Source: Streptomyces sp. NRRL S-87
Lineage (GTDB): Bacteria; Actinomycetota; Actinomycetes; Streptomycetales; Streptomycetaceae
Assembly: GCF_000719335.1 (NCBI RefSeq)
Contig: NZ_JOGB01000006.1
Coordinates: forward strand, 80,708-144,707
Reading direction: 5' to 3'
DNA: 64,000 bases
Part shown: positions 1 to 64,000 of the stretch, in pieces
How positions within the stretch are numbered: position 1 is the first letter of the stretch
Layout of the letters: the number at the start of each line of letters is the position of its first letter
The notes under the pieces: generated by a model
The model's input: only the letters and a program-made list of their open reading frames with translations
Told to the model about the DNA's origin: nothing
The model's database searches: none
Translations under genes and position numbers: made by a program

Positions 1-1
1 C

Positions 2-1051
2 GAGGTGGGTGACCGCCGGGTCGTGCTGACCGCACCCGAGTACCCGGGCGGGAGCGCCGACCCGTACCGCTTCGACCTCGACGCCGGTGGCACGCCCCTC
101 GACCTGCCGGACGCCCCCGCTACGCGGCACGTGTCCCTGCCCACTCGGGCGGCGTACCCGGGGATGCCCGCGGACCGCTGGTGGGAGTTCGAGGACGCCA
201 CCGTGAACATGCCCGCGATCGAGGCGGGTCCCGCGGACCTCGCCCGGCTCCTCGTCATGGAGTTCGCCAACGTGTACGGGAACGACCACTGGATCGTGCC
301 GGTCGACCTGGAGGTCGGGAAGCTCCACTGGGTCACCGGACTGAACGTGCTCGACACGTTCGGCGGGAAGCTCGACATCGCGCCCGTCGCGCACCGGCAA
401 CTGGCCCTGTTCCGGCTCAGCGACGCCCGGGACGAGGCCGGCTCCCCAGGCGCCCCGCTGCTGCCGCTGCTGTCACAGGCCCACGCGCGGACCGAGGGCG
501 GGGCCGTGGAAGAGGTGTTGTTCGTCCGCGACGAGATGGCCAACCTCGGCTGGGGCATCGAGCGGGTGGTGCAGAGCGCCACCGGCAGGCCCCGGGCGCG
601 CGCCGACGAGTTCCCGCTCGAAGAGGGGCCCGACCCGGCGCCCGGGCCCGGTGCCGCGCTGGCGTACCGGCTGCTCACCCCGGTGCCGCCGTACTGGGTC
701 CCCCTGGTGCCGGTGCCCCTGGTCCCGGGCCCCGCCGGCGGTGTCGGCGGTGCGGCGCCGGCGGCGCGGGGCGCCGTCCGGTTCCGGCGCGGGGTGGTCC
801 GGCGTACCGCCGGCGGCGGGCAGCCGGGGGCGGTCGGGCGGCTCCTGGAACCCGAGGTGAAACCGGTGTACTTCCGGGACGAGGAGATCCCGCGCGCGGG
901 AGTGACCGTGTCCAGGGTGCCGGTGGCGGTCCGGGACGGGCAGGGGCGGCTGTACCACTGGGTGGGGCGCCGGGTCCGGGCCGGGCGGGGCGAGGCGGCG
1001 AGCGGCCTGGCCTTCGACGCCGCGCTCCCGGCGCAGGGGGGCACGCCGTGA
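2..1051 (+). CDS. Uncharacterised protein, 3' part only (5' end outside window)
   Basis: The frame is open from the first base, so the gene starts upstream and only about 349 C-terminal residues are visible. I do not recognise the family. The visible part has a well-ordered region (about residues 45-140) rich in Trp, Asp and hydrophobics, including WWEFEDATVNMP and MEFANVYGNDHWIVPVDL, then a Pro/Gly/Ala-rich stretch, then another ordered piece with YFRDEEIPRAGVTV and LYHWVGRRV. No membrane segment or signal is visible in the part seen. The stop overlaps the start of the WD40 gene (GTGATGA), so the two are translationally coupled and likely act together. No catalytic motif is evident; an adaptor or structural role is possible but not shown. 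Confidence 0.75.
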   Translation, partial: EVGDRRVVLTAPEYPGGSADPYRFDLDAGGTPLDLPDAPATRHVSLPTRAAYPGMPADRWWEFEDATVNMPAIEAGPADLARLLVMEFANVYGNDHWIVPVDLEVGKLHWVTGLNVLDTFGGKLDIAPVAHRQLALFRLSDARDEAGSPGAPLLPLLSQAHARTEGGAVEEVLFVRDEMANLGWGIERVVQSATGRPRARADEFPLEEGPDPAPGPGAALAYRLLTPVPPYWVPLVPVPLVPGPAGGVGGAAPAARGAVRFRRGVVRRTAGGGQPGAVGRLLEPEVKPVYFRDEEIPRAGVTVSRVPVAVRDGQGRLYHWVGRRVRAGRGEAASGLAFDAALPAQGGTP

Positions 1052-2010
1052 TGACGTCGCGGTGGGTCACGTGCGCACTGGCGCTGACGCGTGACGGCGC
1101 CGAGGTCGTCGGAGCGGACATCACCGGCCGCGCGCACCGCTGGGACCGGGTCGAAGGCACCGCGCCGGCCCCGCCGTTCCCCGCGCACGCGCGCACGGTC
1201 TGGTCGCTGCTGCTGACGCCGGACGACAGTGAGATCATCACGGCCGGCAGCGACGGCACGGTGCGCCGCTGGCGACGGGTGGACGGTGCCCAGGCGGCCG
1301 ATCCGTTCACCGCGCACGCCGACTGGATCCGGGCGCTGGCCCTGACCTCCGACGGTTCCGAGCTCGTCACCGCCGCGGAGGACGGTACGGTCCGCCGCTG
1401 GAGCCTTCCCGACGGGAGTCCGCGCGGCGCCGCGCTGACCGCGCACGGCGGACCGGTGCGGGCGCTCGCCCTCACCCCCGACGACGGCGAGTTGGTCACC
1501 GCGGGCGGCGACGGCACGGTACGCCGCTGGGACCGCGAGAGCGGCGCACCGATCGGCGATCCCCTCCTCGGTCACGCCGGCGCCGTGCTCACCGTCGCGG
1601 TCACCCCCGACGGGGCGGAGATCGTCACCGGCGGCCGGGACGGCACGGTACGCCGCTGGGACCGGCACAGCGGACGGCCGCTCCTCGAACCCCTCCGCGC
1701 CGGATCCGGCGTCGCCGCGCTCGTCCTCACCACCGACGGGGAGGTCATCGCCGGTTCGTACGACGGGGTGCTGCGTCGCTGGGACCGGTCGACGGGGCAC
1801 CCGCTGGGCGAAACGCCCACGCCGCACGCCGCGGTGTGGGTGTGCGCCCTGACGCCCGACGAACGGGAACTGCTCACGGCCGGCCCGGGGGCCCCGGTCG
1901 TCCGGCGCTGGACCCGTGGGGGGCAGGAGGTGGGCCTGGTCCCGGTGCGCTCGGCGACCTGGATCGACACCGCGCCCCGGTTGGAGATCCACGGCCCCAC
2001 CCCGTTCTGA
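1051..2010 (+). CDS. WD40-repeat beta-propeller protein (seven blades)
   Basis: A 319-residue protein made almost entirely of WD40-type repeats. I count seven blades of about 43 residues, each with a TPD/TSDG turn, a V/I-x-TAG-x-DGTVRRW strand pair and a terminal RRW in place of the usual WD. Seven blades is the number needed for a closed propeller. WD40 propellers are scaffolds for protein-protein contacts, not enzymes. There is no signal peptide or fused kinase/caspase domain, which WD40 proteins of actinomycetes often have. Start: ATG at 1051; an in-frame GTG at 1048 overlaps the upstream stop as GTGA and is an equally good choice. It is probably the scaffold of the island formed with the proteins on either side. 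Confidence 0.85.
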   Translation: MTSRWVTCALALTRDGAEVVGADITGRAHRWDRVEGTAPAPPFPAHARTVWSLLLTPDDSEIITAGSDGTVRRWRRVDGAQAADPFTAHADWIRALALTSDGSELVTAAEDGTVRRWSLPDGSPRGAALTAHGGPVRALALTPDDGELVTAGGDGTVRRWDRESGAPIGDPLLGHAGAVLTVAVTPDGAEIVTGGRDGTVRRWDRHSGRPLLEPLRAGSGVAALVLTTDGEVIAGSYDGVLRRWDRSTGHPLGETPTPHAAVWVCALTPDERELLTAGPGAPVVRRWTRGGQEVGLVPVRSATWIDTAPRLEIHGPTPF

Positions 2011-2038
2011 CGGGTCGTGACCGCGGTGTCCCCGCGGC

Positions 2039-2066
2039 GCCCCCGCGCCCCGCCGGGCGCGGGGGC
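2039..2066 (+). terminator. GC-rich hairpin after the WD40 gene
   Basis: Perfect 12-bp inverted repeat (2039-2050 against 2055-2066, arm GCCCCCGCGCCC) with a 4-base loop, 28 bases after the WD40 stop. There is no U tract, as is usual in Streptomyces. It separates the first two genes from the peptidoglycan-binding gene. Confidence 0.55.
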
Positions 2067-2203
2067 ACGTGGGCGGGGGTGCGGCGACGGCCTGCTCGGG
2101 ACGAGGTGAGGAGCCACTCGGGGCGAGGTACGGTGGTCGTGAACGGTCCAGCCGGGGCCCGGCCGAGTTCGGCCGGCGTGCCCCCTTCCGACCGGATGTG
2201 GCG

Positions 2204-4969
2204 ATGCCCGACATCGAGATCGACACCTCGCGGCTCACCTTCCGCTCCTTCACCGTCCCGGAGGCCGCGACGGGCTCCGTGGACGGTTCGACCACCCCGC
2301 CCCCGACGGTCTCGCTGCCCGTGGCGGGCGGCTACCACCTCAAGCAGGGCACCGGTCCCCCGTCGGACTTCGTGTTCGAGGTGACGGCCGACGGAACGGT
2401 CGACTTCGACGCCTCCTTCGACGCGTTCGTCCTCGGACGCGGCGGGCGCCGACTGACCGTACGCGGGCTCCCGGTGCGGCTGGACGCCACGGCCCTGGAC
2501 CAGGACCTGCTCCTGCGGACCGGCGGGTTCGACGACGGGCCGACCCTGGTGTCCGGCAGCCCCCATGACCTCCTTCTGCTGCCACGGCCCGGCTACCGCC
2601 TCGACGGCGGGGCGGGCAGGCTCGACTTCGCCGTGGGGACCGACGGCGTGGTGCGGTTGGGCCCGGAGGCGGAGGGCTGGGCCGCGGCCGGGGACGGTTC
2701 GCTGACGGTGAGGGGTCGGACGGTCCGCATCGACGGCCGGGAGCTGCTCCACGACCTGCTGCCCACCGGAATCAGGGGGAGCGTGTTCCTCTCCAGGGAC
2801 GCGGTCCACACGCGTACCGTGCTCCCGGGTGCGGGGTACGGCTTCCAGCCGGGGGCGGGAGTCGTGGCCGACCTGTCCTTCGGGGTCACCGGGGACGGCG
2901 AGGTGACCCTGGACCCGGAGTACGCCGGGTTCGCCTCCGCCGAAGGGGACACCCTGCGGGTGTGGGGGCGGGACGTCCGCATCGACGGCACGTCGCTCGA
3001 CCACGTCCTGGTGCCGACCGGACTGCGGGGAAACGCCGTCACGTCCCTGCCACGGGAGTCGGTCAACACGATCAGGGTGGTCCCGACGCTCCCGGGGTAC
3101 GGTTACGGCTTCCAGCCGGGGTCCGGAGTCGTGGCCGACCTGTTCTACGGCGTCACCCGGGACGGCGGCCTGGCCCTCGATCCGAAGTACGCCGGATTCG
3201 CCTCCGTCGAGGGCAACGAACTCACCGTCCGCGGGCGGACGATCCGCATCGACGGCACCGCCCTGTCCCACGACCTCGCACCCGACGGCATGAACCGCAC
3301 GGAGACCCTCTGGCTGTCCCGCACCACGGTGAACGAGGTGACGGCCCTCCCCACGCTGCCGAGGTACCGGTACACCCTGCGCCCGGCGCCGAACGTCACG
3401 CCCGACCTGGCGTTCGGGGTCACCCGTGACGGGGACGTGAGCCTCGATCCCGCCTACGAGGGGTTCGCGTCGGCCGACGGGGACACCCTCGTCCTGACGG
3501 GCTACCCCGTCGTGATCGACGCCACCGCGGCGGACAGCGATCTCGTCGGCCTCACCAACATGGAGAACGGCACGAAGCCCCGGCCCTCGAACCCACGGGA
3601 GATCGCGGCGGTGCTGCTGCCCGGCAAGGGCTACCTCCCCCGCACCACGAAGGGCGTCTTCACCTCGCCCTTCGACGTCGAGCGGGACGGCACCCTCACC
3701 GTCGCCTGGAACACCGTCGGCCGCTACGTCGTGACACCCGCCGTGCGCTCCGACGCGGCCGACGGAGGGAGCGGGGTGACGTGCAGCGCGACCGTACGGG
3801 CCCTGGGAGCGGACCGGGACGTGCCCGAGGGGACGCTGACGTTCGCCACCGCGACCACCACCCTGGGCAGCGCCGAGGTCGACCCGCAGGGGCGGGCCCG
3901 GGTGAGCACCACGGCGCTGCCGCCCGGGATCCACGACATCGCCGTCACCTACCAGGGCGGCGCCGACTACGGGCCCAGCTCGACCGGGCTGCGCCACCGC
4001 CAGTTCCCGGCGTCCGTCGACCCGGCGACCGACCCCGCCCCCGACCCGGCCCAGCCGGTCCTCCTGGACTGGGCCGAACTGCCCGTACTGGCCCGGATGG
4101 CCGACCCGCACGAGGTCGACGGCCGGGTCAAGCTCGCCCAGGCGCTGCTGAACGCGGCCGGAGCCGCCCAGCCGCCGCTCGTCGTCGACGGCAACTTCGG
4201 CGATCTGACGCAGGCGGCGGTGCTGGCCTTCCAGGCGGGCCGACCGCTCCCGCCGACCGGCACGATCACCACACCCGACTGGTTCGCACTCGCGCTCGCG
4301 GCGCCCCGCCCGCTGCTGGAACCCGGTCCCCGCACACCGGAGATGACCGGCCCGCCGGTGGCCCGCGTCCAGCAGTCCCTCAACCGCTCCGCCGGGGTGC
4401 CCGCGCTCGATGTCGACGCCCGGTTCGGTCCGGCGACCGCCGAGGGGGTACGGGCCTTCCAGACGCGGCACGGCCTCGCCGTGACGGGGACGGTGACACC
4501 GGAGACCTGGGCCGCGCTGGCGGGAGGACCGCCGACGACCGTGCCGACCGCGTCCATGCGCCTGACCTTCTCCTACGACAGCGCGGACTGGGCGGCGGGC
4601 GGGCCGCCGGTGCGGCTCACGACCGTCGCCGCGAAGGTGGCCGTGACGGCTCCGCCCCCCGACGGCCCCGACGGCCCCGACGACCCGCCCGAGGGCACGA
4701 GCGGCTTCTGGTACGAGGTGCGCGACGCGCGGGGTGCGGTCCGCTACCGGCGCGCCCTGCACCAGCCGATCGCCCTGCGCCGGGAGGTGCCCTCCGGTGC
4801 CGAGACCCCGGGGCTGTCCAGCTTCCCCCTGGACGCACCGCGGGGCACCTTCGAACTGCTGGTGCCGCTCTACGCGGTACCCGGGACGCTGGTCCTCTTC
4901 AGCAGTCCGCTCGACGCGGCCCGTGCGGACGAGGCGGCCGTCGTCATCGGCACGTTCCCGCTCGCCTGA
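2204..4969 (+). CDS. Large repeat protein with Ig-like and two peptidoglycan-binding domains
   Basis: A 921-residue protein. Residues about 38-470 consist of five tandem units of about 88 residues, the later ones (from about residue 207) clearly alike, with G-Y-x-F-Q-P-G, FGVTxDGxVxLDPxYxGFAS and VRIDGTxLxHDL core motifs, plus half of a sixth. A bacterial Ig-like domain follows (about 509-600), then two PG_binding_1 modules (about 634-700 and 719-776; core VDGNFGDLTQAAVLAFQ and VDARFGPATAEGVRAFQ), and a beta-rich C-terminal domain. The PG_binding_1 fold binds cell-wall glycan or peptide in many hydrolases. No Sec or Tat signal is visible even though the cargo looks extracellular. ATG at 2204 was chosen because it begins the ordered sequence; a GTG lies two codons earlier and no strong ribosome-binding site marks either. 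The M64 gene follows after 16 bases. Confidence 0.85.
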   Translation: MPDIEIDTSRLTFRSFTVPEAATGSVDGSTTPPPTVSLPVAGGYHLKQGTGPPSDFVFEVTADGTVDFDASFDAFVLGRGGRRLTVRGLPVRLDATALDQDLLLRTGGFDDGPTLVSGSPHDLLLLPRPGYRLDGGAGRLDFAVGTDGVVRLGPEAEGWAAAGDGSLTVRGRTVRIDGRELLHDLLPTGIRGSVFLSRDAVHTRTVLPGAGYGFQPGAGVVADLSFGVTGDGEVTLDPEYAGFASAEGDTLRVWGRDVRIDGTSLDHVLVPTGLRGNAVTSLPRESVNTIRVVPTLPGYGYGFQPGSGVVADLFYGVTRDGGLALDPKYAGFASVEGNELTVRGRTIRIDGTALSHDLAPDGMNRTETLWLSRTTVNEVTALPTLPRYRYTLRPAPNVTPDLAFGVTRDGDVSLDPAYEGFASADGDTLVLTGYPVVIDATAADSDLVGLTNMENGTKPRPSNPREIAAVLLPGKGYLPRTTKGVFTSPFDVERDGTLTVAWNTVGRYVVTPAVRSDAADGGSGVTCSATVRALGADRDVPEGTLTFATATTTLGSAEVDPQGRARVSTTALPPGIHDIAVTYQGGADYGPSSTGLRHRQFPASVDPATDPAPDPAQPVLLDWAELPVLARMADPHEVDGRVKLAQALLNAAGAAQPPLVVDGNFGDLTQAAVLAFQAGRPLPPTGTITTPDWFALALAAPRPLLEPGPRTPEMTGPPVARVQQSLNRSAGVPALDVDARFGPATAEGVRAFQTRHGLAVTGTVTPETWAALAGGPPTTVPTASMRLTFSYDSADWAAGGPPVRLTTVAAKVAVTAPPPDGPDGPDDPPEGTSGFWYEVRDARGAVRYRRALHQPIALRREVPSGAETPGLSSFPLDAPRGTFELLVPLYAVPGTLVLFSSPLDAARADEAAVVIGTFPLA

Positions 4970-4985
4970 CGCCCCGGAGGTACGG

Positions 4986-6860
4986 ATGAACACCGTGCAG
5001 TTCGTCGTGGGAGGGCCGTCGACCGTGAGGAGCGGCTGGACCGTCGCCGTCGTCTCGGAGGGGTACACCCAGGCCGAGCTGAACGCCGGCGTGTTCGACA
5101 TCGACGCGGTCACGTTCGTCATCGAGCTCCTGTCCACCGTGCCGTTCAGCGATCGCGGCCTCCGTCCCCTGATCAACGTCGTACAGGTGAGCGTGCCCTC
5201 GACGAACACCGGCAACAAGATCAAGCTGCTCAGGCCGGCCCCCGACCACTCGGAGTTCGGCACGATGTTCGGTGCCCTGTTCGGCCGCGACATCTACGAG
5301 AACCCGGTGACCGGCGCGAAGGAGCAGATCGAGCGGAGCCTGTGGGGCGACGGCAAGGCGGTGCAGGACTTCGTGCGGGCCCGGCCGGGCCTGGACGGGG
5401 TGAACAACTTCCTGGTCATCGTCAACAACACGGAGCTCGACGGCGGCTCGGCGCACGAGGGCGTCGGCTGGACCACCAAACGCGATCGCGACTGGGCGCA
5501 GGTGGCCGTCCACGAGCTGGGGCACCAGGCATTCGTCCTGGAGGACGAGTACCAGTACGACCATCACGAGCTGACGGATCCCCCTCGCCGCCACAGCAGC
5601 ACCGAGCCCACACAGCGCAACGTCACCACCCGCACCGACGTGCGGACGATGAAGTGGGCGGACGACCTCACGCTCGCGCAGACCCAGGTCCCCTCGACCG
5701 TGGTGACCGCCCCCTGTACCCGCGACCACCGGGTCAGGCAGGACGGGCCACCGATCCCGGCCGGTGCCGTGGGCGCCTTCGAGGGGGCCGCCCACTACGA
5801 CTGCGGCATCTACCGGCCCTCGCTGACCTGCAAGATGAGGCATCACCGAGACCCCTTCTGCCGCGTCTGCGAGCGGATCGTCCGCGTCGACCTCGGCCAC
5901 CTGATGGTCACGCAGGGAGGCGGGGCGACGGCGCCGGCGGGTGAGTGGACGCACGTGCAGAACTTCATGGTGGGGCCGCGTGCCCGCCTGCTCTCGTACC
6001 ACATGACCACCGGCGCGTACGCGATCTCGAGGCCCGAGCGGTACTACCTGGACCCCGCCCGGCGGCCGGACGGCACACCGGCCCTCGACCCGGCGCATCC
6101 CGCCGCGGGCACCGGGACGATCGGGTCGGGCTGGACGTGGCTCGTCCCGTTCGAGTCGAACGGGTCGCTGAACTACCTGGCGTACCAGTCGGGTTCCGGA
6201 CGCACGGCGCTCTTCCGGACGAGCGCGGCCCGGGACGCGCTGGCCCCTGCCTGGGAAGGGCCTCCCGGCGGCCCGTTCCACTCGCACGTCGTCACAACCC
6301 TCCTGGACGGGGCCCCGCACTTCGTCGGCTACGACACCTTCACCGGGGAGGCGTCGCTGTACCGCATCGACGACCCCGCCGCGGAACCCGTGTTCGTCCG
6401 GACCATGCAGTGGGGCGCGGGGCACACCGCGGTGGTGACCGTGCCGGCGGACGGCGACGCGTACGTGGTGACGTACCGTCTGCAGAGCGGCGAAGTGATG
6501 ATCAGGCGCCTGACGCCCGCCGGCTTCACGATGGCCTTCGCCTCGCCGTCGCGCTTCTGGCAGACGAACGTCACCCACCTCGCGCTGCTGGACTGCGGCG
6601 GTCGTCCGTACCTCGTCCGCTACTCCGACCTCGTGAAGGCCGGGTCCGTCGTCCACATGAGGACGGGAGGCAGCGGCCTCGACTTCGTCTGCAACCTGAC
6701 CTTTCCGCCCGAGGCCGCCGCGCTGTCCCTGTTCGGCGTGGGCGCGCCGGCGCTCGGCAGGACGAGGATCCCGGAGCCGGGAGACCTGTTGGGCGACGAC
6801 TTCTTCTTCTACGACGCCGAGCACCGGACGCTGCGGGTCGATCCGTTGACCGTCCACTGA
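4986..6860 (+). CDS. M64-family zinc metallopeptidase
   Basis: A 624-residue protein. The peptidase M64 (IgA-peptidase type) domain fills about residues 10-390. The zinc site is HELGH at 176-180 (His176, Glu177, His180), followed by FVLEDEY, the extended motif of the family. The early SEGYT is also an M64 hallmark. After about residue 400 comes a beta-propeller-like region of unknown role. M64 enzymes are usually exported, but this one starts directly with a mature-looking sequence and has no signal peptide. Start ATG 4986 has a GGAGG five bases upstream. It lies 16 bases after the peptidoglycan-binding gene and is probably cotranscribed, which pairs a wall-binding protein with a peptidase. 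Confidence 0.9.
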   Translation: MNTVQFVVGGPSTVRSGWTVAVVSEGYTQAELNAGVFDIDAVTFVIELLSTVPFSDRGLRPLINVVQVSVPSTNTGNKIKLLRPAPDHSEFGTMFGALFGRDIYENPVTGAKEQIERSLWGDGKAVQDFVRARPGLDGVNNFLVIVNNTELDGGSAHEGVGWTTKRDRDWAQVAVHELGHQAFVLEDEYQYDHHELTDPPRRHSSTEPTQRNVTTRTDVRTMKWADDLTLAQTQVPSTVVTAPCTRDHRVRQDGPPIPAGAVGAFEGAAHYDCGIYRPSLTCKMRHHRDPFCRVCERIVRVDLGHLMVTQGGGATAPAGEWTHVQNFMVGPRARLLSYHMTTGAYAISRPERYYLDPARRPDGTPALDPAHPAAGTGTIGSGWTWLVPFESNGSLNYLAYQSGSGRTALFRTSAARDALAPAWEGPPGGPFHSHVVTTLLDGAPHFVGYDTFTGEASLYRIDDPAAEPVFVRTMQWGAGHTAVVTVPADGDAYVVTYRLQSGEVMIRRLTPAGFTMAFASPSRFWQTNVTHLALLDCGGRPYLVRYSDLVKAGSVVHMRTGGSGLDFVCNLTFPPEAAALSLFGVGAPALGRTRIPEPGDLLGDDFFFYDAEHRTLRVDPLTVH

Positions 6861-6990
6861 CCCCGCGGGGAAACGGGAGAACCGGTCGTCGTACGGGCCG
6901 GCGGGTACGTGCACGACGCGCGACTCCCCGTTCGCCGTCGGCCAGGACGGTCGACAGTGCCCCGAGTCGACGGCGGGCGGGCGGCGACGG

Positions 6991-9213
<2,223 letters not shown>

Positions 9214-9233
9214 TCAACCCCGAGGAAACCCAC

Positions 9234-9575
9234 ATGACCGATCTCGACCCGCTGCGGGCAAGCCTTGCGTCAGGTGAGCACGAGTTCGCCGACACCCTGG
9301 CCTTCGTCGCCGCGCACTACGCGTACCAGCCGCGGGCGTTCCGCAACGGGGAGCTGGAGAACGCCGCGGGCGAGAACGAGGGGTCGTGCAAGACGCTGGG
9401 GCTGGCCCTGCTGGAAGGGCTGAGCGACCAGGAGGCGCTGCTGGCGTTCGGTGAGCACTACCGCAGTGTGCTGGCCACGCCGGACGGCACCGATCACGGC
9501 AACATCCGCAACCTCATGGCCCACGGCCTGGCCGGGGTGAGCTTCACCGGGCAGCCGCTGACGCGCAGGAGCTGA
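9234..9575 (+). CDS. HopJ-type effector family protein
   Basis: A 113-residue acidic protein with the features of the HopJ type III effector family: FADTLAFVAAHYAYQPRAFRNGEL near the N-terminus and CKTLGLALLEGLS and HGNIRNLMAHG later. The family name comes from a Pseudomonas syringae effector, but members are widespread in bacteria with no type III system, as here, so a role in host interaction should not be assumed. Function is unknown. ATG 9234 has GAGGA at the right distance. It is monocistronic between convergent and divergent neighbours. Confidence 0.8.
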   Translation: MTDLDPLRASLASGEHEFADTLAFVAAHYAYQPRAFRNGELENAAGENEGSCKTLGLALLEGLSDQEALLAFGEHYRSVLATPDGTDHGNIRNLMAHGLAGVSFTGQPLTRRS

Positions 9576-9663
9576 ACGGCGCCGGCACCGGCGGCGGGGT
9601 GGGCCGCCGCTCCCCCCGACCGGTTTCGGGCTGCGGTGCCGCGAGGTCAGGGACCCGGCCGGG

Positions 9664-10389
9664 TCAGAGCTCCGTGTCCGTCTCCTCGGCCAGTGTCCGC
9701 AGGAGCCGGTCCTGGAACGCCTCGTCGTGCACGGCGGGGTGCGGCTCACGGCGCCGCTGGTGGTACCAGTACCCGCCGCTCGTCAGGGCCGGCGCGTCAT
9801 CGGCGACGGCGAGCCATTCCTGGGTGCGGTGCCCGAGGTCGAGGTCGTCCGGCGCGTGCGGTCCTCCCATCCTGGTCGGCACCCAGCCGGGGTCCACCGC
9901 GTTGCTCAGCACGTGCGGGCGCAACCGGGCCACGGCGGCTGCGAGCGCCGTGACGAACAGCTTGCTGGCGGCGTACGAACCGGCGCTCGTGCCCTCCCAG
10001 TCGACCCCGTCGAGACGGGGACGCCCGCCGAAGTGGGAGCCGCTGCTGAGGTACACGAGCCGGCCGGGGGTGGGCAGGAGGGCCGTGAGCAGGTACGGCG
10101 CGACGACGTTGACCGGTATGACGGCCGGCCCCCGGTAGACGCCGGCGTTGTGGATGACCGCGTCGAGCGGGGGTCCGTCGTTCAGCTCGGCCGCGATGGT
10201 CCGTACGGCGGCGCGTTCGGTGAGGTCGCCGACGACGAGGTCCGCCCCGCGGTCCACCAGCTCCCGGAGGGCCTGCGCGCGCTGCCGGTTGCGGGCGTGC
10301 GCCACGACCTCGTGTCCTCGGGCCAGCAGCGCCTGCGCCGCGGCCCGCCCGAGACCGTCCGCGGAGCCGGTCACCAGGATCCGGCTCAT
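9664..10389 (-). CDS. Short-chain dehydrogenase/reductase
   Basis: A 241-residue Rossmann-fold oxidoreductase. The NAD(P) motif TGSADGLG is near the N-terminus, NAG appears as HNAGVY, the catalytic serine lies in YLSSGSHFGG, and the catalytic Tyr-Lys pair is in SYAASK. The form TGSxDGLG and the lysine-containing region resemble the atypical, retinol-dehydrogenase/WW-oxidoreductase-like branch. Substrate is unknown. It is slightly short at the C-terminus for a classical SDR but contains the full catalytic core. Confidence 0.88.
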   Translation of the reverse strand: MSRILVTGSADGLGRAAAQALLARGHEVVAHARNRQRAQALRELVDRGADLVVGDLTERAAVRTIAAELNDGPPLDAVIHNAGVYRGPAVIPVNVVAPYLLTALLPTPGRLVYLSSGSHFGGRPRLDGVDWEGTSAGSYAASKLFVTALAAAVARLRPHVLSNAVDPGWVPTRMGGPHAPDDLDLGHRTQEWLAVADDAPALTSGGYWYHQRRREPHPAVHDEAFQDRLLRTLAEETDTEL

Positions 10390-10498
10390 GCCCGTCTCCT
10401 TCCGTCCGGGACCCCAGCCTCGGAGTGGCCGCGGTCCGCGGCAAGCGGTGCTGCTCCGACCGGCCCCGCGGCGGGCGGGAAGGTCCGCCCGGGCGGCT

Positions 10499-12931
10499 TC
10501 AGCGGGCGGCCGGTCCGCTCGTCACGGCCGTCCAGCTGCCGCCGGTCACCGTGTACACCGTCAGCCGACGGTTGACCGTGTCGCCGCTCCGGTCGAAGGC
10601 GACGCGGCCCGTGACCCCGTCGAAGCCCAGCCGGCCCACGGCCGGGGGGACCTGCGCCCGGGCGTCGCCCGGGAGAGTGCCGCCGTTCGCCGCCACGACC
10701 GCCCGCACGGCCTCGATGAGGGCCCAGGTCGCGTCGTACGCGTAGGGCCCGTACCAGCCGGCCGCTTCCGGGTATCCCGCCTTCCGGTACCGGGTGAGGA
10801 AGTCCCGCCCCGCCGCCGTTTCCCCGGCGGCGACGCCGATGTTGGTCGCGAGGTCACCCTCGGCCTCGCGGTTCGTCGTGAGGTACTGCTGGTCGAAGAT
10901 GCCGTCGCCCCCCATGAGGGGGATGTCCACCCCCGCCTCCTTGAGCTGCTGGGACAGCGGCGCCGCCGTGTCGTAGTAGCCGCCGAAGTACACGGCGTCG
11001 GCTCCCGAGGACCGCACCCGGGCGGCGAGGCCCGCGAAGGCGCGTTCCGCGGGATCGACCCGCTCGGTTCCGACGACGCTGCCGCCGAGCTTCGTGAACT
11101 CGGCGGTGAGCCCGGAGGTGAGGGCGGTGCCGTGGGCGCTCCCGTCGTCCACCACGTACAGCTTGGTCCTCTTCGCCTCGTCGTGCAGGTAGCGGGCGGC
11201 GAAGGGGCCCTGGTCGACGTCCGTCGCGACGGTGCGGAAGTAGGTGGAGGAGGGGCGGGACGTGGTCCCGGCGGCCCAGTCGGGGCCCAGCGTCAGCACG
11301 GGGTCGGTGTTGCCCGGTGACACGACGGCCACGTTCGCCCGCGTGAGCGGCGCCACCAGGGTCTTGGCGACGACGGAGTTCAGGGGGCCGACCACTCCCA
11401 GGACCTTCTCGTCGGAGACGAACCGGGCGGCGTTGGACGGGCCCTTGGCCGGGTCGGCCCCGTCGTCCAGGGCCTTGATCTCGAACGTCACCCCGGGGAC
11501 GCGCCCGGTCTCGTTGGCGGTCCGGACCGCCAGCTCGGCCGCGTTCCTGATGCCGACGCCCATGGCGGACAGGCCGCCGCTGAGCGGCGCGTCGACCCCG
11601 ATCACCACGGTGGCCGTGGACGCCGCCGCCCCGTTGCCGGCCGCCCTGCCGCCCCGAGGCGCGTCGTCGTCGCGGGTGAGGGTCCAGGTGAGCACGGATG
11701 CCGTGGCGAGCGTCGCCAGAACCGTGGCCAGGACCGCCGAACGCCGGGCGGGGTGCCGGCGTCGGGCCGACGCCCGCTCGCCGTCCTCGGTCCCGTTCGG
11801 GGCGGTGCTCGCGCCGGGTCCCCCGGGTGGGGCCTCGGGGACGGGCGGGGCGGTCGGCCGGTCCGGCACGGGGCGGGGTGGAGTGCCCGCGCCGGAGCCG
11901 GAGTCCAGGACGGTCGGGGTCCGCGGCGACGGTGTCGTGGGGGGCTGCTGCTCCTGGCCCGCCGGGGTGGGGGCGGGGGTCGGGGCGGGGGTCGGCGTCC
12001 CGTCGGGTGTCGGGAGGGGCGTCGCCCGCGGGTCGGGAGTACGCGGCGAGGTGGGCCCGGGCCCGTGTCCCGTCCCGGCGGAGGTGCGGGGTCCGGGCGT
12101 GGCGGACCGCAGCACCGATGCCAGCATCTCGGCTGCTTCGCCGGCGCCGACGCGCTGCGCCGGGTCCTTGGTGAGGAGCGCGTCCAGTACGGGCGCGAGT
12201 GAGCCGGCGCGGACCGCCGGCCGGTGCGGTCGGGTGAAGACGGCCACGGCGAGGGCGTGGAGTCCCTCCGCGTCGAACGGCGGGTGCCCCTCGACGGCGT
12301 GGTAGAGGGTCGCGCCGAGTGCCCACAGGTCGTTGGCGGGGGTCGGGCGCCTGCCCTCCAGCTGTTCCGGCGGCATGTAGTGGGGCGTGCCGATGACGCT
12401 CCCGCTCCGGCTCAGCCTGGTGGCGGTGTCCGCGAGGTGGGCGATGCCGAAGTCGGTCAGGACGACGCGGTCCTTGGTCAGGAGGACGTTGTCCGGCTTG
12501 ATGTCACGGTGGACGATGCCCGCGCCGTGCGCCTCGGCCAGCGCATCGAGCACGGCGGCGCCGATCTCGGCCACCCGCCGCACGGTGAGATGCCCGTCGC
12601 GGCGGATGACGGCGGCCAGGGACTGCCCGCGGACCAGCTCCATCACGATGACGGGGACGCCGTTGTGCTCCACGACGTCATGGATGGTGATGATCCCCGG
12701 GTGGCTGAGCGTGACCGCTGCGCGGGCCTCGCCGACGAACCGGCGGACCAGCGCGGCGCGGTCGGCGTCGTCCATGCCTGGCGGAAAAAGGATCTCCTTG
12801 ACCGCGACCTCACGTCCGAAGAGGTGCTGGTCGAGGCCGCGCCACACCCGGCCCATGCCGCCCTGGCCGATGCGTTCCACCAGCTGGTACCGGCCGGCGA
12901 TGAGTTCGGGTTGCTGCTCCGTCACGCGCAC
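10499..12931 (-). CDS. Ser/Thr protein kinase fused to an ABC-type amino-acid-binding receptor domain
   Basis: An 810-residue membrane protein. Residues 12-270 form a Hanks-type kinase: glycine loop GQGGMGRVW, Lys45 in VAVKEIL, HRDIKPDN with Asp143, DFG at 160-162. A Pro/Thr-rich linker leads to one transmembrane helix (about 398-418). The outside part (about 435-800) is a type I periplasmic-binding fold of the branched-chain amino-acid/Leu-Ile-Val class. This layout implies a receptor kinase that senses a small ligand outside and phosphorylates targets inside; ligand and targets are unknown. Start GTG 12931 has AGGA eight bases upstream; a GTG at 12925 is possible. No transporter permease or ATPase is near, so the binding domain is probably sensory. 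Confidence 0.92.
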   Translation of the reverse strand: MRVTEQQPELIAGRYQLVERIGQGGMGRVWRGLDQHLFGREVAVKEILFPPGMDDADRAALVRRFVGEARAAVTLSHPGIITIHDVVEHNGVPVIVMELVRGQSLAAVIRRDGHLTVRRVAEIGAAVLDALAEAHGAGIVHRDIKPDNVLLTKDRVVLTDFGIAHLADTATRLSRSGSVIGTPHYMPPEQLEGRRPTPANDLWALGATLYHAVEGHPPFDAEGLHALAVAVFTRPHRPAVRAGSLAPVLDALLTKDPAQRVGAGEAAEMLASVLRSATPGPRTSAGTGHGPGPTSPRTPDPRATPLPTPDGTPTPAPTPAPTPAGQEQQPPTTPSPRTPTVLDSGSGAGTPPRPVPDRPTAPPVPEAPPGGPGASTAPNGTEDGERASARRRHPARRSAVLATVLATLATASVLTWTLTRDDDAPRGGRAAGNGAAASTATVVIGVDAPLSGGLSAMGVGIRNAAELAVRTANETGRVPGVTFEIKALDDGADPAKGPSNAARFVSDEKVLGVVGPLNSVVAKTLVAPLTRANVAVVSPGNTDPVLTLGPDWAAGTTSRPSSTYFRTVATDVDQGPFAARYLHDEAKRTKLYVVDDGSAHGTALTSGLTAEFTKLGGSVVGTERVDPAERAFAGLAARVRSSGADAVYFGGYYDTAAPLSQQLKEAGVDIPLMGGDGIFDQQYLTTNREAEGDLATNIGVAAGETAAGRDFLTRYRKAGYPEAAGWYGPYAYDATWALIEAVRAVVAANGGTLPGDARAQVPPAVGRLGFDGVTGRVAFDRSGDTVNRRLTVYTVTGGSWTAVTSGPAAR

Positions 12932-13228
12932 ACTCTAGGTCCTGCTGAGCCGGTCGGGTGACGGAAGCGTGGCTTGATCGCATCGGTTGTCGGGCCCCGC
13001 CTGCGCGCCCGGCGCGGGCCGGTGTCCCCCACTTCCGGCCCGCGCCGGTCCCGTTCGATCGCGTGTCGACCCTGCCGATGCCGCCGTCGAGGGGGCCTGC
13101 ACCCCGGAGCCCGTCAGGTCCTCGGCCGCGGGGTGGCTGGCGGGGAGGCGGCGGATCCAGATGTCGTCGTCATGAACGCGCGGTCCTTTCTCGGCGGTTC
13201 TGCCCGGGTGGTGTCCACGCTGCCGCGG
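12932..13228. other. Intergenic region without a supported gene
   Basis: About 300 bases between the start of the kinase gene and the end of the small membrane-protein gene, both read leftward. I see only low-complexity open frames with no family features. It should hold the kinase promoter, but no clear -10/-35 pair stands out. Confidence 0.5.
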
Positions 13229-13390
13229 CTACCACCGGTACCAGCGGCCGTTGCTGCCCGCGGGGCGGGCGATGAAGCCCAGCAGCCAGAGGACGAGGAC
13301 CGCGACGGCGACCCACCACAGAACCTTCACGGCGAAGCCGACGCCGAAGAGGATCAGCGCGAGGAGGAGAACGAGGAGCAGCGGGACCAT
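13229..13390 (-). CDS. Small hydrophobic membrane protein
   Basis: A 53-residue protein, nearly all membrane-spanning: two hydrophobic stretches (about 2-18 and 20-38) with a short charged tail ending NGRWYRW. It resembles the small lmo0937-like/hydrophobic proteins common in actinomycetes and linked to envelope stress. ATG 13390 has AGGAGG nine bases upstream, which fixes the start; the frame stays open further upstream but that part looks non-coding. Function unknown. Confidence 0.75.
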   Translation of the reverse strand: MVPLLLVLLLALILFGVGFAVKVLWWVAVAVLVLWLLGFIARPAGSNGRWYRW

Positions 13391-13537
13391 GTCTGTGAAC
13401 CTCCTTGGGCTCGTGGCCCGGTAGCGGAAGAACGACTGCGTCGTCATGGCGCTCGCCTGCCCAGGATCCGCGGGTTGACTCATCGTCCGTCCTACCGGGC
13501 GGCCATGGCCCCGGACCCTTCCCCTTTTCGTCCCCTT

Positions 13538-13565
13538 GACGATATCGATACTCCCGATTATCGTC
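13538..13565. promoter_or_regulatory. AT-rich inverted repeat in the divergent promoter region
   Basis: GACGATA (13538-13544) and TATCGTC (13559-13565) form a perfect 7-bp inverted repeat 14 bases apart, in a stretch that is much richer in A and T than its surroundings and lies 26-53 bases before the SPFH start. The spacing suits a dimeric regulator or overlap with the -10/-35 region. The regulator is unknown. Confidence 0.45.
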
Positions 13566-13590
13566 ACACTGACGAAACAGGGGGTCCTCC

Positions 13591-14604
13591 ATGGCCGACA
13601 TCACCCGGCGCTTCGGCTGGCGCCATCTGCGCTCCGCGCCCACCGCCCACATCCGCCACCACAAGCGCGGTCGGCTCGTCCACGACGGCCGAGGGCTCAG
13701 CTTCTGGTACCGGTCGCTGTCGGCGGCGCTGTCCGAAGTGCCCGTCGACGACCGGGAGCTGGCCATGGCCTTCCACGCCCGTACGTCCGACTTCCAGGAC
13801 GTCACCGTGCAGGCCACCGTCACCTACCGGATCAGCGATCCGGCCGAGGCGGCGGACCGGCTCGACTTCTCCGTCGACCCGGACACCGGCAGCTGGCGCG
13901 GCGCCCCCTTGGAGCAGATCTCCACCCTCCTCACCGAGACCGCGCAGCAGCACGCGCTGGACGTGCTGGCCCGGACCCCGTTGGCCGTCGCCCTGGTGGA
14001 CGGCGTCGCCTCCGTACGGAAGAGCGTCGCCACCGGTCTCGCCGCCGAACCCAGGCTCCCGGCCACCGGCCTCGACGTGGTGGCCGTACGCGTCGTCGCG
14101 ATCCGGCCCGAGGCCGAGGTGGAGCGCGCCCTGCGCACCCCGGCCCGCGAGCAGATCCAGCAGGAGGCGGACCGGGCCACGTACGAACGGCGGGCCGTCG
14201 CCGTCGAGCGCGAGCGGGCGATCGCCGAGAACGAGCTGGCCAGTCAGATCGAACTGGCCCGGCGCGAGGAGCAGTTGGTCGAGCAGCGCGGTGTCAACGC
14301 GCGTCGCGAGGCCGAGGAGAAGGCAGCGGCCGACAGCGTACGGACCGAGGCCGAGGCGGCGCGCAAGGTCCGCCTGGCCCGCGCGGACGCCGAGGCGGCA
14401 CGCGCGACGGGATCGGCCCGCGCCGAGGCCCAGGCCGCCTGGCTGCAGGTGCACGGCGAAGCCGGCCCGGGCACGTTGTACGCCCTGGCGGCGACCCGGC
14501 TGGCGGAGAACCTGCCGCGGGTCGAGAGCATCACGCTGTCCCCGGACGTCCTCACCGGCCTCCTCAGCAGGCTCGGGCGCCCCGGATCCGGAGCCGACGC
14601 GTGA
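13591..14604 (+). CDS. SPFH/Band 7 domain protein
   Basis: A 337-residue protein. The SPFH domain spans about residues 30-190 (VPVDDRELAMAFHARTSDFQDVTVQATVTYRISDP, given here only as a region; core TYRISD). It is followed by a long charged coiled coil (about 190-285) rich in Ala, Glu and Arg that would drive oligomerisation, as in flotillins. Unlike flotillin or stomatin, it has no N-terminal membrane helix, so it may be soluble or peripherally bound. The start has GGGGGT upstream. Its stop overlaps the next start (GTGA), so it is coupled with the NAD-kinase-like gene. Confidence 0.85.
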   Translation: MADITRRFGWRHLRSAPTAHIRHHKRGRLVHDGRGLSFWYRSLSAALSEVPVDDRELAMAFHARTSDFQDVTVQATVTYRISDPAEAADRLDFSVDPDTGSWRGAPLEQISTLLTETAQQHALDVLARTPLAVALVDGVASVRKSVATGLAAEPRLPATGLDVVAVRVVAIRPEAEVERALRTPAREQIQQEADRATYERRAVAVERERAIAENELASQIELARREEQLVEQRGVNARREAEEKAAADSVRTEAEAARKVRLARADAEAARATGSARAEAQAAWLQVHGEAGPGTLYALAATRLAENLPRVESITLSPDVLTGLLSRLGRPGSGADA

Positions 14605-15497
14605 GCCTGGCCCCGCGCGCGGTGCTCGTGCACCGCAGGACCGAGTACGAGGAACTGATCGACCGGCACGGCACGCACGGGCAGGCCGCGTTCTTCCTCT
14701 CCAGCCGTGGCCGCTCGATCGAGGAGGTGGTCGACCGCCACGGCCGGACCCGGCAGGCGCTGCGGGAGGTGGCGGCGGCGGTACCCCTCACCTGGCGCAG
14801 CTCCCAGGTGGAGCGGGCGGACCTGGACCGCTTCCTCTTCGCGCCGGAGGACGTGGTGGTCGTGGTCGGGCAGGACGGCCTGGTCGCCAACACCGCGAAG
14901 TACCTCACCGGACAGCCGGTGGTCGGCATCGACACCGACCCGGGGCGCAACCCCGGGATCCTGGTCCGTCACCGCTGCGCCGACACGGCCGCCCTGCTGC
15001 GCGCCGCGACCGCCGGGGGGCGGACGGAGGACCTGACCATGGTCGAGGCCGTCGCCGACGACACCCAGCGCCTGCTCGCGCTCAACGAGATCTACCTGGG
15101 CCCGCCCGGCCATCAGACGGTCCGCTACCGCCTGGGACCCGACGGCGAGCAGGGCCCGGGCGAGGCCCAGGCGTCCTCCGGGGTGCTCGTCGGCACCGGC
15201 ACCGGAGCCACCGGTTGGCTGCGCTCCCTGTGGCTGGAGCGCGGCAGCACCGCACCACTTCCCGCACCGTGCGACCGCCGGCTCCTGTGGTTCGTGCGCG
15301 AGGCCTGGCCGTCGCCCGCCACCGGGACCTCCAGGGTGACCGGCCAGTTGGAGCGGGACCAGGGGCTGCGACTGACCGTGGAGTCGGACCGGATCGTGGT
15401 CTTCGGCGACGGGATGGAGGCCGATGCGCTGCACCTGACCTGGGGCCAGAGCGTACGACTGGGCATCGCGGCGACGTCCCTGCGCCTGCTGACCTGA
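14601..15497 (+). CDS. NAD-kinase-like (ATP-NAD kinase fold) protein
   Basis: A 298-residue protein of the NAD kinase/diacylglycerol kinase superfamily. The GGDGT motif is altered to GQDGLV (in VVVVVGQDGLVANTAKYL), while the ALNEI motif and the GTGTGATGW version of the nucleotide loop are present. This suggests a nucleotide-binding fold with changed chemistry, so I would not call it a housekeeping NAD kinase. Start GTG 14601 overlaps the SPFH stop by four bases. The two proteins likely work as a pair; what they do is not known to me. Confidence 0.8.
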   Translation: MSLAPRAVLVHRRTEYEELIDRHGTHGQAAFFLSSRGRSIEEVVDRHGRTRQALREVAAAVPLTWRSSQVERADLDRFLFAPEDVVVVVGQDGLVANTAKYLTGQPVVGIDTDPGRNPGILVRHRCADTAALLRAATAGGRTEDLTMVEAVADDTQRLLALNEIYLGPPGHQTVRYRLGPDGEQGPGEAQASSGVLVGTGTGATGWLRSLWLERGSTAPLPAPCDRRLLWFVREAWPSPATGTSRVTGQLERDQGLRLTVESDRIVVFGDGMEADALHLTWGQSVRLGIAATSLRLLT

Positions 15498-15604
15498 CTC
15501 CTCCACCCCTGTCCCGCCCCTCCACCCGGCCACCCCGTGGGCCGCGAGCCCGAGCCGCCACAGCCACTGCGACAGGCCCGGACCGGATGACCGCCCGTCA
15601 GCGG

Positions 15605-18600
15605 TCACTGAGGGGCGGCCGCCTTCCGTACGGCGACCGTGACGTGGTCGACGCGCAGCGGGTGGCCCGGTTCGGTGGCGGGTCCGGGCGTGGCGCCGTC
15701 GGCGTGCGGCAGGCCGCCCCCGACGGCCACGTCGAGGATCAGGAACAGGCCGTGGTCGATCGCCCGCCGCCAGGTCTCGGCGGGCAGCTGCCGGGCCGTG
15801 ACCCGGTGGTGGACCCTGCCGTCCAGGTACCAGCGCACCTCCTCGGCGCCGGGCGACCGGTCGACCTCGACGGCGTACGTGTGGAAGGCCGTGCGGCAGG
15901 CGGAGCAGGGCTGCGGGCCCGAGCCCAGGCCCGCCGGCTCCCGGCAGGGGCCGCCGGCGGCGACCCCGCAGTGCATGGTCCCGAAGACGGTGGCGCGGCC
16001 GTTGACGGCCTCCATGACGTCCAGCTCGCCGATGGCCGGCCAGCCGGTGTAGCCGTTGCGCAGCGGGGCGCCGAGGGTCCAGAACGCGGGCCAGTATCCC
16101 GCCGCCTTCGCGCCGGTGACGTCCGGTAGCGCGAGCGACGCCGCCACGCGCAGGACGCCGCCGGGCGGTGCCGCGAAGTCCGAGCGCCGGGTCTCGATGC
16201 GCCCCGAACTCCAGCGGCCGTCCCTGCGGGTGGGGACGATCTCCAGGACTCCCCTGCCGTCCAGGCGGACGTTGTCGGTCGAGTCGGTCATCGTCTCGAC
16301 CTCGCCGGTGCCCCACTGCGGTGCCGGGCAGCCCGGGTAGCAGGTCCCGACGTCGTGGACCCAGTTCGCGGCCGAGGGCGGGCTGCCCGCCGGGCCGTCG
16401 AAGTCGTCCTGCAGCAGGCGGATCCAGCCGTCCGGGCCGGGCCGCCCCCCGGCGCCGGTACCCGGGCCGGTGCCGCCGGCCGTACCTGGCCCCGGCGGCG
16501 TGTCCGGCGTGCCGGCCGGGCCCGCGGCCGGCAGCACGCCGGACTCCGTCAGGAGCCGTTCCCACCGGGGTGTCAGGACGACCGCCGCCGCGTTCGTCAG
16601 GTGGGAGTCGTCCCGGTAGAGCAGGATGCGGTCCACGACGGCCGGGCAGGTCGGGCCGCTTCCCGGGCACAGCACCGGGTTGACGCTGATGCTGCGTACG
16701 CCGGGGAGGGCGCCCGACGCGATCCGGCGGGCCAGCGGATCGGGCTGCCGGGAGTCCGCCCGGCTGAACGCGCAGTCGCCCGGGGAGTCCGGGCTGCCCG
16801 AGACGCACGCCGGGATGTCCGTGCCCGGCACCGGGGTGTCCTCGACGTAGACGATCGGCGCGCCGAGCGCCCGCAGCGGGGCGAGCGTCGTCTCCCAGCC
16901 GGCCAGCAGGCGCTGCGGGTCGGCGGTGTACCGGTTGAGCGAGCCGATGACGATCAGCCGGGGCCGGGGCCCGGTGCGCAGCCGCTCCAGGGTGTCCGCC
17001 CGCCAGGTGTCGCACTCCCGGTAGCCGCGGCCCAGTTGCGGGTTGCGGACCGCGAGCTGCGGCAGCGGGCAGCCCTGCTTGACGAACTCCTGGAGCGCCC
17101 AGCCGCGGCGGGCGGCCAGGGCCAGCAGCGGCGAGAACCACTGGCCGGCGTGCGAATCGCCGAGCAGCACGATCCGGTCGGGGCTGGTCACGTTCCCGAA
17201 CAGGCACTGCGGGCTGCGGGTCACGGCCGGCGCGACCTCGCAGGCGCCGTCCGGGGGGAAGTCCCCGCGGGCCTGTGCGGGTCCCGGCAGCACCGGGCCG
17301 TCGGCGAGGGGCACCCCCGGGGTGCGGGCCAGCAGCGACGGGCCGGAGGCGGCGCCGGGCGGCAGCCCCGCGGGGTCGACCGCGGCGCCCGGACCCAGCT
17401 GCCGCACCGCCGTACTGCCCACGACCAGCGCCAGCACGATCGGGAACACGACGGCCGAGACGCCGACCGACAGTCCGCGCCGCGGGTGCGCGGACACGGT
17501 GCGGCTGCGCCGCAGCGGTCGCTCGACCCAGCGCGTCGTGGCGTACGCGGGCAGCACCGCGGCCAGCGTCAGCACCGTCTTCACCGGCCAGCCCAGCGGG
17601 CCGCCGGGCGGGGCGCCGAGCGCTTCCCCGAACCGCGACCCGGCCAGCACCAGCACCGGCCAGTGCCACAGGTACAGGGTGTACGAGAGGCGGCCGAGGG
17701 CCCGCGGAGCCCGGTGGGCCAGGATCCGTCCGATGCCGAACCGCCCGCCGTGCGCGAAGCGTTCGCCGCGGCCGGGTATCGCCGCGAGGATCACGGCCGC
17801 GGCGCCCGCCGTCGGCACCAGCGCCGCCCGACCCGGGTACGGGGTCGAGGAGTCGTAGGCCGCCACGCACCACACGATCGCCGCGGCGCCGGCCCAGCCG
17901 CACAGGAGCCGCAGGGGGCGCGGGCCGGGCACGAGGTGCCAGGGCAGCAGCGCCAGCAGGGCACCGACGCCGAACTGCCAGGCCCGTGACGGGGTGCCGA
18001 GGTAGGCGAGCGAGGCCGAGTGGTCGGTCCAGTGGACGGCGATCGTGCACGACACGACGGCCAGCAGGGCCGCGGCCGGGGCGACCAGCAGCCGGACGGT
18101 GCGCCCGCGGCGGACGGCCCGCGCCGTGCCGAAGAGCAGCACCAGCAGGGCCGTGAGCGGTCCCCAGACCAGGTAGAACTGCTCCTCGACGGCGAGGGAC
18201 CAGAAGTGCAGCAGCGGACTCTGGGCGCATCCGGCCTCGAGGTAGTCGGTCCGCTGGGCCACGAACCGCCAGTTGGCCGCGGACAGGGCGCTCGCCAGGA
18301 CGTCCTGTTCGAGGTCGGCGCGCTGGAGCGGCACGGTGAGCCAGGCGCCGGCCGCGGCGACCGCGGCGAGGACGACGGCGGCGGACGGCAGCAGCCGGCG
18401 GGCGCGGCGGGAGAAGAAGTCGCCGAGCCGGATCCGACCGGTGGCGATCGCCTCGCGGACCAGCAGGCCGGTGATCAGGTACCCGGAGATGACGAAGAAG
18501 ACGTCCACGCCGACGAACCCGCCTGCCGCGCCGGGGAGTCCGGCGTGGAAGGCGAGCACGGAGAGCAGCGCGACCGCGCGCAGGCCCTCGATGTCGGGCC

Positions 18601-18730
18601 GGAACGCGGAGCGGTGCGGGCTCGGTCCGGACTCCGTTCCGGAACCTGGTGGGGCCGGCGTCACGTCGACGGGCGGCGTCGCGGCCACGGGGCCGCGCGG
18701 GCCGGGTGCCACGGGGAAAGCCATGGTCAT
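15605..18730 (-). CDS. Acyltransferase-3/SGNH/GH16 triple fusion
   Basis: A 1041-residue protein with three enzymes. Residues about 42-400 are an OafA/YrhL-type acyltransferase 3 with about ten membrane helices (FRPDIEGLRAVAL, FFVISGYLITG). Residues about 500-700 are an SGNH hydrolase-fold domain (GDSHAG with Ser526; DDSHLTN near its end), usual in the SGNH-fused O-acetylases. A Pro/Gly/Thr linker (about 700-745) leads to a glycoside hydrolase family 16 domain with catalytic ELDVME: nucleophile Glu902, Asp904, acid/base Glu907. AT3-SGNH proteins acylate surface glycans; GH16 enzymes cut or transfer beta-1,3/1,4-glucans and galactans. The fusion suggests one protein that both acylates and trims a polysaccharide. 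It lies 61 bases after the GT2 synthase gene. Confidence 0.9.
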   Translation of the reverse strand: MTMAFPVAPGPRGPVAATPPVDVTPAPPGSGTESGPSPHRSAFRPDIEGLRAVALLSVLAFHAGLPGAAGGFVGVDVFFVISGYLITGLLVREAIATGRIRLGDFFSRRARRLLPSAAVVLAAVAAAGAWLTVPLQRADLEQDVLASALSAANWRFVAQRTDYLEAGCAQSPLLHFWSLAVEEQFYLVWGPLTALLVLLFGTARAVRRGRTVRLLVAPAAALLAVVSCTIAVHWTDHSASLAYLGTPSRAWQFGVGALLALLPWHLVPGPRPLRLLCGWAGAAAIVWCVAAYDSSTPYPGRAALVPTAGAAAVILAAIPGRGERFAHGGRFGIGRILAHRAPRALGRLSYTLYLWHWPVLVLAGSRFGEALGAPPGGPLGWPVKTVLTLAAVLPAYATTRWVERPLRRSRTVSAHPRRGLSVGVSAVVFPIVLALVVGSTAVRQLGPGAAVDPAGLPPGAASGPSLLARTPGVPLADGPVLPGPAQARGDFPPDGACEVAPAVTRSPQCLFGNVTSPDRIVLLGDSHAGQWFSPLLALAARRGWALQEFVKQGCPLPQLAVRNPQLGRGYRECDTWRADTLERLRTGPRPRLIVIGSLNRYTADPQRLLAGWETTLAPLRALGAPIVYVEDTPVPGTDIPACVSGSPDSPGDCAFSRADSRQPDPLARRIASGALPGVRSISVNPVLCPGSGPTCPAVVDRILLYRDDSHLTNAAAVVLTPRWERLLTESGVLPAAGPAGTPDTPPGPGTAGGTGPGTGAGGRPGPDGWIRLLQDDFDGPAGSPPSAANWVHDVGTCYPGCPAPQWGTGEVETMTDSTDNVRLDGRGVLEIVPTRRDGRWSSGRIETRRSDFAAPPGGVLRVAASLALPDVTGAKAAGYWPAFWTLGAPLRNGYTGWPAIGELDVMEAVNGRATVFGTMHCGVAAGGPCREPAGLGSGPQPCSACRTAFHTYAVEVDRSPGAEEVRWYLDGRVHHRVTARQLPAETWRRAIDHGLFLILDVAVGGGLPHADGATPGPATEPGHPLRVDHVTVAVRKAAAPQ

Positions 18731-18791
18731 GAGGCCTTTCGGTGATGCGGGATCGATTCTTCTCGATCGCCTGGAGGCGACCCGGCCGGTC

Positions 18792-20579
18792 TCAGCCCAG
18801 CCACGGGAGCATCGGGTCCACCCAGCCGGACGCCAGCAGCCCGGTGAGCAGGAGGACGGCGGAGGCGGCGACGGTCTCGGGCCAGCGGCGCGGCAGCACG
18901 CCCGTACGCGGACGCGGTGCCGTCGGCGTACGGCCGGCCGGCGCGCGCCGCAGTCGGCCGACCGGCCCGGACGCGCCGATCACCCCGGCCGCCTCGGGGT
19001 CCGGAGCTAGCGAGGTGGCCCCGGACACCGGGGACGTCCGGGACGTGCGGGACGCCCCGCGGTGCAGTTCGACCGCCAGGTCGCGGACCAGCGGCCCGTT
19101 GATCTGGCACTGCACCGACAGGTAGAGCAGCAGGCCCCAGTTCGGCTCCCAGCCGTTGCGGGCGACGGCCAGCGCGAGACCGACCGCGGCAGCGCCGTTC
19201 GACGCGACGAGCCAGAGCAGGGAGACACCCGCCACCCGGCGGGCCATGCCGCCGCGGGCGCCCCTGCCGCGCACCCCGGTGGGCACCCAGGCGGCGCTGC
19301 GCCCGCGCAGCGTGTGCAGGAAGGCGGTCGCGGCCGCCACGCTGGTCAGGACGTTGGCGCGGATGACCTCCACCCGCCAGCGGGTGCGGCTGATCCGGGG
19401 CAGCAGCACGTGCCACAGCCACAGGGGTGCGAGCAGCGGCAGCACGTGCCAGGGGCGGATGTGGTCCGGGTACCAGAACATCATCACCAGCGGCGGCAGC
19501 GGGGCCGCGAAGGTGTTCACGGCGGTGGTGAGGTAGCCGACGACGCCCTCGTAGAAGCAGAGCCGCATCCGCCAGGGGGCGCGCATCTGCCGCAGCACCG
19601 GGGTGCCGATCAGGTGCAGGTTGCCCATGGCCCACCGGTACTGCTGGTTGACGAAGGCGGTGAGCTCGTCGGGCGAGGTGCCCTTGGCGACGAGCACCGG
19701 CACGTACAGGGTGCGGAACCCCCGGGCGTGCAGGGCGAGTCCGGTGTACAGGTCCTCGCTGTGGTCGAGCCGGGCGAAGCCTCCGGCGGCGTCGATGGCG
19801 GTCCGCCGGTAGACGGCGTTGCTGCCGCAGCAGATGGCGGCGTCGCTCGCGTCGCGGGACGGCTGGATCCAACGGAAGAACCACTCCTGGGCGGCGCCGG
19901 CGGCGCGCTCGATCCAGCCCATGGCCTCGTCGGTGTCGAACCACTGCGGGCTCTGCACGATGCCTACGCCGGGGTCGGCGAGGTACGGAACGAGATGGTG
20001 CAGGAAGTCGGGCCGGGGCGCGAAGTCGGCGTCGAGGATGGCGATGAGGTCGGCACTGCTGAGCGTGAGCGCGTGGTTGAGGTTGCCGGCCTTCTTGAGG
20101 TGGCCGCGGTCGGGGCGTACGACGTACTCGTAGCCGTACGAGTCCGCCAGCGCCGCGACGTCGGGCCGGTCGGCGTCGTCCAGGACCCACACGGTCAGCT
20201 CGCCCGGCCAGGCGACGGCCGCGACGGCACGGTAGGCGTTGGCGAGGACCGGGAGCGGTTCGCCGCAGGTCGGCAGGTAGAGGTCGACGCTCGGCGCCCG
20301 TACGGGCTGCCAGGCGTGGACGAGGACCTCGTGGGACCGGCGGGTCAGGCGGCGCTGGCGGAGGTTGTTGACGGAGGAGAGGACCAGGGCGACGAGGTTG
20401 AGCCCCAGGACCGCCAGGAACGCCCACAGCGCGGGTGTGCGCAGGGCGAAGGCGAGCATGGTCGCCGCCGTGAAGACGAAGGCGAGCGAGCTGCCGACGA
20501 GGACCCAGCGCCGCTGCGGGCCGAAGTACCGGTAGAGCTCGTCGTCGGACGGTGGTTGCGGAAGATGGTGCACGGTCAT
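18792..20579 (-). CDS. Processive family 2 glycosyltransferase (cellulose-synthase-like)
   Basis: A 595-residue membrane protein. Two N-terminal helices (about 25-70) precede a GT2 domain with the processive-synthase signature: VLDDAD, ILDADFAP, SEDLYTG in the place of TED, and QQYRWAMG (the QxxRW motif). Further membrane helices follow (about 320-520). Such enzymes polymerise UDP- or GDP-sugars while moving the chain across the membrane. No PilZ domain is seen, so c-di-GMP control through that domain is unlikely. The partner gene downstream carries GH16, which points to a beta-glucan-type product rather than cellulose, but the sugar cannot be read from sequence. ATG 20579 follows GGGGGG; an upstream extension exists but looks non-coding. 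Confidence 0.88.
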   Translation of the reverse strand: MTVHHLPQPPSDDELYRYFGPQRRWVLVGSSLAFVFTAATMLAFALRTPALWAFLAVLGLNLVALVLSSVNNLRQRRLTRRSHEVLVHAWQPVRAPSVDLYLPTCGEPLPVLANAYRAVAAVAWPGELTVWVLDDADRPDVAALADSYGYEYVVRPDRGHLKKAGNLNHALTLSSADLIAILDADFAPRPDFLHHLVPYLADPGVGIVQSPQWFDTDEAMGWIERAAGAAQEWFFRWIQPSRDASDAAICCGSNAVYRRTAIDAAGGFARLDHSEDLYTGLALHARGFRTLYVPVLVAKGTSPDELTAFVNQQYRWAMGNLHLIGTPVLRQMRAPWRMRLCFYEGVVGYLTTAVNTFAAPLPPLVMMFWYPDHIRPWHVLPLLAPLWLWHVLLPRISRTRWRVEVIRANVLTSVAAATAFLHTLRGRSAAWVPTGVRGRGARGGMARRVAGVSLLWLVASNGAAAVGLALAVARNGWEPNWGLLLYLSVQCQINGPLVRDLAVELHRGASRTSRTSPVSGATSLAPDPEAAGVIGASGPVGRLRRAPAGRTPTAPRPRTGVLPRRWPETVAASAVLLLTGLLASGWVDPMLPWLG

Positions 20580-20873
20580 GGAGCCCCCCACGGCTGAATT
20601 GCTTGCGCGCCCCTGCTGAGGTCCCACAGTAGCTTCAGAGGTATAGACCATTCGCCGAAGAAGGGGTCGAGGGCGGAAATCGGACACCGGTTTGGCGAGA
20701 CCCGACCGGTCCCGTCTCCGTATGAAATGCGCAGGTCACAGCCGTATGAACGGCGTACGAAGGAGGCGTCCTCCCCAGGTGGCGCGCCGGCGTACCGCCG
20801 GGCCCGCCAGCCGCCCCGCCGGCGGATGATGTAATGACCCCAACGTGCAGCAGCTTGTTACATAGGGGGAAGC

Positions 20874-21515
20874 GTGACTGAGGACCGGCTCGTCAGTTCG
20901 GTGAAGCGGTGGATCGACGGGTGGACCGTCTCACGCGGCGCCGCCGATCCGGTCGAGGAACCGTGGGGGTGGACCGTCGCCGTAGGACTGTCGAAGGAGG
21001 TCGCCCGGCACGTCCTGCCCCTGCCCGAGGAGGCCGATGTCCGCGCGCTCGCCGCCGGCGCGCCGCCGGGCACCTGGCTCAAGCTCTTCGCCCCGGCCGA
21101 CCTGGTGCGGCCCTGGGCGGGGGACGAGTGGGAGACGGGCATCGCCGGATTCCTGATGACCCTGCCGCTGGCCCCGGCACCCGTCGGGCCCCCGCCGGCC
21201 GGGTACACCGTGACGAGTTGGAGCAGGGGCGGGGTGCTCAAGGTCCTCGTCCGCGCCGAGGACGGTCGGCTGGCCGCGAGGGGCCAGGCGGGCCTGGCCG
21301 GCCGCACCGCCGTGGCGGATCAGATCGAGACCGCGCCGGACCAGCGGCGCAGGGGCCTGGGCTCCCTGGTCATGCGGACGCTGCAGCACGCCGCGTGGGA
21401 GGCGGGCGCGCGGGACGGGGTACTGGTGGGCACGCCCGACGGAAGGGCCCTGTACGAGGCTCTGGGCTGGACGCTCCGCTCACCCATGACGAGCCTGAGC
21501 CGCCGGGCGGACTGA
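20874..21515 (+). CDS. GNAT family N-acetyltransferase
   Basis: A 213-residue protein. The C-terminal half is a GNAT domain with the acetyl-CoA-binding motif RRRGLGSLVMRTL (about 160-172) and the final GTPDGRALYEALGW strand typical of small-molecule acetyltransferases. The N-terminal 90 residues are less conserved. The acceptor is unknown. GTG 20874 has GGGGGAA a few bases upstream. It is divergent from the GT2 gene, with about 290 bases between. Confidence 0.85.
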   Translation: MTEDRLVSSVKRWIDGWTVSRGAADPVEEPWGWTVAVGLSKEVARHVLPLPEEADVRALAAGAPPGTWLKLFAPADLVRPWAGDEWETGIAGFLMTLPLAPAPVGPPPAGYTVTSWSRGGVLKVLVRAEDGRLAARGQAGLAGRTAVADQIETAPDQRRRGLGSLVMRTLQHAAWEAGARDGVLVGTPDGRALYEALGWTLRSPMTSLSRRAD

Positions 21516-21569
21516 GGGCGAACGGGAGCGGCGGCCGACGCGGCAGGCACGCGCCGCCCGCCGCAGTCG

Positions 21570-22058
21570 TCAGCAGTAGTCGGCGGTGTTCCGCACCTCG
21601 CCGAAGCGGGGGAAGCTCCGCTCCACGGTGAACTCGTGCTCGTCCGCGGCCAGTCCGGACATCGCGTCGGCCACGAACTCCAGCTCGTAACCGTGGTCGG
21701 CCGCGGCCCGTGCGGTGGATTCGACACCCATCGTGGTGACCAGCCCGGCGACCACCACGGTGTCCACACCGCGCTTGCGCAACTGCTCGTCCAGGTCGGT
21801 GCCGTAGAACGCCCCGACGGTGCGCTTGACCACCACGATGTCGCCGTCCTGCACCAGGTCGTCGGCGAAGTCGCTGCCCGGCGGCTGTTCGGCGACGTTC
21901 GGGCGCTCCACCCGGACCAGCACGACCGGTCGGCCGTCGGCCCGGAAGGACGCGGCCAACGCGCGGCAGCGCACGAGCACTTCGTCACCGGAGTGCGGTG
22001 CCAGAGGGAGGGCGATGATGCGCGGCATCAGGTCGACGAGGATCAGTGCGGAGGTCAT
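21570..22058 (-). CDS. Isochorismatase-fold protein lacking the catalytic cysteine
   Basis: A 162-residue protein with the isochorismatase/nicotinamidase fold. The N-terminal Asp (LILVDLMPR) and the Lys (VVVKRTVGAF) of the usual triad are present, but the cysteine position is glycine: TTMGVESTAR where active enzymes have xxxCVxxTAR. Gly versions are known in part of this family, so either chemistry differs or it binds rather than cleaves. It is the last gene of the long leftward run, 18 bases after the 1667-residue fusion, and may be cotranscribed. Start ATG 22058; a GTG at 22064 is also possible. Confidence 0.8.
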   Translation of the reverse strand: MTSALILVDLMPRIIALPLAPHSGDEVLVRCRALAASFRADGRPVVLVRVERPNVAEQPPGSDFADDLVQDGDIVVVKRTVGAFYGTDLDEQLRKRGVDTVVVAGLVTTMGVESTARAAADHGYELEFVADAMSGLAADEHEFTVERSFPRFGEVRNTADYC

Positions 22059-22076
22059 GGCCACGATCGTAGGCCG

Positions 22077-25000
22077 TCAGGGGGTGGCGAAGTCGGGTCC
22101 GTACTGTGTGCGCGCCGCCGTCTTGATCTTGGCGATCGCCGTCCCGAAGTCGGCCCGGGACACCCCGCCCGGGTGGGTGTAGTCGTACGTGGCGGTGAGC
22201 TTGAAGGGTCTGACCACGAACGCGGGCGTGGGCGCATCGCTCTTGTGTCCCGCCTTCCACGGTACGGAGCTGAAGTTGCGCCGCTTGAGGAAGCACGCGT
22301 CCGTGAAGGACAGCGTCGAGTCGACCCACCGCCCCGAGATCTTCGCGAAGGCGGCCCGCGTCTCGGTGTCCGACTGGCCGTCGAGGGACAGGAGCAGGGC
22401 GGCGACCTGGCGTTCGGCCTCGGCGACGAAGGGGCCGCCCGCCTTCAGGGTGCGCTCGGCGACCAGCGTGCCGAGGTAGTTGGAGCACAGGTCCTCCGGC
22501 GAGAAGGAGGAGTTGTGCCGCCCGACCATCCACGGCCGGCCGCACGCGCCGGCTCCGAGGGGGTAGGTGACGATCTCGTGCGCCAGGGCGTCGTCGTAGG
22601 CGATGGACCGCGCCAGCTCCATCCACTCCGTGCGCGGAGCGTCGGAGGTCAGGACCGCCTCCCCGCCCTCCGCCGTGCCGACCTTGGTGCCCTTGCGGCC
22701 GCCGGCACGGTGGATCTCCTGGTAGGCGAAGGCCGTGCCGTCGCAGGTGTCCCAGAGGTGGCCGAGGTCCACGAAACCGGCCTTGCCCGTGTACACCGTC
22801 CTCGGGGTGCGGTCGGCGTGGTCGCCGAAGGTGCTCACACCCGCGAGCGAGCCCGACTCGAGCATGCAGCACGGCCGGGTCACCGGACGGGCCGCGGACA
22901 TGGGCGGGCTCGGCGGGGCGGTGACGGGGGCGAGTCCGGCATCGAGGGCCGCCCAGGTGTGCGGCCCGATCTCGCCGTCCTGCTCCCCGGGCTTGCCGGG
23001 GAAGGCCATCCGCTGGAACGCCAGCACCACGTCGTGCGTGTGCTTCGCGAACTGGCAGTCGTCGACCAGGGGCGCGCCGGGGATCCCCGGCCGGCCGGCC
23101 GCCACCTCGTCGGCGTGGATCGCGTTGAGGCGGCGCTGCGCCGCGCGCACCGCCGTGTGCTCGGAACCACGCTTCAGCAGCCGCGGGCGGGCGGCGGGAG
23201 GTACGGGCACGTCGGGGCAGGGCCCGACCGCTTCGCCGTACTCCGCCTCCGCCTCCGCCTGCGCCAGCAGGCCGCTCAGCCCACCGGGCCCGATCATGTT
23301 CGCCTCACTCTCCGCCGCTTCCGTGCCGATGAACACGGCCAGTTGCGCAACGTCCTCGGGGGTCACCGGGGGCCGGCCGCAGGAAGCCCGCCAGGCCGCT
23401 CCCACCCGGAAGGCGGCGAGCAGCCCGGACTGCAACGCCCCCTCCATGTAGCCGAAGAAGCCCGGTGAGGCCTGCTCACCGGCGAAGAACAACCGTCCCG
23501 CGTAGGAGCCGCTCAGGTTCTTCGCCACCGTGGTGACCTGGTTCTTGCCGGGGACCGAGTAACCGGTGCGGATGAAGGGCTCCTTGGGCCAGTCGGCCAT
23601 CAGGGTCTTCTTCAACTCGGCCGGGTAGCGCGGGTAGAGCAGGGGCAACCGCGCCTGGTACTTCGTGGGGTCCAGCACGTAGCCGCCGCCGGAGTACACC
23701 GTCAGGCACCGGCCCGCAGGCGGCGTGTGCTGGTTGTCGGTGCCCTCCCACACGCTGCCGAGCTGGTCCCAGAGCGCCGTCGGGGCCAGCCCGTCCTTGG
23801 TCCAGATGTCGTCGTCGAACGTGCTGAGGAACTTCACGCAGGGCCCGTGCTGCATGGTGTAGTCGGCCGGTACGAAGGGCGTGTGGCCGGTGACCGTCGG
23901 CCAGACGGCCGGCGGGGCGGCCATGATCGCGTAATCGAAGTCGGCGGTCGCGGCCCTCCCGCCCGACAGGGAGGTGACACGGATCCCGCCGGTCCGCGCC
24001 TCCACGGCGGTGACCTCGGTGTCGAGCCGGATGCCCGTCAGGCTCCCCGCGAGCGCGGCCGCGAGCCTGTCGTTGCCGCCCTGGCAGCGACGGGTCTCGG
24101 TGAGGCTCCAGTAGGCGAGCATGTCCCCGAAATAGGAGTGGGCCTTCACCGCGGCCAGGAAGCCGAGGTAGCTCTGGTCCGCCACCGGCACGCACTGGTC
24201 GTTCTCCGTCACGAACTCGAAGAAGTGCCGGGCCGGAGAGGAGGCCCGGCCGAACATGTCCGTGTCGTCGAGCCGGTCCGACAGCGACATGGCGTCCAGT
24301 TTCGCCGCGTCCCGGCTGGTCCAGGGGCGCCGGGCGTCGACCGCGCGGGCCTCCGCGCCGATCCTGCGCAGCACCGGCCGGAGGTCCGCCGCGAGCTTCT
24401 TCTGCTCGGGTTCCGTGAGGTCGTGGCTGCCGAACCGCAGGCGCACCTCGAGCGGCGGCTTCATGCGGCCGTAGTCTTCCTTGCTGGTGATCTTCTCCAG
24501 GGTGAGGCCGAAGGCCTTGGCCAGGGCCCGCCATGCCACGTGGTTCTCGCCGATCAGCTCTGCGCCGGCCTCGAGGACCTTGCCGGGGATCAGGGACCGG
24601 TCGGTGCGCACCCTGCCGCCGAGCTCTTTGGCCGCCTCGAACAGGGTGACCTGGACGCCGGCCGCGGTCAGCCACCAGGCCGCCGCGAGCCCGGCGAAAC
24701 CGCCGCCGATCACTGCGACCTTCATCCTGGACGGGGCGCAGGGGTCGGCCGGGAGGGTGATCGGCACTTTGAGGGCCGCTTCGAGCGCGGCCCAGGTCCT
24801 GGGGCCGATCCGCCCGTCGTGCTCCCTCGGCCGGTCGGGAAAGACCCGCCTCTGGAAGTCGAGGACGGCGGCGTACGTGCGGTCGCCGAACGCGCAGTCC
24901 ACCACCAGCGGGACGTACGGCAACCCCAGCCGCCCGGAGCGGAGTTCGCGTGCCCCGAAGGCGTTGAGGAGGCGTTGCGCGTCGCCCACCGCGGGGTGCC

Positions 25001-27080
25001 GCGACCCGGTCCGGAGCACGGCCGGCCGCGCGCCGGCGGCCACGGGCTCCCCACAGCCGGGCACCGCGGCCGGGCCGGCCGCTTCCGACATCGGCTCCGG
25101 CAGACGTCGCGCCGTCGGATCGGGCTCCGGCTCCGGCACGGGCTGCGGCTGCGCCATGCGCGCGAGGTCGGGTGCGGGGCACGGGCCGGCGGCCTGGGCG
25201 GGCAGGAGGGGTACTCCCGGCGCCGCGGGCCCGGCCCCGGGCGCGCGGACCGCGGCGACCGCACGGTCGGTCCGCAGGTAGCCGCTGCCCACCCGGCGCG
25301 GGTCGACGCCCGGTCCGGGCGGTTCGCAACCGGCCAGCAGCGCCCGGCGGGTCTCCTCGATGGCCAGCGGGCGGCCGGCCGCCTGGAACATGAGCGCCAC
25401 GGTGCCGGTCACCGCGGGGGCGGCCATGGACGTACCCGACATCCGCACGTACGCCGGGCCGCCCGCGCCGTCGCGCGGCCGTGACCTCGCGCCGGTGACC
25501 CGCACGCCCGGCGCCGCGAGGTCGGGCTTCTGGCGTCCGTCGCGCGTCGGACCGCAGGAGGAGAACGGTGCCGGCGGCCGGCCTTCGTCGTGGGCGTCGT
25601 ACGCACCGACCGTGAGCGTGCGGAAGCCGTTGGCCAGGGTGCCGAGCGTGGTGTCGGTGTCGACGTCGGCGTCACCGAAGTGCGCCTGGCAACTGCGGCA
25701 GCCGCCGTCGCGCTCGATCCAGGCGTGCACCCGGCCGTCGACCACGTCGTCGGCGCGCAGGGTGACGTCCCAGCCGGTCACGTGGGGGGCGGGGTCCAGG
25801 AAGAGGGCGATCTGGTGGTCGCCGTTGTTGGGGTCGCAGGCCCGGTGGTGGATGCGCCCGGTCTCCCGGCCCCCGATCCGTACCGCGCCGCGGCCGCCCA
25901 GCGGTACCGACTGCCGGTGGGCGCCGTCCGCGGTGGCCACGGTGACGGTCAGCCGGTCCCGGCCGGGGTACCAGATGTCGACCTGGTTGGCGGTCCGGTC
26001 GGCGGGGTCCACCTCGACGCGGAAGGTCCGCTCCTCCCCCGGGCGCAGCCGCCAGGAGGCGTGCGTGCGGCGCTGGAAGTAGTTGCCGCAACTCAGCACG
26101 ATCGCACGGCCCTTCGCCGTGCCGACCAGGTGGTCGAGGGCCTGGTCCAGCAGTTGGCGGCCGGTGTGCTCGCCGGCGTGCCGGCCCAGGCTCAGGTTGA
26201 TGACGCACGGGCGGTCCCCCGCCGTCTCGAAGATCATCGCGCAGGCGTCGAGGATGTCGCCGGAACTGCCCAGTGGCACGCCCCCCGTTCCGGCCCGGCC
26301 GGGCAGGCTGACGGCGACGATCGCGGCCTCCGGCGCGACACCCGGCGGCCCCCCGGCCAGGCCTCCGCCGGCCGCGATGCTCAGGGTGTGGGTGCCGTGC
26401 GCGCCGGATCCGTGGTCGAAGTCGGCGGGGTGGTACCCCAGGGCGCGGTACGGGTCGGGCCGGCGCAGGGCCGCGTCGAGGTGGGCGGAGGTGAACAGCC
26501 GTCCGGTGCCGCTCGGGCCGGGCAGGCCCCGGATCCGGCCGTGATCCCCGGGACCTCCGGGATCTCCGGGATCTCCGGGATGGGCCGGATACCCGGGATC
26601 CCAGGCCCGGTGCCCGGGGTTCCAGGCCGGGTGCCCGGGGTCCCGGTGGTCCACCGGGCGCTGGTCCCAGAGCGCCAGTAGCCGTGACGTCCCGTCCGGA
26701 CGGCGGAAGTCGGGGTGGGCGAAGTCGATGCCCCAGTCGGCGATGCCGATGACGACCCCGCGACCGGTCTCGGCCGGCTGCGGCCCCCGGTGCCGGTGCT
26801 CGACCGCCCCGGCCCCCGTCGGGGCCGCGCGGTGCGGGGCGTCGTGCTCCGGTGCCTCGACGTCCGGGGCGTACAGGTGCGGCGCCTTGACACTGAGGGT
26901 CCCGGGGTCGGCCCACAGGTCCGGGATGTCCCTGCGGCGCACCCGGACCGTGGCGATGTCACCGAAGGTGTTGACGACCCGCACCGACGCGGGTGGCCGC
27001 TGCGGATCCCGCAACCGCACGATGACGCCGACCTCGTCGTCGGGGCCGTGGCGGGCCAACTCGTACAGCGCCGGATCCAT
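22077..27080 (-). CDS. Five-part fusion: subtilase, PG-binding, flavin amine oxidase, PG-binding, C-terminal domain
   Basis: One uninterrupted 1667-residue frame. A short N-terminal domain (1-80) precedes an S8 subtilisin-type peptidase with Asp115 (IADWGID), His228 (GAHGTHT) and Ser551 (SGTSMAAP). The catalytic domain is split by a Gly/Asp/Pro repeat (about 145-185) and a beta insert. Then come PG_binding_1 (about 687-768), an FAD amine oxidase (786-1225) opening with the dinucleotide motif VIGGGFAGL and closing with FFAGEQASPGFFGYMEGAL, a second PG_binding_1 (about 1298-1382), and a C-terminal domain (about 1400-1667) with HNSSFSPEDLCSNYLG that resembles DUF4056. No signal peptide is present. 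All catalytic residues of both enzymes appear intact. Codon use is uniform across the junctions, arguing against an assembly artefact. The combined role is unknown. Confidence 0.88.
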   Translation of the reverse strand: MDPALYELARHGPDDEVGVIVRLRDPQRPPASVRVVNTFGDIATVRVRRRDIPDLWADPGTLSVKAPHLYAPDVEAPEHDAPHRAAPTGAGAVEHRHRGPQPAETGRGVVIGIADWGIDFAHPDFRRPDGTSRLLALWDQRPVDHRDPGHPAWNPGHRAWDPGYPAHPGDPGDPGGPGDHGRIRGLPGPSGTGRLFTSAHLDAALRRPDPYRALGYHPADFDHGSGAHGTHTLSIAAGGGLAGGPPGVAPEAAIVAVSLPGRAGTGGVPLGSSGDILDACAMIFETAGDRPCVINLSLGRHAGEHTGRQLLDQALDHLVGTAKGRAIVLSCGNYFQRRTHASWRLRPGEERTFRVEVDPADRTANQVDIWYPGRDRLTVTVATADGAHRQSVPLGGRGAVRIGGRETGRIHHRACDPNNGDHQIALFLDPAPHVTGWDVTLRADDVVDGRVHAWIERDGGCRSCQAHFGDADVDTDTTLGTLANGFRTLTVGAYDAHDEGRPPAPFSSCGPTRDGRQKPDLAAPGVRVTGARSRPRDGAGGPAYVRMSGTSMAAPAVTGTVALMFQAAGRPLAIEETRRALLAGCEPPGPGVDPRRVGSGYLRTDRAVAAVRAPGAGPAAPGVPLLPAQAAGPCPAPDLARMAQPQPVPEPEPDPTARRLPEPMSEAAGPAAVPGCGEPVAAGARPAVLRTGSRHPAVGDAQRLLNAFGARELRSGRLGLPYVPLVVDCAFGDRTYAAVLDFQRRVFPDRPREHDGRIGPRTWAALEAALKVPITLPADPCAPSRMKVAVIGGGFAGLAAAWWLTAAGVQVTLFEAAKELGGRVRTDRSLIPGKVLEAGAELIGENHVAWRALAKAFGLTLEKITSKEDYGRMKPPLEVRLRFGSHDLTEPEQKKLAADLRPVLRRIGAEARAVDARRPWTSRDAAKLDAMSLSDRLDDTDMFGRASSPARHFFEFVTENDQCVPVADQSYLGFLAAVKAHSYFGDMLAYWSLTETRRCQGGNDRLAAALAGSLTGIRLDTEVTAVEARTGGIRVTSLSGGRAATADFDYAIMAAPPAVWPTVTGHTPFVPADYTMQHGPCVKFLSTFDDDIWTKDGLAPTALWDQLGSVWEGTDNQHTPPAGRCLTVYSGGGYVLDPTKYQARLPLLYPRYPAELKKTLMADWPKEPFIRTGYSVPGKNQVTTVAKNLSGSYAGRLFFAGEQASPGFFGYMEGALQSGLLAAFRVGAAWRASCGRPPVTPEDVAQLAVFIGTEAAESEANMIGPGGLSGLLAQAEAEAEYGEAVGPCPDVPVPPAARPRLLKRGSEHTAVRAAQRRLNAIHADEVAAGRPGIPGAPLVDDCQFAKHTHDVVLAFQRMAFPGKPGEQDGEIGPHTWAALDAGLAPVTAPPSPPMSAARPVTRPCCMLESGSLAGVSTFGDHADRTPRTVYTGKAGFVDLGHLWDTCDGTAFAYQEIHRAGGRKGTKVGTAEGGEAVLTSDAPRTEWMELARSIAYDDALAHEIVTYPLGAGACGRPWMVGRHNSSFSPEDLCSNYLGTLVAERTLKAGGPFVAEAERQVAALLLSLDGQSDTETRAAFAKISGRWVDSTLSFTDACFLKRRNFSSVPWKAGHKSDAPTPAFVVRPFKLTATYDYTHPGGVSRADFGTAIAKIKTAARTQYGPDFATP
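26552..26578. repeat. 9-bp tandem repeat inside the subtilase domain
   Basis: Three copies of GA(C/T)CTCCGG in a row, encoding part of the Gly-Asp-Pro linker of the subtilase. The surrounding 100 bases have looser copies of the same pattern (PGH, PGY, PGD units). The length probably varies by slippage. Confidence 0.7.
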
Positions 27081-27093
27081 CCTCGGCCGCTCC

Positions 27094-27147
27094 GATCGCT
27101 AGGACTTTCCCGATCGCCAGGACTTTCCCGGTCTCTAGGGCTTGCCC
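27094..27147. repeat. 18-bp tandem repeat at the PASTA/fusion gene junction
   Basis: Three copies of an 18-bp unit (GATCGCTAGGACTTTCCC and variants): copies one and two are nearly identical and fill most of the spacer before the fusion gene, and the third, more diverged, covers the last codons and stop of the PASTA gene. The spacer therefore looks like duplication of the gene's own 3' end. Confidence 0.75.
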
Positions 27148-27542
27148 GGCGAGGCCGGGGGGCGGGACGGTACGACCCCCTTGAGCTCACCCAGCTTCTT
27201 GAGCAGGTCCTCGTAGCGCTTCTTCGCCTCGGCCTCGGTCTCCAGTGACCTGACCGCTTCGGTCAGCTCCACCAGCCGGCGGTCGAGGTCGACGGGGCTG
27301 GGCGCCGTGGAGATCACGTGAACGGTCACCGTCGAGCCCGCCTCGACGATCGCACCGGCAGAGGGGTCGAGGCGGAAGACGGTGTCCTTGGCGCCCTCGG
27401 TGATGATCTCGTGGAACTGGGGGACCAGTCCGAGTGTCCTGAGCCGCTGCTCGGCCTCGCCGCGCTTGCGTCCCATCAGGTCGGGGACGCCCACCTGGCC
27501 GCCGGTCTGACCCGTGGCGGGTCCGAAGGTCAACGTGTCCAT
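27135..27542 (-). CDS. PASTA-domain protein
   Basis: A 135-residue protein. Residues about 18-75 form one PASTA domain (VGVPDLMGRKRGEAEQRL start, VEAGSTVTVHV end), a fold that in PknB-type kinases and PBPs recognises unlinked peptidoglycan. A helical, probably coiled-coil segment follows (about 83-120), then a Pro/Ser tail. There is no kinase, membrane helix or signal peptide, so it is a free PASTA protein. GAGG lies five bases before ATG 27542. It is seven bases after the preceding gene and 54 bases before the fusion gene, clearly in the same unit. Confidence 0.82.
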   Translation of the reverse strand: MDTLTFGPATGQTGGQVGVPDLMGRKRGEAEQRLRTLGLVPQFHEIITEGAKDTVFRLDPSAGAIVEAGSTVTVHVISTAPSPVDLDRRLVELTEAVRSLETEAEAKKRYEDLLKKLGELKGVVPSRPPASPGKP

Positions 27543-27549
27543 CTGCGCC

Positions 27550-28110
27550 TCACTTCTTGGTCAGCATCGACAGGAGGAGCAGGTTCGTCATCATGTCGCC
27601 GCCGAGTCCGCCCTTGCCGGCGTCGCCCCCGCTCATGCCGGGCATGAGGAGCAGCAGCGGCAGGAGGGTGGAGAACTGGTTCTGCGACTGCGTGACCACC
27701 TTGACCTGCTTGCTGCCGACGGAGGCGTCCACCGACTCCTGGGTGAGCATCGGCAGGAGCAGGGTGAGCATCTTGGTCTGCTGGAGGTCCGCCCGGATCA
27801 CGTCCGAGCCCTTCTTGCGCTCCTCGGCCTCCTTGCGGACGGTCGCGGCCAGCCGGTTCTGGCTGGCGGTGAGCGAATCGGTGCGTGCCTCCAGGGACTT
27901 GACCGCGTTGCCCAGGGTCTCGATCTTGCTGTCCAGGTTGCGGACGCTGCTCTGCACCTGGCTCTGGCTCGCGGGCGCCGGCGTATGTCTCGGTGTGAAG
28001 CTGCTGCGCCGGGAGGGCGTTCGCATGCTGCGGCGGCCCGGGGAGCCCTCGTCGAACTCGTCGAAGTCGAGGCCGTCCAGCAGGGTGTCGAGCTCGTCGT
28101 ACCCGCTCAT
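27550..28110 (-). CDS. Coiled-coil protein with hydrophobic C-terminal segments
   Basis: A 186-residue protein I do not recognise. It begins with an acidic helix (ELDTLLDGLDFDEFDE), has a basic Ser/Pro linker, then a coiled coil (about 55-115, NLDSKIETLGNAVKSLEAR), and ends with two short strongly hydrophobic stretches (STLLPLLLLMPG and DMMTNLLLLSML) split by a Gly-rich GGDAGKGGLGGD. The hydrophobic pieces are too short for ordinary membrane helices but could insert as an oligomer. Its ATG overlaps the upstream stop (ATGA), so it is coupled to the Zn-ribbon gene. Confidence 0.78.
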   Translation of the reverse strand: MSGYDELDTLLDGLDFDEFDEGSPGRRSMRTPSRRSSFTPRHTPAPASQSQVQSSVRNLDSKIETLGNAVKSLEARTDSLTASQNRLAATVRKEAEERKKGSDVIRADLQQTKMLTLLLPMLTQESVDASVGSKQVKVVTQSQNQFSTLLPLLLLMPGMSGGDAGKGGLGGDMMTNLLLLSMLTKK

Positions 28111-28613
28111 GGGTGGGTCCTTTCGCGCGGGGGTGGTGGTTCGGTGGGACGGGTGGGGGGAACACGCCGGTGGAGGCGGGCGTGTACGGCGACCGCGGGG
28201 CGTACCAGGCGGGCGAAGAGGGCCGGCTCCGGGGTGGTGAAGCCGGGCGCGCCCCGCCCGCGGCACCAGCGGCAGGTGTGCTCCGCGCCGAAGCAGGCGG
28301 GGCAGGCGCCGAGCGCGGCCGCCAGGTCGTCCAGCAGCTCGTACGCGGCGTCCCGTTGGGCGGTGAGCTCGGCAACGTGCCGGCGGACCGCCGCGGCCCG
28401 CTCCTCACGGCCTGCGAGCCGCCGGGCGTCCTCGGCCGCCCGGCGCTCGGCCTCCTCGGCCTCCGCCAGTTCCTGCTGCAACCGCGCCTCGCGCTCGCCG
28501 AGCAGCTGGGCCAGTTGGGCCGCGGGGCTGTCCGCGGCGATCCGGCCATCGGCGGCCGCGTCCCCCGAGAAGTGGCGCTGCAACATCTCGAGCATCTGCG
28601 GCGACACGGTCAC
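28107..28613 (-). CDS. Coiled-coil protein with a zinc-ribbon
   Basis: A 168-residue protein I do not recognise by name. Residues about 30-85 are a long Ala/Glu/Arg coiled coil. A CPAC...CRWC motif (about 103-116) gives a four-cysteine zinc ribbon much like those of DnaJ or rubredoxin knuckles. The C-terminal part is Pro/Arg-rich. GTG 28613 overlaps the stop of the glycine-zipper gene (GTGA), and its own stop overlaps the next start. It may be an assembly factor or chaperone for its neighbours; this is inference from order and coupling only. Confidence 0.78.
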   Translation of the reverse strand: MTVSPQMLEMLQRHFSGDAAADGRIAADSPAAQLAQLLGEREARLQQELAEAEEAERRAAEDARRLAGREERAAAVRRHVAELTAQRDAAYELLDDLAAALGACPACFGAEHTCRWCRGRGAPGFTTPEPALFARLVRPAVAVHARLHRRVPPTRPTEPPPPRERTHP

Positions 28614-29677
28614 CGGGTGTTGACCAGATCGTAGAACCGGGCCTCGAAGTCCTCGGCGTCCGTCAGGGCGTCGTCGTACGCGGCGTCGTCGTACGCGGCG
28701 TCCTCGTACGCGGCGTCCTCGCCGAACTGGTCGTCGCGGGACAGGTGGTAGTAGTCCGACTCGTCGTACTCGTATCCCGACTCGGACTCGGACTCGTCGA
28801 ACTCGGAACCGTCGAAGGGGAACTCGTCGTGGCCGGGGTCCGCGAGGGGCGCCCCGTCGGAGCCGGAGTGGTCGTCACGGCCGTGCGCGCCGGTGTCGCC
28901 GGCGCCGGCGAAGCGCGTGCTCCGCGCGTTCCCCCCGCAGCCGCACCCGCCGCCCGGTGCCGGACCCCCGGGGCCGTGCCCCTCGGACTCGGCGAGCAGG
29001 CGCAGGAGACCACCAGCCCGCTCCTCGCCCTCGGCCCCCTCGGCCCGGCCGACGGACTCCGTCCACTCCGCACCGGCTTGCCGGGCCAGTGCGCCGAGCA
29101 GGCCCGCGAAGGTTCCGGCCCGCACCGGGACGCCCTGCTGCCCCACGGCCACGGGGGCCGTGCTGCCGGAGGCGAGCGCGGCCAGCGCCCGGGTCCACTC
29201 GGGCCGGCCGAGCAGGGCCAACAGCGCGGAGGTGGCGGAGCCCGCGCCTGCCGTCGCCGGGCCCGGGAGGCCGGGGGGCGTTCCGCCACGGCCGGCGAGC
29301 ATGCCCGCGGCGCCCAGGGCACTACCGGTTCCGGCGCCCACGCCGCGGCCCTCACGGCCCCCGTACTGCTGGAGCGCCGACCCCGTACCACCGAGCAACG
29401 CGCCGCCGAGCGCCCCGAAGGGACCGAGGGCACTGCCTGCCGCGGCCCCGCGGAGGATGCCCGGACCGGCCGCCGAGGCGACTCTGCCGACCTGCCTGGC
29501 CGCCTTCTCCAGGGTCCTGCCGAGGCCGCCGAAGAATTCCTCGTACTCGGCGGGCGTGCCCTCCCCGAACGCGTCAGCGAAGGCCTCCTCCAACTCCCGG
29601 TCGGAGAGCCCGGAGTACCGGGGGTCGAGGACCTCGCGCAACTGCGGGTAGTAGGTGCCCGCGTAGGATTCCGTCAT
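28610..29677 (-). CDS. Glycine-zipper protein with acidic Tyr-rich tail
   Basis: A 355-residue protein. The N-terminal helices (about 20-55) contain AEYEEFFGGLGRTLEKAA; residues about 65-105 are a glycine-zipper region (AAAGSALGPFGALGGALLGG) able to span or pack in a membrane; the middle is Ala/Gly-rich; a CGCGG cysteine pair sits at about 258-262; the last 90 residues are acidic and Tyr-rich, ending in DAAY-type repeats. I recall similar layouts (acidic E/D/Y tail plus FFGGLGR plus glycine zipper) in uncharacterised bacterial proteins, but know no function. No signal peptide. GGAGG lies just before ATG 29677. It heads the coupled genes of the island. Confidence 0.8.
   Translation of the reverse strand: MTESYAGTYYPQLREVLDPRYSGLSDRELEEAFADAFGEGTPAEYEEFFGGLGRTLEKAARQVGRVASAAGPGILRGAAAGSALGPFGALGGALLGGTGSALQQYGGREGRGVGAGTGSALGAAGMLAGRGGTPPGLPGPATAGAGSATSALLALLGRPEWTRALAALASGSTAPVAVGQQGVPVRAGTFAGLLGALARQAGAEWTESVGRAEGAEGEERAGGLLRLLAESEGHGPGGPAPGGGCGCGGNARSTRFAGAGDTGAHGRDDHSGSDGAPLADPGHDEFPFDGSEFDESESESGYEYDESDYYHLSRDDQFGEDAAYEDAAYDDAAYDDALTDAEDFEARFYDLVNTR
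28668..28720. repeat. 15-bp tandem repeat encoding acidic DAAY units
   Basis: Three full copies and part of a fourth of a 15-bp unit (GCGTCGTCGTACGCG and one variant) near the 3' end of the glycine-zipper gene. Each encodes five residues of the form Asp/Glu-Asp-Ala-Ala-Tyr. The unit length is a multiple of three, so copy-number change keeps the frame. Confidence 0.8.
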
Positions 29678-29971
29678 ACGGACCTCCGTTCGCACCGGCC
29701 TGCGCGACAGGCCGACGTTCCCAAGGGAGCACGCGGCCGATGCGCCGTGCCACCGGACACGCCGCGCACCCCCCGGCACGCCCCGCAAGGCCGCCTCCGA
29801 CCGGGCTACGGCGCCTCCCGGGACACCGGTCCCGCGCTCCGCAGGCTGCGCGGCTGCGACCGCTGCCACGCGTGCGGCGGGCGGGACGGCAGCCGCACGG
29901 CATCGGCCGGGGGGAACGGCGTGGGCGTCGCGGTGCCGGCGGTCAGACGGGGTCAGGTGGGCCGTTCGAAG

Positions 29972-30544
29972 TCATTCGCGGCCGAGGTGGCGCAGGAGGC
30001 GGGCGCGTTCGGCGGAGACGCCGGCTGCGGGTGCGGGGGCTGCCGGCTTCCCGCGGGGTTCCCCCGCGTGGGCGGCGAGCGCGTCCTCGATGGCGGTGCT
30101 GGTGAGGTGGACCGCCTGTTCGGTCCATTCCTGCGGCCAGGCGGTGATGAGGTACTGCTCGACGGGATCGTGGTCGGTGCCGTCGGGGTTGTGGGTGCGG
30201 CCGGTGGCGTGGACGCGCAGGCGGTACCAACCGGGGCCCCGGGCGGTGAGGTACGGCAGTTCGTCGGTGACGTAGCCGGGGTCGACGAACATGGCGCCGT
30301 CGGGCGAGTGGACGCTGGCCTCGACGATCTCCTCCCACGAGCCGGTCTCGACCGGGGGCGCCTGGTCGAGGACTTGCGTGCGCACGCTCACGGGCCCGGT
30401 GTGGATGCCGGTCAGGATCCAGGCTCCGGAGTCCATCGGTGCGAGCAGCCCGTTCGACCAGCGAGTGGAGTTCACATCGACGGTCTCCCCGTCCGAGATG
30501 GAGAACAGCCCGTCGTTGACGGATACGGCTAACGACATGTCCAT
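29972..30544 (-). CDS. Uncharacterised protein with a TTA codon near the start
   Basis: A 190-residue protein, mostly beta-rich (VSVNDGLFSISDGETVDV, GPGWYRLRVHATG), with an Ala/Pro-rich C-terminal tail. I do not recognise the family. The fifth codon is TTA (leucine), read in Streptomyces by the bldA tRNA, so translation may wait for the developmental stage at which that tRNA is active. Start ATG 30544; ATG 30538 would make TTA the third codon. It lies 294 bases upstream of the glycine-zipper gene and may or may not be in the same transcript. Confidence 0.7.
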   Translation of the reverse strand: MDMSLAVSVNDGLFSISDGETVDVNSTRWSNGLLAPMDSGAWILTGIHTGPVSVRTQVLDQAPPVETGSWEEIVEASVHSPDGAMFVDPGYVTDELPYLTARGPGWYRLRVHATGRTHNPDGTDHDPVEQYLITAWPQEWTEQAVHLTSTAIEDALAAHAGEPRGKPAAPAPAAGVSAERARLLRHLGRE

Positions 30545-30688
30545 GGGGGCGAGCCTAGCGCTCGACGGCCGCGCGGGCGCGGGCGCGAGGACGGATCCGC
30601 CGCACACGCCCGCGCCTTCGTTCTCCTCCTGGTCCTTCGTCCTCGTCCTGGCCCCGGCCGTTGCCCTGGGCCCGGCTGTGGGACCTTT

Positions 30689-31543
30689 CTAGCGGCCGAT
30701 GAGGACGCGGAAGGGGTCACCTTGCAGGACGCGCTCGGCCCGGTAGAAGTTGGTGGTCACCCCGCCCTGGTAGTTCTGGTCGCCCTCGGCGATGTAGCAC
30801 GCGCTCGCGCCCTTCGGCCCGCTCCGCGAGGGCACCCCGCGGACGGAGCAGCCGGGGAAGGTGCGGCGCTGGCCCCCGGCGGACATGCCCTGCTGCGAGG
30901 TGGCCAGCGGGTACTCGTCGCACGTCTTGCCCCGCGGGCGGGTCTCCCGCGGCGGGCAGGCCCGGTCCCGGTTCAGCCTGCGGACCGACTCCGTCGTCGT
31001 ACGGGTCAACGGCCTGTCGAACGTCGCGCCGGGCAGCCCGGAGCGCTGGGCGCGGGTGATGTGGGAGGCCAGTTGGGGCGCGCCGGCCTTGCTGTAGATC
31101 ATCGGGGAGGCGTACCAGGGGACGACGCAGCCGACGCGGGGGCGGCCGGCGGTGGCGTTGTCGCAGCGGAACTCGTTCAGCGTGACCTTCGTGGTGGCCG
31201 GCGTGTAGGGGGCGTTGGTGAAGGTGAGCGTCCAGGTGGTGGCGCAGCGGCCGATCGCCCCGGTCCGGGTGGCGGTGGTGTCGAAGAACGACTCCCCGAG
31301 CTTCCACGAGTTCAGAGGGGCGAGCTTCTTGGTGGGGAACTTCCACTCGGTGACCTTGCAGGCGCCGTTCTTCGTGGCCTTGCCGCCGAGGGAGGCCTTC
31401 ATGGCGTCGCCCCAGCCGCGGTAGGCGGAGACCTCCATCTGGTAGCCCCAGGTGGGCAGACCGGAGTCCCCGTAGCTGTAGTTGATCACGTTCATCTCGG
31501 CCTTGCCGGTGACCTGCCGGCGGCCCTGCACCACGGAACCCAT
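30689..31543 (-). CDS. NucA/NucB-type deoxyribonuclease domain protein, probably N-terminally truncated
   Basis: A 284-residue frame. The C-terminal third carries the NucA/NucB nuclease signature: CDEYPLATSQQG and GDQNYQGG, with paired cysteines around. The N-terminal part (VVQGRRQVTGKAEM, GYQMEVSAYRGWGDA) reads like the middle of a longer secreted protein, and there is no signal peptide although the family is normally exported. The start given (ATG 31543) has no good ribosome-binding site. I therefore think the 5' end has been lost; the break lies roughly 100-170 bases from the tRNA gene. The nuclease core itself looks intact. Confidence 0.65.
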   Translation of the reverse strand: MGSVVQGRRQVTGKAEMNVINYSYGDSGLPTWGYQMEVSAYRGWGDAMKASLGGKATKNGACKVTEWKFPTKKLAPLNSWKLGESFFDTTATRTGAIGRCATTWTLTFTNAPYTPATTKVTLNEFRCDNATAGRPRVGCVVPWYASPMIYSKAGAPQLASHITRAQRSGLPGATFDRPLTRTTTESVRRLNRDRACPPRETRPRGKTCDEYPLATSQQGMSAGGQRRTFPGCSVRGVPSRSGPKGASACYIAEGDQNYQGGVTTNFYRAERVLQGDPFRVLIGR

Positions 31544-31652
31544 CCCCGAGCACGAGCGGCGGCGTGGACAAGTGGACTGCCGCGAGGCGCGACGGCGCCG
31601 TGCCGCGGGCAACGGGGCCCGCGGTCAAGGGGCGGAGGAGGCGGGGCGGGGC

Positions 31653-31726
31653 GGGGCCGGCCGGATTCGAACCGGCGTCCTCATGATTTTGGAGACCACG
31701 CGCGTCGACCTCTGCGCTACGGCCCC
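31653..31726 (-). tRNA. tRNA-Trp (CCA anticodon), atypical
   Basis: Cloverleaf on the minus strand: acceptor GGGGCCG/CGGCCCC (31720-31726 with 31653-31659), T arm GCCGG-TTCGAAT-CCGGC, D stem GCGC/GCGC, anticodon loop CTCCAAA (31688-31694) with U33 and anticodon CCA for UGG. The anticodon stem GTGGT/ATCAT has two G-U pairs, no base remains for position 26, and the variable loop is six bases, so it departs from the usual tRNA-Trp. The 3' CCA is not encoded. It may be a second, divergent tRNA-Trp. Confidence 0.8.
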
Positions 31727-31837
31727 GCCCACCTCCGCATCCTAGGCGCCGCACACGTCGCACGTCCCCCGGGTCCCCGCGCCGGCGTCCCGCCAGGGTT
31801 GCGGGACCGCGCCCGCCGACCGGCGCTGCTCAACGGC

Positions 31838-32617
31838 TCAACTACGCAGGTGCGAAGCTCCGTTCAGGTCCAGGATCGCACCCGAGGACCATTCGGCCGC
31901 CGGGGAGGCGAGCCAGAGGACGGCCGCGGCGATCTCCGACGGGTCGGCAACCCGGCCGAACGGGCTCTGCGCACGGATGGCGGCGCCTTCCGGGCCCTCC
32001 AGACGCGGGGCGACGCGTTCCGTCCCGAAGAAGCCGGGCGCGACCGAGGCGACGGCGATGCCGTACGGGGCCAGGGACACCGCCAGGGACTGGCCGAGCG
32101 CGTGGACCGCGGCCTTCGTCGCCCCGTAGGCGGGGTGGTCGGGCTCGCCCCGGAAGGCTCCCCGGGAGCCGATGTTGACGATGCGGCCGCCGGTGCCCTG
32201 GTCGATCATCCGTCGTGCCGCGAGGTGGCTGAGGTTCGCGGTGGCGAGCAGGTTCACGGACACGTGCCGTTGCCACACCGCCACCCACTCGTCGTACGGG
32301 GTCTCGGGCAGGGGGTGGCGTACGTTGACCGCCGCGTTGTTGACCAGGACGTCGATGCCGCCGAGGGCATCGGCCGCCGCGTCCGCCACGGCGGCCGCCG
32401 CCACGGGGTCGGCGAGGTCGCCGCCGACGAGGGTGTGGCCGCCACCGGCAAGGGAGGCGAGGGTGGCGCGGGCGTCCTCGGCCCGGGAACCGTAGTGGAC
32501 GGCGACCTTGTCGCCGTTGGCCGCGAACGCCTGGGCGAGCGCGCGGCCGAGGCCCCGCGAGGCGCCGCTGACGAGGACGCGTCGGCCCGATGCGGGCAGG
32601 TTCAATGGTTCCTCCAT
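31838..32617 (-). CDS. Classical short-chain dehydrogenase/reductase
   Basis: A 259-residue SDR with all hallmarks: SGASRGLG cofactor loop, NNAAV, catalytic Ser in NIGSRG, and YGATK catalytic Tyr/Lys, ending in the usual GAILDLNGASHLR C-terminus. It resembles FabG-like 3-oxoacyl reductases, but the substrate is not fixed by sequence. Residue HYGSR after the second strand suggests NADP(H). A GAGGAG lies about 11 bases before ATG 32617. Single gene. Confidence 0.9.
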   Translation of the reverse strand: MEEPLNLPASGRRVLVSGASRGLGRALAQAFAANGDKVAVHYGSRAEDARATLASLAGGGHTLVGGDLADPVAAAAVADAAADALGGIDVLVNNAAVNVRHPLPETPYDEWVAVWQRHVSVNLLATANLSHLAARRMIDQGTGGRIVNIGSRGAFRGEPDHPAYGATKAAVHALGQSLAVSLAPYGIAVASVAPGFFGTERVAPRLEGPEGAAIRAQSPFGRVADPSEIAAAVLWLASPAAEWSSGAILDLNGASHLRS

Positions 32618-33031
32618 GCAGCGGTCCGCTCCTCGCTCACGGAGGAGCGGACGTCGTCCGGGAAGACGACCCTAAAGTCGATCAAGAGGTGACGCCATCG
32701 GCGGACGCCGCCGGCCCGGGAGCAGTGGACGCGCCGCTCCCCGGGCGACCCTTCCCCGCACCCTTCGGGTCGGCCGGTCCGCTGCCTGTTGCCTGCTGCT
32801 CCGCGGCTTGTACATCCCCGAATCCAGGGGGCCGCAGCGTCACGGATCCGGCCCACCATGAGAAACGAGACCGGAACGTACGCGGCCGGCTCGCACGGCG
32901 AGGCCGGAACGTCCTCCCTCATCGAGCCCCCGCCGCACCCGGCCCGGTCTTCCGAAGATCCCGCACAGGCATGGCGTGCGGACACCGCCACGTCCTTGCC
33001 GGGACCACCTCCTCACCGAAGGGAAACGGAC
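32618..33031. other. Intergenic region without a supported gene
   Basis: About 410 bases between two divergent genes. The only open frames are low-complexity Arg/Pro-rich reading frames without family features or good ribosome-binding sites. It must hold promoters for both sides, but I cannot point to convincing elements. Confidence 0.5.
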
Positions 33032-33421
33032 ATGCCCCACAGCGATCTTCATGAACCCGTCTCCGGGAACACGGCCGGCAGCAGCGCGACGGTGGCCCGG
33101 CCCGAGCAGGCGATCCCGTCCACGGGCGCCGGCGGGGGCGAGGCACTACTGAATCCGGAGCTGGCCGCCATGACCTTCGACCTCGTGGGCCACGGGGTCT
33201 TCGACAGGGTCCTGACGGTGCCCGGCTTCGGGGGAGCCTTCGCCATGGTGCTCGCCAGCGTCACGGAGTTCAGCCCCGGCACCGACAAGCCCATCATGGG
33301 AGACGCGGTCATCACCCTGCACAACGTGGTGCCCCTGGACGGAGGGCGCGTGCACGTCCGGGTGGAGTCGCGCTGGCCCGAGGACCTCTCCATCAGGGTC
33401 CAGCTCCTGTACTTCGTCTGA
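33032..33421 (+). CDS. Hypothetical protein
   Basis: A 129-residue protein. The first 45 residues are Ser/Thr/Gly-rich; the rest looks like a compact beta-rich domain (VFDRVLTVPGFGGAFAMVLASV, GRVHVRVESRW). No membrane helix or signal peptide and no known motif. ATG 33032 has AAGGGA at a suitable distance; the frame continues upstream without coding character. Single gene ahead of the metabolic operon. Family unknown to me. Confidence 0.6.
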   Translation: MPHSDLHEPVSGNTAGSSATVARPEQAIPSTGAGGGEALLNPELAAMTFDLVGHGVFDRVLTVPGFGGAFAMVLASVTEFSPGTDKPIMGDAVITLHNVVPLDGGRVHVRVESRWPEDLSIRVQLLYFV

Positions 33422-33581
33422 ACCTGCTCACCGGCCCCGGTCGCGACCCGGGAGGGCGCGGCCGGCGGCCTGCTCCGAGCCGGCGACCTGGGGCCGTTTG
33501 AGCGCGGCTCGAGCGGTTAGCCGAGCCCTTGGGCCCTTCGATGCCCGAGGGGCGGGATCCGCGTGGTGGAGGAGTTCGGTG

Positions 33582-35369
33582 ATGAAGGTTTCCGACTACG
33601 TGCTGCAGCGCCTGCGTGACTGGGAGGTGGAGTACGTGTTCGCCTACCCGGGGGACGGCATCAACGGGCTGCTGGCCGCGTGGGGCCGCGCCGGGGACGA
33701 GCCGCGCTTCATCCAGGCGCGGCACGAGGAGATGGCCGCGTTCGAGGCCGTCGGATACGCGAAGTTCTCCGGCCGCACCGCCGTGTGCGCCGCCACCTCC
33801 GGTCCGGGGGCGATCCACCTGCTCAACGGCCTGTACGACGCCAGGCTCGACCACGTGCCCGTCGTGGCGATCGTCGGGCAGACCGACCGGAGCGCGATGG
33901 GCGGCTCCTACCAGCAGGAGGTCGACCTGGTCAGCCTGTACAAGGACGTGGCCTCGGAGTTCTGCGAGATGGTCACCGTTCCCGCTCAGCTGCCGAACGT
34001 CCTGGACCGCGCGATGCGCATCGCCGCCACGCGGCGCACCGTCACCGCGGTGATCATCCCGGCCGACGTGCAGGAGCTCGACCACGAGCCGCCCGCGCAC
34101 GCGTTCAAACAGGTGCCCTCCAGCCTCGGCGTCCCCCGCTACGCCCCGGTTCCGGCCGACGAGGACCTGGCGCGGGCGGCGGAGGTCCTCAACGCCGGCG
34201 AGAAGGTGGCGATGCTGGTCGGTCAGGGCGCCCGGCGCGCGCGCCGGGAGGTCGAGCAGGTCGCCGGGCTCCTGGGGGCCGGGGTGGCGAAGGCGCTGCT
34301 GGGCAAGGACGCGCTGCCCGACACCCTCCCGTACGTGACGGGGTCGATCGGGCTGCTCGGCACCCGCCCGTCGTACGAGCTGATGCGTGACTGCGACACG
34401 CTGCTCGTGGTGGGATCCAGCTTCCCGTACACCCAGTTCCTGCCCGAGTTCGACCAGGCGCGGGCGGTGCAGATCGACCTCGACCCCTCCTTGGTGGGAC
34501 TGCGCTACCCCTTCGAGGTCAACCTGGTCGGTGACGCCGGCGGGACGCTGCGCCGGCTGATCCCGCTGCTGGAGGCGAAGGAGGCCGGCGCGTGGCGCAA
34601 GACGGTCGAGGAGAACGCGGCGCGCTGGTGGGAGGTGATGCAGCGCCGCGCGGAGGTACCGGCGGACCCGGTCAACCCCGAGTACGTCGTGCACGCCCTG
34701 GACGGCCTGCTGCCCGAGAACGCGATCGTGGCCGCGGACTCCGGCTCGGTGGCGAACTGGTACGCCCGGCACCTGCGGTTCCGCGGCGGGATGCGCGGTT
34801 CGCTGTCGGGCACGCTCGCCACGATGGGGCCGGGGGTGCCGTACGTGATCGGCGCGAAGTTCGCGCACCCGGACCGGCCGGCGGTCGCGCTCGTCGGCGA
34901 CGGCGCGATGCAGATGAACGGCCTCGCCGAGCTGATCACCGCCGCGAAGTACTACCGGGAGTGGGCGGACCCCCGGATGGTCGTGGCGGTGTTGAACAAC
35001 CACGACCTGAACCAGGTCACCTGGGAGATGCGGGCGATGCAGGGCGCCCCGCAGTTCGAGGCGTCCCAGCAGCTGCCCGACGTGCGCTACGCGGACGTCG
35101 CCCGGCTGTTCGGCCTGCACGGCGTACGGGTGGAGCGCCCCGAGGACGTGGAGCCGGCGTGGCGCCAGGCGCTGGCCGCGGACCGCCCGTTCGTCATCGA
35201 CTTCCGCACCGATCCGGCGGTACCGCCGATCCCGCCGCACGCCACCTGGGAGCAGATCAAGGCCGCTGCCCTGTCCGTGCTGAAGGGCGACAGCGACCGC
35301 GGCTCCGTCATCCGGCAAGGCGTGAAGGCCAAGGTCCAGGAGATCCTTCCGGGCAACGGAGGGAACTGA
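33582..35369 (+). CDS. Thiamine-diphosphate enzyme, YdaP/pyruvate-oxidase type
   Basis: A 595-residue ThDP-dependent enzyme with the three-domain layout of acetolactate synthase/pyruvate oxidase: N-terminal Pyr domain with the cofactor-activating Glu in ARHEEMAAFEA, a central domain, and a C-terminal PP domain with the GDGAMQMNG...LNN Mg-ThDP motif (about 437-471). It resembles Bacillus YdaP, a general-stress protein assigned to the pyruvate-oxidase group; substrate is therefore probably a 2-oxoacid, and product acetate or acetyl-phosphate is possible. ATG 33582 has GGAGGA eight bases upstream. The FAD/Fe-S oxidase gene follows after two bases. Confidence 0.88.
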   Translation: MKVSDYVLQRLRDWEVEYVFAYPGDGINGLLAAWGRAGDEPRFIQARHEEMAAFEAVGYAKFSGRTAVCAATSGPGAIHLLNGLYDARLDHVPVVAIVGQTDRSAMGGSYQQEVDLVSLYKDVASEFCEMVTVPAQLPNVLDRAMRIAATRRTVTAVIIPADVQELDHEPPAHAFKQVPSSLGVPRYAPVPADEDLARAAEVLNAGEKVAMLVGQGARRARREVEQVAGLLGAGVAKALLGKDALPDTLPYVTGSIGLLGTRPSYELMRDCDTLLVVGSSFPYTQFLPEFDQARAVQIDLDPSLVGLRYPFEVNLVGDAGGTLRRLIPLLEAKEAGAWRKTVEENAARWWEVMQRRAEVPADPVNPEYVVHALDGLLPENAIVAADSGSVANWYARHLRFRGGMRGSLSGTLATMGPGVPYVIGAKFAHPDRPAVALVGDGAMQMNGLAELITAAKYYREWADPRMVVAVLNNHDLNQVTWEMRAMQGAPQFEASQQLPDVRYADVARLFGLHGVRVERPEDVEPAWRQALAADRPFVIDFRTDPAVPPIPPHATWEQIKAAALSVLKGDSDRGSVIRQGVKAKVQEILPGNGGN

Positions 35370-35371
35370 CG

Positions 35372-38300
35372 ATGCCGGACGGCGCGGAGGTCGATCTCGA
35401 CGGCCTGGAGCAGGCACTGCGCGCGCACGTGGACGGCGAGGTCCGCTTCGACGCGGGCAGCCGCGGCGCGTACGCCACCGACGGCTCCAACTACCGGCAG
35501 GTGCCCCTCGGCGTCGTGGTGCCCCGCACCGTGGAGGCCGGCGCCGCAGCGGTGGGCGTCTGCGCCCGGTACGCGGCACCGGTGCTGTCGCGCGGTGGCG
35601 GCACCAGCCTGGGCGGGCAGTGCACCAACGCGGCGGTGGTCATCGACTGGACCAAGTACTGCAACCGCCTGGTCTCGGTGGACCCGGCGGCGCGGACCTG
35701 CGTGGTCGAACCGGGCATCGTGCTGGACGACCTCAACCGCCGACTCGCGCCGTACGGCCTGAAGTTCGGCCCGAAGCCGTCCACGCACAGCCACTGCGCG
35801 CTGGGCGGGATGATCGGCAACAACAGCTGCGGGGCCTCCGCCCAGGCCTACGGCAAGACCGCCGACAACGTCAGGCGCCTGGAGGTCCTCACCTACGAGG
35901 GCGGCCGCTTCTGGGCCGGTCCGACGGACCGGGCGGGGTTCGCGGAGATCATGGCCGCAGGCGGCGTCCGGGCCCGGCTGTACCGGGGCCTGAAGGACGT
36001 CACCGACCGGTACCTGGCCGAGATCCGCACGGGCTACCCGAAGATCCCGCGCCGGGTCTCGGGCTACAACCTGGACGCGCTGCTGCCGGAGAACGGCTTC
36101 GACGTCGCGCGGGCCCTCGTCGGCAGCGAAGGGACGCTGGTCACCGTCCTGCGGGCGGAGCTCGAGCTGGTCGACGTACCGGCGGCCGAGGCGCTGCTCG
36201 TCCTCGGCTTCGACGACATCCACCGGGCCGCCGACGCGGTACCCGACCTGCTCGCACACAGCCGACCCACCCAGCTGGAGGCCGTCGACGGCCGCATGGC
36301 GCAGCTGATGCGGGAGGAGCACGCCCACCTGGACTCCCTGGAGGCCCTGCCCGAGGGCGACAGCTGGCTGCTGGTCCAGTTCGCCGGCGACTCGAAGGAG
36401 GCGGCGGACGCCCAGGCGTACGAGCTGCTGCGGTCGCTGGGCCTCGAGGAGGGCGACCCTTCGGTGGCCCTGTCGGACGATCCGGCGCGTGAGGAGGAGA
36501 TGCTCAGGGCCCGCGAGGCGGGCCTCGGGGTGACGGCCCGCCCGCCGGACGGCGCCGAGACCTGGGAGGGCTGGGAGGACTCGGCGGTGCCGCCCGAGCG
36601 GCTGGGCGACTACCTGCGCGACCTGGAGGGGCTCTTCGACCGGTACGGCTACCGGCAGGCCTCCCTGTACGGGCACTTCGGGCAGGGCTGCGTGCACACC
36701 CGGATCCCGTTCGAGCTGCGCGAGGGCAGGGGGGTCGAGGCGTTCCGCGCCTTCCTGTTCGACGCGGCCGACCTCGTGGCCTCCTACGGGGGGTCGCTGT
36801 CCGGGGAGCACGGCGACGGGCAGGCCCGCGGCGAGCTGCTGCCGCGCATGTTCACCCCCGCGCTCATGGACGCGATGGGCGAGGTCAAGGCGCTGTTCGA
36901 CCCCAGGAACCGGATGAACCCCGGCAAGGTCGTCCACCCGCACCGCGTGGACGAGGACCTGCGACTGGGCTCCGACTGGCGGCCCAGGCCGCAGACCACG
37001 TACTTCGCGTACGCGGACGACGACAACGACTTCGGGCAGGCGGTCCTGCGCTGCGTGGGCATCGGCAACTGCCGCTCGCGGCGGGGCGGAGTCATGTGCC
37101 CGTCCTTCCGGGCCACGCGGGAGGAGGAGCACTCCACCCGCGGACGGGCCCGTCTGCTCTTCGAGATGCTGGACGGCCACGGCGACTCCCCGGTCACCGG
37201 CGGCTGGCGCTCCACGGAGGTACGGGACGCGCTCGACCTGTGTCTGGCCTGCAAGGGCTGCACGTCCGACTGCCCGGTCGGGGTGGACATGGCCACGTAC
37301 AAGGCCGAGTTCCTCGCCCACCACTACCGGGGCCGGCTGCGCCCGCCCGCCCACTACGCCATGGGCTGGCTGCCGGTGTGGGCGCAGGTGGCCCAGATGG
37401 CACCGGGTGCGGCGAACGCGGCCCTGCACGCACCGGGTCTGAGCCGGATCGGGAGGATGCTCGCCGGCGTCGACCCGCGCCGCGACGCGCCCGTGTTCGC
37501 CGCGGCGTCGTTCCGGGAGGCGTGGCGGCGGCAGGGGCGGGCGGCGCCGGATCCGGGCGATCCGCGCACGGTGCTGCTGTGGGCGGACACCTTCACCGAC
37601 CACTTCCACCCCCATGTCGGTGACGCCGCGGTCCGGCTGCTGGAGGACGCCGGGTTCCGGGTCGCCGTCGCGGACGCGCCGGCGTGCTGCGGCCTGACGT
37701 GGATCTCCACCGGACAGCTGGCCACCGCCCGCCGCGTCCTGAAGCGCACGACGCGGCTGCTGCGGCCGTGGCTGGAGGCCGGCACGCCGATCATCGGGCT
37801 CGAACCCTCCTGCGCCGCCGTCTTCCGCAGCGACGCCCCCGACCTACTGGCCGGCGACCAGGACGTCCTCCGTCTGGCCGGGCAGGTGCGGACCCTCGCC
37901 GAGCAGCTGGTCGACCACGCCCCCGACGGCTGGCGGCCGCCGCGGGTCGGCCGGGCGGCGACCGTGCAGGTGCACTGCCACCAGCACGCCGTCCTCGGCA
38001 CCGGCCCGGACCGGGAACTGATGCGCCGCGCCGCTCTGGAGGCCGACGTGCTCGACGAGGGCTGCTGCGGCCTGGCCGGCAACTTCGGCTTCGAGGCGGG
38101 GCACTACGACCTGTCGATGGCGGTCGCCGAACAGGGCGTCCTGCCGGCCGTGCGCGGCACCGCCCCCGGCGCCTTCGTCCTCGCCGACGGTTTCAGCTGC
38201 CGTACCCAGATCGACCAGGCGGCCACCGGGCGCCGGGCGGTGCACCTGGCCGAGGTCCTGGCGCTGGCCCTGGACGGGCCGCCGCCCGCCGAGCACCCCG

Positions 38301-38437
38301 AGCAGGCGCTCCCGCGCCCGCGGCTCCGGCCCGCGCCGCCCCGCCTGCTGACCGCGGGGCTGGCCGGGGCCGTCACCGGGATGGCCGCGGGCGGTGTCCT
38401 CGCCGCCCGCCGCCGGATCCGGCGGGGTGCGGCATGA
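35372..38437 (+). CDS. FAD-linked oxidase fused to Fe-S and CCG domains (D-lactate/2-hydroxyacid dehydrogenase type)
   Basis: A 1021-residue protein. Residues about 30-210 are the FAD_binding_4 domain (PVLSRGGGTSLGGQ), 250-530 the FAD-oxidase C-terminal domain, then a ferredoxin-like region with one CxxCxxCxxxCP cluster motif (CLACKGCTSDCP, about 623) and a second cysteine set before it, then two CCG domains (PACCGLT at about 770; EGCCGLAGNF at about 896). This arrangement matches long actinobacterial D-2-hydroxyacid (lactate/glycolate) dehydrogenases that pass electrons to quinone. A hydrophobic C-terminal helix (about 990-1010) may anchor it to the membrane. With the neighbouring ThDP enzyme it could link lactate to pyruvate to acetate, but this is inference. 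Confidence 0.88.
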   Translation: MPDGAEVDLDGLEQALRAHVDGEVRFDAGSRGAYATDGSNYRQVPLGVVVPRTVEAGAAAVGVCARYAAPVLSRGGGTSLGGQCTNAAVVIDWTKYCNRLVSVDPAARTCVVEPGIVLDDLNRRLAPYGLKFGPKPSTHSHCALGGMIGNNSCGASAQAYGKTADNVRRLEVLTYEGGRFWAGPTDRAGFAEIMAAGGVRARLYRGLKDVTDRYLAEIRTGYPKIPRRVSGYNLDALLPENGFDVARALVGSEGTLVTVLRAELELVDVPAAEALLVLGFDDIHRAADAVPDLLAHSRPTQLEAVDGRMAQLMREEHAHLDSLEALPEGDSWLLVQFAGDSKEAADAQAYELLRSLGLEEGDPSVALSDDPAREEEMLRAREAGLGVTARPPDGAETWEGWEDSAVPPERLGDYLRDLEGLFDRYGYRQASLYGHFGQGCVHTRIPFELREGRGVEAFRAFLFDAADLVASYGGSLSGEHGDGQARGELLPRMFTPALMDAMGEVKALFDPRNRMNPGKVVHPHRVDEDLRLGSDWRPRPQTTYFAYADDDNDFGQAVLRCVGIGNCRSRRGGVMCPSFRATREEEHSTRGRARLLFEMLDGHGDSPVTGGWRSTEVRDALDLCLACKGCTSDCPVGVDMATYKAEFLAHHYRGRLRPPAHYAMGWLPVWAQVAQMAPGAANAALHAPGLSRIGRMLAGVDPRRDAPVFAAASFREAWRRQGRAAPDPGDPRTVLLWADTFTDHFHPHVGDAAVRLLEDAGFRVAVADAPACCGLTWISTGQLATARRVLKRTTRLLRPWLEAGTPIIGLEPSCAAVFRSDAPDLLAGDQDVLRLAGQVRTLAEQLVDHAPDGWRPPRVGRAATVQVHCHQHAVLGTGPDRELMRRAALEADVLDEGCCGLAGNFGFEAGHYDLSMAVAEQGVLPAVRGTAPGAFVLADGFSCRTQIDQAATGRRAVHLAEVLALALDGPPPAEHPEQALPRPRLRPAPPRLLTAGLAGAVTGMAAGGVLAARRRIRRGAA

Positions 38438-39567
38438 GGAGCTCCCGGGCGCCCGTCGTGGCCGGGGCCGGCGTCCCGACCGTCGAGGCCCTGCACGTAC
38501 AGGTGCTGCAGTTCCCTACCGACGCCCCAGAGGCGGACGGCACCCTGGCCTGGGACCGGACGACGATGCTCCTCGTCCAGGTCCACGGCGGCGGAACCGC
38601 GGGCCTGGGCTACGGCTACGGCGACCCCGCCGCCGCCCGGGTGATCACCGGCCTGCTCGACGACGTGGTCATCGGCCGGGCCGTCTTCGACGTACCGGCC
38701 GTGAACGAGGCGATGGGCCGCGCGGTGCGCAACGCGGGCCGGCCCGGCCTGATCGCCGGTGCCGTCTCGGCGGTCGACATCGCCCTGTGGGACCTCAAGG
38801 CCCGCGTGCTCGGTCTCCCGTTGGCCGACCTGCTCGGCCGGGCCCGTGACGAGGTGCCCGTCTACGGCAGCGGCGGCTTCACCACGTACGGGCACCGCCG
38901 GCTCGCCGAGCAGCTCGAAGGCTGGGCCGGACAGGGCTTCGTCCGCTTCAAGATCAAGATCGGGGAGGGCTGGGGCACGCGTGAGCGACGCGACCTGGAA
39001 CGCACCGAGCGGGCGCGTGCGGTGGTGGGAGGCGACGCCGAGCTGTACGTGGATGCCAACGGGGCCTACACCCGCAAGCAGGCGGTCAGGGTCGGACGTA
39101 CCCTGACCGGCCTGGGCGTGTCCTGGTTCGAGGAGCCCGTCTCCTCCGACGACCTCACCGGCCTCGCCCGCGTCCGCGACGCGGTCACGGCCGACGTCGC
39201 GGCCGGCGAGTACGGCTACGACCTGCCCTACTTCGCCCGCATGCTCCCGGCCGTCGACTGCCTGCAGGCCGACGCCACCCGCTGCGGCGGCCTCACCGTG
39301 TGGCTGCGCGCGGCCGCCCTCGCCCAGGCCCACGGACTGCAGCTGTCCGGCCACTGCGCCCCGCACGTGCACGCGCACGCGGCGGCGGCGGTGCCGAACC
39401 TGCGGCACCTGGAGTGGTTCCACGACCACGTGCGCATCGAGAACCTGCTCTTCGACGGCACCCTCGACCCGGCCGGGAGCGCCGTGCACCCGGGCCGGGA
39501 CGGGCGGCCCGGCCTCGGCCTGACGATCCGGCCCGACGTGGCGGACCGGCACCGGCTCCACGGGTGA
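38434..39567 (+). CDS. Enolase-superfamily enzyme, mandelate-racemase group
   Basis: A 377-residue protein. The capping domain is followed by a TIM barrel with the superfamily acids: KIK at about 171-173, DANGAY (metal Asp, about 207), EEPV (Glu, about 234), GEYGYD (about 258) and GHCAPHVH (catalytic His, about 307). These residues abstract a proton next to a carboxylate, with Mg2+. The set fits a dehydratase or racemase acting on an acid sugar or similar acid; the substrate cannot be read. Its ATG overlaps the preceding stop (ATGA), so it is coupled with the oxidase gene. Confidence 0.85.
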   Translation: MRSSRAPVVAGAGVPTVEALHVQVLQFPTDAPEADGTLAWDRTTMLLVQVHGGGTAGLGYGYGDPAAARVITGLLDDVVIGRAVFDVPAVNEAMGRAVRNAGRPGLIAGAVSAVDIALWDLKARVLGLPLADLLGRARDEVPVYGSGGFTTYGHRRLAEQLEGWAGQGFVRFKIKIGEGWGTRERRDLERTERARAVVGGDAELYVDANGAYTRKQAVRVGRTLTGLGVSWFEEPVSSDDLTGLARVRDAVTADVAAGEYGYDLPYFARMLPAVDCLQADATRCGGLTVWLRAAALAQAHGLQLSGHCAPHVHAHAAAAVPNLRHLEWFHDHVRIENLLFDGTLDPAGSAVHPGRDGRPGLGLTIRPDVADRHRLHG

Positions 39568-39674
39568 GGCACCGTGAACACGGCGACGGCGACGGCAACG
39601 GCGATGACGGGCGGTGTCGGCGGTGGCGGTGGCGGTGGCGTACGGACCGGGCGCGACGAGGAAGGGGTTCGCCG

Positions 39675-41432
39675 GTGACCTCCCCGACCTGCGCCCCACC
39701 TGCTCCGCACGCCCTGCGGGACTACGCCCTGCTTGCGGACGGCGAGCGCGGCGCCCTGGTCGGGCCCCGCGGCGACATCGTGTGGATGTGCGCACCGGCT
39801 TGGCAGGACGATGCCGTGTTCGCCGCCTTGATCGGCGGCGACGGCTGGTACACCCTCGCCCCCGGCGGGCCGTTCGTGTGGGGCGGCTCCTACGAGCCGG
39901 GCAGCCTCGTCTGGCGCAGCCGCTGGATCACCCACCACGGCATCACCGAGTGCCGCGAGGCGCTGGCCTACCCGGGCGAGGCGCACCGCGCCGTGCTGCT
40001 GCGCCGGATCCTGGCCGTCGACGGCGACGCCCGCCTGGAGGTGGAGCTGAACGTGGCGGCCGGTTTCGGGAACGAGCCGCTGCGCGAGGTGCGCCGGGAC
40101 GAACACGGGCGGTGGACGGGTCGCGCCGGCGAGCTGCACGTCCGATGGAGCGGGGCGCCGCACGCCCGGCCGGGCGGGGGTCGGCTGCGCGCCACCGTCG
40201 ACCTGGCCGCCGGGGCGCACCACGACCTCGTGCTGGAGGTCTGCGACCGACCGCTGCCCGGCCCTTCCCCGGCCGCCGCGTGGTGGCGGGCCACCGAGGC
40301 CGGGTGGGCCGCCCGGGTGCCCGACCTCGCCCACGCGCTGGGGCGGCGGGACGCGCGGCACGCGTACGCGGTCATGGCCGGTCTCACCTCGCGCAGCGGG
40401 GGCACGGTGGCCGCGGCCACCACCAGCCTGCCCGAACGGGCCGAACAGGGGCGCAACTACGACTACCGGTACGTGTGGATCCGCGACCAGGCCTACGTGG
40501 GCCAGGCCGTCGCCGCAGCGGGCGGGCACCCGCTGCTGGACGACTCGGTGCGGTTCGTCACCGCCCGCCTCCTCGACCACGGCCCCGGACTGGCCCCCGC
40601 CTACACCACCACCGGGCAGGCGGTACCCGACCAGCGCGCCCTGGACCTTCCCGGCTACCCGGGCGGCTTCGACGTCGTCGGCAACCGTGTCAACCGCCAG
40701 TTCCAGCTGGACGTGTTCGGCGAGGCCCTGCTGCTCCTGGCTGCCGCGGCCCGCCTCGACCAGCTGGATCCGGACGGCTGGCGGGCGGCCCGCACGGCCG
40801 CCGACACCATCGCCGCCCGCCACGGCGAGCCGGACGCGGGGATCTGGGAACTGCACGACGAGCGCTGGGCGCACAGCCGACTGGTGTGCGCGGCCGGTCT
40901 GCGGGCGATCGCCGCCGTGTCGCCCCGGGCGGACCGCGGACGCGCCGTCGGCTGGGAGGCCCTGGCGGATGCGCTCGTCGCCGACACCTCCGCCGACTGC
41001 CTCCACCCCACGGGACGCTGGCAGCGCTCCCCGACCGACGCCGGGGTGGACGCGGCCCTGCTGATGCCCGCCCTGCGCGGGGGGCTGCCCGCCGACGACC
41101 CCCGTACCGTGGCCACCCTGCGCGCGGTGCGCACCGACCTGGCCGCGGGTCACTTCCTGTACCGGTTCCGCCACGACCGGCGGCCCCTGCAGGACGCGGA
41201 GGGAGCGTTCCTGCTGTGCGGCTTCGCGATGGCCCTGGCCGAGCACCAGCAGCACCACGACATCGAGGCGGTCCGGTGGTTCGAACGCAACCGGACCGCG
41301 TGCGGACCGCCGGGCCTCTACGCGGAGGAGTTCGACGTCGCCCAGCGACAGCTGCGCGGCAACCTGCCGCAGGCGTTCGTCCACGCGCTGATGCTGGAGA
41401 CCGCCGCGCGCCTCGGGCAGCGGCACCGGTGA
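39675..41432 (+). CDS. Glycoside hydrolase family 15 (glucoamylase-like) protein
   Basis: A 585-residue cytosolic protein. An N-terminal beta domain (about 1-210) precedes the (alpha/alpha)6 barrel of GH15 (NYDYRYVWIRDQAYVG at about 260-275; LPQAFVHALMLE near the end). Family members cleave alpha-glucosidic bonds, including trehalose and malto-oligosaccharides, by inversion. There is no signal peptide, so an intracellular substrate such as trehalose or glycogen is likely. GTG 39675 has AAGGGG seven bases upstream. Confidence 0.85.
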   Translation: MTSPTCAPPAPHALRDYALLADGERGALVGPRGDIVWMCAPAWQDDAVFAALIGGDGWYTLAPGGPFVWGGSYEPGSLVWRSRWITHHGITECREALAYPGEAHRAVLLRRILAVDGDARLEVELNVAAGFGNEPLREVRRDEHGRWTGRAGELHVRWSGAPHARPGGGRLRATVDLAAGAHHDLVLEVCDRPLPGPSPAAAWWRATEAGWAARVPDLAHALGRRDARHAYAVMAGLTSRSGGTVAAATTSLPERAEQGRNYDYRYVWIRDQAYVGQAVAAAGGHPLLDDSVRFVTARLLDHGPGLAPAYTTTGQAVPDQRALDLPGYPGGFDVVGNRVNRQFQLDVFGEALLLLAAAARLDQLDPDGWRAARTAADTIAARHGEPDAGIWELHDERWAHSRLVCAAGLRAIAAVSPRADRGRAVGWEALADALVADTSADCLHPTGRWQRSPTDAGVDAALLMPALRGGLPADDPRTVATLRAVRTDLAAGHFLYRFRHDRRPLQDAEGAFLLCGFAMALAEHQQHHDIEAVRWFERNRTACGPPGLYAEEFDVAQRQLRGNLPQAFVHALMLETAARLGQRHR

Positions 41433-41484
41433 CCCCCTGCCACCGCGTCCGTTTGCCCCACCACATCACGGAAAGACGAGCTGC

Positions 41485-42501
41485 ATGGACGATGTGGAAA
41501 CCGCCCGGCGCTCCGTCGTCATCACCGGAGCCAGCGGCGGCATCGGCAGGGCATCCGCCGTGGCCTTCGCCGCCCGGGGCGACCAGCTCGCCCTGATCGC
41601 CCGCGGCAGCTCCGGCCTGGACGCCGCCGTGCGCGAGGCCGAGCGGGCCGGCGCCGCCAAGGTCGTCGCCATCGAGGCGGACGTGGCCGACGCGCAGGCA
41701 GTGGACGCCGCCGCCCAGCAGGCCGAGGACGAGCTCGGACCCATCGACGTGTGGGTCAACGACGCCTTCGCCACCGTGTTCGCCCCCTTCACCGAGATCA
41801 CCCCCGAGGAGTTCCGCCGCGTCACGGAAGTGAGCTACCTCGGCTACGTCTACGCCACCCAGGCCGCCCTCAGGAGGATGCTCCCCCGCGACGCGGGCGT
41901 GGTCGTGCAGGTGGGCTCGGCCATCGCCTACCGCGGCATCCCGCTGCAGAGCGCCTACAGCGGCGCCAAGCACGCCATCCAGGGCTTCAACGAGGCACTG
42001 CGCTGCGAGCTGCTCGCCTCCGGCTCCCACGTACGGACCACGATGGTCCAGATGCCGGCCGTGAACACCCCGCAGTTCGACTGGGGCCGTTCCCGCCTGC
42101 CCGAGCGGGCCCAGCCCGTGCCGCCGATCTACCAGCCCGAGGTCGCCGCCCAGGCCGTCGTGTACGCGGCGGACCACCCGGGGCGGCGCGAGTACTGGGT
42201 CGGCGCCAGCACCGTGGGGACCCTGGTGGCGAACGCCCTCGCGCCCGGGCTGCTGGACCGCTACCTCGCACGAACGGGGTACGACGCCCAGCAGGACGGC
42301 CACCGTCGCCGCCCCGGCACCCCGGACAACCTCGACGAACCGGTCGACGCCGAACGGGACTTCGGCGCGCACGGCCGCTTCGACGACCGCGCCCGCGAAC
42401 GCAGCCTCCAACAGCAGGCCGCACACGCCCTCGGTTCCCTGACCGACGCGGTCCGGCACACCACTGGACGGTTGGCCCGCCTCCGGTACGGGAAGCGGTA
42501 G
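41485..42501 (+). CDS. Short-chain dehydrogenase/reductase with C-terminal extension
   Basis: A 338-residue SDR: TGASGGIG cofactor loop, WVNDAFA replacing NNAG, catalytic Ser in VQVGSAI and YSGAKHA. The core ends at about residue 245; the remaining 90 residues are a charged helical extension (FDDRARERSLQQQAAH) not found in classical SDRs. Similar extended SDRs are common in actinobacterial and rhizobial stress regions. Last gene of the rightward run, 52 bases after the GH15 gene. Confidence 0.87.
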   Translation: MDDVETARRSVVITGASGGIGRASAVAFAARGDQLALIARGSSGLDAAVREAERAGAAKVVAIEADVADAQAVDAAAQQAEDELGPIDVWVNDAFATVFAPFTEITPEEFRRVTEVSYLGYVYATQAALRRMLPRDAGVVVQVGSAIAYRGIPLQSAYSGAKHAIQGFNEALRCELLASGSHVRTTMVQMPAVNTPQFDWGRSRLPERAQPVPPIYQPEVAAQAVVYAADHPGRREYWVGASTVGTLVANALAPGLLDRYLARTGYDAQQDGHRRRPGTPDNLDEPVDAERDFGAHGRFDDRARERSLQQQAAHALGSLTDAVRHTTGRLARLRYGKR

Positions 42502-42530
42502 CGGCTCGCCTTCGCACGGCCGGGCACGGG

Positions 42531-42584
42531 AGCGGTCCGGTCCCGAGGGGGAAGGACAGCGGTCCGGTCCCGAGGGGGAAGGAC
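42531..42584. repeat. 27-bp tandem direct repeat, two exact copies
   Basis: Two perfect copies of a 27-bp unit (42531-42557 and 42558-42584) starting AGCGGTCCGGTCCCGAGG. Each copy contains GGTCCGGTCCCG, which can pair with the downstream CGGGACCGGACC, so either copy could form the hairpin. Confidence 0.9.
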
Positions 42585-42598
42585 AGCGGGACCGGACC
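42561..42598 (+). terminator. Hairpin after the SDR gene
   Basis: Perfect 12-bp inverted repeat GGTCCGGTCCCG (42561-42572) with CGGGACCGGACC (42587-42598), loop of 14 bases, 60 bases after the stop. The left arm lies in the second copy of the tandem repeat. Probable terminator of the metabolic run. Confidence 0.6.
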
Positions 42599-42875
42599 GG
42601 CACCGCGGCGAGCAGGCGGATCGGGGGGTACCTGCTCCAGCCGCGGCCACCCCGCTCGTACCCCCGCCCGCTGGTCCGATGCACGGCGCGTCGGCACCCG
42701 GGGCCCGCGCGCGTCGGTGGGATGCCGGTCACCGGTCACGCGTGGCCCCCGCCGTCCATGAAAGCCCGCATAGAAGTCCTCGGGGCGGCCAGACGCGTGA
42801 CATGACCGCATTGGAGAGGCCCGGCCCCACCCATGTCCCCGACTCCCCCGCCTGCGCAACCCAGCGGGGGACGTG

Positions 42876-43268
42876 ATGCACGGCCCGGGGGACCCCCTGG
42901 CCGCACTGCTCGCGGTGCTGGTGCCGGGGCTCATGCTGTGCCTGCTGCTGGCGCTGGGGCGCTACGAGGAACTCCTCCTGCGCCGCCCGGTCCCCGACCC
43001 GCGTGGGCGCGCCCGTCACGCCCGGCGCCCCGCCCCGCCCTCTCCCCCGGGAGAGGGACACGTCGGCGCCCTCGCGGGCGACGGCGGTCAGGACGGCCCG
43101 GCTGAGCCGCGTCACGGAGCCGGGGCCCGCGGGTACTCGGCCGGAGGGTCCGGTCGTCGGTCCCCGGGGGCTCCGGGTCAGGTCGAGCGGAAGCTCACAG
43201 GGCCACCACGATGGCGTACACGAGGAAGAACAGCGCCACCAGGACGGCCAGTACGACGACGACCGTGA
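42876..43268 (+). CDS. Putative small membrane protein
   Basis: A 130-residue frame. The N-terminal 35 residues form a convincing membrane helix (ALLAVLVPGLMLCLLLALGRYEELL) of a kind seen in short Streptomyces membrane proteins. The C-terminal 90 residues are Arg/Pro/Gly-rich and may not be authentic; the last 74 bases run antisense to the next gene. GGGGGA precedes the ATG. Either a short protein extended by a shifted frame, or a non-conserved tail. Low certainty. Confidence 0.4.
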   Translation: MHGPGDPLAALLAVLVPGLMLCLLLALGRYEELLLRRPVPDPRGRARHARRPAPPSPPGEGHVGALAGDGGQDGPAEPRHGAGARGYSAGGSGRRSPGAPGQVERKLTGPPRWRTRGRTAPPGRPVRRRP

Positions 43269-43425
43269 GCGGTCCGCCCGCCCACCCGCGTTTCGGTGGC
43301 CTGTGGGGGCCGGTTCCCGTGCTGGTGCCGGATTCGGCCGGCGGGGTCGTACCAGCCGGTACGGAGCCGCCGGGGGTCAGCCCGGGAGTCGTTCGTGGAT
43401 CCGGGTCGGGGTTGCTGGTAGTCAT
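43195..43425 (-). CDS. Small membrane protein, DUF6480 type
   Basis: A 76-residue protein: a Pro/Thr/Gly-rich N-terminal half (DPDPRTTPGLTPGGSVP, PPAES) and one C-terminal membrane helix (LTVVVVLAVLVALFFLVYAIV). The PGLxPGGxVPxGxTPPAE pattern matches, from memory, the DUF6480 proteins of Streptomyces. Function unknown. Start ATG 43425 chosen because the conserved pattern begins right after it. Confidence 0.78.
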   Translation of the reverse strand: MTTSNPDPDPRTTPGLTPGGSVPAGTTPPAESGTSTGTGPHRPPKRGWAGGPLTVVVVLAVLVALFFLVYAIVVAL

Positions 43426-43545
43426 GCACCGCTGGTCCCCCGATCCCGGTGCGCCATGCCCCTGTCTCCTCACCTGTTCATTCGAGGTGAACATCCTGAC
43501 CGCGCCGTGCGGCGGGCCCGCGGCGGGCCCGCCGAACCGCAGGCG

Positions 43546-44148
43546 TCAGAACCGCTGGGCGAACTCGCAGCCCGAGAGGACGTCGAGGCTCGCGTTGTCG
43601 GCGATCGCGATGTCGAAGCCGGTGCCGCACACGACCCGGTCGTAGCCGAGGTTGCGGGAGACGATCGTGTCGTTGCCCGCGCGGCCGTCGAAAGTGGTCC
43701 CCGACGGAGCGGTCGGCCAGCCGTCGGGGTCGGTGAGCCGGTCTTCGGCGGCACCGCCGAGCAGGGTGTCGCGGCCGAGGCCGCCGTCGATGTCGCTCGG
43801 GAGGGACGTCTGGTTGTCGGCCCGGTCGTCCCGGTCACCCAGGGTCGCCTGGATACGGGTCACGCCCGTACCGCAGCGGACGGTGTTGTTGTCGACGCGG
43901 ACGCACCCCTGACCCGGGGTCAGCGGACTCGCCGCGTCCCGGACGATGAGGGTGCCCCCGCTCAGGGAGAAGGTGACGTCGTTCACCTCACCGGGCAGCG
44001 CGGCGAACTGCACGCTGCTGCCGTTGCGTGCCACGAGCGAGGGGCTGGCGGAGGCGGGTGAGGCCAGGGCCAGGGTGAGCGTGACCGCCGCGGCGGCGGG
44101 GACGGCCAGGCGGGCGGTGCGCAACAGGCGGGACGCGGTCGGGTTCAT
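43546..44148 (-). CDS. Secreted calcium-binding-type (RTX-like) repeat protein
   Basis: A 200-residue exported protein. A Sec signal with hydrophobic core (VPAAAAVTLTLALASPASA) ends in ASA at about residue 35. The mature part has RTX-like nonapeptide traces (DGGLGRDTLLGGAAEDRL, DGRAGNDTI) and two cysteine pairs. Such proteins often bind Ca2+; the repeat count here is low, so binding is uncertain. GGAGGA lies just before ATG 44148. Function unknown. Confidence 0.8.
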   Translation of the reverse strand: MNPTASRLLRTARLAVPAAAAVTLTLALASPASASPSLVARNGSSVQFAALPGEVNDVTFSLSGGTLIVRDAASPLTPGQGCVRVDNNTVRCGTGVTRIQATLGDRDDRADNQTSLPSDIDGGLGRDTLLGGAAEDRLTDPDGWPTAPSGTTFDGRAGNDTIVSRNLGYDRVVCGTGFDIAIADNASLDVLSGCEFAQRF

Positions 44149-44337
44149 GGGGTTCCTCCGGCGTGAGCAGCGGTACGGCGGACCGTCGGGGCCCGCCGCA
44201 GACGTCGCTTCCCGCCCCGACCGTTCCGGCTGTAGGACGAGCACACATTTACCCCGCCCGCCACACAGGTCCGCCCGTCCGGGCCGCCCCCGACCGAGTC
44301 AGCCCGCCCGGCCGGGCCGGCCGCACCGGGACGCGCC

Positions 44338-44922
44338 TCAGTGGCCGAGCGACAGCACCGGCACGCTGTTTCCGTTGAAGTACCACAGCGCACTCGTGTA
44401 CCAGAGGACCACCAGCACGACCACCAGCGCACCTCCGGCGAGCGGGAGGGCCCAGTTCGGCAGGCGCCGGCTGTGCACCAGCAGGACCTTGGCGGCGAAC
44501 GCCCCGTAGAAGAAGCACCCCGCGAGCGAGTGCACCGCCACGCGCGAGCCGGTCAGCTGCACGCCGTACGCCCGGACGCAGTGCACCGCGACCGGGACGG
44601 TGAGGGCGAACAGCACCACGCCGACGATCCGGTGGGTGAGGGGCACCGGGCCCGGCACCCGGCGCACCCCGGGCAGCCGCCGGTACATCCACAGCGCCAG
44701 GAGCAGTTGGAGGACGGCCAGCCCCAGGGCGCCGGTGGCGAGCTGTGCTTTCAGACGCAGGGCATCCGTGCCCGTCCGGCCGAACAGGGTCGCGGTGTAG
44801 TCCGGCGTGTTCGCCCGGCCGAACAGGAACACGGCGGCGAACACGGCGGCGGCAGCCGCGAACGCCAGCGCGAGGGCGAGCCCGGCTTCCGGACGACGGA
44901 GAGAGGGCCGGGCGTGCGACAT
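44338..44922 (-). CDS. Integral membrane protein, DUF6529 type
   Basis: A 194-residue protein with about five membrane helices (first at about 14-34, others near 65-80, 98-118, 128-150, 160-182). Histidines placed in helices (THRIVG, VHC, VHSLAG, VHSR) resemble a cytochrome b561-like haem site, as in the DUF6529 family. A redox or electron-transfer role is possible. GAGGAG lies five bases before ATG 44922. Confidence 0.78.
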   Translation of the reverse strand: MSHARPSLRRPEAGLALALAFAAAAAVFAAVFLFGRANTPDYTATLFGRTGTDALRLKAQLATGALGLAVLQLLLALWMYRRLPGVRRVPGPVPLTHRIVGVVLFALTVPVAVHCVRAYGVQLTGSRVAVHSLAGCFFYGAFAAKVLLVHSRRLPNWALPLAGGALVVVLVVLWYTSALWYFNGNSVPVLSLGH

Positions 44923-45073
44923 GGTGCTCCTCGTCTCGGAACGCCGAGGGTCGGCGGTGTGCCATCCCTTGTACCCGCCCGGTGCGGCGGAGGCCGGCCG
45001 ACACGGCCGGAGCGGGTCCTCACGGGCGGAAACCGCTGGCGACGCCGACACGGCGGGTGACAAGGTGCGGTGC

Positions 45074-45637
45074 ATGACGCCGCCGTACCAGATCCGCGCC
45101 GACTACGACGCCCGGACCGTCGTGGTCTACCAGGCCTACCCGTCCACGATCGCCGACGCCGCGCTGCGGGCGGGGCGCTTCGTCGCACCGTTCTCGTTCC
45201 GGCGGATGACGTGGATCAAGCCCTCGTTCCTGTGGCTCATGCACCGCAGCAACTGGGCCCGCAAGCCGGGGCAGGAGCGCGTCCTCGCGGTGCGGATGAC
45301 ACGGGAGGGCTGGGAGCAGGCCCTGTCCCACGCCGTACCGACGACCGCGCACCCGGAGGCAGTGGCTCGGGCTGCCGTGCACCTTCAATGGGACCCCGAG
45401 CGCTCGGTGCGTGGCGAGGCGCTGAACCACTACAGCATCCAGGTGGGCATCGGTCGCGACCTGATCCGCACGTTCGCCGACGAATGGGTCGTCGGCCTCA
45501 CCGACCACACCCCGCTGGTGCACAGGGCCGCGGTGCTCGTCCGAAGCGGTCGCGCGGCCCAGGCCCGGCGACTGCTGCCCGCAGAGCGGGTCTACCCGAT
45601 GAGCCGGAGCCTGGAGGAGCGGCTCTCGCAGGTGTAG
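45074..45637 (+). CDS. DUF4291 family protein
   Basis: A 187-residue protein matching the DUF4291 pattern throughout: QIRADYDARTVVVYQAY at the start, MTWIKPSFLWLMHRSNWA in the middle, VQWDPER-like LQWDPERS and IQVGIGRDL later. The family is widespread and of unknown function. Start ATG 45074 is the last Met before the conserved block. Divergent from the DUF6529 gene. Confidence 0.85.
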   Translation: MTPPYQIRADYDARTVVVYQAYPSTIADAALRAGRFVAPFSFRRMTWIKPSFLWLMHRSNWARKPGQERVLAVRMTREGWEQALSHAVPTTAHPEAVARAAVHLQWDPERSVRGEALNHYSIQVGIGRDLIRTFADEWVVGLTDHTPLVHRAAVLVRSGRAAQARRLLPAERVYPMSRSLEERLSQV

Positions 45638-45747
45638 GTCACCGCCTGCGAGACATCGGTGGTTCCGCAGCGAGTTCGCGAGTTCGCGTCGTCCCGTCGG
45701 GCTCGGCTCCCGGTGGCGGGGCCGGCGGCTGTGAAAGGATCATGGGC

Positions 45748-46821
45748 ATGACGGATGCGAGGGCGCGGCGTGTCGCTGTGGAGCACGTCAGTACGACGTG
45801 GGCCGCCAGAGGAACCATCCGCGCCATGGACGGTGAACGGTTCCTCCTGCGCAGGGGACCCAGGTTGGAGGTCCACCGGCGTGACACCTTCCTCGCCCTG
45901 GGTGCCGTACGTCCCCTGTCGAGGGTGGACCTGCCGTCCGTGACGGGGGGCGCGGCGACGCCCGACGGCGGTTTCGTGCTCAGCGGGGAGTTCCGCGTCT
46001 GGTGCGTGGCCCCGGACGGCCGTACCCGCTGGGAGCTCTCCGACGGCATCTGGCCCGACGGCGTCCGCGGCGACCGCGTCCGGGGAGACGTGACGGTGAG
46101 TCCGGACGGGTCGCTGGCAGCCGTGGTGAAGTCGACGCTCGTCACCGGTCCCTCCGTGCCGGCCGCGCGCGTCGACGACGGTCCGCCGGAGCGCCGGTAC
46201 GGCCCGGACGTCCTGCTGCTCCTGGACACCGCGACCGGGGACGTGCTCGGCCGGCAGCCGCTGGACGTCCCGGCGCTGCTCACCGCGCAGCACGTGTGGC
46301 ATCCGGACGGATCCCGGCTCGCCGTGTCCTGCTGGGACTTCTGGGACAGCTGGATCACGCACTGGCTGACTGCTGACGGCGACGGGCTGCGGGTGCTCGG
46401 CGGGGCGACGCTGGAGGAGGCCACGGCGTTCGTCCCGGGGTCGGCGCGGCTGCTCACCATGCGGCGGGCCGAGGGCTTCGGCGGGTCGCAGGAGACCAAC
46501 GAGCTGGCGTCCTACGACACGGACACCTCCGAGCGCCTCGCGGTGCACGACGTCGGGGACCTGCTCGCCGGCTGGGCGAACCCGAGCGGGACGCGTCCGT
46601 ACGTCCTGGACGCCGAGCGGCTCATCCTGAGCGTCGACCCCGGTGACGGCGTCGAAGACAGGCGGAGCCGGCACTGGCTGTGCGACGCCAACACCCTCCG
46701 TCCGCTCGGCCTCCTGGACTACTCCGAACACCCGGGCGCCGGGCATGCGGTGACGCCCCTCGGGGACGGCACCTGGCTCACCCGGCGCGGCAGACGGGTG
46801 GACCGCTGGGCCCTCGCCTGA
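45748..46821 (+). CDS. Beta-propeller-type hypothetical protein
   Basis: A 357-residue soluble protein with repeated beta-strand units of the quinoprotein/WD40-like kind (TPDGGFVLSGEFRVW, SPDGSLAAVV, HPDGSRLAVSCWDFW), so a propeller fold is likely. No signal peptide and no catalytic motif. AAAGGA eight bases before ATG 45748 decides the start over ATG 45742. Convergent with the P450 gene. Function unknown. Confidence 0.7.
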   Translation: MTDARARRVAVEHVSTTWAARGTIRAMDGERFLLRRGPRLEVHRRDTFLALGAVRPLSRVDLPSVTGGAATPDGGFVLSGEFRVWCVAPDGRTRWELSDGIWPDGVRGDRVRGDVTVSPDGSLAAVVKSTLVTGPSVPAARVDDGPPERRYGPDVLLLLDTATGDVLGRQPLDVPALLTAQHVWHPDGSRLAVSCWDFWDSWITHWLTADGDGLRVLGGATLEEATAFVPGSARLLTMRRAEGFGGSQETNELASYDTDTSERLAVHDVGDLLAGWANPSGTRPYVLDAERLILSVDPGDGVEDRRSRHWLCDANTLRPLGLLDYSEHPGAGHAVTPLGDGTWLTRRGRRVDRWALA

Positions 46822-46897
46822 CGGGATGCGGCCTCGTCCGCGGGGCCGGGACGACGTGCCCGGGACGGCCGGGGGCGGGCCCGGGTGCCGCCGCTTC

Positions 46898-48088
46898 TCA
46901 GGTCAGGACGGGAAGCCGGGCCAGCCCGCGGACGAGGCGGGTGCGCCGCCACTCCAGTCGGTCGGGCGGTACGGCGAGGGCGATGCCGGGGAAGCGGGTC
47001 AGCACCGCCCGCAGGGCGATCTCCAGTTCGACCCTGGCCAAGGGGGCCCCGACACAGCGGTGGATGCCGTGACCGAACGCGAGATGACCGGCCGCGTCCC
47101 GGTCCACATCGAGGTGGTCCGGCGCCGGGAACCGGGCCGGGTCCCGGTTGGCCTCCCCGAGCGCGACCAGGACCGGGGCTCCCGCCGGGATCTCGGTGCC
47201 GCCAAGCGTGACGGCCTCGGTCGTGAACCGGAAGGTGGCCGTGCCGACTGCCGAGTCGAGGCGGAGCAGTTCGTCCAGCGCGGCAGGGATCCGGTCCGGA
47301 TCCTTCCGGAGGCGAGCCAGCACGGTCGGGTGCCGGAGCAGCGCCAGGAGGGCGTTGCCGAGGGCGTTGGCGGTGGTCTCGTGTCCGGCCACGACCAGCA
47401 GCACGGCCAGGGAGACCAGTTCCTCCTCGCTCAGGCGGTCCTTTCCGTCCCGGGCCGAGACGAGCCGGTCGAGGAGCGAGCTGCCGGGGTCCAGGCGCTT
47501 GGCGGCGACGAGGTCCTTCATGTAACCGGCCATCGCGTGCGAGGCCGCGTCGACGACGTCGGGCTCTCCCGCCGCGAACAGCTCTGCGGACCAGCGCCGG
47601 ACCGCGGGCCGGTCGGCGTGCGGCACGCCGAGCAGCTGGCAGATCACGGTGACGGGCAGCGGTACCGCCAGGCGGGCCACGACGTCGACGGGTTCGCCGA
47701 CGGGCCACCGGTCCAGCAGCTCGTCGGTGACCCGGGCGATGAAGGGGCGCAGCTCGTCGACGGCTCCGGTCGTGAACGCCCCGGTCACCAGCTTCCGCAG
47801 CCGGGTGTGCCGCGGCGGGTCGCTGGCCAGCATGCTGCGGGACACCGCAGGATGCAGGCGGCGCCGCGACTCCTTGCCCGCGAAGAAGGCGGCGGTGTCC
47901 TTGGAGAGTCGGGGGTCGGAGAGGGCTTCCCGGGCCTCCGCGTAGCCGGTGACGAGGTAGCCGACAGGCCCTCCGGAAGCGGCGGGCACGTACCGCACCG
48001 GGCACGCGGACCGCGTCGCCCCGCCCATCGCACCGGGGTCCTGCCGGGCGCGCCCGCCCGTCGCGCCGAGTGGTCCCAACCCCGCCAC
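46898..48088 (-). CDS. Cytochrome P450
   Basis: A 396-residue class I P450. I-helix AGHETT, ExxR as ELLR, and the haem loop FGHGIHRCVGAPLAR with the cysteine ligand are all intact. It resembles the CYP105/CYP107 groups that oxidise secondary metabolites or xenobiotics. The first 30 residues are unusually Gly/Ala/Arg-rich and lack a clear A helix, so the true start may differ or the N-terminus may be altered. GTG 48088 has GGAGG close upstream. No ferredoxin gene is adjacent; electrons must come from elsewhere. No biosynthetic cluster surrounds it. Confidence 0.9.
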   Translation of the reverse strand: MAGLGPLGATGGRARQDPGAMGGATRSACPVRYVPAASGGPVGYLVTGYAEAREALSDPRLSKDTAAFFAGKESRRRLHPAVSRSMLASDPPRHTRLRKLVTGAFTTGAVDELRPFIARVTDELLDRWPVGEPVDVVARLAVPLPVTVICQLLGVPHADRPAVRRWSAELFAAGEPDVVDAASHAMAGYMKDLVAAKRLDPGSSLLDRLVSARDGKDRLSEEELVSLAVLLVVAGHETTANALGNALLALLRHPTVLARLRKDPDRIPAALDELLRLDSAVGTATFRFTTEAVTLGGTEIPAGAPVLVALGEANRDPARFPAPDHLDVDRDAAGHLAFGHGIHRCVGAPLARVELEIALRAVLTRFPGIALAVPPDRLEWRRTRLVRGLARLPVLT

Positions 48089-48173
48089 CCCCTCCGTACA
48101 CCCCGGGCCTCCTCCTCACAACATAGCCGGTCGGCGGGCTCGTCCGCGGCAGCGGTGGGCCGGCGGCGGACGG

Positions 48174-48449
48174 CTACCCGAGCCAGACGACGGACAGGAC
48201 GGACAGGTGCCGGGTGAGCCGGTTGACCACGTAGACGACGGACAGCTGCCCGACGGCCGCGGTCCGGACGTCTTCCCCCTCGGGGTCGCCGGTGTCCCAC
48301 GGGGCCCAGCCCCACGGGGAGCGCACCGCGATGTCCAGGATGTCGCGGACCGTCTCCCGCGCGTGCTCGGGGAGCGTGGTGACTACTTTCGCAGCCTGCG
48401 GGGACAGGCGCACCGCCCACGGCCGGCCGGCGCGGTCGTCGCTGGTCAC
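48174..48449 (-). CDS. Small protein resembling RelE/ParE-type toxins
   Basis: A 91-residue protein. The order of elements (LSPQAAKVVTTLPEHARETVRDILDIAV helices, then strands ending GQLSVVYVVNRLTRHLSVLSVVWL) matches the RelE/ParE fold, whose members cut mRNA or poison gyrase. I see no antitoxin gene beside it: the upstream partner is an ATP-grasp gene nine bases away. The resemblance is structural and I cannot confirm catalytic residues. GTG start. Confidence 0.65.
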   Translation of the reverse strand: MTSDDRAGRPWAVRLSPQAAKVVTTLPEHARETVRDILDIAVRSPWGWAPWDTGDPEGEDVRTAAVGQLSVVYVVNRLTRHLSVLSVVWLG

Positions 48450-48458
48450 GAGGGCGCT

Positions 48459-49292
48459 TCAGCCGGCGAGGTGGGCGTCCTCGGTGCTCCGGCAGAAGCG
48501 GCGGTCGCGCTCCGCCGTCCGGGTCCGCGGACCGGCTGAGCGCAGGACGACGTCCAGGGCCCGGTCGGGGTCTGCGGCGTAACTGTTGCTGAACCACGCC
48601 ATGTTGGCCTCGACCACCGCCCACTGGTCGGCGGCGTCGCCGTGCTCGGGTGCGGACAGGAGTCCGATGTCCACCACCACCGCGCTGGGCAGGCGGTCGC
48701 CGCACGTGGCCAGGAACTCGTCCGCGAACGCCAGGACCGCGTCCTCGTGGCGGTGTCCGTCGAGCGGCTCGGCGTGGAGACGGCCGAAGGTGGCGTACTG
48801 CGAACCGGTGCGGACCTCGCCGTCGAGCACGTACAGGCGGAACTCCGTCGCCCAGGTCACCACGTCGCTGATCTGCACCAGCACGTCCGGTGACAGGTCC
48901 GGCCCGGTCGGGAGGCGACTGCCGTCGGCGTAGACGGCGGCCGGGAAGCTCTTGTCGGTCGGCGGTTTGACGAAGGCCGGTCGGGTCAGACGGCGCGCCT
49001 CGCCCAGGGTCGCCAGGGCGATGCGCCGTCCGGTGTACTCGTGGGGCAGCGTGGCCAGCCAGTCGTCGGACGGCTCCAGGAGCGCGACCTCGAGGGCGTC
49101 CACCACGCGTGCCGCGAAGACGGGGCCGCCGTAGTAGTGCCCGCCAGGCCTCCCCGCCGCGGTGCCGGCACCGTCGCGGGCGGGAAGGACCTCCACGTCC
49201 ATCCCCCGCCGCTGCGCCGCCGCCGAGAGCAGCTCGGATGTCGTGGTGTACTGCGGCGCCAACGCCAGGAAACCATGGTCCGTCACGATCAC
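48459..49292 (-). CDS. ATP-grasp domain protein (DUF4343-like)
   Basis: A 277-residue protein. The C-terminal two thirds have ATP-grasp traits: FVKPPTDKSFPA for the ATP-binding Lys, VQISDVVTWATEFRLYVLDGEV, and VVVDIGLL...WAVVEANMAWFSNSY for the Mg-binding Glu/Asn. ATP-grasp enzymes ligate a carboxylate to an amine or thiol through an acyl-phosphate. The substrate is unknown; related stand-alone enzymes modify small peptides or act in natural-product paths. GTG 49292 or GTG 49286. Closely linked with the small gene downstream. Confidence 0.75.
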   Translation of the reverse strand: MIVTDHGFLALAPQYTTTSELLSAAAQRRGMDVEVLPARDGAGTAAGRPGGHYYGGPVFAARVVDALEVALLEPSDDWLATLPHEYTGRRIALATLGEARRLTRPAFVKPPTDKSFPAAVYADGSRLPTGPDLSPDVLVQISDVVTWATEFRLYVLDGEVRTGSQYATFGRLHAEPLDGHRHEDAVLAFADEFLATCGDRLPSAVVVDIGLLSAPEHGDAADQWAVVEANMAWFSNSYAADPDRALDVVLRSAGPRTRTAERDRRFCRSTEDAHLAG

Positions 49293-49438
49293 TGACGATG
49301 CCACCGATCCCGCCGGAACGTCCACAGTATGGGGACCCCGCCTCGGGGTTGGCCCGTCGTTCGTCGTCTTCCTGCTTCCCGGTGGGGCGTTGGGCCTCTG
49401 TGCAGTGCTCGGCGGCCCCGGGGACGGGCCCCTGCGCG

Positions 49439-49490
49439 CGAGGGCGCCGCACGTGCGGTCCCGTACGGGTTTCCGCGTGCGGCGCCCTCG
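49439..49490 (-). terminator. Hairpin after the betaine ABC operon
   Basis: Perfect 15-bp inverted repeat: CGAGGGCGCCGCACG (49439-49453) with CGTGCGGCGCCCTCG (49476-49490), with a smaller hairpin in the loop. It lies about 85 bases beyond the permease/binding-protein stop. Confidence 0.65.
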
Positions 49491-49575
49491 GCGCACCGGC
49501 CGCAGGTGTCGCGGGGCAGGGGTGAGGCGTCGGGTGTCGGCCGTCAGGCGTCAGGGGTCGGCCGTCAGTGGGCCG

Positions 49576-51369
49576 TCAGGAGAGCCGGACGGCGTCCGGG
49601 TTCTCCTTCAGCCAGGCGCGGACCGCCTGCCGCTCCCTGCCCTTGCCGCTCTGCTGGATCTTCGCCTCCAGCCCCGTCAGCTGCTCCTCGGTGAGCTTGA
49701 AGTCGCGCAGCCAGCGCGCCACCTCGGGCTCGTCCTCCGCGAAGCCCTTGCGGGCGACGGTGTGGATGCCGTCGCCCCTGCCCCAGGCGCCCTTGGGGTC
49801 CCGGAGCTTGGTCAGGTCGTAGGAGGAGTACGCCCAGTGGGGGGACCACAGGACGACGGCGACGGGTTCCTGCTTCTCGTAGGCCCGCTTCAGCTCGGCG
49901 AGCATGCCCGGCGTCGATCCGTCGACGACCTGGTACTCGCCGTCCAGGCCGTACTCGTCGAGGACCTGGTCCTTGAGGAGCGACATCTCGCCGGCGCTCG
50001 GCTCGATGCCGATGATCCTGCCCTTGAACCGGTCGGCCTTGCCCTTGAGGTCGGCGAGGGAGCGTACGTCCTTGACGTACGCGGGGACGGACAGCTCCAG
50101 GGACGTCGGGCCGTACCAGGAGCCGAGGTCCTCCAGCTCGTTCCCGTACTTCTTCCAGTACCGGGCGTGGGTGACGGGCAGCCAGGAGTCGGTCTGGAAG
50201 TCGACGCCGCCGCCGGCGAGGCCGGTGTACAGCGCTCCGGCCTCCAGCTGGCGGGCGTCGACCTTGAAGCCGCGCTGCTCCAGGAGTTCCTTCCACAGGA
50301 AGGTGGAGGCGATGCCCTCGTCCCAGGGGATGTACCCGAGGGAGAGGGTGCGGCCCCTGCCGGTGTTCGCGGCGCCCGCGGGGCCGTCCTGGTCCCCGGT
50401 TCCGGCGACGCTGTTCAGGGCGCCGGCGGCGAGGGCGAGGACGACGGCCCCGGTGACGGCGTGGGCGGGTCGGGGGCGGTGGCTCCACCACCGGGCCGCG
50501 CCGGTGGCCGCGGACCGGGCGCCGGCGAGGGCGCGCCGGCCGAGCGGGGAGACCTGGCGGCCCAGGGCGCCCGTCATGCGGTCGAGGTACATGGCCAGGA
50601 TCACGATGGAGACGCCGGCTTCGAAACCGAGGCCGATGTCGACGTTGCCGATGGCCCGGTAGACGGCGCCGCCCAGTCCGCCGCCGCCCACCATGCCCGC
50701 GATGACGACCATGGACAGGCCGAGCATGATGACCTGGTTGACGCCCGCCATGATCGTGGGCAGTGCCAGCGGCAGCTGGAGGCGGAGCAGGGTGTCGCGC
50801 GGGGTGGTGCCGAAGGCCTCGGCGGCCTCGACGAGTTCGCCGTCGACCTGGCGGATGCCGAGCTCGGTCATCCGCACGCCGGGCGGCAACGAGAAGATGA
50901 CGGTGGCGATGATGCCGGGTACGACGCCCACGCCGAAGAAGACGATGCCGGGGATCAGGTAGACCATGGCCGGCATCGTCTGCATGAAGTCCAGTGCGGG
51001 GCGCAGGACGGCGCTGATCCGGTCCGAGCGGGCGGCGAGGATGCCGAGCGGGACGGCGGCGGCCAGGGTGAAGACGGTGGCGACCAGGACCAGGGACAGC
51101 GTGGACATGGCCTCGGACCACAGGCCGACGGAGTCGACGAGCGCGAGGGCGGCGAAGGCGAGCAGGCCGGCGAGCAGGCCGCGCAGCCACCAGGCGCCGA
51201 CGGCCAGGATCCCCGCGAACAGCAGCGGGGCGGGGGCCGACAGCACCGCGTCGACGGCGTCGTCCAGACCGGTCATCAGGGAGCCGATGGCGTCGAACAG
51301 CCAGGAGAGGTGGCGCTGGAGGAGGTCGACGCCGCTGTCGACCCAGGCGCCGAGGTGCAGGCGGGGCAT
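49576..51369 (-). CDS. Glycine betaine/proline ABC transporter, permease fused to binding protein
   Basis: A 597-residue protein. Residues about 1-300 are a binding-protein-dependent permease (five to six helices) with the coupling motif region EAAEAFGTTPRDTLLRLQLPLALP. Residues about 320-597 are an OpuAC substrate-binding domain (LGYIPWDEGIASTFLWKELL; the Trp-rich SWYGP and WSPHWAYSSYD likely form the quaternary-ammonium cage). Fusion of permease and binding domain is known in OpuA-type systems. It takes up osmoprotectants. The stop of the ATPase gene overlaps its ATG by one base (TGATG), so the two are coupled. Confidence 0.92.
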   Translation of the reverse strand: MPRLHLGAWVDSGVDLLQRHLSWLFDAIGSLMTGLDDAVDAVLSAPAPLLFAGILAVGAWWLRGLLAGLLAFAALALVDSVGLWSEAMSTLSLVLVATVFTLAAAVPLGILAARSDRISAVLRPALDFMQTMPAMVYLIPGIVFFGVGVVPGIIATVIFSLPPGVRMTELGIRQVDGELVEAAEAFGTTPRDTLLRLQLPLALPTIMAGVNQVIMLGLSMVVIAGMVGGGGLGGAVYRAIGNVDIGLGFEAGVSIVILAMYLDRMTGALGRQVSPLGRRALAGARSAATGAARWWSHRPRPAHAVTGAVVLALAAGALNSVAGTGDQDGPAGAANTGRGRTLSLGYIPWDEGIASTFLWKELLEQRGFKVDARQLEAGALYTGLAGGGVDFQTDSWLPVTHARYWKKYGNELEDLGSWYGPTSLELSVPAYVKDVRSLADLKGKADRFKGRIIGIEPSAGEMSLLKDQVLDEYGLDGEYQVVDGSTPGMLAELKRAYEKQEPVAVVLWSPHWAYSSYDLTKLRDPKGAWGRGDGIHTVARKGFAEDEPEVARWLRDFKLTEEQLTGLEAKIQQSGKGRERQAVRAWLKENPDAVRLS

Positions 51370-52430
51370 CAGGCGGCGACCTCCGTGCAGCGCAGCGGGG
51401 GCCGCTGCTCGTCGCCGATGAAGCCGACGAGGCGGCCCTGCGGCACGGAGCCGACGACGGCGCCGTCGGCTCCGGTGACGGCGACCGGGTGGGGGACGCG
51501 GGCGCTGACCGCACACAGCTCGGCGAGCGGGGCGTCGGCACTCACCGTGGGGCAGCCGCAGGAGCGGGCACCGGCGGGGGGCGGTGCCATGACGGCGTCG
51601 GCCGTGAGCACGCGCGAGCGGTCGACGTCCTGGACGAAGGAGGCGACGTAGTCGTCGGCGGGGCGGGTGAGGATGTCCTCGGCGGTGCCCTGCTGGACGA
51701 TGCGGCCGTCGCGCATCACCGCGATGCCGTCGCCGAGGCGCATGGCCTCGTTGAGGTCGTGGGTGATGAAGACGATCGTCTTCTTCAGGGTGCGCTGGAG
51801 TTCGAGGAGCTGGTCCTGCATGTCACGGCGGATCAGCGGGTCGAGGGCGCTGAAGGACTCGTCCATGAGGAGCAGGTCGGCGTCGGTGGCCAGGGCACGG
51901 GCCAGCCCCACGCGCTGCTGCATGCCGCCGGACAGCTCGTCGGGCCAGGACGTCTCCCAGCCGCCGAGCCCGCACAGCTCCAGGGCCCGGGCGGCCCTGC
52001 GCGCGCGCTCGGCCCGGGGGACGCCCTGGACCTCCAGTCCGTAGCCGGCGTTCTCCAGGACGCTGCGGTGCGGGAACAGCGCGAAGTGCTGGAAGACCAT
52101 GCTGATCCTGGTGGAGCGGAGGCGGCGCAGCGCGCGCGGGTCGAGGGCGGTGAGGTCCTCGCCGTCGAAGAGGACGCGCCCGGAGGTGGGTGCCAGGAGC
52201 CCGTTGAGCATGCGCAGCAGGGTGGACTTGCCGGATCCCGACAGGCCCATGACGACGAAGATCTGACCCGGTTCCACTCGGAACGACGCATCGACGACGG
52301 CGGCCGTCGTGCCGTCGGCGCGCAGCGCCTCGCGGTCGGCTCCCTGCTCGAGCGCGCGGACCGCGGCGGCCGCGCGGTCGGGGTTCCCTCCGAACACCTT
52401 GTAGACGTGCTCGGTCTGGAGCGTGGACAC
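51369..52430 (-). CDS. Glycine betaine/proline ABC transporter ATPase
   Basis: A 353-residue ATPase: Walker A GLSGSGKST, Q-loop MVFQHFALFPH, signature LSGGMQQRV, Walker B LLLMDESFSALD, His-switch THD. The C-terminal 90 residues hold a CBS-like tail (GADGAVVGSVPQG) that in OpuA/ProV senses ionic strength. The usual N-terminal extension of ProV-type ATPases is present (AAVRALEQGADREALRADG). GTG 52430 with GAGG six bases upstream was chosen; the frame runs further upstream without coding features. First gene of the operon. Confidence 0.92.
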   Translation of the reverse strand: MSTLQTEHVYKVFGGNPDRAAAAVRALEQGADREALRADGTTAAVVDASFRVEPGQIFVVMGLSGSGKSTLLRMLNGLLAPTSGRVLFDGEDLTALDPRALRRLRSTRISMVFQHFALFPHRSVLENAGYGLEVQGVPRAERARRAARALELCGLGGWETSWPDELSGGMQQRVGLARALATDADLLLMDESFSALDPLIRRDMQDQLLELQRTLKKTIVFITHDLNEAMRLGDGIAVMRDGRIVQQGTAEDILTRPADDYVASFVQDVDRSRVLTADAVMAPPPAGARSCGCPTVSADAPLAELCAVSARVPHPVAVTGADGAVVGSVPQGRLVGFIGDEQRPPLRCTEVAA

Positions 52431-52569
52431 ATACACCTCGCGGGTCGTACCGGAAACGGCGCGCCGCCCTCCGGAGGACCGGGGGGCGGCGGGCCGCGGA
52501 GCGGGGCGGGATCGGCCCGCGTGCGCCCCGCGCTCCGGCAGCGAGCCGGAGTGCGGGGTTCCGCTCCGG

Positions 52570-52591
52570 TGGAGCCCCTGCCCGGGCTCCA
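52570..52591 (-). terminator. Hairpin downstream of the exported subtilase gene
   Basis: Inverted repeat TGGAGCCC (52570-52577) with GGGCTCCA (52584-52591), 8 bp with a six-base loop, extended by imperfect pairing. Another 7-bp hairpin (CTCCGGC/GCCGGAG) lies at 52533-52551. Position fits the end of the subtilase transcript. Confidence 0.45.
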
Positions 52592-52668
52592 CTCCGGCAA
52601 ACGCGAGGGTGAGTCACCTCACGTGCGAGCTCGTGCGTCCGCGCCAGGTCCGAGGGCAGGTCCGCGGA

Positions 52669-52716
52669 CGCGGTCCGGTACGGGGTCCGGTGCGCGGTCC
52701 GGCACGCGGTCCGGCG
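52669..52716. repeat. 12-bp tandem repeat, four copies
   Basis: Four consecutive 12-bp units of the form CGCGGTCCGG(T/C)(A/G), differing at one or two positions, followed by a decayed fifth. It lies in the non-coding stretch between the subtilase and betaine-transport genes. Confidence 0.75.
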
Positions 52717-52744
52717 CCCGGCCCCGGTGGGTGGGCGGCGCGGG

Positions 52745-53869
52745 TCAGAGGCCGCCGGTGTTGAGCAGCCGGTTGGGAGTGTCGAGGCGGACGCCGCGGA
52801 GGATGCCGCGGGTGGCCGTGCGGTCGAGCCAGCGGTGGACCTCGCCGGCCGTGGCGTGCGGGTGGGCCGACAGGTACAGGGCGATCACGCCGGTCGCGTG
52901 CGGCGCGGCCCAGGACGTCGCGCCCTCGTCCACCGTGGCCGTGCCGCCGCCGGCAAGGGCTGAGGTCACCTTCTGGCCGGGGGCGTACAGGTCGACGCAG
53001 CGCCCGTAGCCCGATCCGTAGGAGCCGTTGTCGCTCCACGGGCGGTCCTTCGGGGTGGCGGCCGCGACGACGATCGTGCCGGGGACGCCGGCCGGGGAGT
53101 GCTTGCAGGCGTCGTCGTGGAAGTTGCCGGCCGAGACCACCGTCGGGATCCCGGCATCGACCATCTTCTTCACGGCCGCCTCCACGGCCGCCGACCGGCG
53201 GCCGAAGTTGAGGGACATGTTCACCACGGCGGGCTTCTTCGCGTGCGCGATGACCCACCTGACCGACTTCACCACGGCCGCCTCGGCCGCCGCCGGGGAA
53301 CCCCCGCCCTCGCTCTCGCACAGGATTCCCTGGACCCGTACGAGCTCCGCCTTGGGTGCGACCCCGTACTTCGCCCCGGCGATGATGCCCGCGACGAACG
53401 TGCCGTGGCCCAGGCCCCCCTCGTCGAAGCAGTCCCGGGAGTCCTTCGGGCCCACGAAGTCGGCGCCGAGGCGGGCGCGTCCGCCGAACTCCTCGTGGGC
53501 GATGTCCATCCCGGTGTCGATCACGTAGACGTGGACGCCCCTGCCCGTGGCGGTGGTGGTGAACTTCCCGTTCAGCGGCCGCGTCCGCTGGTCCAGGACG
53601 TCCAGGTTCCAGGGCACGCGCCGGGTGACGGGTGACGCCCCGGCGCGTACGGTCCCGGACATCACCCCCGCGGGATCGGCGGACCCCGCCGCCGGACCGG
53701 ACGACGCCCCGCCCCCGAAGGACGCGACCGCCTCCCCCCGCTCCTTGGCGGGATGCGTCCCGCCGCTTCCCCCGGCCGCCACGCCGGCCGCCCCGCCGCA
53801 GGCCGAAGCCCCGAGCACGGTCGCGACGGCCATCGCCATGAGACCGGCCCTCGTCGTCTTCCGCTTCAC
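52745..53869 (-). CDS. Exported S8 subtilisin-type peptidase
   Basis: A 374-residue protein. An N-terminal signal with the hydrophobic stretch LMAMAVATVLGASACGG ends in Cys, possibly a lipoprotein though the lipobox is weak. A Gly/Ser-rich pro-region follows, then the S8 domain: Asp118 (VIDTGMD), His in GLGHGTFVAG, and Ser in GATSWAAPHATG, where Ala and Trp replace the usual Thr-Ser-Met surroundings. The layout is close to the secreted Streptomyces subtilases. Start GTG 53869 follows GGGGGGC; GTG 53881 has none. Confidence 0.88.
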   Translation of the reverse strand: MKRKTTRAGLMAMAVATVLGASACGGAAGVAAGGSGGTHPAKERGEAVASFGGGASSGPAAGSADPAGVMSGTVRAGASPVTRRVPWNLDVLDQRTRPLNGKFTTTATGRGVHVYVIDTGMDIAHEEFGGRARLGADFVGPKDSRDCFDEGGLGHGTFVAGIIAGAKYGVAPKAELVRVQGILCESEGGGSPAAAEAAVVKSVRWVIAHAKKPAVVNMSLNFGRRSAAVEAAVKKMVDAGIPTVVSAGNFHDDACKHSPAGVPGTIVVAAATPKDRPWSDNGSYGSGYGRCVDLYAPGQKVTSALAGGGTATVDEGATSWAAPHATGVIALYLSAHPHATAGEVHRWLDRTATRGILRGVRLDTPNRLLNTGGL

Positions 53870-53988
53870 AACGCCCCCCACACATCACTGCTTCGTCCGC
53901 ACGTCACTGCCCAGGACGACCGCGGAGGGCATGCGGTTCCGGGGGAGCCGTTCGGCGCGGCGGCGGCGGCCGGGGCGCTGCGGCCCGG

Positions 53989-55092
53989 CTAGTTGAGGCC
54001 GATCTCCTCGCACGCGGCCTTCAGTTCGTCGGTGCAGATCTCGGCGACCGTGTAGACGCCGTCGTTGACCACGGTGGACCTGATGTTGCTCCTGGTCAGC
54101 GCGACGCCCGGGACGAGCACCGACGGCACGCGCTTGGAGGTCGGGCTGTCGACGACCTGGTTGATGATGCCGTCGATCCTCTCGCCCTTGGCGAGCGCGA
54201 CGGCCATCTCCGCCGCGGCCGCGGCTTCGGGCGCGTACGGCTTGTAGACGCTCATGTACTGGGTGCCCGCGACGATGCGCTGCACGCCGGCGAGTTCGGC
54301 GTCCTGGCCGGTGACCGGGGGCAGGGGGGAGACGCCGGCCCTCTTGAGGGCGGTGATGATGCCGCCGGCCATGCCGTCGTTGGCCGAGTAGACGCCGACG
54401 ATGGCGCTCTTGCCGAGCGACGAGATCGCGGCCGCCATGTTGGCGGTGGCGTTCTCCGGCTTCCAGTCGGCCGTGTCGTACTCCTTGCCGACGTTCACCG
54501 CGCCGTCGAGGACGGCGTGCGCGCTCTGCTTGAACTGCCGCGCGTTCGGGTCGGTGGGCGAGCCGTTCATCATGACGATCCGGCCGGACCTGGCCTTGTC
54601 GCCCAGCGCGTCCAGCAGCGCCTTGCCCTGGACCTTGCCGACGTCCTCGTTGTCGAAGGAGGCGTAGGCGTCGATCGGGCCCTCGGCGAGACGGTCGTAG
54701 GCGACGACGGGTATGCCGGCGCGCTTGGCCTTCCTGACCGAGTCGGCGATGGCCTTGGAGTCCACCGCGTCGATGATCAGGACGTCCACCTTGTCGGCGA
54801 TCATCGCGTCGACCTGCGTGCTCTGGACCGCCGCGTCCTGCTGTGCGTTGGCGTAGAGCACCTTGCCCTTGCCCAGGGTGAAGTTGCGGACCTTCTTCTC
54901 GATGAGCGGCTTGTCGAACTTCTCGTAGCGCGCGGTCTCGTTCTCGGGGAGGAGCAGACCGACCTTGACCGCGTCGCTCTTGACGGACCCCCCGGGTCTC
55001 GCGTCGTCCTCCTCCGCGCCGCACGCGGCGAGCGAGACGGTGATCGCGCAAGCAGCGACGGCGACGGTGGCCCGCCCCAGACGTGTGTTCAC
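53989..55092 (-). CDS. Sugar ABC transporter substrate-binding lipoprotein (xylose/ChvE-like)
   Basis: A 367-residue lipoprotein: signal peptide with lipobox LAAC (Cys24). The mature part is a type I periplasmic-binding fold of the monosaccharide class (VGLLLPENETARYEKFDKPLIE, DVLIIDAVDS, YASFDNEDVGKVQGKALLD, VTGQDAELAG), close to XylF/ChvE. It should bind xylose, glucose or a related aldose. The expected ATPase and permease genes do not follow; the next gene is a peptidase. GGAGG lies eight bases before GTG 55092, and a LacI-type operator lies about 100 bases upstream. Confidence 0.9.
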   Translation of the reverse strand: MNTRLGRATVAVAACAITVSLAACGAEEDDARPGGSVKSDAVKVGLLLPENETARYEKFDKPLIEKKVRNFTLGKGKVLYANAQQDAAVQSTQVDAMIADKVDVLIIDAVDSKAIADSVRKAKRAGIPVVAYDRLAEGPIDAYASFDNEDVGKVQGKALLDALGDKARSGRIVMMNGSPTDPNARQFKQSAHAVLDGAVNVGKEYDTADWKPENATANMAAAISSLGKSAIVGVYSANDGMAGGIITALKRAGVSPLPPVTGQDAELAGVQRIVAGTQYMSVYKPYAPEAAAAAEMAVALAKGERIDGIINQVVDSPTSKRVPSVLVPGVALTRSNIRSTVVNDGVYTVAEICTDELKAACEEIGLN

Positions 55093-55188
55093 TAGGTAAA
55101 CCTCCCTGACGAGGCCGTGTCCAACCGGCCGAGGTAGGCGAAGTCAACTCGGCGCCGGGAGGGTCGTCAAGGAGTGATTTCTTAACGA

Positions 55189-55206
55189 GATGGCAACGTT
55201 GCCATC
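55189..55206. promoter_or_regulatory. Perfect LacI/GalR-family operator palindrome
   Basis: The 18-bp sequence GATGGCAACGTTGCCATC is a perfect palindrome with the central AACGTT typical of LacI-family operators. It lies 97 bases before the start of the sugar-binding lipoprotein gene, and a TTGACG hexamer occurs between them on the same strand. Repression released by a sugar is the expected mode. The regulator gene is not in the window. Confidence 0.85.
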
Positions 55207-55353
55207 ATCCTCGGGCCTCGGACATTACGCCTCATCCTGGGTGGTTCCTCGCCTTTGGAGCGAGGGCATCCACTTCAACTTGTGAATCTGGCACGGGTGT
55301 TGTCCCCGCGGGAGAGCCGTGCCGGTCGGACCGGTTCCGCCCGGGAGCGTGGA

Positions 55354-55396
55354 ACGGCCCGGGCGGGGGCGTCGTACGCCGTCCCGCCCGGGCCGT
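55354..55396 (-). terminator. Hairpin after the M4 peptidase gene
   Basis: Perfect 14-bp inverted repeat, ACGGCCCGGGCGGG (55354-55367) with CCCGCCCGGGCCGT (55383-55396), loop of 15 bases, about 35 bases past the M4 stop. Confidence 0.65.
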
Positions 55397-55428
55397 CGGT
55401 CAAGGCCGGTGCCGAGTGGTGTGCCGGA

Positions 55429-57582
55429 TCAGCCGGTGGTGACCGACGTGTCGTCGATCAGGAAGCTGGTCGCCAGGGAGGAGTCCTCGGCGCCCGTGAA
55501 CTTGATGGTGACCGTCCTGCCCTTGAAGGCGGAGAGGTCGAGGGTGCGCTGGACGTAGCCGCTCGGCGTGGCGTTGGAGTACGTCGCCAGGGTGGTCGTC
55601 GTGGTGCCGGAGACGACCTGCGCCTTGAGCGTGTCGTACGCGGTGGTGCCGGTCTCCTTCGTGTCGATCGCGAGCCAGAAGGAGAGCTTCGGGGCGGCGG
55701 CCGTCGACGGGATGGTCACCGACTGGGACAGGGTGTCGGTGTGGGCGGAGCCGTACCCGTCCAGCCAGGCGTAGTAGGAGCCGCCGTGGGGGGTGGCGCC
55801 GGTGTCGTTGGTGATGACGCCGGAGGACGCGGACCAGGTGGTCGCGCCCGACTCGAAGCCCGGGTTGGCCAGCAGGTTGGAGCCGGTCGGCGGCTGGGTG
55901 CTGCCGCCGCAGGTGGTGGCGGTCGGGGCGACGGCGACGCCGCTCCAGGCCTTCTCGACGGTGGTGCACTGGGTGCTGCTGGCGCCGTACAGGTCGGTCG
56001 CGGCCTTGATGGTCGCGGTACGGGCGTCCGCGTACGTGGAGGCGGCCGTCAGGTACGTGGTGAGCGCGCGGTACCAGATCTTGCCGGCGGTGGCGTTGCC
56101 GAGGCCGGTGACCGTGCCGCCGTCGCAGGTCGGGCTGTTGCCGTAGCTGGAGGCGCCGGAACCGACCGCCATCAGGTAGAACCAGTGGTTGCCGACACCG
56201 GACGAGAAGTGCGGGTCGAGGTTCTTGGTGTTGGTGGTCCAGCAGCTCTGGGAGGAGCCGTCCTTCTTCGGGTCGTCCATGTACCGCAGCGGCGAGCTGC
56301 TGATCTTCTCGCCGATCAGGTAGTCGGGCGTGTCCGCGGGGCTGTTGGCGTTGAACTCGACCAGGGTGCCGAAGATGTCCGAGGTGGACTCGTTCATGCC
56401 GCCCGCATCGCCGAAGTAGTTCAGGCCCGCGGTGGCCGAGGTGACGCCGTGGCTCATCTCGTGGCCGGCCACGTCCAGCTCGGTGAACGGCTTCTGGCCC
56501 ACGGCGCCGTCGCCGTAGATCATGCTGAAGCTGTCGTCGTCCCAGCCCGCGTTGTCGTAGTTGACGCCGTAGTGGACGAAGGAGCGGGCGCCGACGCCGT
56601 CGTTCTTGATGCCGCTGCGGCCGTGGACGTTCTTGTAGTAGTCCCAGGTGGCCTGGATGCCGTAGTGGGCGTCCACGGCGACGGTGGCGCGGTCGCTCAG
56701 GGCGCCGTTGCCCCACACGTTGTCCGCGTCGGTGAAGCCGACCCCCCAGCCGGCCGGCGGCGAGTCGTTGGTGGCGGTCTTGTTCTGGGCGTCCCGCGTC
56801 TCCCCGTTACCGCGGGTCGGGTCCTTGAGCTCGTACCCGCCGGTGATGCTGTTCGTCCCCAGGGTCACGTCGCCGACCTGGTAGCCGTGGCCCGTGCCCG
56901 AGGCGCTCACACCGGCGAGGGAGGCGGTCCGCGGCGCCGTGGTCTTCGGCGCGGTGCGGGCGGCGCGGCCCGGGACGACGGTGGTGTGGAAGGTGTTCCA
57001 GGACTTCCCGGCCTTGCCCGTCGTGGCGTTGACCAGCGTGTAGAAGTGGCTGGGCGAGCCGTCGGGGGCGGTGCCGTCGACGACGACCTGCCAGGCGAGC
57101 ACCGGCGTGGCGGAGGTCGCGTCGACGACGAGCTGGGCCCGGGTCCGCTTCTTGGCGCCCTTGAACTTCGCGGCGGCCGCGGCGATCGCGCGCTGCTTGC
57201 CGACCTTCGGGGTCACCGGGAGCGACAGCGGGGCCTTGAGGGTCATCGAGGTCGAGCGCAGCTCGCCGTTGGGGGCCGAGTGCACGATGACGTCGCCGCC
57301 CAGGACCGGCAGGCCCTGGTAGTGGCGGTCCAGGTGGACGTGGCGGGTGCCGTCCCTGTCGACCGTCACGTCGTGTGACAGGAAGGTGTCGTGGCTGCCG
57401 GCGCGGACCGCGGCGGGGCTCGCGGTCACCTCGGCGATGGCGTCCCGCAGGGCCTGGGCCTTGCTCGCCTTCGGCGAGACGGCGCGAGGGCCCTTGGCGG
57501 CGGAGGCGGGGGTACCCGCACCGGTTATGAGGAGGCCGCTGACCGCGACGGACAGCGTTCCGACGAGCAGTGATCGTTTCAT
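55429..57582 (-). CDS. Secreted M4 (thermolysin-type) neutral zinc metallopeptidase
   Basis: A 717-residue exported enzyme. Sec signal to about residue 28 (LLVGTLSVAVSGLLITGAGTPASA), FTP/PepSY-type propeptide to about 210, then the M4 catalytic domain with HEMSH (His374, Glu375, His378) and the downstream Glu in GGMNESTSDIFG that completes the zinc site. A C-terminal P-domain/jelly-roll (about 585-717, NPGFESGATTWSASSG) likely binds substrate or wall. This is the common Streptomyces extracellular neutral protease layout. No strong ribosome-binding site before ATG 57582. Confidence 0.93.
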   Translation of the reverse strand: MKRSLLVGTLSVAVSGLLITGAGTPASAAKGPRAVSPKASKAQALRDAIAEVTASPAAVRAGSHDTFLSHDVTVDRDGTRHVHLDRHYQGLPVLGGDVIVHSAPNGELRSTSMTLKAPLSLPVTPKVGKQRAIAAAAAKFKGAKKRTRAQLVVDATSATPVLAWQVVVDGTAPDGSPSHFYTLVNATTGKAGKSWNTFHTTVVPGRAARTAPKTTAPRTASLAGVSASGTGHGYQVGDVTLGTNSITGGYELKDPTRGNGETRDAQNKTATNDSPPAGWGVGFTDADNVWGNGALSDRATVAVDAHYGIQATWDYYKNVHGRSGIKNDGVGARSFVHYGVNYDNAGWDDDSFSMIYGDGAVGQKPFTELDVAGHEMSHGVTSATAGLNYFGDAGGMNESTSDIFGTLVEFNANSPADTPDYLIGEKISSSPLRYMDDPKKDGSSQSCWTTNTKNLDPHFSSGVGNHWFYLMAVGSGASSYGNSPTCDGGTVTGLGNATAGKIWYRALTTYLTAASTYADARTATIKAATDLYGASSTQCTTVEKAWSGVAVAPTATTCGGSTQPPTGSNLLANPGFESGATTWSASSGVITNDTGATPHGGSYYAWLDGYGSAHTDTLSQSVTIPSTAAAPKLSFWLAIDTKETGTTAYDTLKAQVVSGTTTTTLATYSNATPSGYVQRTLDLSAFKGRTVTIKFTGAEDSSLATSFLIDDTSVTTG

Positions 57583-57866
57583 GGGCCGAGAGAATGGCGG
57601 GATCCGCGGCCCCAGGGCAATGAACTGCAAATTCTGTTTAATAAGCACCCTTGTGAAGTGGCCATGCCATGTTACCGGCGTGTGTCCCCGTTGTTTCCTG
57701 CCCAGGTGGGCGGGCGTGCCCGGTGCCGACCGAACGTCCGGTGCCCTTCCGGGCACAACGCGGGCCCAGGCCAAGACTGTTCACATCGTGATGCGCGTCA
57801 CCTGGCGTTTGGCTGGAAGTCGCTAGCATGTGCCACCCCCCACACGGCACGCAGGACGGATCACCT
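57583..57866. other. Divergent promoter region between the M4 peptidase and HTH regulator genes
   Basis: About 280 bases, locally AT-rich around 57630-57650 (GTTTAATAAGCACC), which probably contains the M4 promoter. The regulator promoter must lie on the right side. No palindrome stands out. Confidence 0.4.
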
Positions 57867-58796
57867 GTGCCCTCTCAAACCCCCCTGCCCGACCTGGCCG
57901 TCGCCCTGCGCAACGGCCCGTTCGAGGTCGCGCTCGACTGCGCCGTGCGCGCCAGCGGCCTCAGTCTGGAACGCATCCAGCACCGGCTGGCGATCCGCGG
58001 GGTCACCGTCAGCGTGACCACCCTCAGCTACTGGCGGCGCGGCCGCAGCCGCCCCGAGCGCCCCCAGTCCCGGCAGGCCGTCCGGCTGTTGGAGGAGCTG
58101 CTGGGGCTCCCCACCGACTCCCTGGTCTCGTTGCTGGGTCCGCAGCGTCCGCGGGGACGGTGGGTCAAGAACCCGCCGCGGGTCCTGGAGACCGAGCACC
58201 TGTGGCAGGAGTACGAGAGCCTGCCCGGCCTGCTCGACGCGATGGGCTCCACCGACGACGGGCTGACCCGGCTCGCCGTGCACGACCGTTACGAGATCGA
58301 CGAGAACGGCGCCGAGCGGCGGCTCGCCGTCACCATGGTCCTGCGCGCCGAGCGCGAGTGGGTGGACCGGCTGGTGCTCATCAGCCGCGGGGACGACCCG
58401 CAGCGCGAGCTGCCCGAGATCACCGACGTCCGCAACGCCCGCAAGGGGCGGCGGCGCTCCGACCCTTCCGTACCCCTGTACGTCGCGGAGCTGCTGCTGG
58501 ACCGGGTTCTCACCAAAGGCGAGACCGACGTGATCGAGTACACCTACGCCTTCGCGACCAGCGGCGCCCGCACCAGCGAGGTCGGCACCGGGTTCCGCGC
58601 CCCCGCCCGCCTCTACACCCTCGAGGTCCAGTTCCATCCCGACGCCGTCCCCGTCCGGTGCCAGCGGTACGCCGGCACGACCGCCGGCGCCATGGATCCC
58701 GCGGGACAGGTCTGGATCAGCGCCTCCGGCCGCGCCGCCTTCACCGTCGAGGACCCCGGCCCCGGCTTCCAGGCGATGCGCTGGGAATGGGAGTAG
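57867..58796 (+). CDS. Helix-turn-helix (XRE-like) regulatory protein
   Basis: A 309-residue protein. The first 70 residues form an XRE-like helix-turn-helix (ALDCAVRASGLSLERIQHRL, VTVSVTTLSYWRRGRSRPERPQS). The remaining 230 residues are a beta-rich domain of unknown ligand. Proteins with this layout are frequent in Streptomyces and usually sit alone. Start: GTG 57867 begins the conserved part; ATG 57828 with GGAAG upstream would add 13 residues. It faces the M4 peptidase gene and could control it, but this is only position. Confidence 0.75.
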   Translation: MPSQTPLPDLAVALRNGPFEVALDCAVRASGLSLERIQHRLAIRGVTVSVTTLSYWRRGRSRPERPQSRQAVRLLEELLGLPTDSLVSLLGPQRPRGRWVKNPPRVLETEHLWQEYESLPGLLDAMGSTDDGLTRLAVHDRYEIDENGAERRLAVTMVLRAEREWVDRLVLISRGDDPQRELPEITDVRNARKGRRRSDPSVPLYVAELLLDRVLTKGETDVIEYTYAFATSGARTSEVGTGFRAPARLYTLEVQFHPDAVPVRCQRYAGTTAGAMDPAGQVWISASGRAAFTVEDPGPGFQAMRWEWE

Positions 58797-58862
58797 CGGC
58801 ACCGCCGAGGAATACGGACCCGGGCCGTGCCTGCAGGATGCGGCCCCGGGGAACCGCGAGGT

Positions 58863-59264
58863 TCAGGTGCCCGGCACGTGGACGTGGACGGTCTTGCCGC
58901 CCTCCCGCGTGGGCCGGACGTCGACATCGGAGGCCAGGCGGTTCACCAGCCGCCATCCGTACCCGTCACCGCTGCCAGCCGGATCCTGTGGGCGCAGTCG
59001 GGGCGGTTCGGGGCTGGTGTCGGTGACGTCGATGTCGATCCCGTCCCCGGCCCAGGCCATCTCCAGGTTGCACGGCCCCGGGGTGTGCCGTACGGCGTTC
59101 GTCACCAGCTCGGAGACCACCAGCAGCACGGCGTCCTGCGCATCCGCCGGGAGCCCGTGGCCGGTGGCCAGCGCCTCGTCGACGAAGCCGCGGACCTCGG
59201 CGCGCGCCCGGGCCGCGGCCCCCGCGCTGCCGCAGTCGCAACCTCGCCGTACGGGACGGGCCAT
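58863..59264 (-). CDS. Anti-sigma-factor-type ATP-binding protein (HATPase_c_2)
   Basis: A 133-residue protein with the RsbW/SpoIIAB-like GHKL ATPase fold: N box VVSELVTNAVRHT and G1/G2 elements (GIDIDVTDTSPEPP, GDGYGWRLVNRLA). It binds ATP and in this family either holds a sigma factor or phosphorylates an antagonist. Streptomyces has many. GGAGG lies a few bases before ATG 59264. A STAS antagonist is encoded 4 kb downstream and could be its partner. Confidence 0.85.
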   Translation of the reverse strand: MARPVRRGCDCGSAGAAARARAEVRGFVDEALATGHGLPADAQDAVLLVVSELVTNAVRHTPGPCNLEMAWAGDGIDIDVTDTSPEPPRLRPQDPAGSGDGYGWRLVNRLASDVDVRPTREGGKTVHVHVPGT

Positions 59265-59447
59265 CAGCCCCTCCTCGCGCCTGGCACCACCTGCTCGGAC
59301 CTGCGCTGCTACCCCCGGTAGCCGCCCCCATGCCCCGCTGGGGGCCGCCCTCCGGGTTTCGCCGGGGGGCGCCGGGGCAGGGGCGGAATCGAAGAGCCCC
59401 TCCGCGGGCGACTGCGCTGCCGTCCGCGAGCGAAAGGTGCGGTGATC

Positions 59448-60017
59448 ATGGCGGAGCGTCTCCTCGCGGCCCCCGATGCGGAGCGGCTGCTGGCCATCTA
59501 CCTCAACGACCATCTGGCGGGGTCGAACGCCGGGCTCTCGCTGATCCGGCGGATCGTCCGGCACCATCGGCACACCCCGCTCCGGGCTCCCCTGACGCGA
59601 ATCGCGCAGGAGGTCGCCGAAGACCGCGACAGCCTGCGCGAGATCATGCAGGCCCTCGACACGCCGGCCCTGCACGCCCGAGCGGCCGTCGGCGCACTGG
59701 CGGAGCGGGCGGCCCGCCTGAAGCTCAACGGCCGCCTGATCTCCCGCTCCCCCCTGAGCGACGTCCTGGAACTCGAGGCCATGCGCCTGGGCGTGGAAGG
59801 CAAGGCGGCCGGCTGGCGCGCCCTGCGGAGCGTGGCCGAGTCCGACCCGCGACTGGACGGCACGACGCTGGAGCGGCTGTCGGACCGGGCCGAACGTCAG
59901 GCGCGTGCACTGGAGGAGATGCGCCTGGACGCGGCCGCCCGCGCGTTCCCGGCGGAGGGCGCGGCGTCGGGCCGCCGCCGTCGACGGCGGCACCTGGGTG
60001 CGCCGGCTGTGGGGTGA
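59448..60017 (+). CDS. Helical hypothetical protein
   Basis: A 189-residue, almost wholly helical protein (AERLLAIYLNDHLAGSNAGLSLIRRIVRHH, TRIAQEVAEDRDSLREIMQAL) ending in a basic tail RRRRRRHLG. The size and helix pattern suggest a four-helix bundle related to ferritin-like or haemerythrin-like folds, but no complete metal site is seen. AAAGG lies ten bases before ATG 59448; GTG 59442 is an alternative. Function unknown. Confidence 0.7.
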   Translation: MAERLLAAPDAERLLAIYLNDHLAGSNAGLSLIRRIVRHHRHTPLRAPLTRIAQEVAEDRDSLREIMQALDTPALHARAAVGALAERAARLKLNGRLISRSPLSDVLELEAMRLGVEGKAAGWRALRSVAESDPRLDGTTLERLSDRAERQARALEEMRLDAAARAFPAEGAASGRRRRRRHLGAPAVG

Positions 60018-60099
60018 CCCAGGATCACTCGGCCGGCCCTCGCCGCCCGTCGGCACGTCCGCCCGGGGGCGGCCCCCGTCCCGAAGGAGAGTGAGCACG

Positions 60100-60288
60100 A
60101 TGACGGACAGGACGGCACGAGCCACTCGGAACCACAACGAGCCGGCCAGCCCCGCTCCGCGACCCCGGAGTCCCGACCCGGTCCCCCGCGACCCCCGGTC
60201 GCCGGAGCCGCGTCGGGAACCGCCGCCCGACCGGCAGCCCGAACCCGACCACGAGCCTGCGCACCGGCCACCGGAACCACCCGACTGA
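60100..60288 (+). CDS. Small proline-rich hydrophilic protein
   Basis: A 62-residue protein, over a third Pro, rich in Arg, Asp and Glu, surely disordered (RSPDPVPRDPRSPEP). A strong AAGGAGA nine bases before the ATG supports real translation. Such short disordered proteins are frequent in stress regions of Streptomyces. Function unknown. Confidence 0.55.
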   Translation: MTDRTARATRNHNEPASPAPRPRSPDPVPRDPRSPEPRREPPPDRQPEPDHEPAHRPPEPPD

Positions 60289-60432
60289 CGCGGCCGGCCA
60301 GGACTCGGACGGGCGTGCCGCCCCCGAGCCGCCGACGGGGGCAGGCACCGCCGCCGCACAGGGTGCAGGCCGTCACCCTCCGTGCCATTTTGGTCGGGCA
60401 AGCCATCCACGCATCACAGAGGAGTCGCCGTC

Positions 60433-60636
60433 ATGGGCGGTATGCAGGACAAGAGGCAGCAGCCGGGCAAGGGGCGCGAGGAGCAGGAACGCCCCCACGA
60501 GCCGGGGCCGGGCCCATCCCGCTCCCGCCAGGAGGGCAAGACTCCGGACGAGCTGCGCCGCCGTGGCGAGGAGACGGACCGGACGCGCGCCGAGCGCGAA
60601 GAGGACATGGACCGGACGGGCGACGAGGAGATGTGA
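60433..60636 (+). CDS. Small charged hydrophilic protein
   Basis: A 67-residue protein of mostly Glu, Arg, Asp, Lys and Gly (KTPDELRRRGEETDRTRAE), without hydrophobic core, so disordered or a single helix. GAGGA eight bases before the ATG supports translation. Its make-up is hydrophilin-like, in line with desiccation or osmotic stress, but this is inference. Confidence 0.6.
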   Translation: MGGMQDKRQQPGKGREEQERPHEPGPGPSRSRQEGKTPDELRRRGEETDRTRAEREEDMDRTGDEEM

Positions 60637-60863
60637 CGACGGCACCGTCCGGTCCGCTGGTCCAGGACCCGGCCAGGCCCGAGGAGGCCCCGGCCGGGTT
60701 CTTTCCGGTGCCTCGGCAGCGCGCCCCTGTTCCGCCGTGCCGGTGCGGTGCGTTGCACCGGTCTCGTGGAGGCGTGACCGCTCCGGTCGGCATCGTCGCG
60801 ACCGGACCGGGCAGGCGCCCCGTAGGACGTCTGCCCGGTCGGACCCCTGTCTCGGGAGGGATC

Positions 60864-61130
60864 GTGAACAAGGCGAAGCTCGTGTACCGGCCCGTCGGGC
60901 TGGGAATCGGCGCGGTGAGCGGGATGGTGGCCTCGGCGCTGTTCAAGCAGCTGTGGCCCGTCTTCGGACGAGGGGATGACGCCCCTGACGCGCTGGACGA
61001 GTCCCGCTCGTGGCCGGAGGTGCTGCTGGCCGCCGGACTGCAGGGCGTGGTGTTCGCCGTGGTGCGGGCGGGCGTGGACCGGGCGGGTGCCGTCGGCGTG
61101 CGCAAGCTGACGGGCACCTGGCCCGGGTGA
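60864..61130 (+). CDS. DUF4235 membrane protein
   Basis: An 88-residue protein with two membrane helices (GLGIGAVSGMVASALFKQLW and EVLLAAGLQGVVFAVVRAGVDRA) and the final RKLTGTWPG that marks DUF4235. The family is common in actinobacteria, often near stress genes; function unknown. GGGAGGG just before GTG 60864. Confidence 0.85.
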   Translation: MNKAKLVYRPVGLGIGAVSGMVASALFKQLWPVFGRGDDAPDALDESRSWPEVLLAAGLQGVVFAVVRAGVDRAGAVGVRKLTGTWPG

Positions 61131-61259
61131 GGCGGACGCCGGGCGCTGCGCGCCGACCCTGGGAACCGGCGGCCGTCGGCCGCAGGCGAATCCCCGCGCG
61201 GGTGGCCCCGGCATGGCCCGGCCCCGGCGGGCACGGGCGAGGGGTGACCCGCAGACGGC

Positions 61260-62384
61260 TCAGCCGGTGGAGGCCGGGGTGGTCAGGCGCGCGCACTCGG
61301 TCACCACGGCGCGCAGCGCACCGGTGGTGCGCAGGAGGTGCCGCTGGCGGCGGGCACCGTTGCCACGCCCCAGGAGCCGGGCGACGCCCTCGCGGACGAG
61401 CTCGTGGTCGCCGTTGTCCTCCAGGGCGTCCCGTACGTGGTCCAGCAGTACGTCGAGGACCGCCTCGGGCGGGGCCGGGGCCATCGAGCGGGGGTCCAGC
61501 AGCGGGCCCTCCAGACCGGATTTCGCCGCCCGCCAGGAGGCGAGCCGCAGCAGGCCGACGCCGATGCGGGCCGGCGGGTCCCCCGCCCGCCAGGCGCGGA
61601 CGGCGGTGTCCACCAGGGCCCGGGCCAGGGCGGCGAGGAGGACGGGGGTGTCGGGGTCGAGGCAGACGTCGGCGACGCGGATCTCGACGGTGGGATAGGT
61701 GGCGGACAGCCGGGCGTCGAAGTAGACCATGCCCTCGTCGCGCAGGACACCGGTGGTGAGCATGTCGCGTACGTGCTGGTGGTAGCGCTCGGCGCTGCCG
61801 AAGACCTCGGTGGGACCGGCGGACGGCCAGCGGTTCCACACCCGGCTGCGGTAGCTGGCGTACCCGCTGTCGTGGCCCTGCCAGAAGGGGGAGTTGGCAC
61901 TGATCGCGGTCAGGACCGCCAGCCAGGGGCGCATGCGGTCCACGGCCGCCACGCCCTCCTCGTCGGACGCGACCGAGACGTGGACGTGGCAGCCGCAGGT
62001 GAGCTGTTCCTGCGCGGTCAGGCCGAACTCTCCGCACATCCAGCGGTAGCGTGCGCCGGGGCTGGTGGAGGGGGTCACGGGCAAGGGGGACGTGGCCAGC
62101 GCGGCCACGGCCGCCCCGGCTTCGGCGGCGTACCGGGCCGCCTGTGCGCGCCAGCGGACGATCTCCTCGGCCAGCTCGCCCATCCGCAGCACGGGGCGCG
62201 TGGAGAACTCGACCTGCTCGCGCTTGAGCTCCCCCTCCAGGACCCCCTCCCCCCGGGCCGCGGCGGCCGCACCGGCCTCGCGGGCCGCGGACAGGACGGC
62301 GGACGACAGCGCCAGCGGCTCCCCGGTCCGGGCGTCGACGAGCAGCAGCTCCTCCTCCACCCCGACCCGGCGCACCCCCGTCAC
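61260..62384 (-). CDS. Carboxylate-amine ligase, YbdK/GCS2 type
   Basis: A 374-residue enzyme of the glutamate-cysteine ligase 2 family. It opens with VGVEEELLLVD, has the CGCHVHVSV metal-binding stretch and RVWNRWPSAGPTEVFG. Members join glutamate to cysteine or another amine with ATP, though the YbdK group often has weak or different activity. Actinomycetes use mycothiol, so glutathione synthesis is not the obvious job. GTG 62384 is chosen by comparison with family N-termini; the frame runs on upstream without coding character. Confidence 0.87.
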   Translation of the reverse strand: MTGVRRVGVEEELLLVDARTGEPLALSSAVLSAAREAGAAAAARGEGVLEGELKREQVEFSTRPVLRMGELAEEIVRWRAQAARYAAEAGAAVAALATSPLPVTPSTSPGARYRWMCGEFGLTAQEQLTCGCHVHVSVASDEEGVAAVDRMRPWLAVLTAISANSPFWQGHDSGYASYRSRVWNRWPSAGPTEVFGSAERYHQHVRDMLTTGVLRDEGMVYFDARLSATYPTVEIRVADVCLDPDTPVLLAALARALVDTAVRAWRAGDPPARIGVGLLRLASWRAAKSGLEGPLLDPRSMAPAPPEAVLDVLLDHVRDALEDNGDHELVREGVARLLGRGNGARRQRHLLRTTGALRAVVTECARLTTPASTG

Positions 62385-62972
62385 CGGCGGCCGCCGCGGC
62401 AGACCGCACCCGCACCCGTCGCGGGCGGCTGCCACGACGGGCCGGGGTCGCGCCCGGCCGCGGGGGCCGCGGAACGGCCGCCCTGGCGGCCCGGCGACCG
62501 GCCCGGCGACCGTACGCGGCGACGGCGGGCGGGCACGGGCCCCTCCGCCTCCGGGGGCGCCGGGGCCCGACGCGGCGGTACGAGTCCCGGCAGCACGCGG
62601 ACGATCGGTACGCCGCCTTGTCCCATCCGGTGCGACAGCATCCCCCCATCCTGCCGCCTCCCCCCGTGCCCGGCCCGCCGACGGGCCCGGACGAGCGGAT
62701 CGTCGTGGGGCGGAAGGCCCAACGGTCCGGGCCGGGGACGTGTGCGGCGGGCCGGGGACGTGTGCGGCGGGCCGGCCCCTGCACGGGTGCGGCGGGCCCC
62801 GGCGACGCGTGATCGACCTCCCCGGCCCCCGCCAGGCCGCCCAGCCGGCCGACAGCCCGCACACCGGACCGGGTGACCGGGCGCGCACGTAGGGCGCGTA
62901 CGACGCGTCCCGGAACCGGCATGGACCAGGATGCATCCGGCAGCCTCCGCCCCGACCGACAGGAGTCCCGAC
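62385..62972. other. Intergenic region, no supported gene
   Basis: About 590 bases of very GC-rich sequence between divergent genes. Only low-complexity Arg/Pro/Ala frames are open. It includes the 20-bp tandem repeat listed. Promoters for both neighbours should be here but are not recognisable. Confidence 0.5.
62731..62770. repeat. 20-bp tandem repeat, two exact copies
   Basis: GCCGGGGACGTGTGCGGCGG occurs twice in direct succession, followed by a degraded third copy up to about 62795. Non-coding. Confidence 0.85.
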
Positions 62973-63248
62973 GTGCTCGAACGCAAGAAGCTCAAGGGCC
63001 GTACCCAGATCACCTTCGTCCTGCCCGACGACGCCCCCGAGGGACCGGTCAGCGTCGTGGGGGACTTCAACCAGTGGAACCCGTACGCCCACCCGCTGAC
63101 CCCCCGGGGCGACGGCACCCGCGCCGCGACCGTCACCCTCCCCGCCCACACCATGCACTCCTTCCGCTACCTGGCCACGGGTGACCACTGGTTCGACGAG
63201 GACGGCGCCGACCACCACGACGGCACCAACTGCCGCGTGCGCGCCTGA
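62973..63248 (+). CDS. Stand-alone isoamylase N-terminal (CBM48-like) domain protein
   Basis: A 91-residue protein that is just one E-set/CBM48-type domain: VSVVGDFNQWNPYAHPL, the classic FN-x-W glycogen-binding pattern, and FRYLATGDHWFDEDGAD. In glycogen-branching and debranching enzymes this module binds alpha-glucan. As a free domain it could bind glycogen or act as a regulatory subunit, as in AMPK-beta-like proteins. AGGAG lies seven bases before GTG 62973. Confidence 0.82.
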   Translation: MLERKKLKGRTQITFVLPDDAPEGPVSVVGDFNQWNPYAHPLTPRGDGTRAATVTLPAHTMHSFRYLATGDHWFDEDGADHHDGTNCRVRA

Positions 63249-63273
63249 ACCCCGGCCGATCCGGCGGCCGCCC

Positions 63274-63308
63274 GGCCCCACACCTGCGCTGTCAGGCGGT
63301 GTGGGGCC
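63274..63308 (+). terminator. Hairpin after the CBM48 gene
   Basis: Perfect 11-bp inverted repeat GGCCCCACACC (63274-63284) with GGTGTGGGGCC (63298-63308), 25 bases past the stop. Confidence 0.65.
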
Positions 63309-63446
63309 CTTCGGGCGGCGACGCCCTCCGCCACGGATGCCGCCCCGGACCGGCCACCGGTCCTCGCGGGACCGCGTGGACCGGATCGGGCGAGCAGGCA
63401 TGGTCGCCCGTGCCCCGGGCAGGCGCCTGACACAGAGGAGGTCGCC

Positions 63447-63794
63447 ATGACCAGCGGAGAGGATCGCACCAGTCAGCCCACCGCGCCCCGCAACGCCGGA
63501 CCACATGTCGTCCGCGTGAGCGGTGAGATGGACTTCGACCACGCCGAGCAGCTCGGCGCGATGCTGGCCGAGGCTGTGGACGAGGCGCCGGACGGCTCGG
63601 ACATCGTCGTCGACCTGCGGAACTCGTCCTTCTGCGACTCCGCGGGGCTGAACCGGTTGCTGGGGTCCCGGCAGCGGGCCCAGCAGGCCGGCCACCGCCT
63701 CGTGCTCGCCGCCCCCAGTCACCAGATGGTGAGGATGCTGGAGCTGACGGAGACGGCCGCTCTGTTCCCGCTCATCCCCGCCGTCGCCCTCTGA
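63447..63794 (+). CDS. STAS-domain anti-sigma factor antagonist
   Basis: A 115-residue protein, one STAS domain of the SpoIIAA/RsbV type. The phosphorylated Ser is in SSFCDSAGLN (Ser of CDSAG). Unphosphorylated antagonists capture the anti-sigma kinase and free the sigma factor. GAGGAGG precedes ATG 63447. It may pair with the HATPase_c_2 protein at 58863-59264; no sigma-factor gene lies in the window. Confidence 0.88.
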   Translation: MTSGEDRTSQPTAPRNAGPHVVRVSGEMDFDHAEQLGAMLAEAVDEAPDGSDIVVDLRNSSFCDSAGLNRLLGSRQRAQQAGHRLVLAAPSHQMVRMLELTETAALFPLIPAVAL

Positions 63795-63848
63795 GCCCTA
63801 CCGGCGCCGCCGGGCGGGGCCCGGCGCCCGCCACCGTGCAGGCATGCG

Positions 63849-63894
63849 GAAGGCCCCGGTGGCCGGCCTGGGGAGGCCGGCCACCGGGGCCTTC
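63849..63894. terminator. Strong bidirectional hairpin terminator
   Basis: Perfect 21-bp inverted repeat (63849-63869 with 63874-63894; arm starts GAAGGCCCCGGTGGCC) with a GGGG loop. It lies between two convergent genes and would serve both. Confidence 0.85.
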
Positions 63895-63917
63895 GCACGT
63901 GTGTCGCCGCTGGCGGC

Positions 63918-64000
63918 TCAGTACCAGTGGTTGGCCTGCCAGAAGTTCCAGGCGCCGACCGGGGAGCCGTAGCGGGAGTTCATGTAGTCCAGACCCCACT
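63918..64000 (-). CDS. Probable lytic transglycosylase (SLT), C-terminal end only
   Basis: Only the last 27 codons are inside the window. They read GLDYMNSRYGSPVGAWNFWQ then ANHWY and stop. The RYGSPxxAWxFWxxxxWY ending is the usual C-terminus of Streptomyces SLT-domain transglycosylases that cut peptidoglycan. The rest lies beyond the right edge. Confidence 0.7.
   Translation of the reverse strand, partial: WGLDYMNSRYGSPVGAWNFWQANHWY

Follow-up and report, generated by a model that had tools for sequence, protein, structure and literature searches.

A five-gene locus of Streptomyces sp. NRRL S-87 as a candidate protease-headed, envelope-targeting effector module

On the minus strand of Streptomyces sp. 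NRRL S-87, a row of genes for small proteins runs into a gene for a very large protein that combines a protease, an oxidase, and peptidoglycan-binding domains, which raises the question of which of these genes belong together and what they might do as a unit. We examined this locus within a 64,000-nucleotide stretch of contig NZ_JOGB01000006.1 (hereafter, the window). A first-pass annotation had proposed seven minus-strand genes as one candidate operon directed at the cell envelope. All seven are present where they had been placed, but only the inner five, from 29677 to 22077, form a unit. The features are as follows.

29972..30544, minus strand: first gene, outside the module; putative partner of a NucA/NucB-type nuclease gene at 30689-31612
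28610..29677, minus strand: gene 1 (P0002, 355 aa); helical domain at the N-terminus, then a glycine zipper, a small helical domain, and an acidic tail of low confidence
28107..28613, minus strand: gene 2 (P0004, 168 aa); coiled coil and a single zinc-ribbon-like motif, GTG start
27550..28110, minus strand: gene 3 (P0005, 186 aa); long helix at residues 49-122 (coiled coil), ATG start, hydrophobic/glycine C-terminus
27135..27542, minus strand: gene 4 (P0006, 135 aa); a single PASTA domain plus a charged C-terminal segment, helical-looking by eye
22077..27080, minus strand: gene 5 (P0003, 1667 aa); prodomain, Csp-type subtilase, PG_binding, FAD amine oxidase, PG_binding, DUF4056
26847..27080, minus strand: prodomain of gene 5, residues 1-78; conserved (MDPALxEL...SVKAPRxY), without a strongly hydrophobic signal
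25281..26771, minus strand: subtilase of gene 5, residues 104-600 (approximate bounds); D115, H228, N333, S551
24783..25001, minus strand: first PG_binding_1 of gene 5, residues 694-766 (Pfam)
23403..24725, minus strand: FAD amine oxidase of gene 5, about residues 786-1226 (Pfam and motifs)
22956..23186, minus strand: second PG_binding of gene 5, about residues 1299-1375 (Pfam; bounds by eye)
22269..22817, minus strand: DUF4056 (CapCone lipocone) of gene 5, residues 1422-1604 (Pfam PF13265 and motif)
21570..22058, minus strand: isochorismatase-fold protein, a YecD relative, outside the module

Within the unit, the 4-base overlaps reported earlier were confirmed between genes 1 and 2 (GTGA, 28610-28613) and between genes 2 and 3 (ATGA, 28107-28110), followed by spacings of 7 bases before gene 4 and 54 bases before gene 5, and a promoter and terminator search gave no match on the minus strand. 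The order of genes 1, 2, 3, and 5 was kept in 12 loci from Actinomycetota, Pseudomonadota, and Gemmatimonadota, the original eight (the window's included) all sharing the same order, with gene 4 a separate gene in 9 of the 12. In each of the 12, a Csp-type subtilase with its prodomain headed gene 5. Four of these loci, picked by the prodomain profile alone, made up a prospective test set, in which profiles matched gene 2 in 4/4, gene 1 in 3/4, and genes 3 and 4 in 1/4 each; by eye, the fourth gene 1 protein and the other three gene 3 proteins could also be identified, and three loci were without a separate gene 4. As controls, we ran the profiles of genes 1 to 4 on six loci of stand-alone Csp-like subtilases, none of which was matched (one, L022, has only ~370 bases upstream). 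Chance neighbors are ruled out by the order in 12 loci together with these controls. The earlier view that the large enzyme forms a real unit with the small proteins is thus borne out by the recurring order, and homologues of the small proteins do co-occur.

Two further comparisons bear on whether the genes belong together. Across eight loci, the distances among the proteins of genes 1 to 4 tracked those among the protease heads (r = 0.71 to 0.90, permutation p = 0.0002 to 0.0006), a correlation that could also come from shared descent alone. For gene-3 clusters with a longest contig of at least 10 kb, 14 of 19 had, as compared by eye, a contig of exactly the same length as one of the gene-1 or gene-5 clusters listed, and one more locus (L003), read as DNA, brought the matches to 15.

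Could the two outer genes nonetheless complete a seven-gene metabolic or stress operon, including the isochorismatase and the first gene? All seven lie on one strand, and the ATG of the isochorismatase follows the gene 5 stop by 18 bases. Against this, 60 of the 61 genomes searched from the window's genus had isochorismatase homologues (many of them paralogues), and tblastn with both outer proteins against the module loci of 11 relatives gave no homologue (best E 0.57). The protein has YecD as its best PDB match (1j2r, E 2e-33), and its best NCBIfam match, NF008517, stayed below the cut-off (141.8 bits versus 195); judged by the family motif, the cysteine missing from its active site is presumably missing in YecD also. 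The first gene is set apart from gene 1 by 294 bases on the upstream side and pairs with the nuclease gene at its other end: In the 61 genomes of the genus, 9 of 28 other loci had its homologue near a NucA/NucB-type nuclease homologue, where two of the nine (L080 and L086) resemble copies in one genome that also holds L059. We infer that the first gene encodes an immunity-like partner of the nuclease. The seven-gene operon is thus not supported, and we regard a joint function of all seven genes as extremely improbable.

Turning to the large protein, Pfam agreed with the domains called earlier in the region (Peptidase_S8, two PG_binding_1 stretches, Amino_oxidase, PASTA, and Isochorismatase) and extended the list for gene 5 by a C-terminal DUF4056 that had been overlooked (58.2 bits versus a cut-off of 23.6). 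In this domain G1435, D1438, H1441, S1524, S1527, and D1530 were invariant in 6/6 sequences, the last three forming S1524xxS1527xxD1530. Passages of the lipocone paper describe CapCone features as a Gly six positions before the H2 His, an xD motif before that His, and S/GxxSxx before the H4 Asp (PMC12419801); judged by its residues, the gene 5 domain has them, H1441 being our present assignment of the H2 His. It thus matches CapCone-DUF4056 of the Lipocone superfamily (TelC's clade) and keeps the motif residues, but in gene 5 the domain comes after a subtilase and an amine oxidase in one fused chain, and the toxin-tip list in the same passages does not include CapCone-DUF4056 (PMC12419801). 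The amine oxidase keeps its dinucleotide motif GGGFAGL and the C-terminal AGEQASPGFFGYMEGALQSG.

The subtilase resembles the Csp germination proteases (CspB or CspBA with SleC) in its prodomain, its catalytic domain, a jellyroll-type insertion that lies, as judged by sequence alignment, between the N and S residues, and the link to peptidoglycan-active enzymes, and its triad residues were intact in 12/12 loci. The insertion region aligns to 9sj6_C, and the match to CspB (4i0w) spans residues 198-566, both by sequence. In contrast to the Csp proteins, whose cargo is separate, the module has its cargo fused; its neighbors differ, and the named hosts are not Clostridia. The NCBIfam CspBA model NF040809 scored gene 5 at 106 bits, far under the cut-off of 1250.

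We saw no signal peptide in gene 5, as judged by hydropathy only (N-terminal 12-residue peaks of 0.08 to 1.34 across eight loci), and Pfam scans of gene 5 found no secretion hallmark (Sec/Tat, PAAR, WXG/LXG, MuF, and the like). The protein could be intracellular or developmental. One such role would be wall remodeling in the manner of Csp and SleC, where a stored, non-secreted subtilase with its prodomain later activates the fused wall-cutting or cross-linking enzyme, for example in spore germination or mother-cell lysis. The clostridial germination proteases are indeed the closest solved relatives of the head, aligned through the inserted jellyroll, and CspB is reported to be needed for a cortex hydrolase to be cleaved efficiently (PMC3567191). 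Several of the module's hosts, moreover, are sporulating actinomycetes. This role is nevertheless unlikely in our judgment. The module was also found in Sphingomonas, Cupriavidus, and Gemmatirosa, to which protein names and locus tags add Deinococcus, four genera not known to form spores; the cargo varies widely; and the presence of the module in few genomes argues against a core developmental function.

The cargo behind the protease differs by species, comprising wall hydrolases, LCAT and PLD lipases, amine oxidase, tyrosinase, and arginine deiminase, with amine oxidase plus DUF4056 in the window, and the protease-headed proteins range from ~840 to 2,250 residues. A tally of 119 prodomain-bearing proteins besides the window's (from the best 120 of 277 matches, mostly not placed in a module) contained 24 with wall hydrolases, 27 with lipid-acting domains, and 14 with oxidases; 65 had a wall hydrolase, lipid-acting domain, oxidase, or PAD/PhoD/chitosanase, and 36 were annotated with nothing past S8/PG-binding. 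Tyrosinase, PAD, amine oxidase, and OmpA cargo are not specifically antibacterial. Taken with the PASTA, Big_2, OmpA, and PG-binding parts, the cargo repertoire supports, without proving, the envelope targeting that had been proposed.

A constant chassis, made up of small proteins 1 to 3, usually 4, and the Csp-type subtilase with its prodomain, bears exchangeable enzyme cargo fused behind the protease. This recalls polymorphic toxin systems, with which the module shares a conserved N-terminal part followed by exchangeable C-terminal enzymes, proteolytic and peptidoglycan-binding parts, and a patchy, mobile distribution. It differs from them in carrying whole multi-enzyme tails and fixed-order small partners of unnamed families, with no recognized secretion hallmark. 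Nor was a recurrent immunity gene found, since the open reading frames read downstream showed no gene shared across the 12 loci (the contig of L095 ends there); small genes of unknown kind follow the module in L006 and L024, and none is obvious in the window. We give about an even chance to the reading that the five genes are an undescribed polymorphic effector module, headed by a protease and directed at envelopes, that is rare and spreads horizontally.

What are the small proteins? The N-terminal helical domain of gene 1 has the pattern YPxLREvLxP...EYEEFFGGLG, and six spaced glycines (G77, G81, G85, G88, G92, and G96) were invariant in 43 sequences. These glycines uphold the glycine zipper named in the first-pass annotation, but the GxxxG run within any one sequence is not significant, as it was reached in 66, 156, 206, and 141 of 1000 composition shuffles for four loci; the window's own longest exact run falls at residues 106-122, outside the conserved zipper. 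The gene 2 motif ALGACxxCxG....CxxCxGxG was invariant in eight loci; in the test set the gene was present in 4/4 loci, with CxC replacing the first CxxC in three. Gene 3 ends in a hydrophobic/glycine stretch (LLPLLLLMPG..), and gene 4 carries its PASTA domain at 40.5 bits against a cut-off of 23.2 (Pfam). The small proteins may or may not form the membrane or carrier assembly suggested in the first-pass annotation: Membrane-helix hydropathy was only borderline (19-residue peaks of 1.26 for gene 1 and 1.11 for gene 3 of the window). AF2 models of genes 1 and 3 had low confidence (mean pLDDT 63.5 and 67.3), and a fold search with them returned 0 and 4 PDB matches, respectively, the lowest E being 4.1. 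Wall- or surface-binding domains recurred among the accessory proteins: PASTA in five loci, and Big_2 in the gene 3 proteins of L093 (at 72.8 bits, over the cut-off) and L094 (21.6, slightly under 22.8), in a scan that covered loci other than L095.

Searches of Pfam, NCBIfam, PHROGs, and PADLOC matched the small proteins to no named system, in keeping with the first-pass annotation: Nothing matched gene 1, genes 2 and 3 drew only weak coiled-coil matches (E 0.01 to 0.04 in PADLOC), and gene 4 matched essentially as PASTA (in PADLOC, the PASTA tail of PD-T4-6). Candidate defense or phage families for genes 1 to 4 yielded nothing beyond PASTA and these weak coiled-coil scores. The same results weigh on the idea of an intracellular suicide (anti-phage) effector, in which the subtilase, triggered inside the producer, would free enzymes against the cell's own envelope. 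This idea fits the lack of a visible signal peptide, the mobile distribution, the match of gene 5, in its S8 part, to the PADLOC subtilase and IetS models (E 1e-24 and 0.0009), and the protease relatives near CHAT, PLD, and LodA-type genes on Rhizobium plasmids. The PADLOC outcome for genes 1 to 4 speaks against it, however, and PASTA, Big_2, OmpA, and wall hydrolases indicate action outside, such that we consider it very unlikely.

The module is rare, at ≤1.5% of genomes in each search, where the genome counts are lower bounds and only part of the first-look candidates were scored; gene 3 occurred in 1 of 150 family genomes, the window's own. To our knowledge, no model strain with data on the module exists, which we ascribe to this rarity. 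On plasmids, 9 of 14 distinct records were read (7 of the 12 found with the window's head as query, and 2 more from the 10 of a second search; H4, H6, H8, H11, and H12 were left out of the count), and 3 of the 9 carried the module and 6 did not. One genome (G1252, L087) gave a weak partial prodomain match (E 8e-5). A viral origin was considered and rejected on the scans of two collections. In IMG/VR, none of 115 pattern matches was confirmed; a single short glycine-zipper match (L009) was seen there. In a phage collection, three unannotated records matched the subtilase head, one of them over 85% of the query.

Phage-like machinery enters in another way, as the large protein might be loaded, with genes 1 to 4 as adaptors, onto a contractile injection or phage-tail-like particle whose genes lie elsewhere in the genome. 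As in extracellular contractile injection systems, a T4 gp19 tail-tube-like domain is fused to two protease-headed proteins (P0169 at 29.5 bits, over the cut-off of 28.2, and P0211 at 27.6, slightly under it), and of five module genomes tested for a sheath gene, three had one, the window's included. Yet the other two had no sheath match, the gp19-like domain occurred in only 2 of the 119 listed heads, and no tail genes were seen in the 12 loci (flanking frames read by eye and partly scanned). We hold this explanation to be distinctly improbable.

If the five genes are an envelope-directed effector module, the small proteins may use their coiled coils, zinc ribbon, glycine zipper, and PASTA or Big_2 parts, the last two binding walls or surfaces, to assemble into a particle or a complex on the surface. 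Outside the producer, this assembly would hold or release the large protein. The prodomain would help the subtilase to fold, and the subtilase may process itself as CspB does (PMC3567191); possibly it also cuts the cargo free. In the window, the cargo would harm envelopes in two ways. The amine oxidase, anchored by the PG_binding domains, would produce hydrogen peroxide at the wall, and the DUF4056 lipocone might cleave a lipid head group (of lipid II or a phospholipid). Competition with neighboring bacteria would be a likely use. A bolder version, which we rate as rather unlikely, makes genes 1 to 4 a self-assembling export or packaging apparatus, independent of Sec, Tat, and a contractile tail, that carries protease-head fusions from Gram-positive and Gram-negative producers onto foreign envelopes.

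Full-text searches of open-licence PMC papers returned no description of this gene set. Because the swapped tail enzymes often attack cell walls or lipids, the module would amount to an undescribed way of arming bacteria, and it raises the question of how a protein of such size, without a recognized signal peptide, reaches envelopes in such different cells. If the effector reading is true, the module would be a widely scattered yet rare arming system, common to Gram-positive and Gram-negative bacteria and found also on plasmids, in which a single protease head takes over a dozen sorts of exchangeable enzyme tail. It could then yield new enzymes that attack walls and lipids, and it would place the CapCone-DUF4056 lipocone in a natural context where its action can be tested.

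The seven minus-strand genes grouped in the first-pass annotation are all present in 30544-21570, and the 4-base overlaps described there (GTGA and ATGA) couple genes 1-3; gaps of 7 and 54 bases precede genes 4 and 5, respectively. As a unit, the grouping held for genes 1-5 (29677-22077), which recur elsewhere, and failed for both outer genes. A gene-by-gene reading recovered the unit's order in Virgisporangium aurantiacum (locus L002), Nonomuraea endophytica (L003) and a Sphingomonas sp. (L004), all reached through gene 1, and, by way of the protease head of gene 5, on plasmids of Cupriavidus oxalaticus (L006), Streptomyces canus (L007) and Gemmatirosa kalamazoonensis (L008) and in a genome of the Sphingomonas family (L024). 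The outer window proteins, considered as module parts, gave a best E of only 0.57 in tblastn against 11 relatives' loci. One of them, the isochorismatase, has homologues in 60 of the 61 genomes that represent the window's genus. The other outer gene probably forms a nuclease-immunity pair with a NucA/NucB-type DNase gene, since homologues of both lie near each other at 9 of the 28 other genus loci that were fetched; of these nine, two look like copies in one genome. Features upstream of the unit are as follows.

29972-30544, minus strand: partner gene of the NucA/NucB-type DNase
30689-31612, minus strand: NucA/NucB-type DNase gene (nuclease by Pfam)
31649-31727, minus strand: tRNA-Trp, ~2 kb upstream of the module, a possible integration site

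The unit is present as a single copy in the 8.15-Mb source genome. Across Pfam, NCBIfam, PHROGs and PADLOC, gene 1 had no match and the matches of genes 2 and 3 were weak and confined to coiled coils (best E 0.004), while profile scans identified gene 4 as a PASTA protein. For gene 5, Pfam bore out the proposed subtilase, PG_binding, amine oxidase and PG_binding domains and added a C-terminal DUF4056 that had been overlooked.

Residues 1-78 of gene 5 make up a prodomain that is conserved and has no strongly hydrophobic signal, and the subtilase triad residues are intact at all 12 loci. The best PDB relatives of the head are the clostridial Csp germination proteases, with an alignment that spans the jellyroll insertion; according to PMC3567191, CspB is autoprocessed, retains its prodomain and is needed for efficient cleavage of a cortex hydrolase. 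The head resembles these proteases in triad, prodomain and jellyroll insertion but falls short of the curated CspBA score, and we therefore suggest that it may work like a Csp protease without classing it as one.

Behind this head, cargo domains recur in many combinations among the 119 prodomain proteins other than the window's own that were tallied from the best 120 of 277. Of these 119, 65 bear one or more enzymes from the following classes: wall, lipid, oxidase, PAD, PhoD and chitosanase. Another 36 carried annotated S8 and PG-binding domains alone.

Cargo domains among the 119 listed proteins (of 277)
LCAT 13; OmpA 13; amine oxidase 9; PLD 9; VanY 8; Amidase_2 7
Peptidase M15 6; DUF4056 5; tyrosinase 5; arginine deiminase 3; PhoD 3; others

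Cargo verified within modules other than the window's
Amine oxidase: L002
LCAT, plus a separate PG-binding PLD protein: L004
VanY: L094
M15: L095
OmpA: L024 and L093

At L003, L006, L007, L008 and L092, no cargo domain other than PG-binding or S8 exceeded the Pfam cut-off. The gene 5 C-terminal tails of L003 and L007 are alike by eye (VPVxIYGGxNxLGQATxR), had no Pfam match at E 0.01 and are possibly a new effector domain. A domain resembling the phage T4 gp19 tail tube lies within the cargo of two protease-headed proteins (P0169, residues 759-832; P0211, residues 643-736), with one Pfam score above and one just below the cut-off. The window's amine oxidase keeps its FAD motifs. The DUF4056 of the same protein keeps the CapCone features, as described in PMC12419801, and these are invariant in all six aligned proteins; that paper also reports that TelC, of the same clade as CapCone-DUF4056, cuts lipid II.

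The unit was tested prospectively with the prodomain profile alone in 345 genomes of the Nonomuraea order, where it matched five: the known Nonomuraea and four new loci (L092-L095). Profiles built from the first eight loci then recovered gene 2 at all four, gene 1 at three, and genes 3 and 4 at one each; a divergent gene 1 was recognised by eye in the frames of L094. At L093-L095, gene 5 comes directly after a coiled-coil gene 3 (by eye), and there is no separate gene 4. Gene 3 carries three Big_2 immunoglobulin-like stretches above the Pfam cut-off at L093 and scores just below it at L094; together with L095, where the Big_2-type ending was seen by eye only, these loci look like a second subtype. 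As controls, six stand-alone Csp-like subtilase loci (three from Rhizobium, and one each from Sphingobium, Paenibacillus and Acaryochloris, the last covering only about 370 bases upstream) gave no profile match to genes 1-4. On Rhizobium plasmids (L018, L019, L023), such subtilases lie near PLD, LodA/GoxA oxidase or CHAT genes, partly the same enzyme kinds as the module cargo but as separate genes rather than fused. Across the first eight loci, protein distances for genes 1-4 correlated with protease-head distances (r = 0.89, 0.89, 0.90 and 0.71, respectively). A unit whose genes travel jointly should show this, but shared ancestry could by itself produce a correlation of this kind.

The window's head is 49% identical to the Sphingomonas and Cupriavidus heads and 41% to that of S. 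canus, and three loci are plasmid-borne, making movement of the unit between phyla probable. Few genomes have it: counting the own or centre genome each time, gene 3 turned up in 1 of 150 genomes from the family, gene 1 in 1 of 396 from the phylum, and the prodomain in 2 of 249, 1 of 249, 2 of 398 (one match being weak and partial) and 5 of 345. Transposase-like genes (by eye) flank the L093 module on both sides (1797-3503 and 12348-13874, reverse complement), and the Cupriavidus module has a SIR2-like gene (by eye; L006 13591-14640) on its downstream side, which may mark a defence neighbourhood. Regulators lie within ~3 kb of the unit at 10 of 12 loci (downstream at L094), and none was recognised by eye beside the window's copy or L006.

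BTAD/SARP-type: L004, L007, L024, L092, L095 (Pfam); L093, L094 (by eye)
LuxR-type: L002, L003, L008 (Pfam)

Beside the established unit, gene order, spread, head, cargo exchange and motif residues, we propose a mechanism in which gene 5 would process itself and release its cargo from the head, envelopes would be attacked by peroxide and lipid cleavage, and genes 1-4 may serve assembly and delivery; for the assembly idea, hydropathy was low and the structure models were of low confidence. No recurrent immunity gene was found at the unit loci. This would be in keeping with targets that lie outside the producer (TelC is reported in PMC12419801 to be active only outside the cell) or would argue against a toxin. 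We found no published description of the unit in the full text of open-licence PMC papers. The unit is a real, mobile gene unit, whose logic is most like that of polymorphic effector systems and whose chassis is new.
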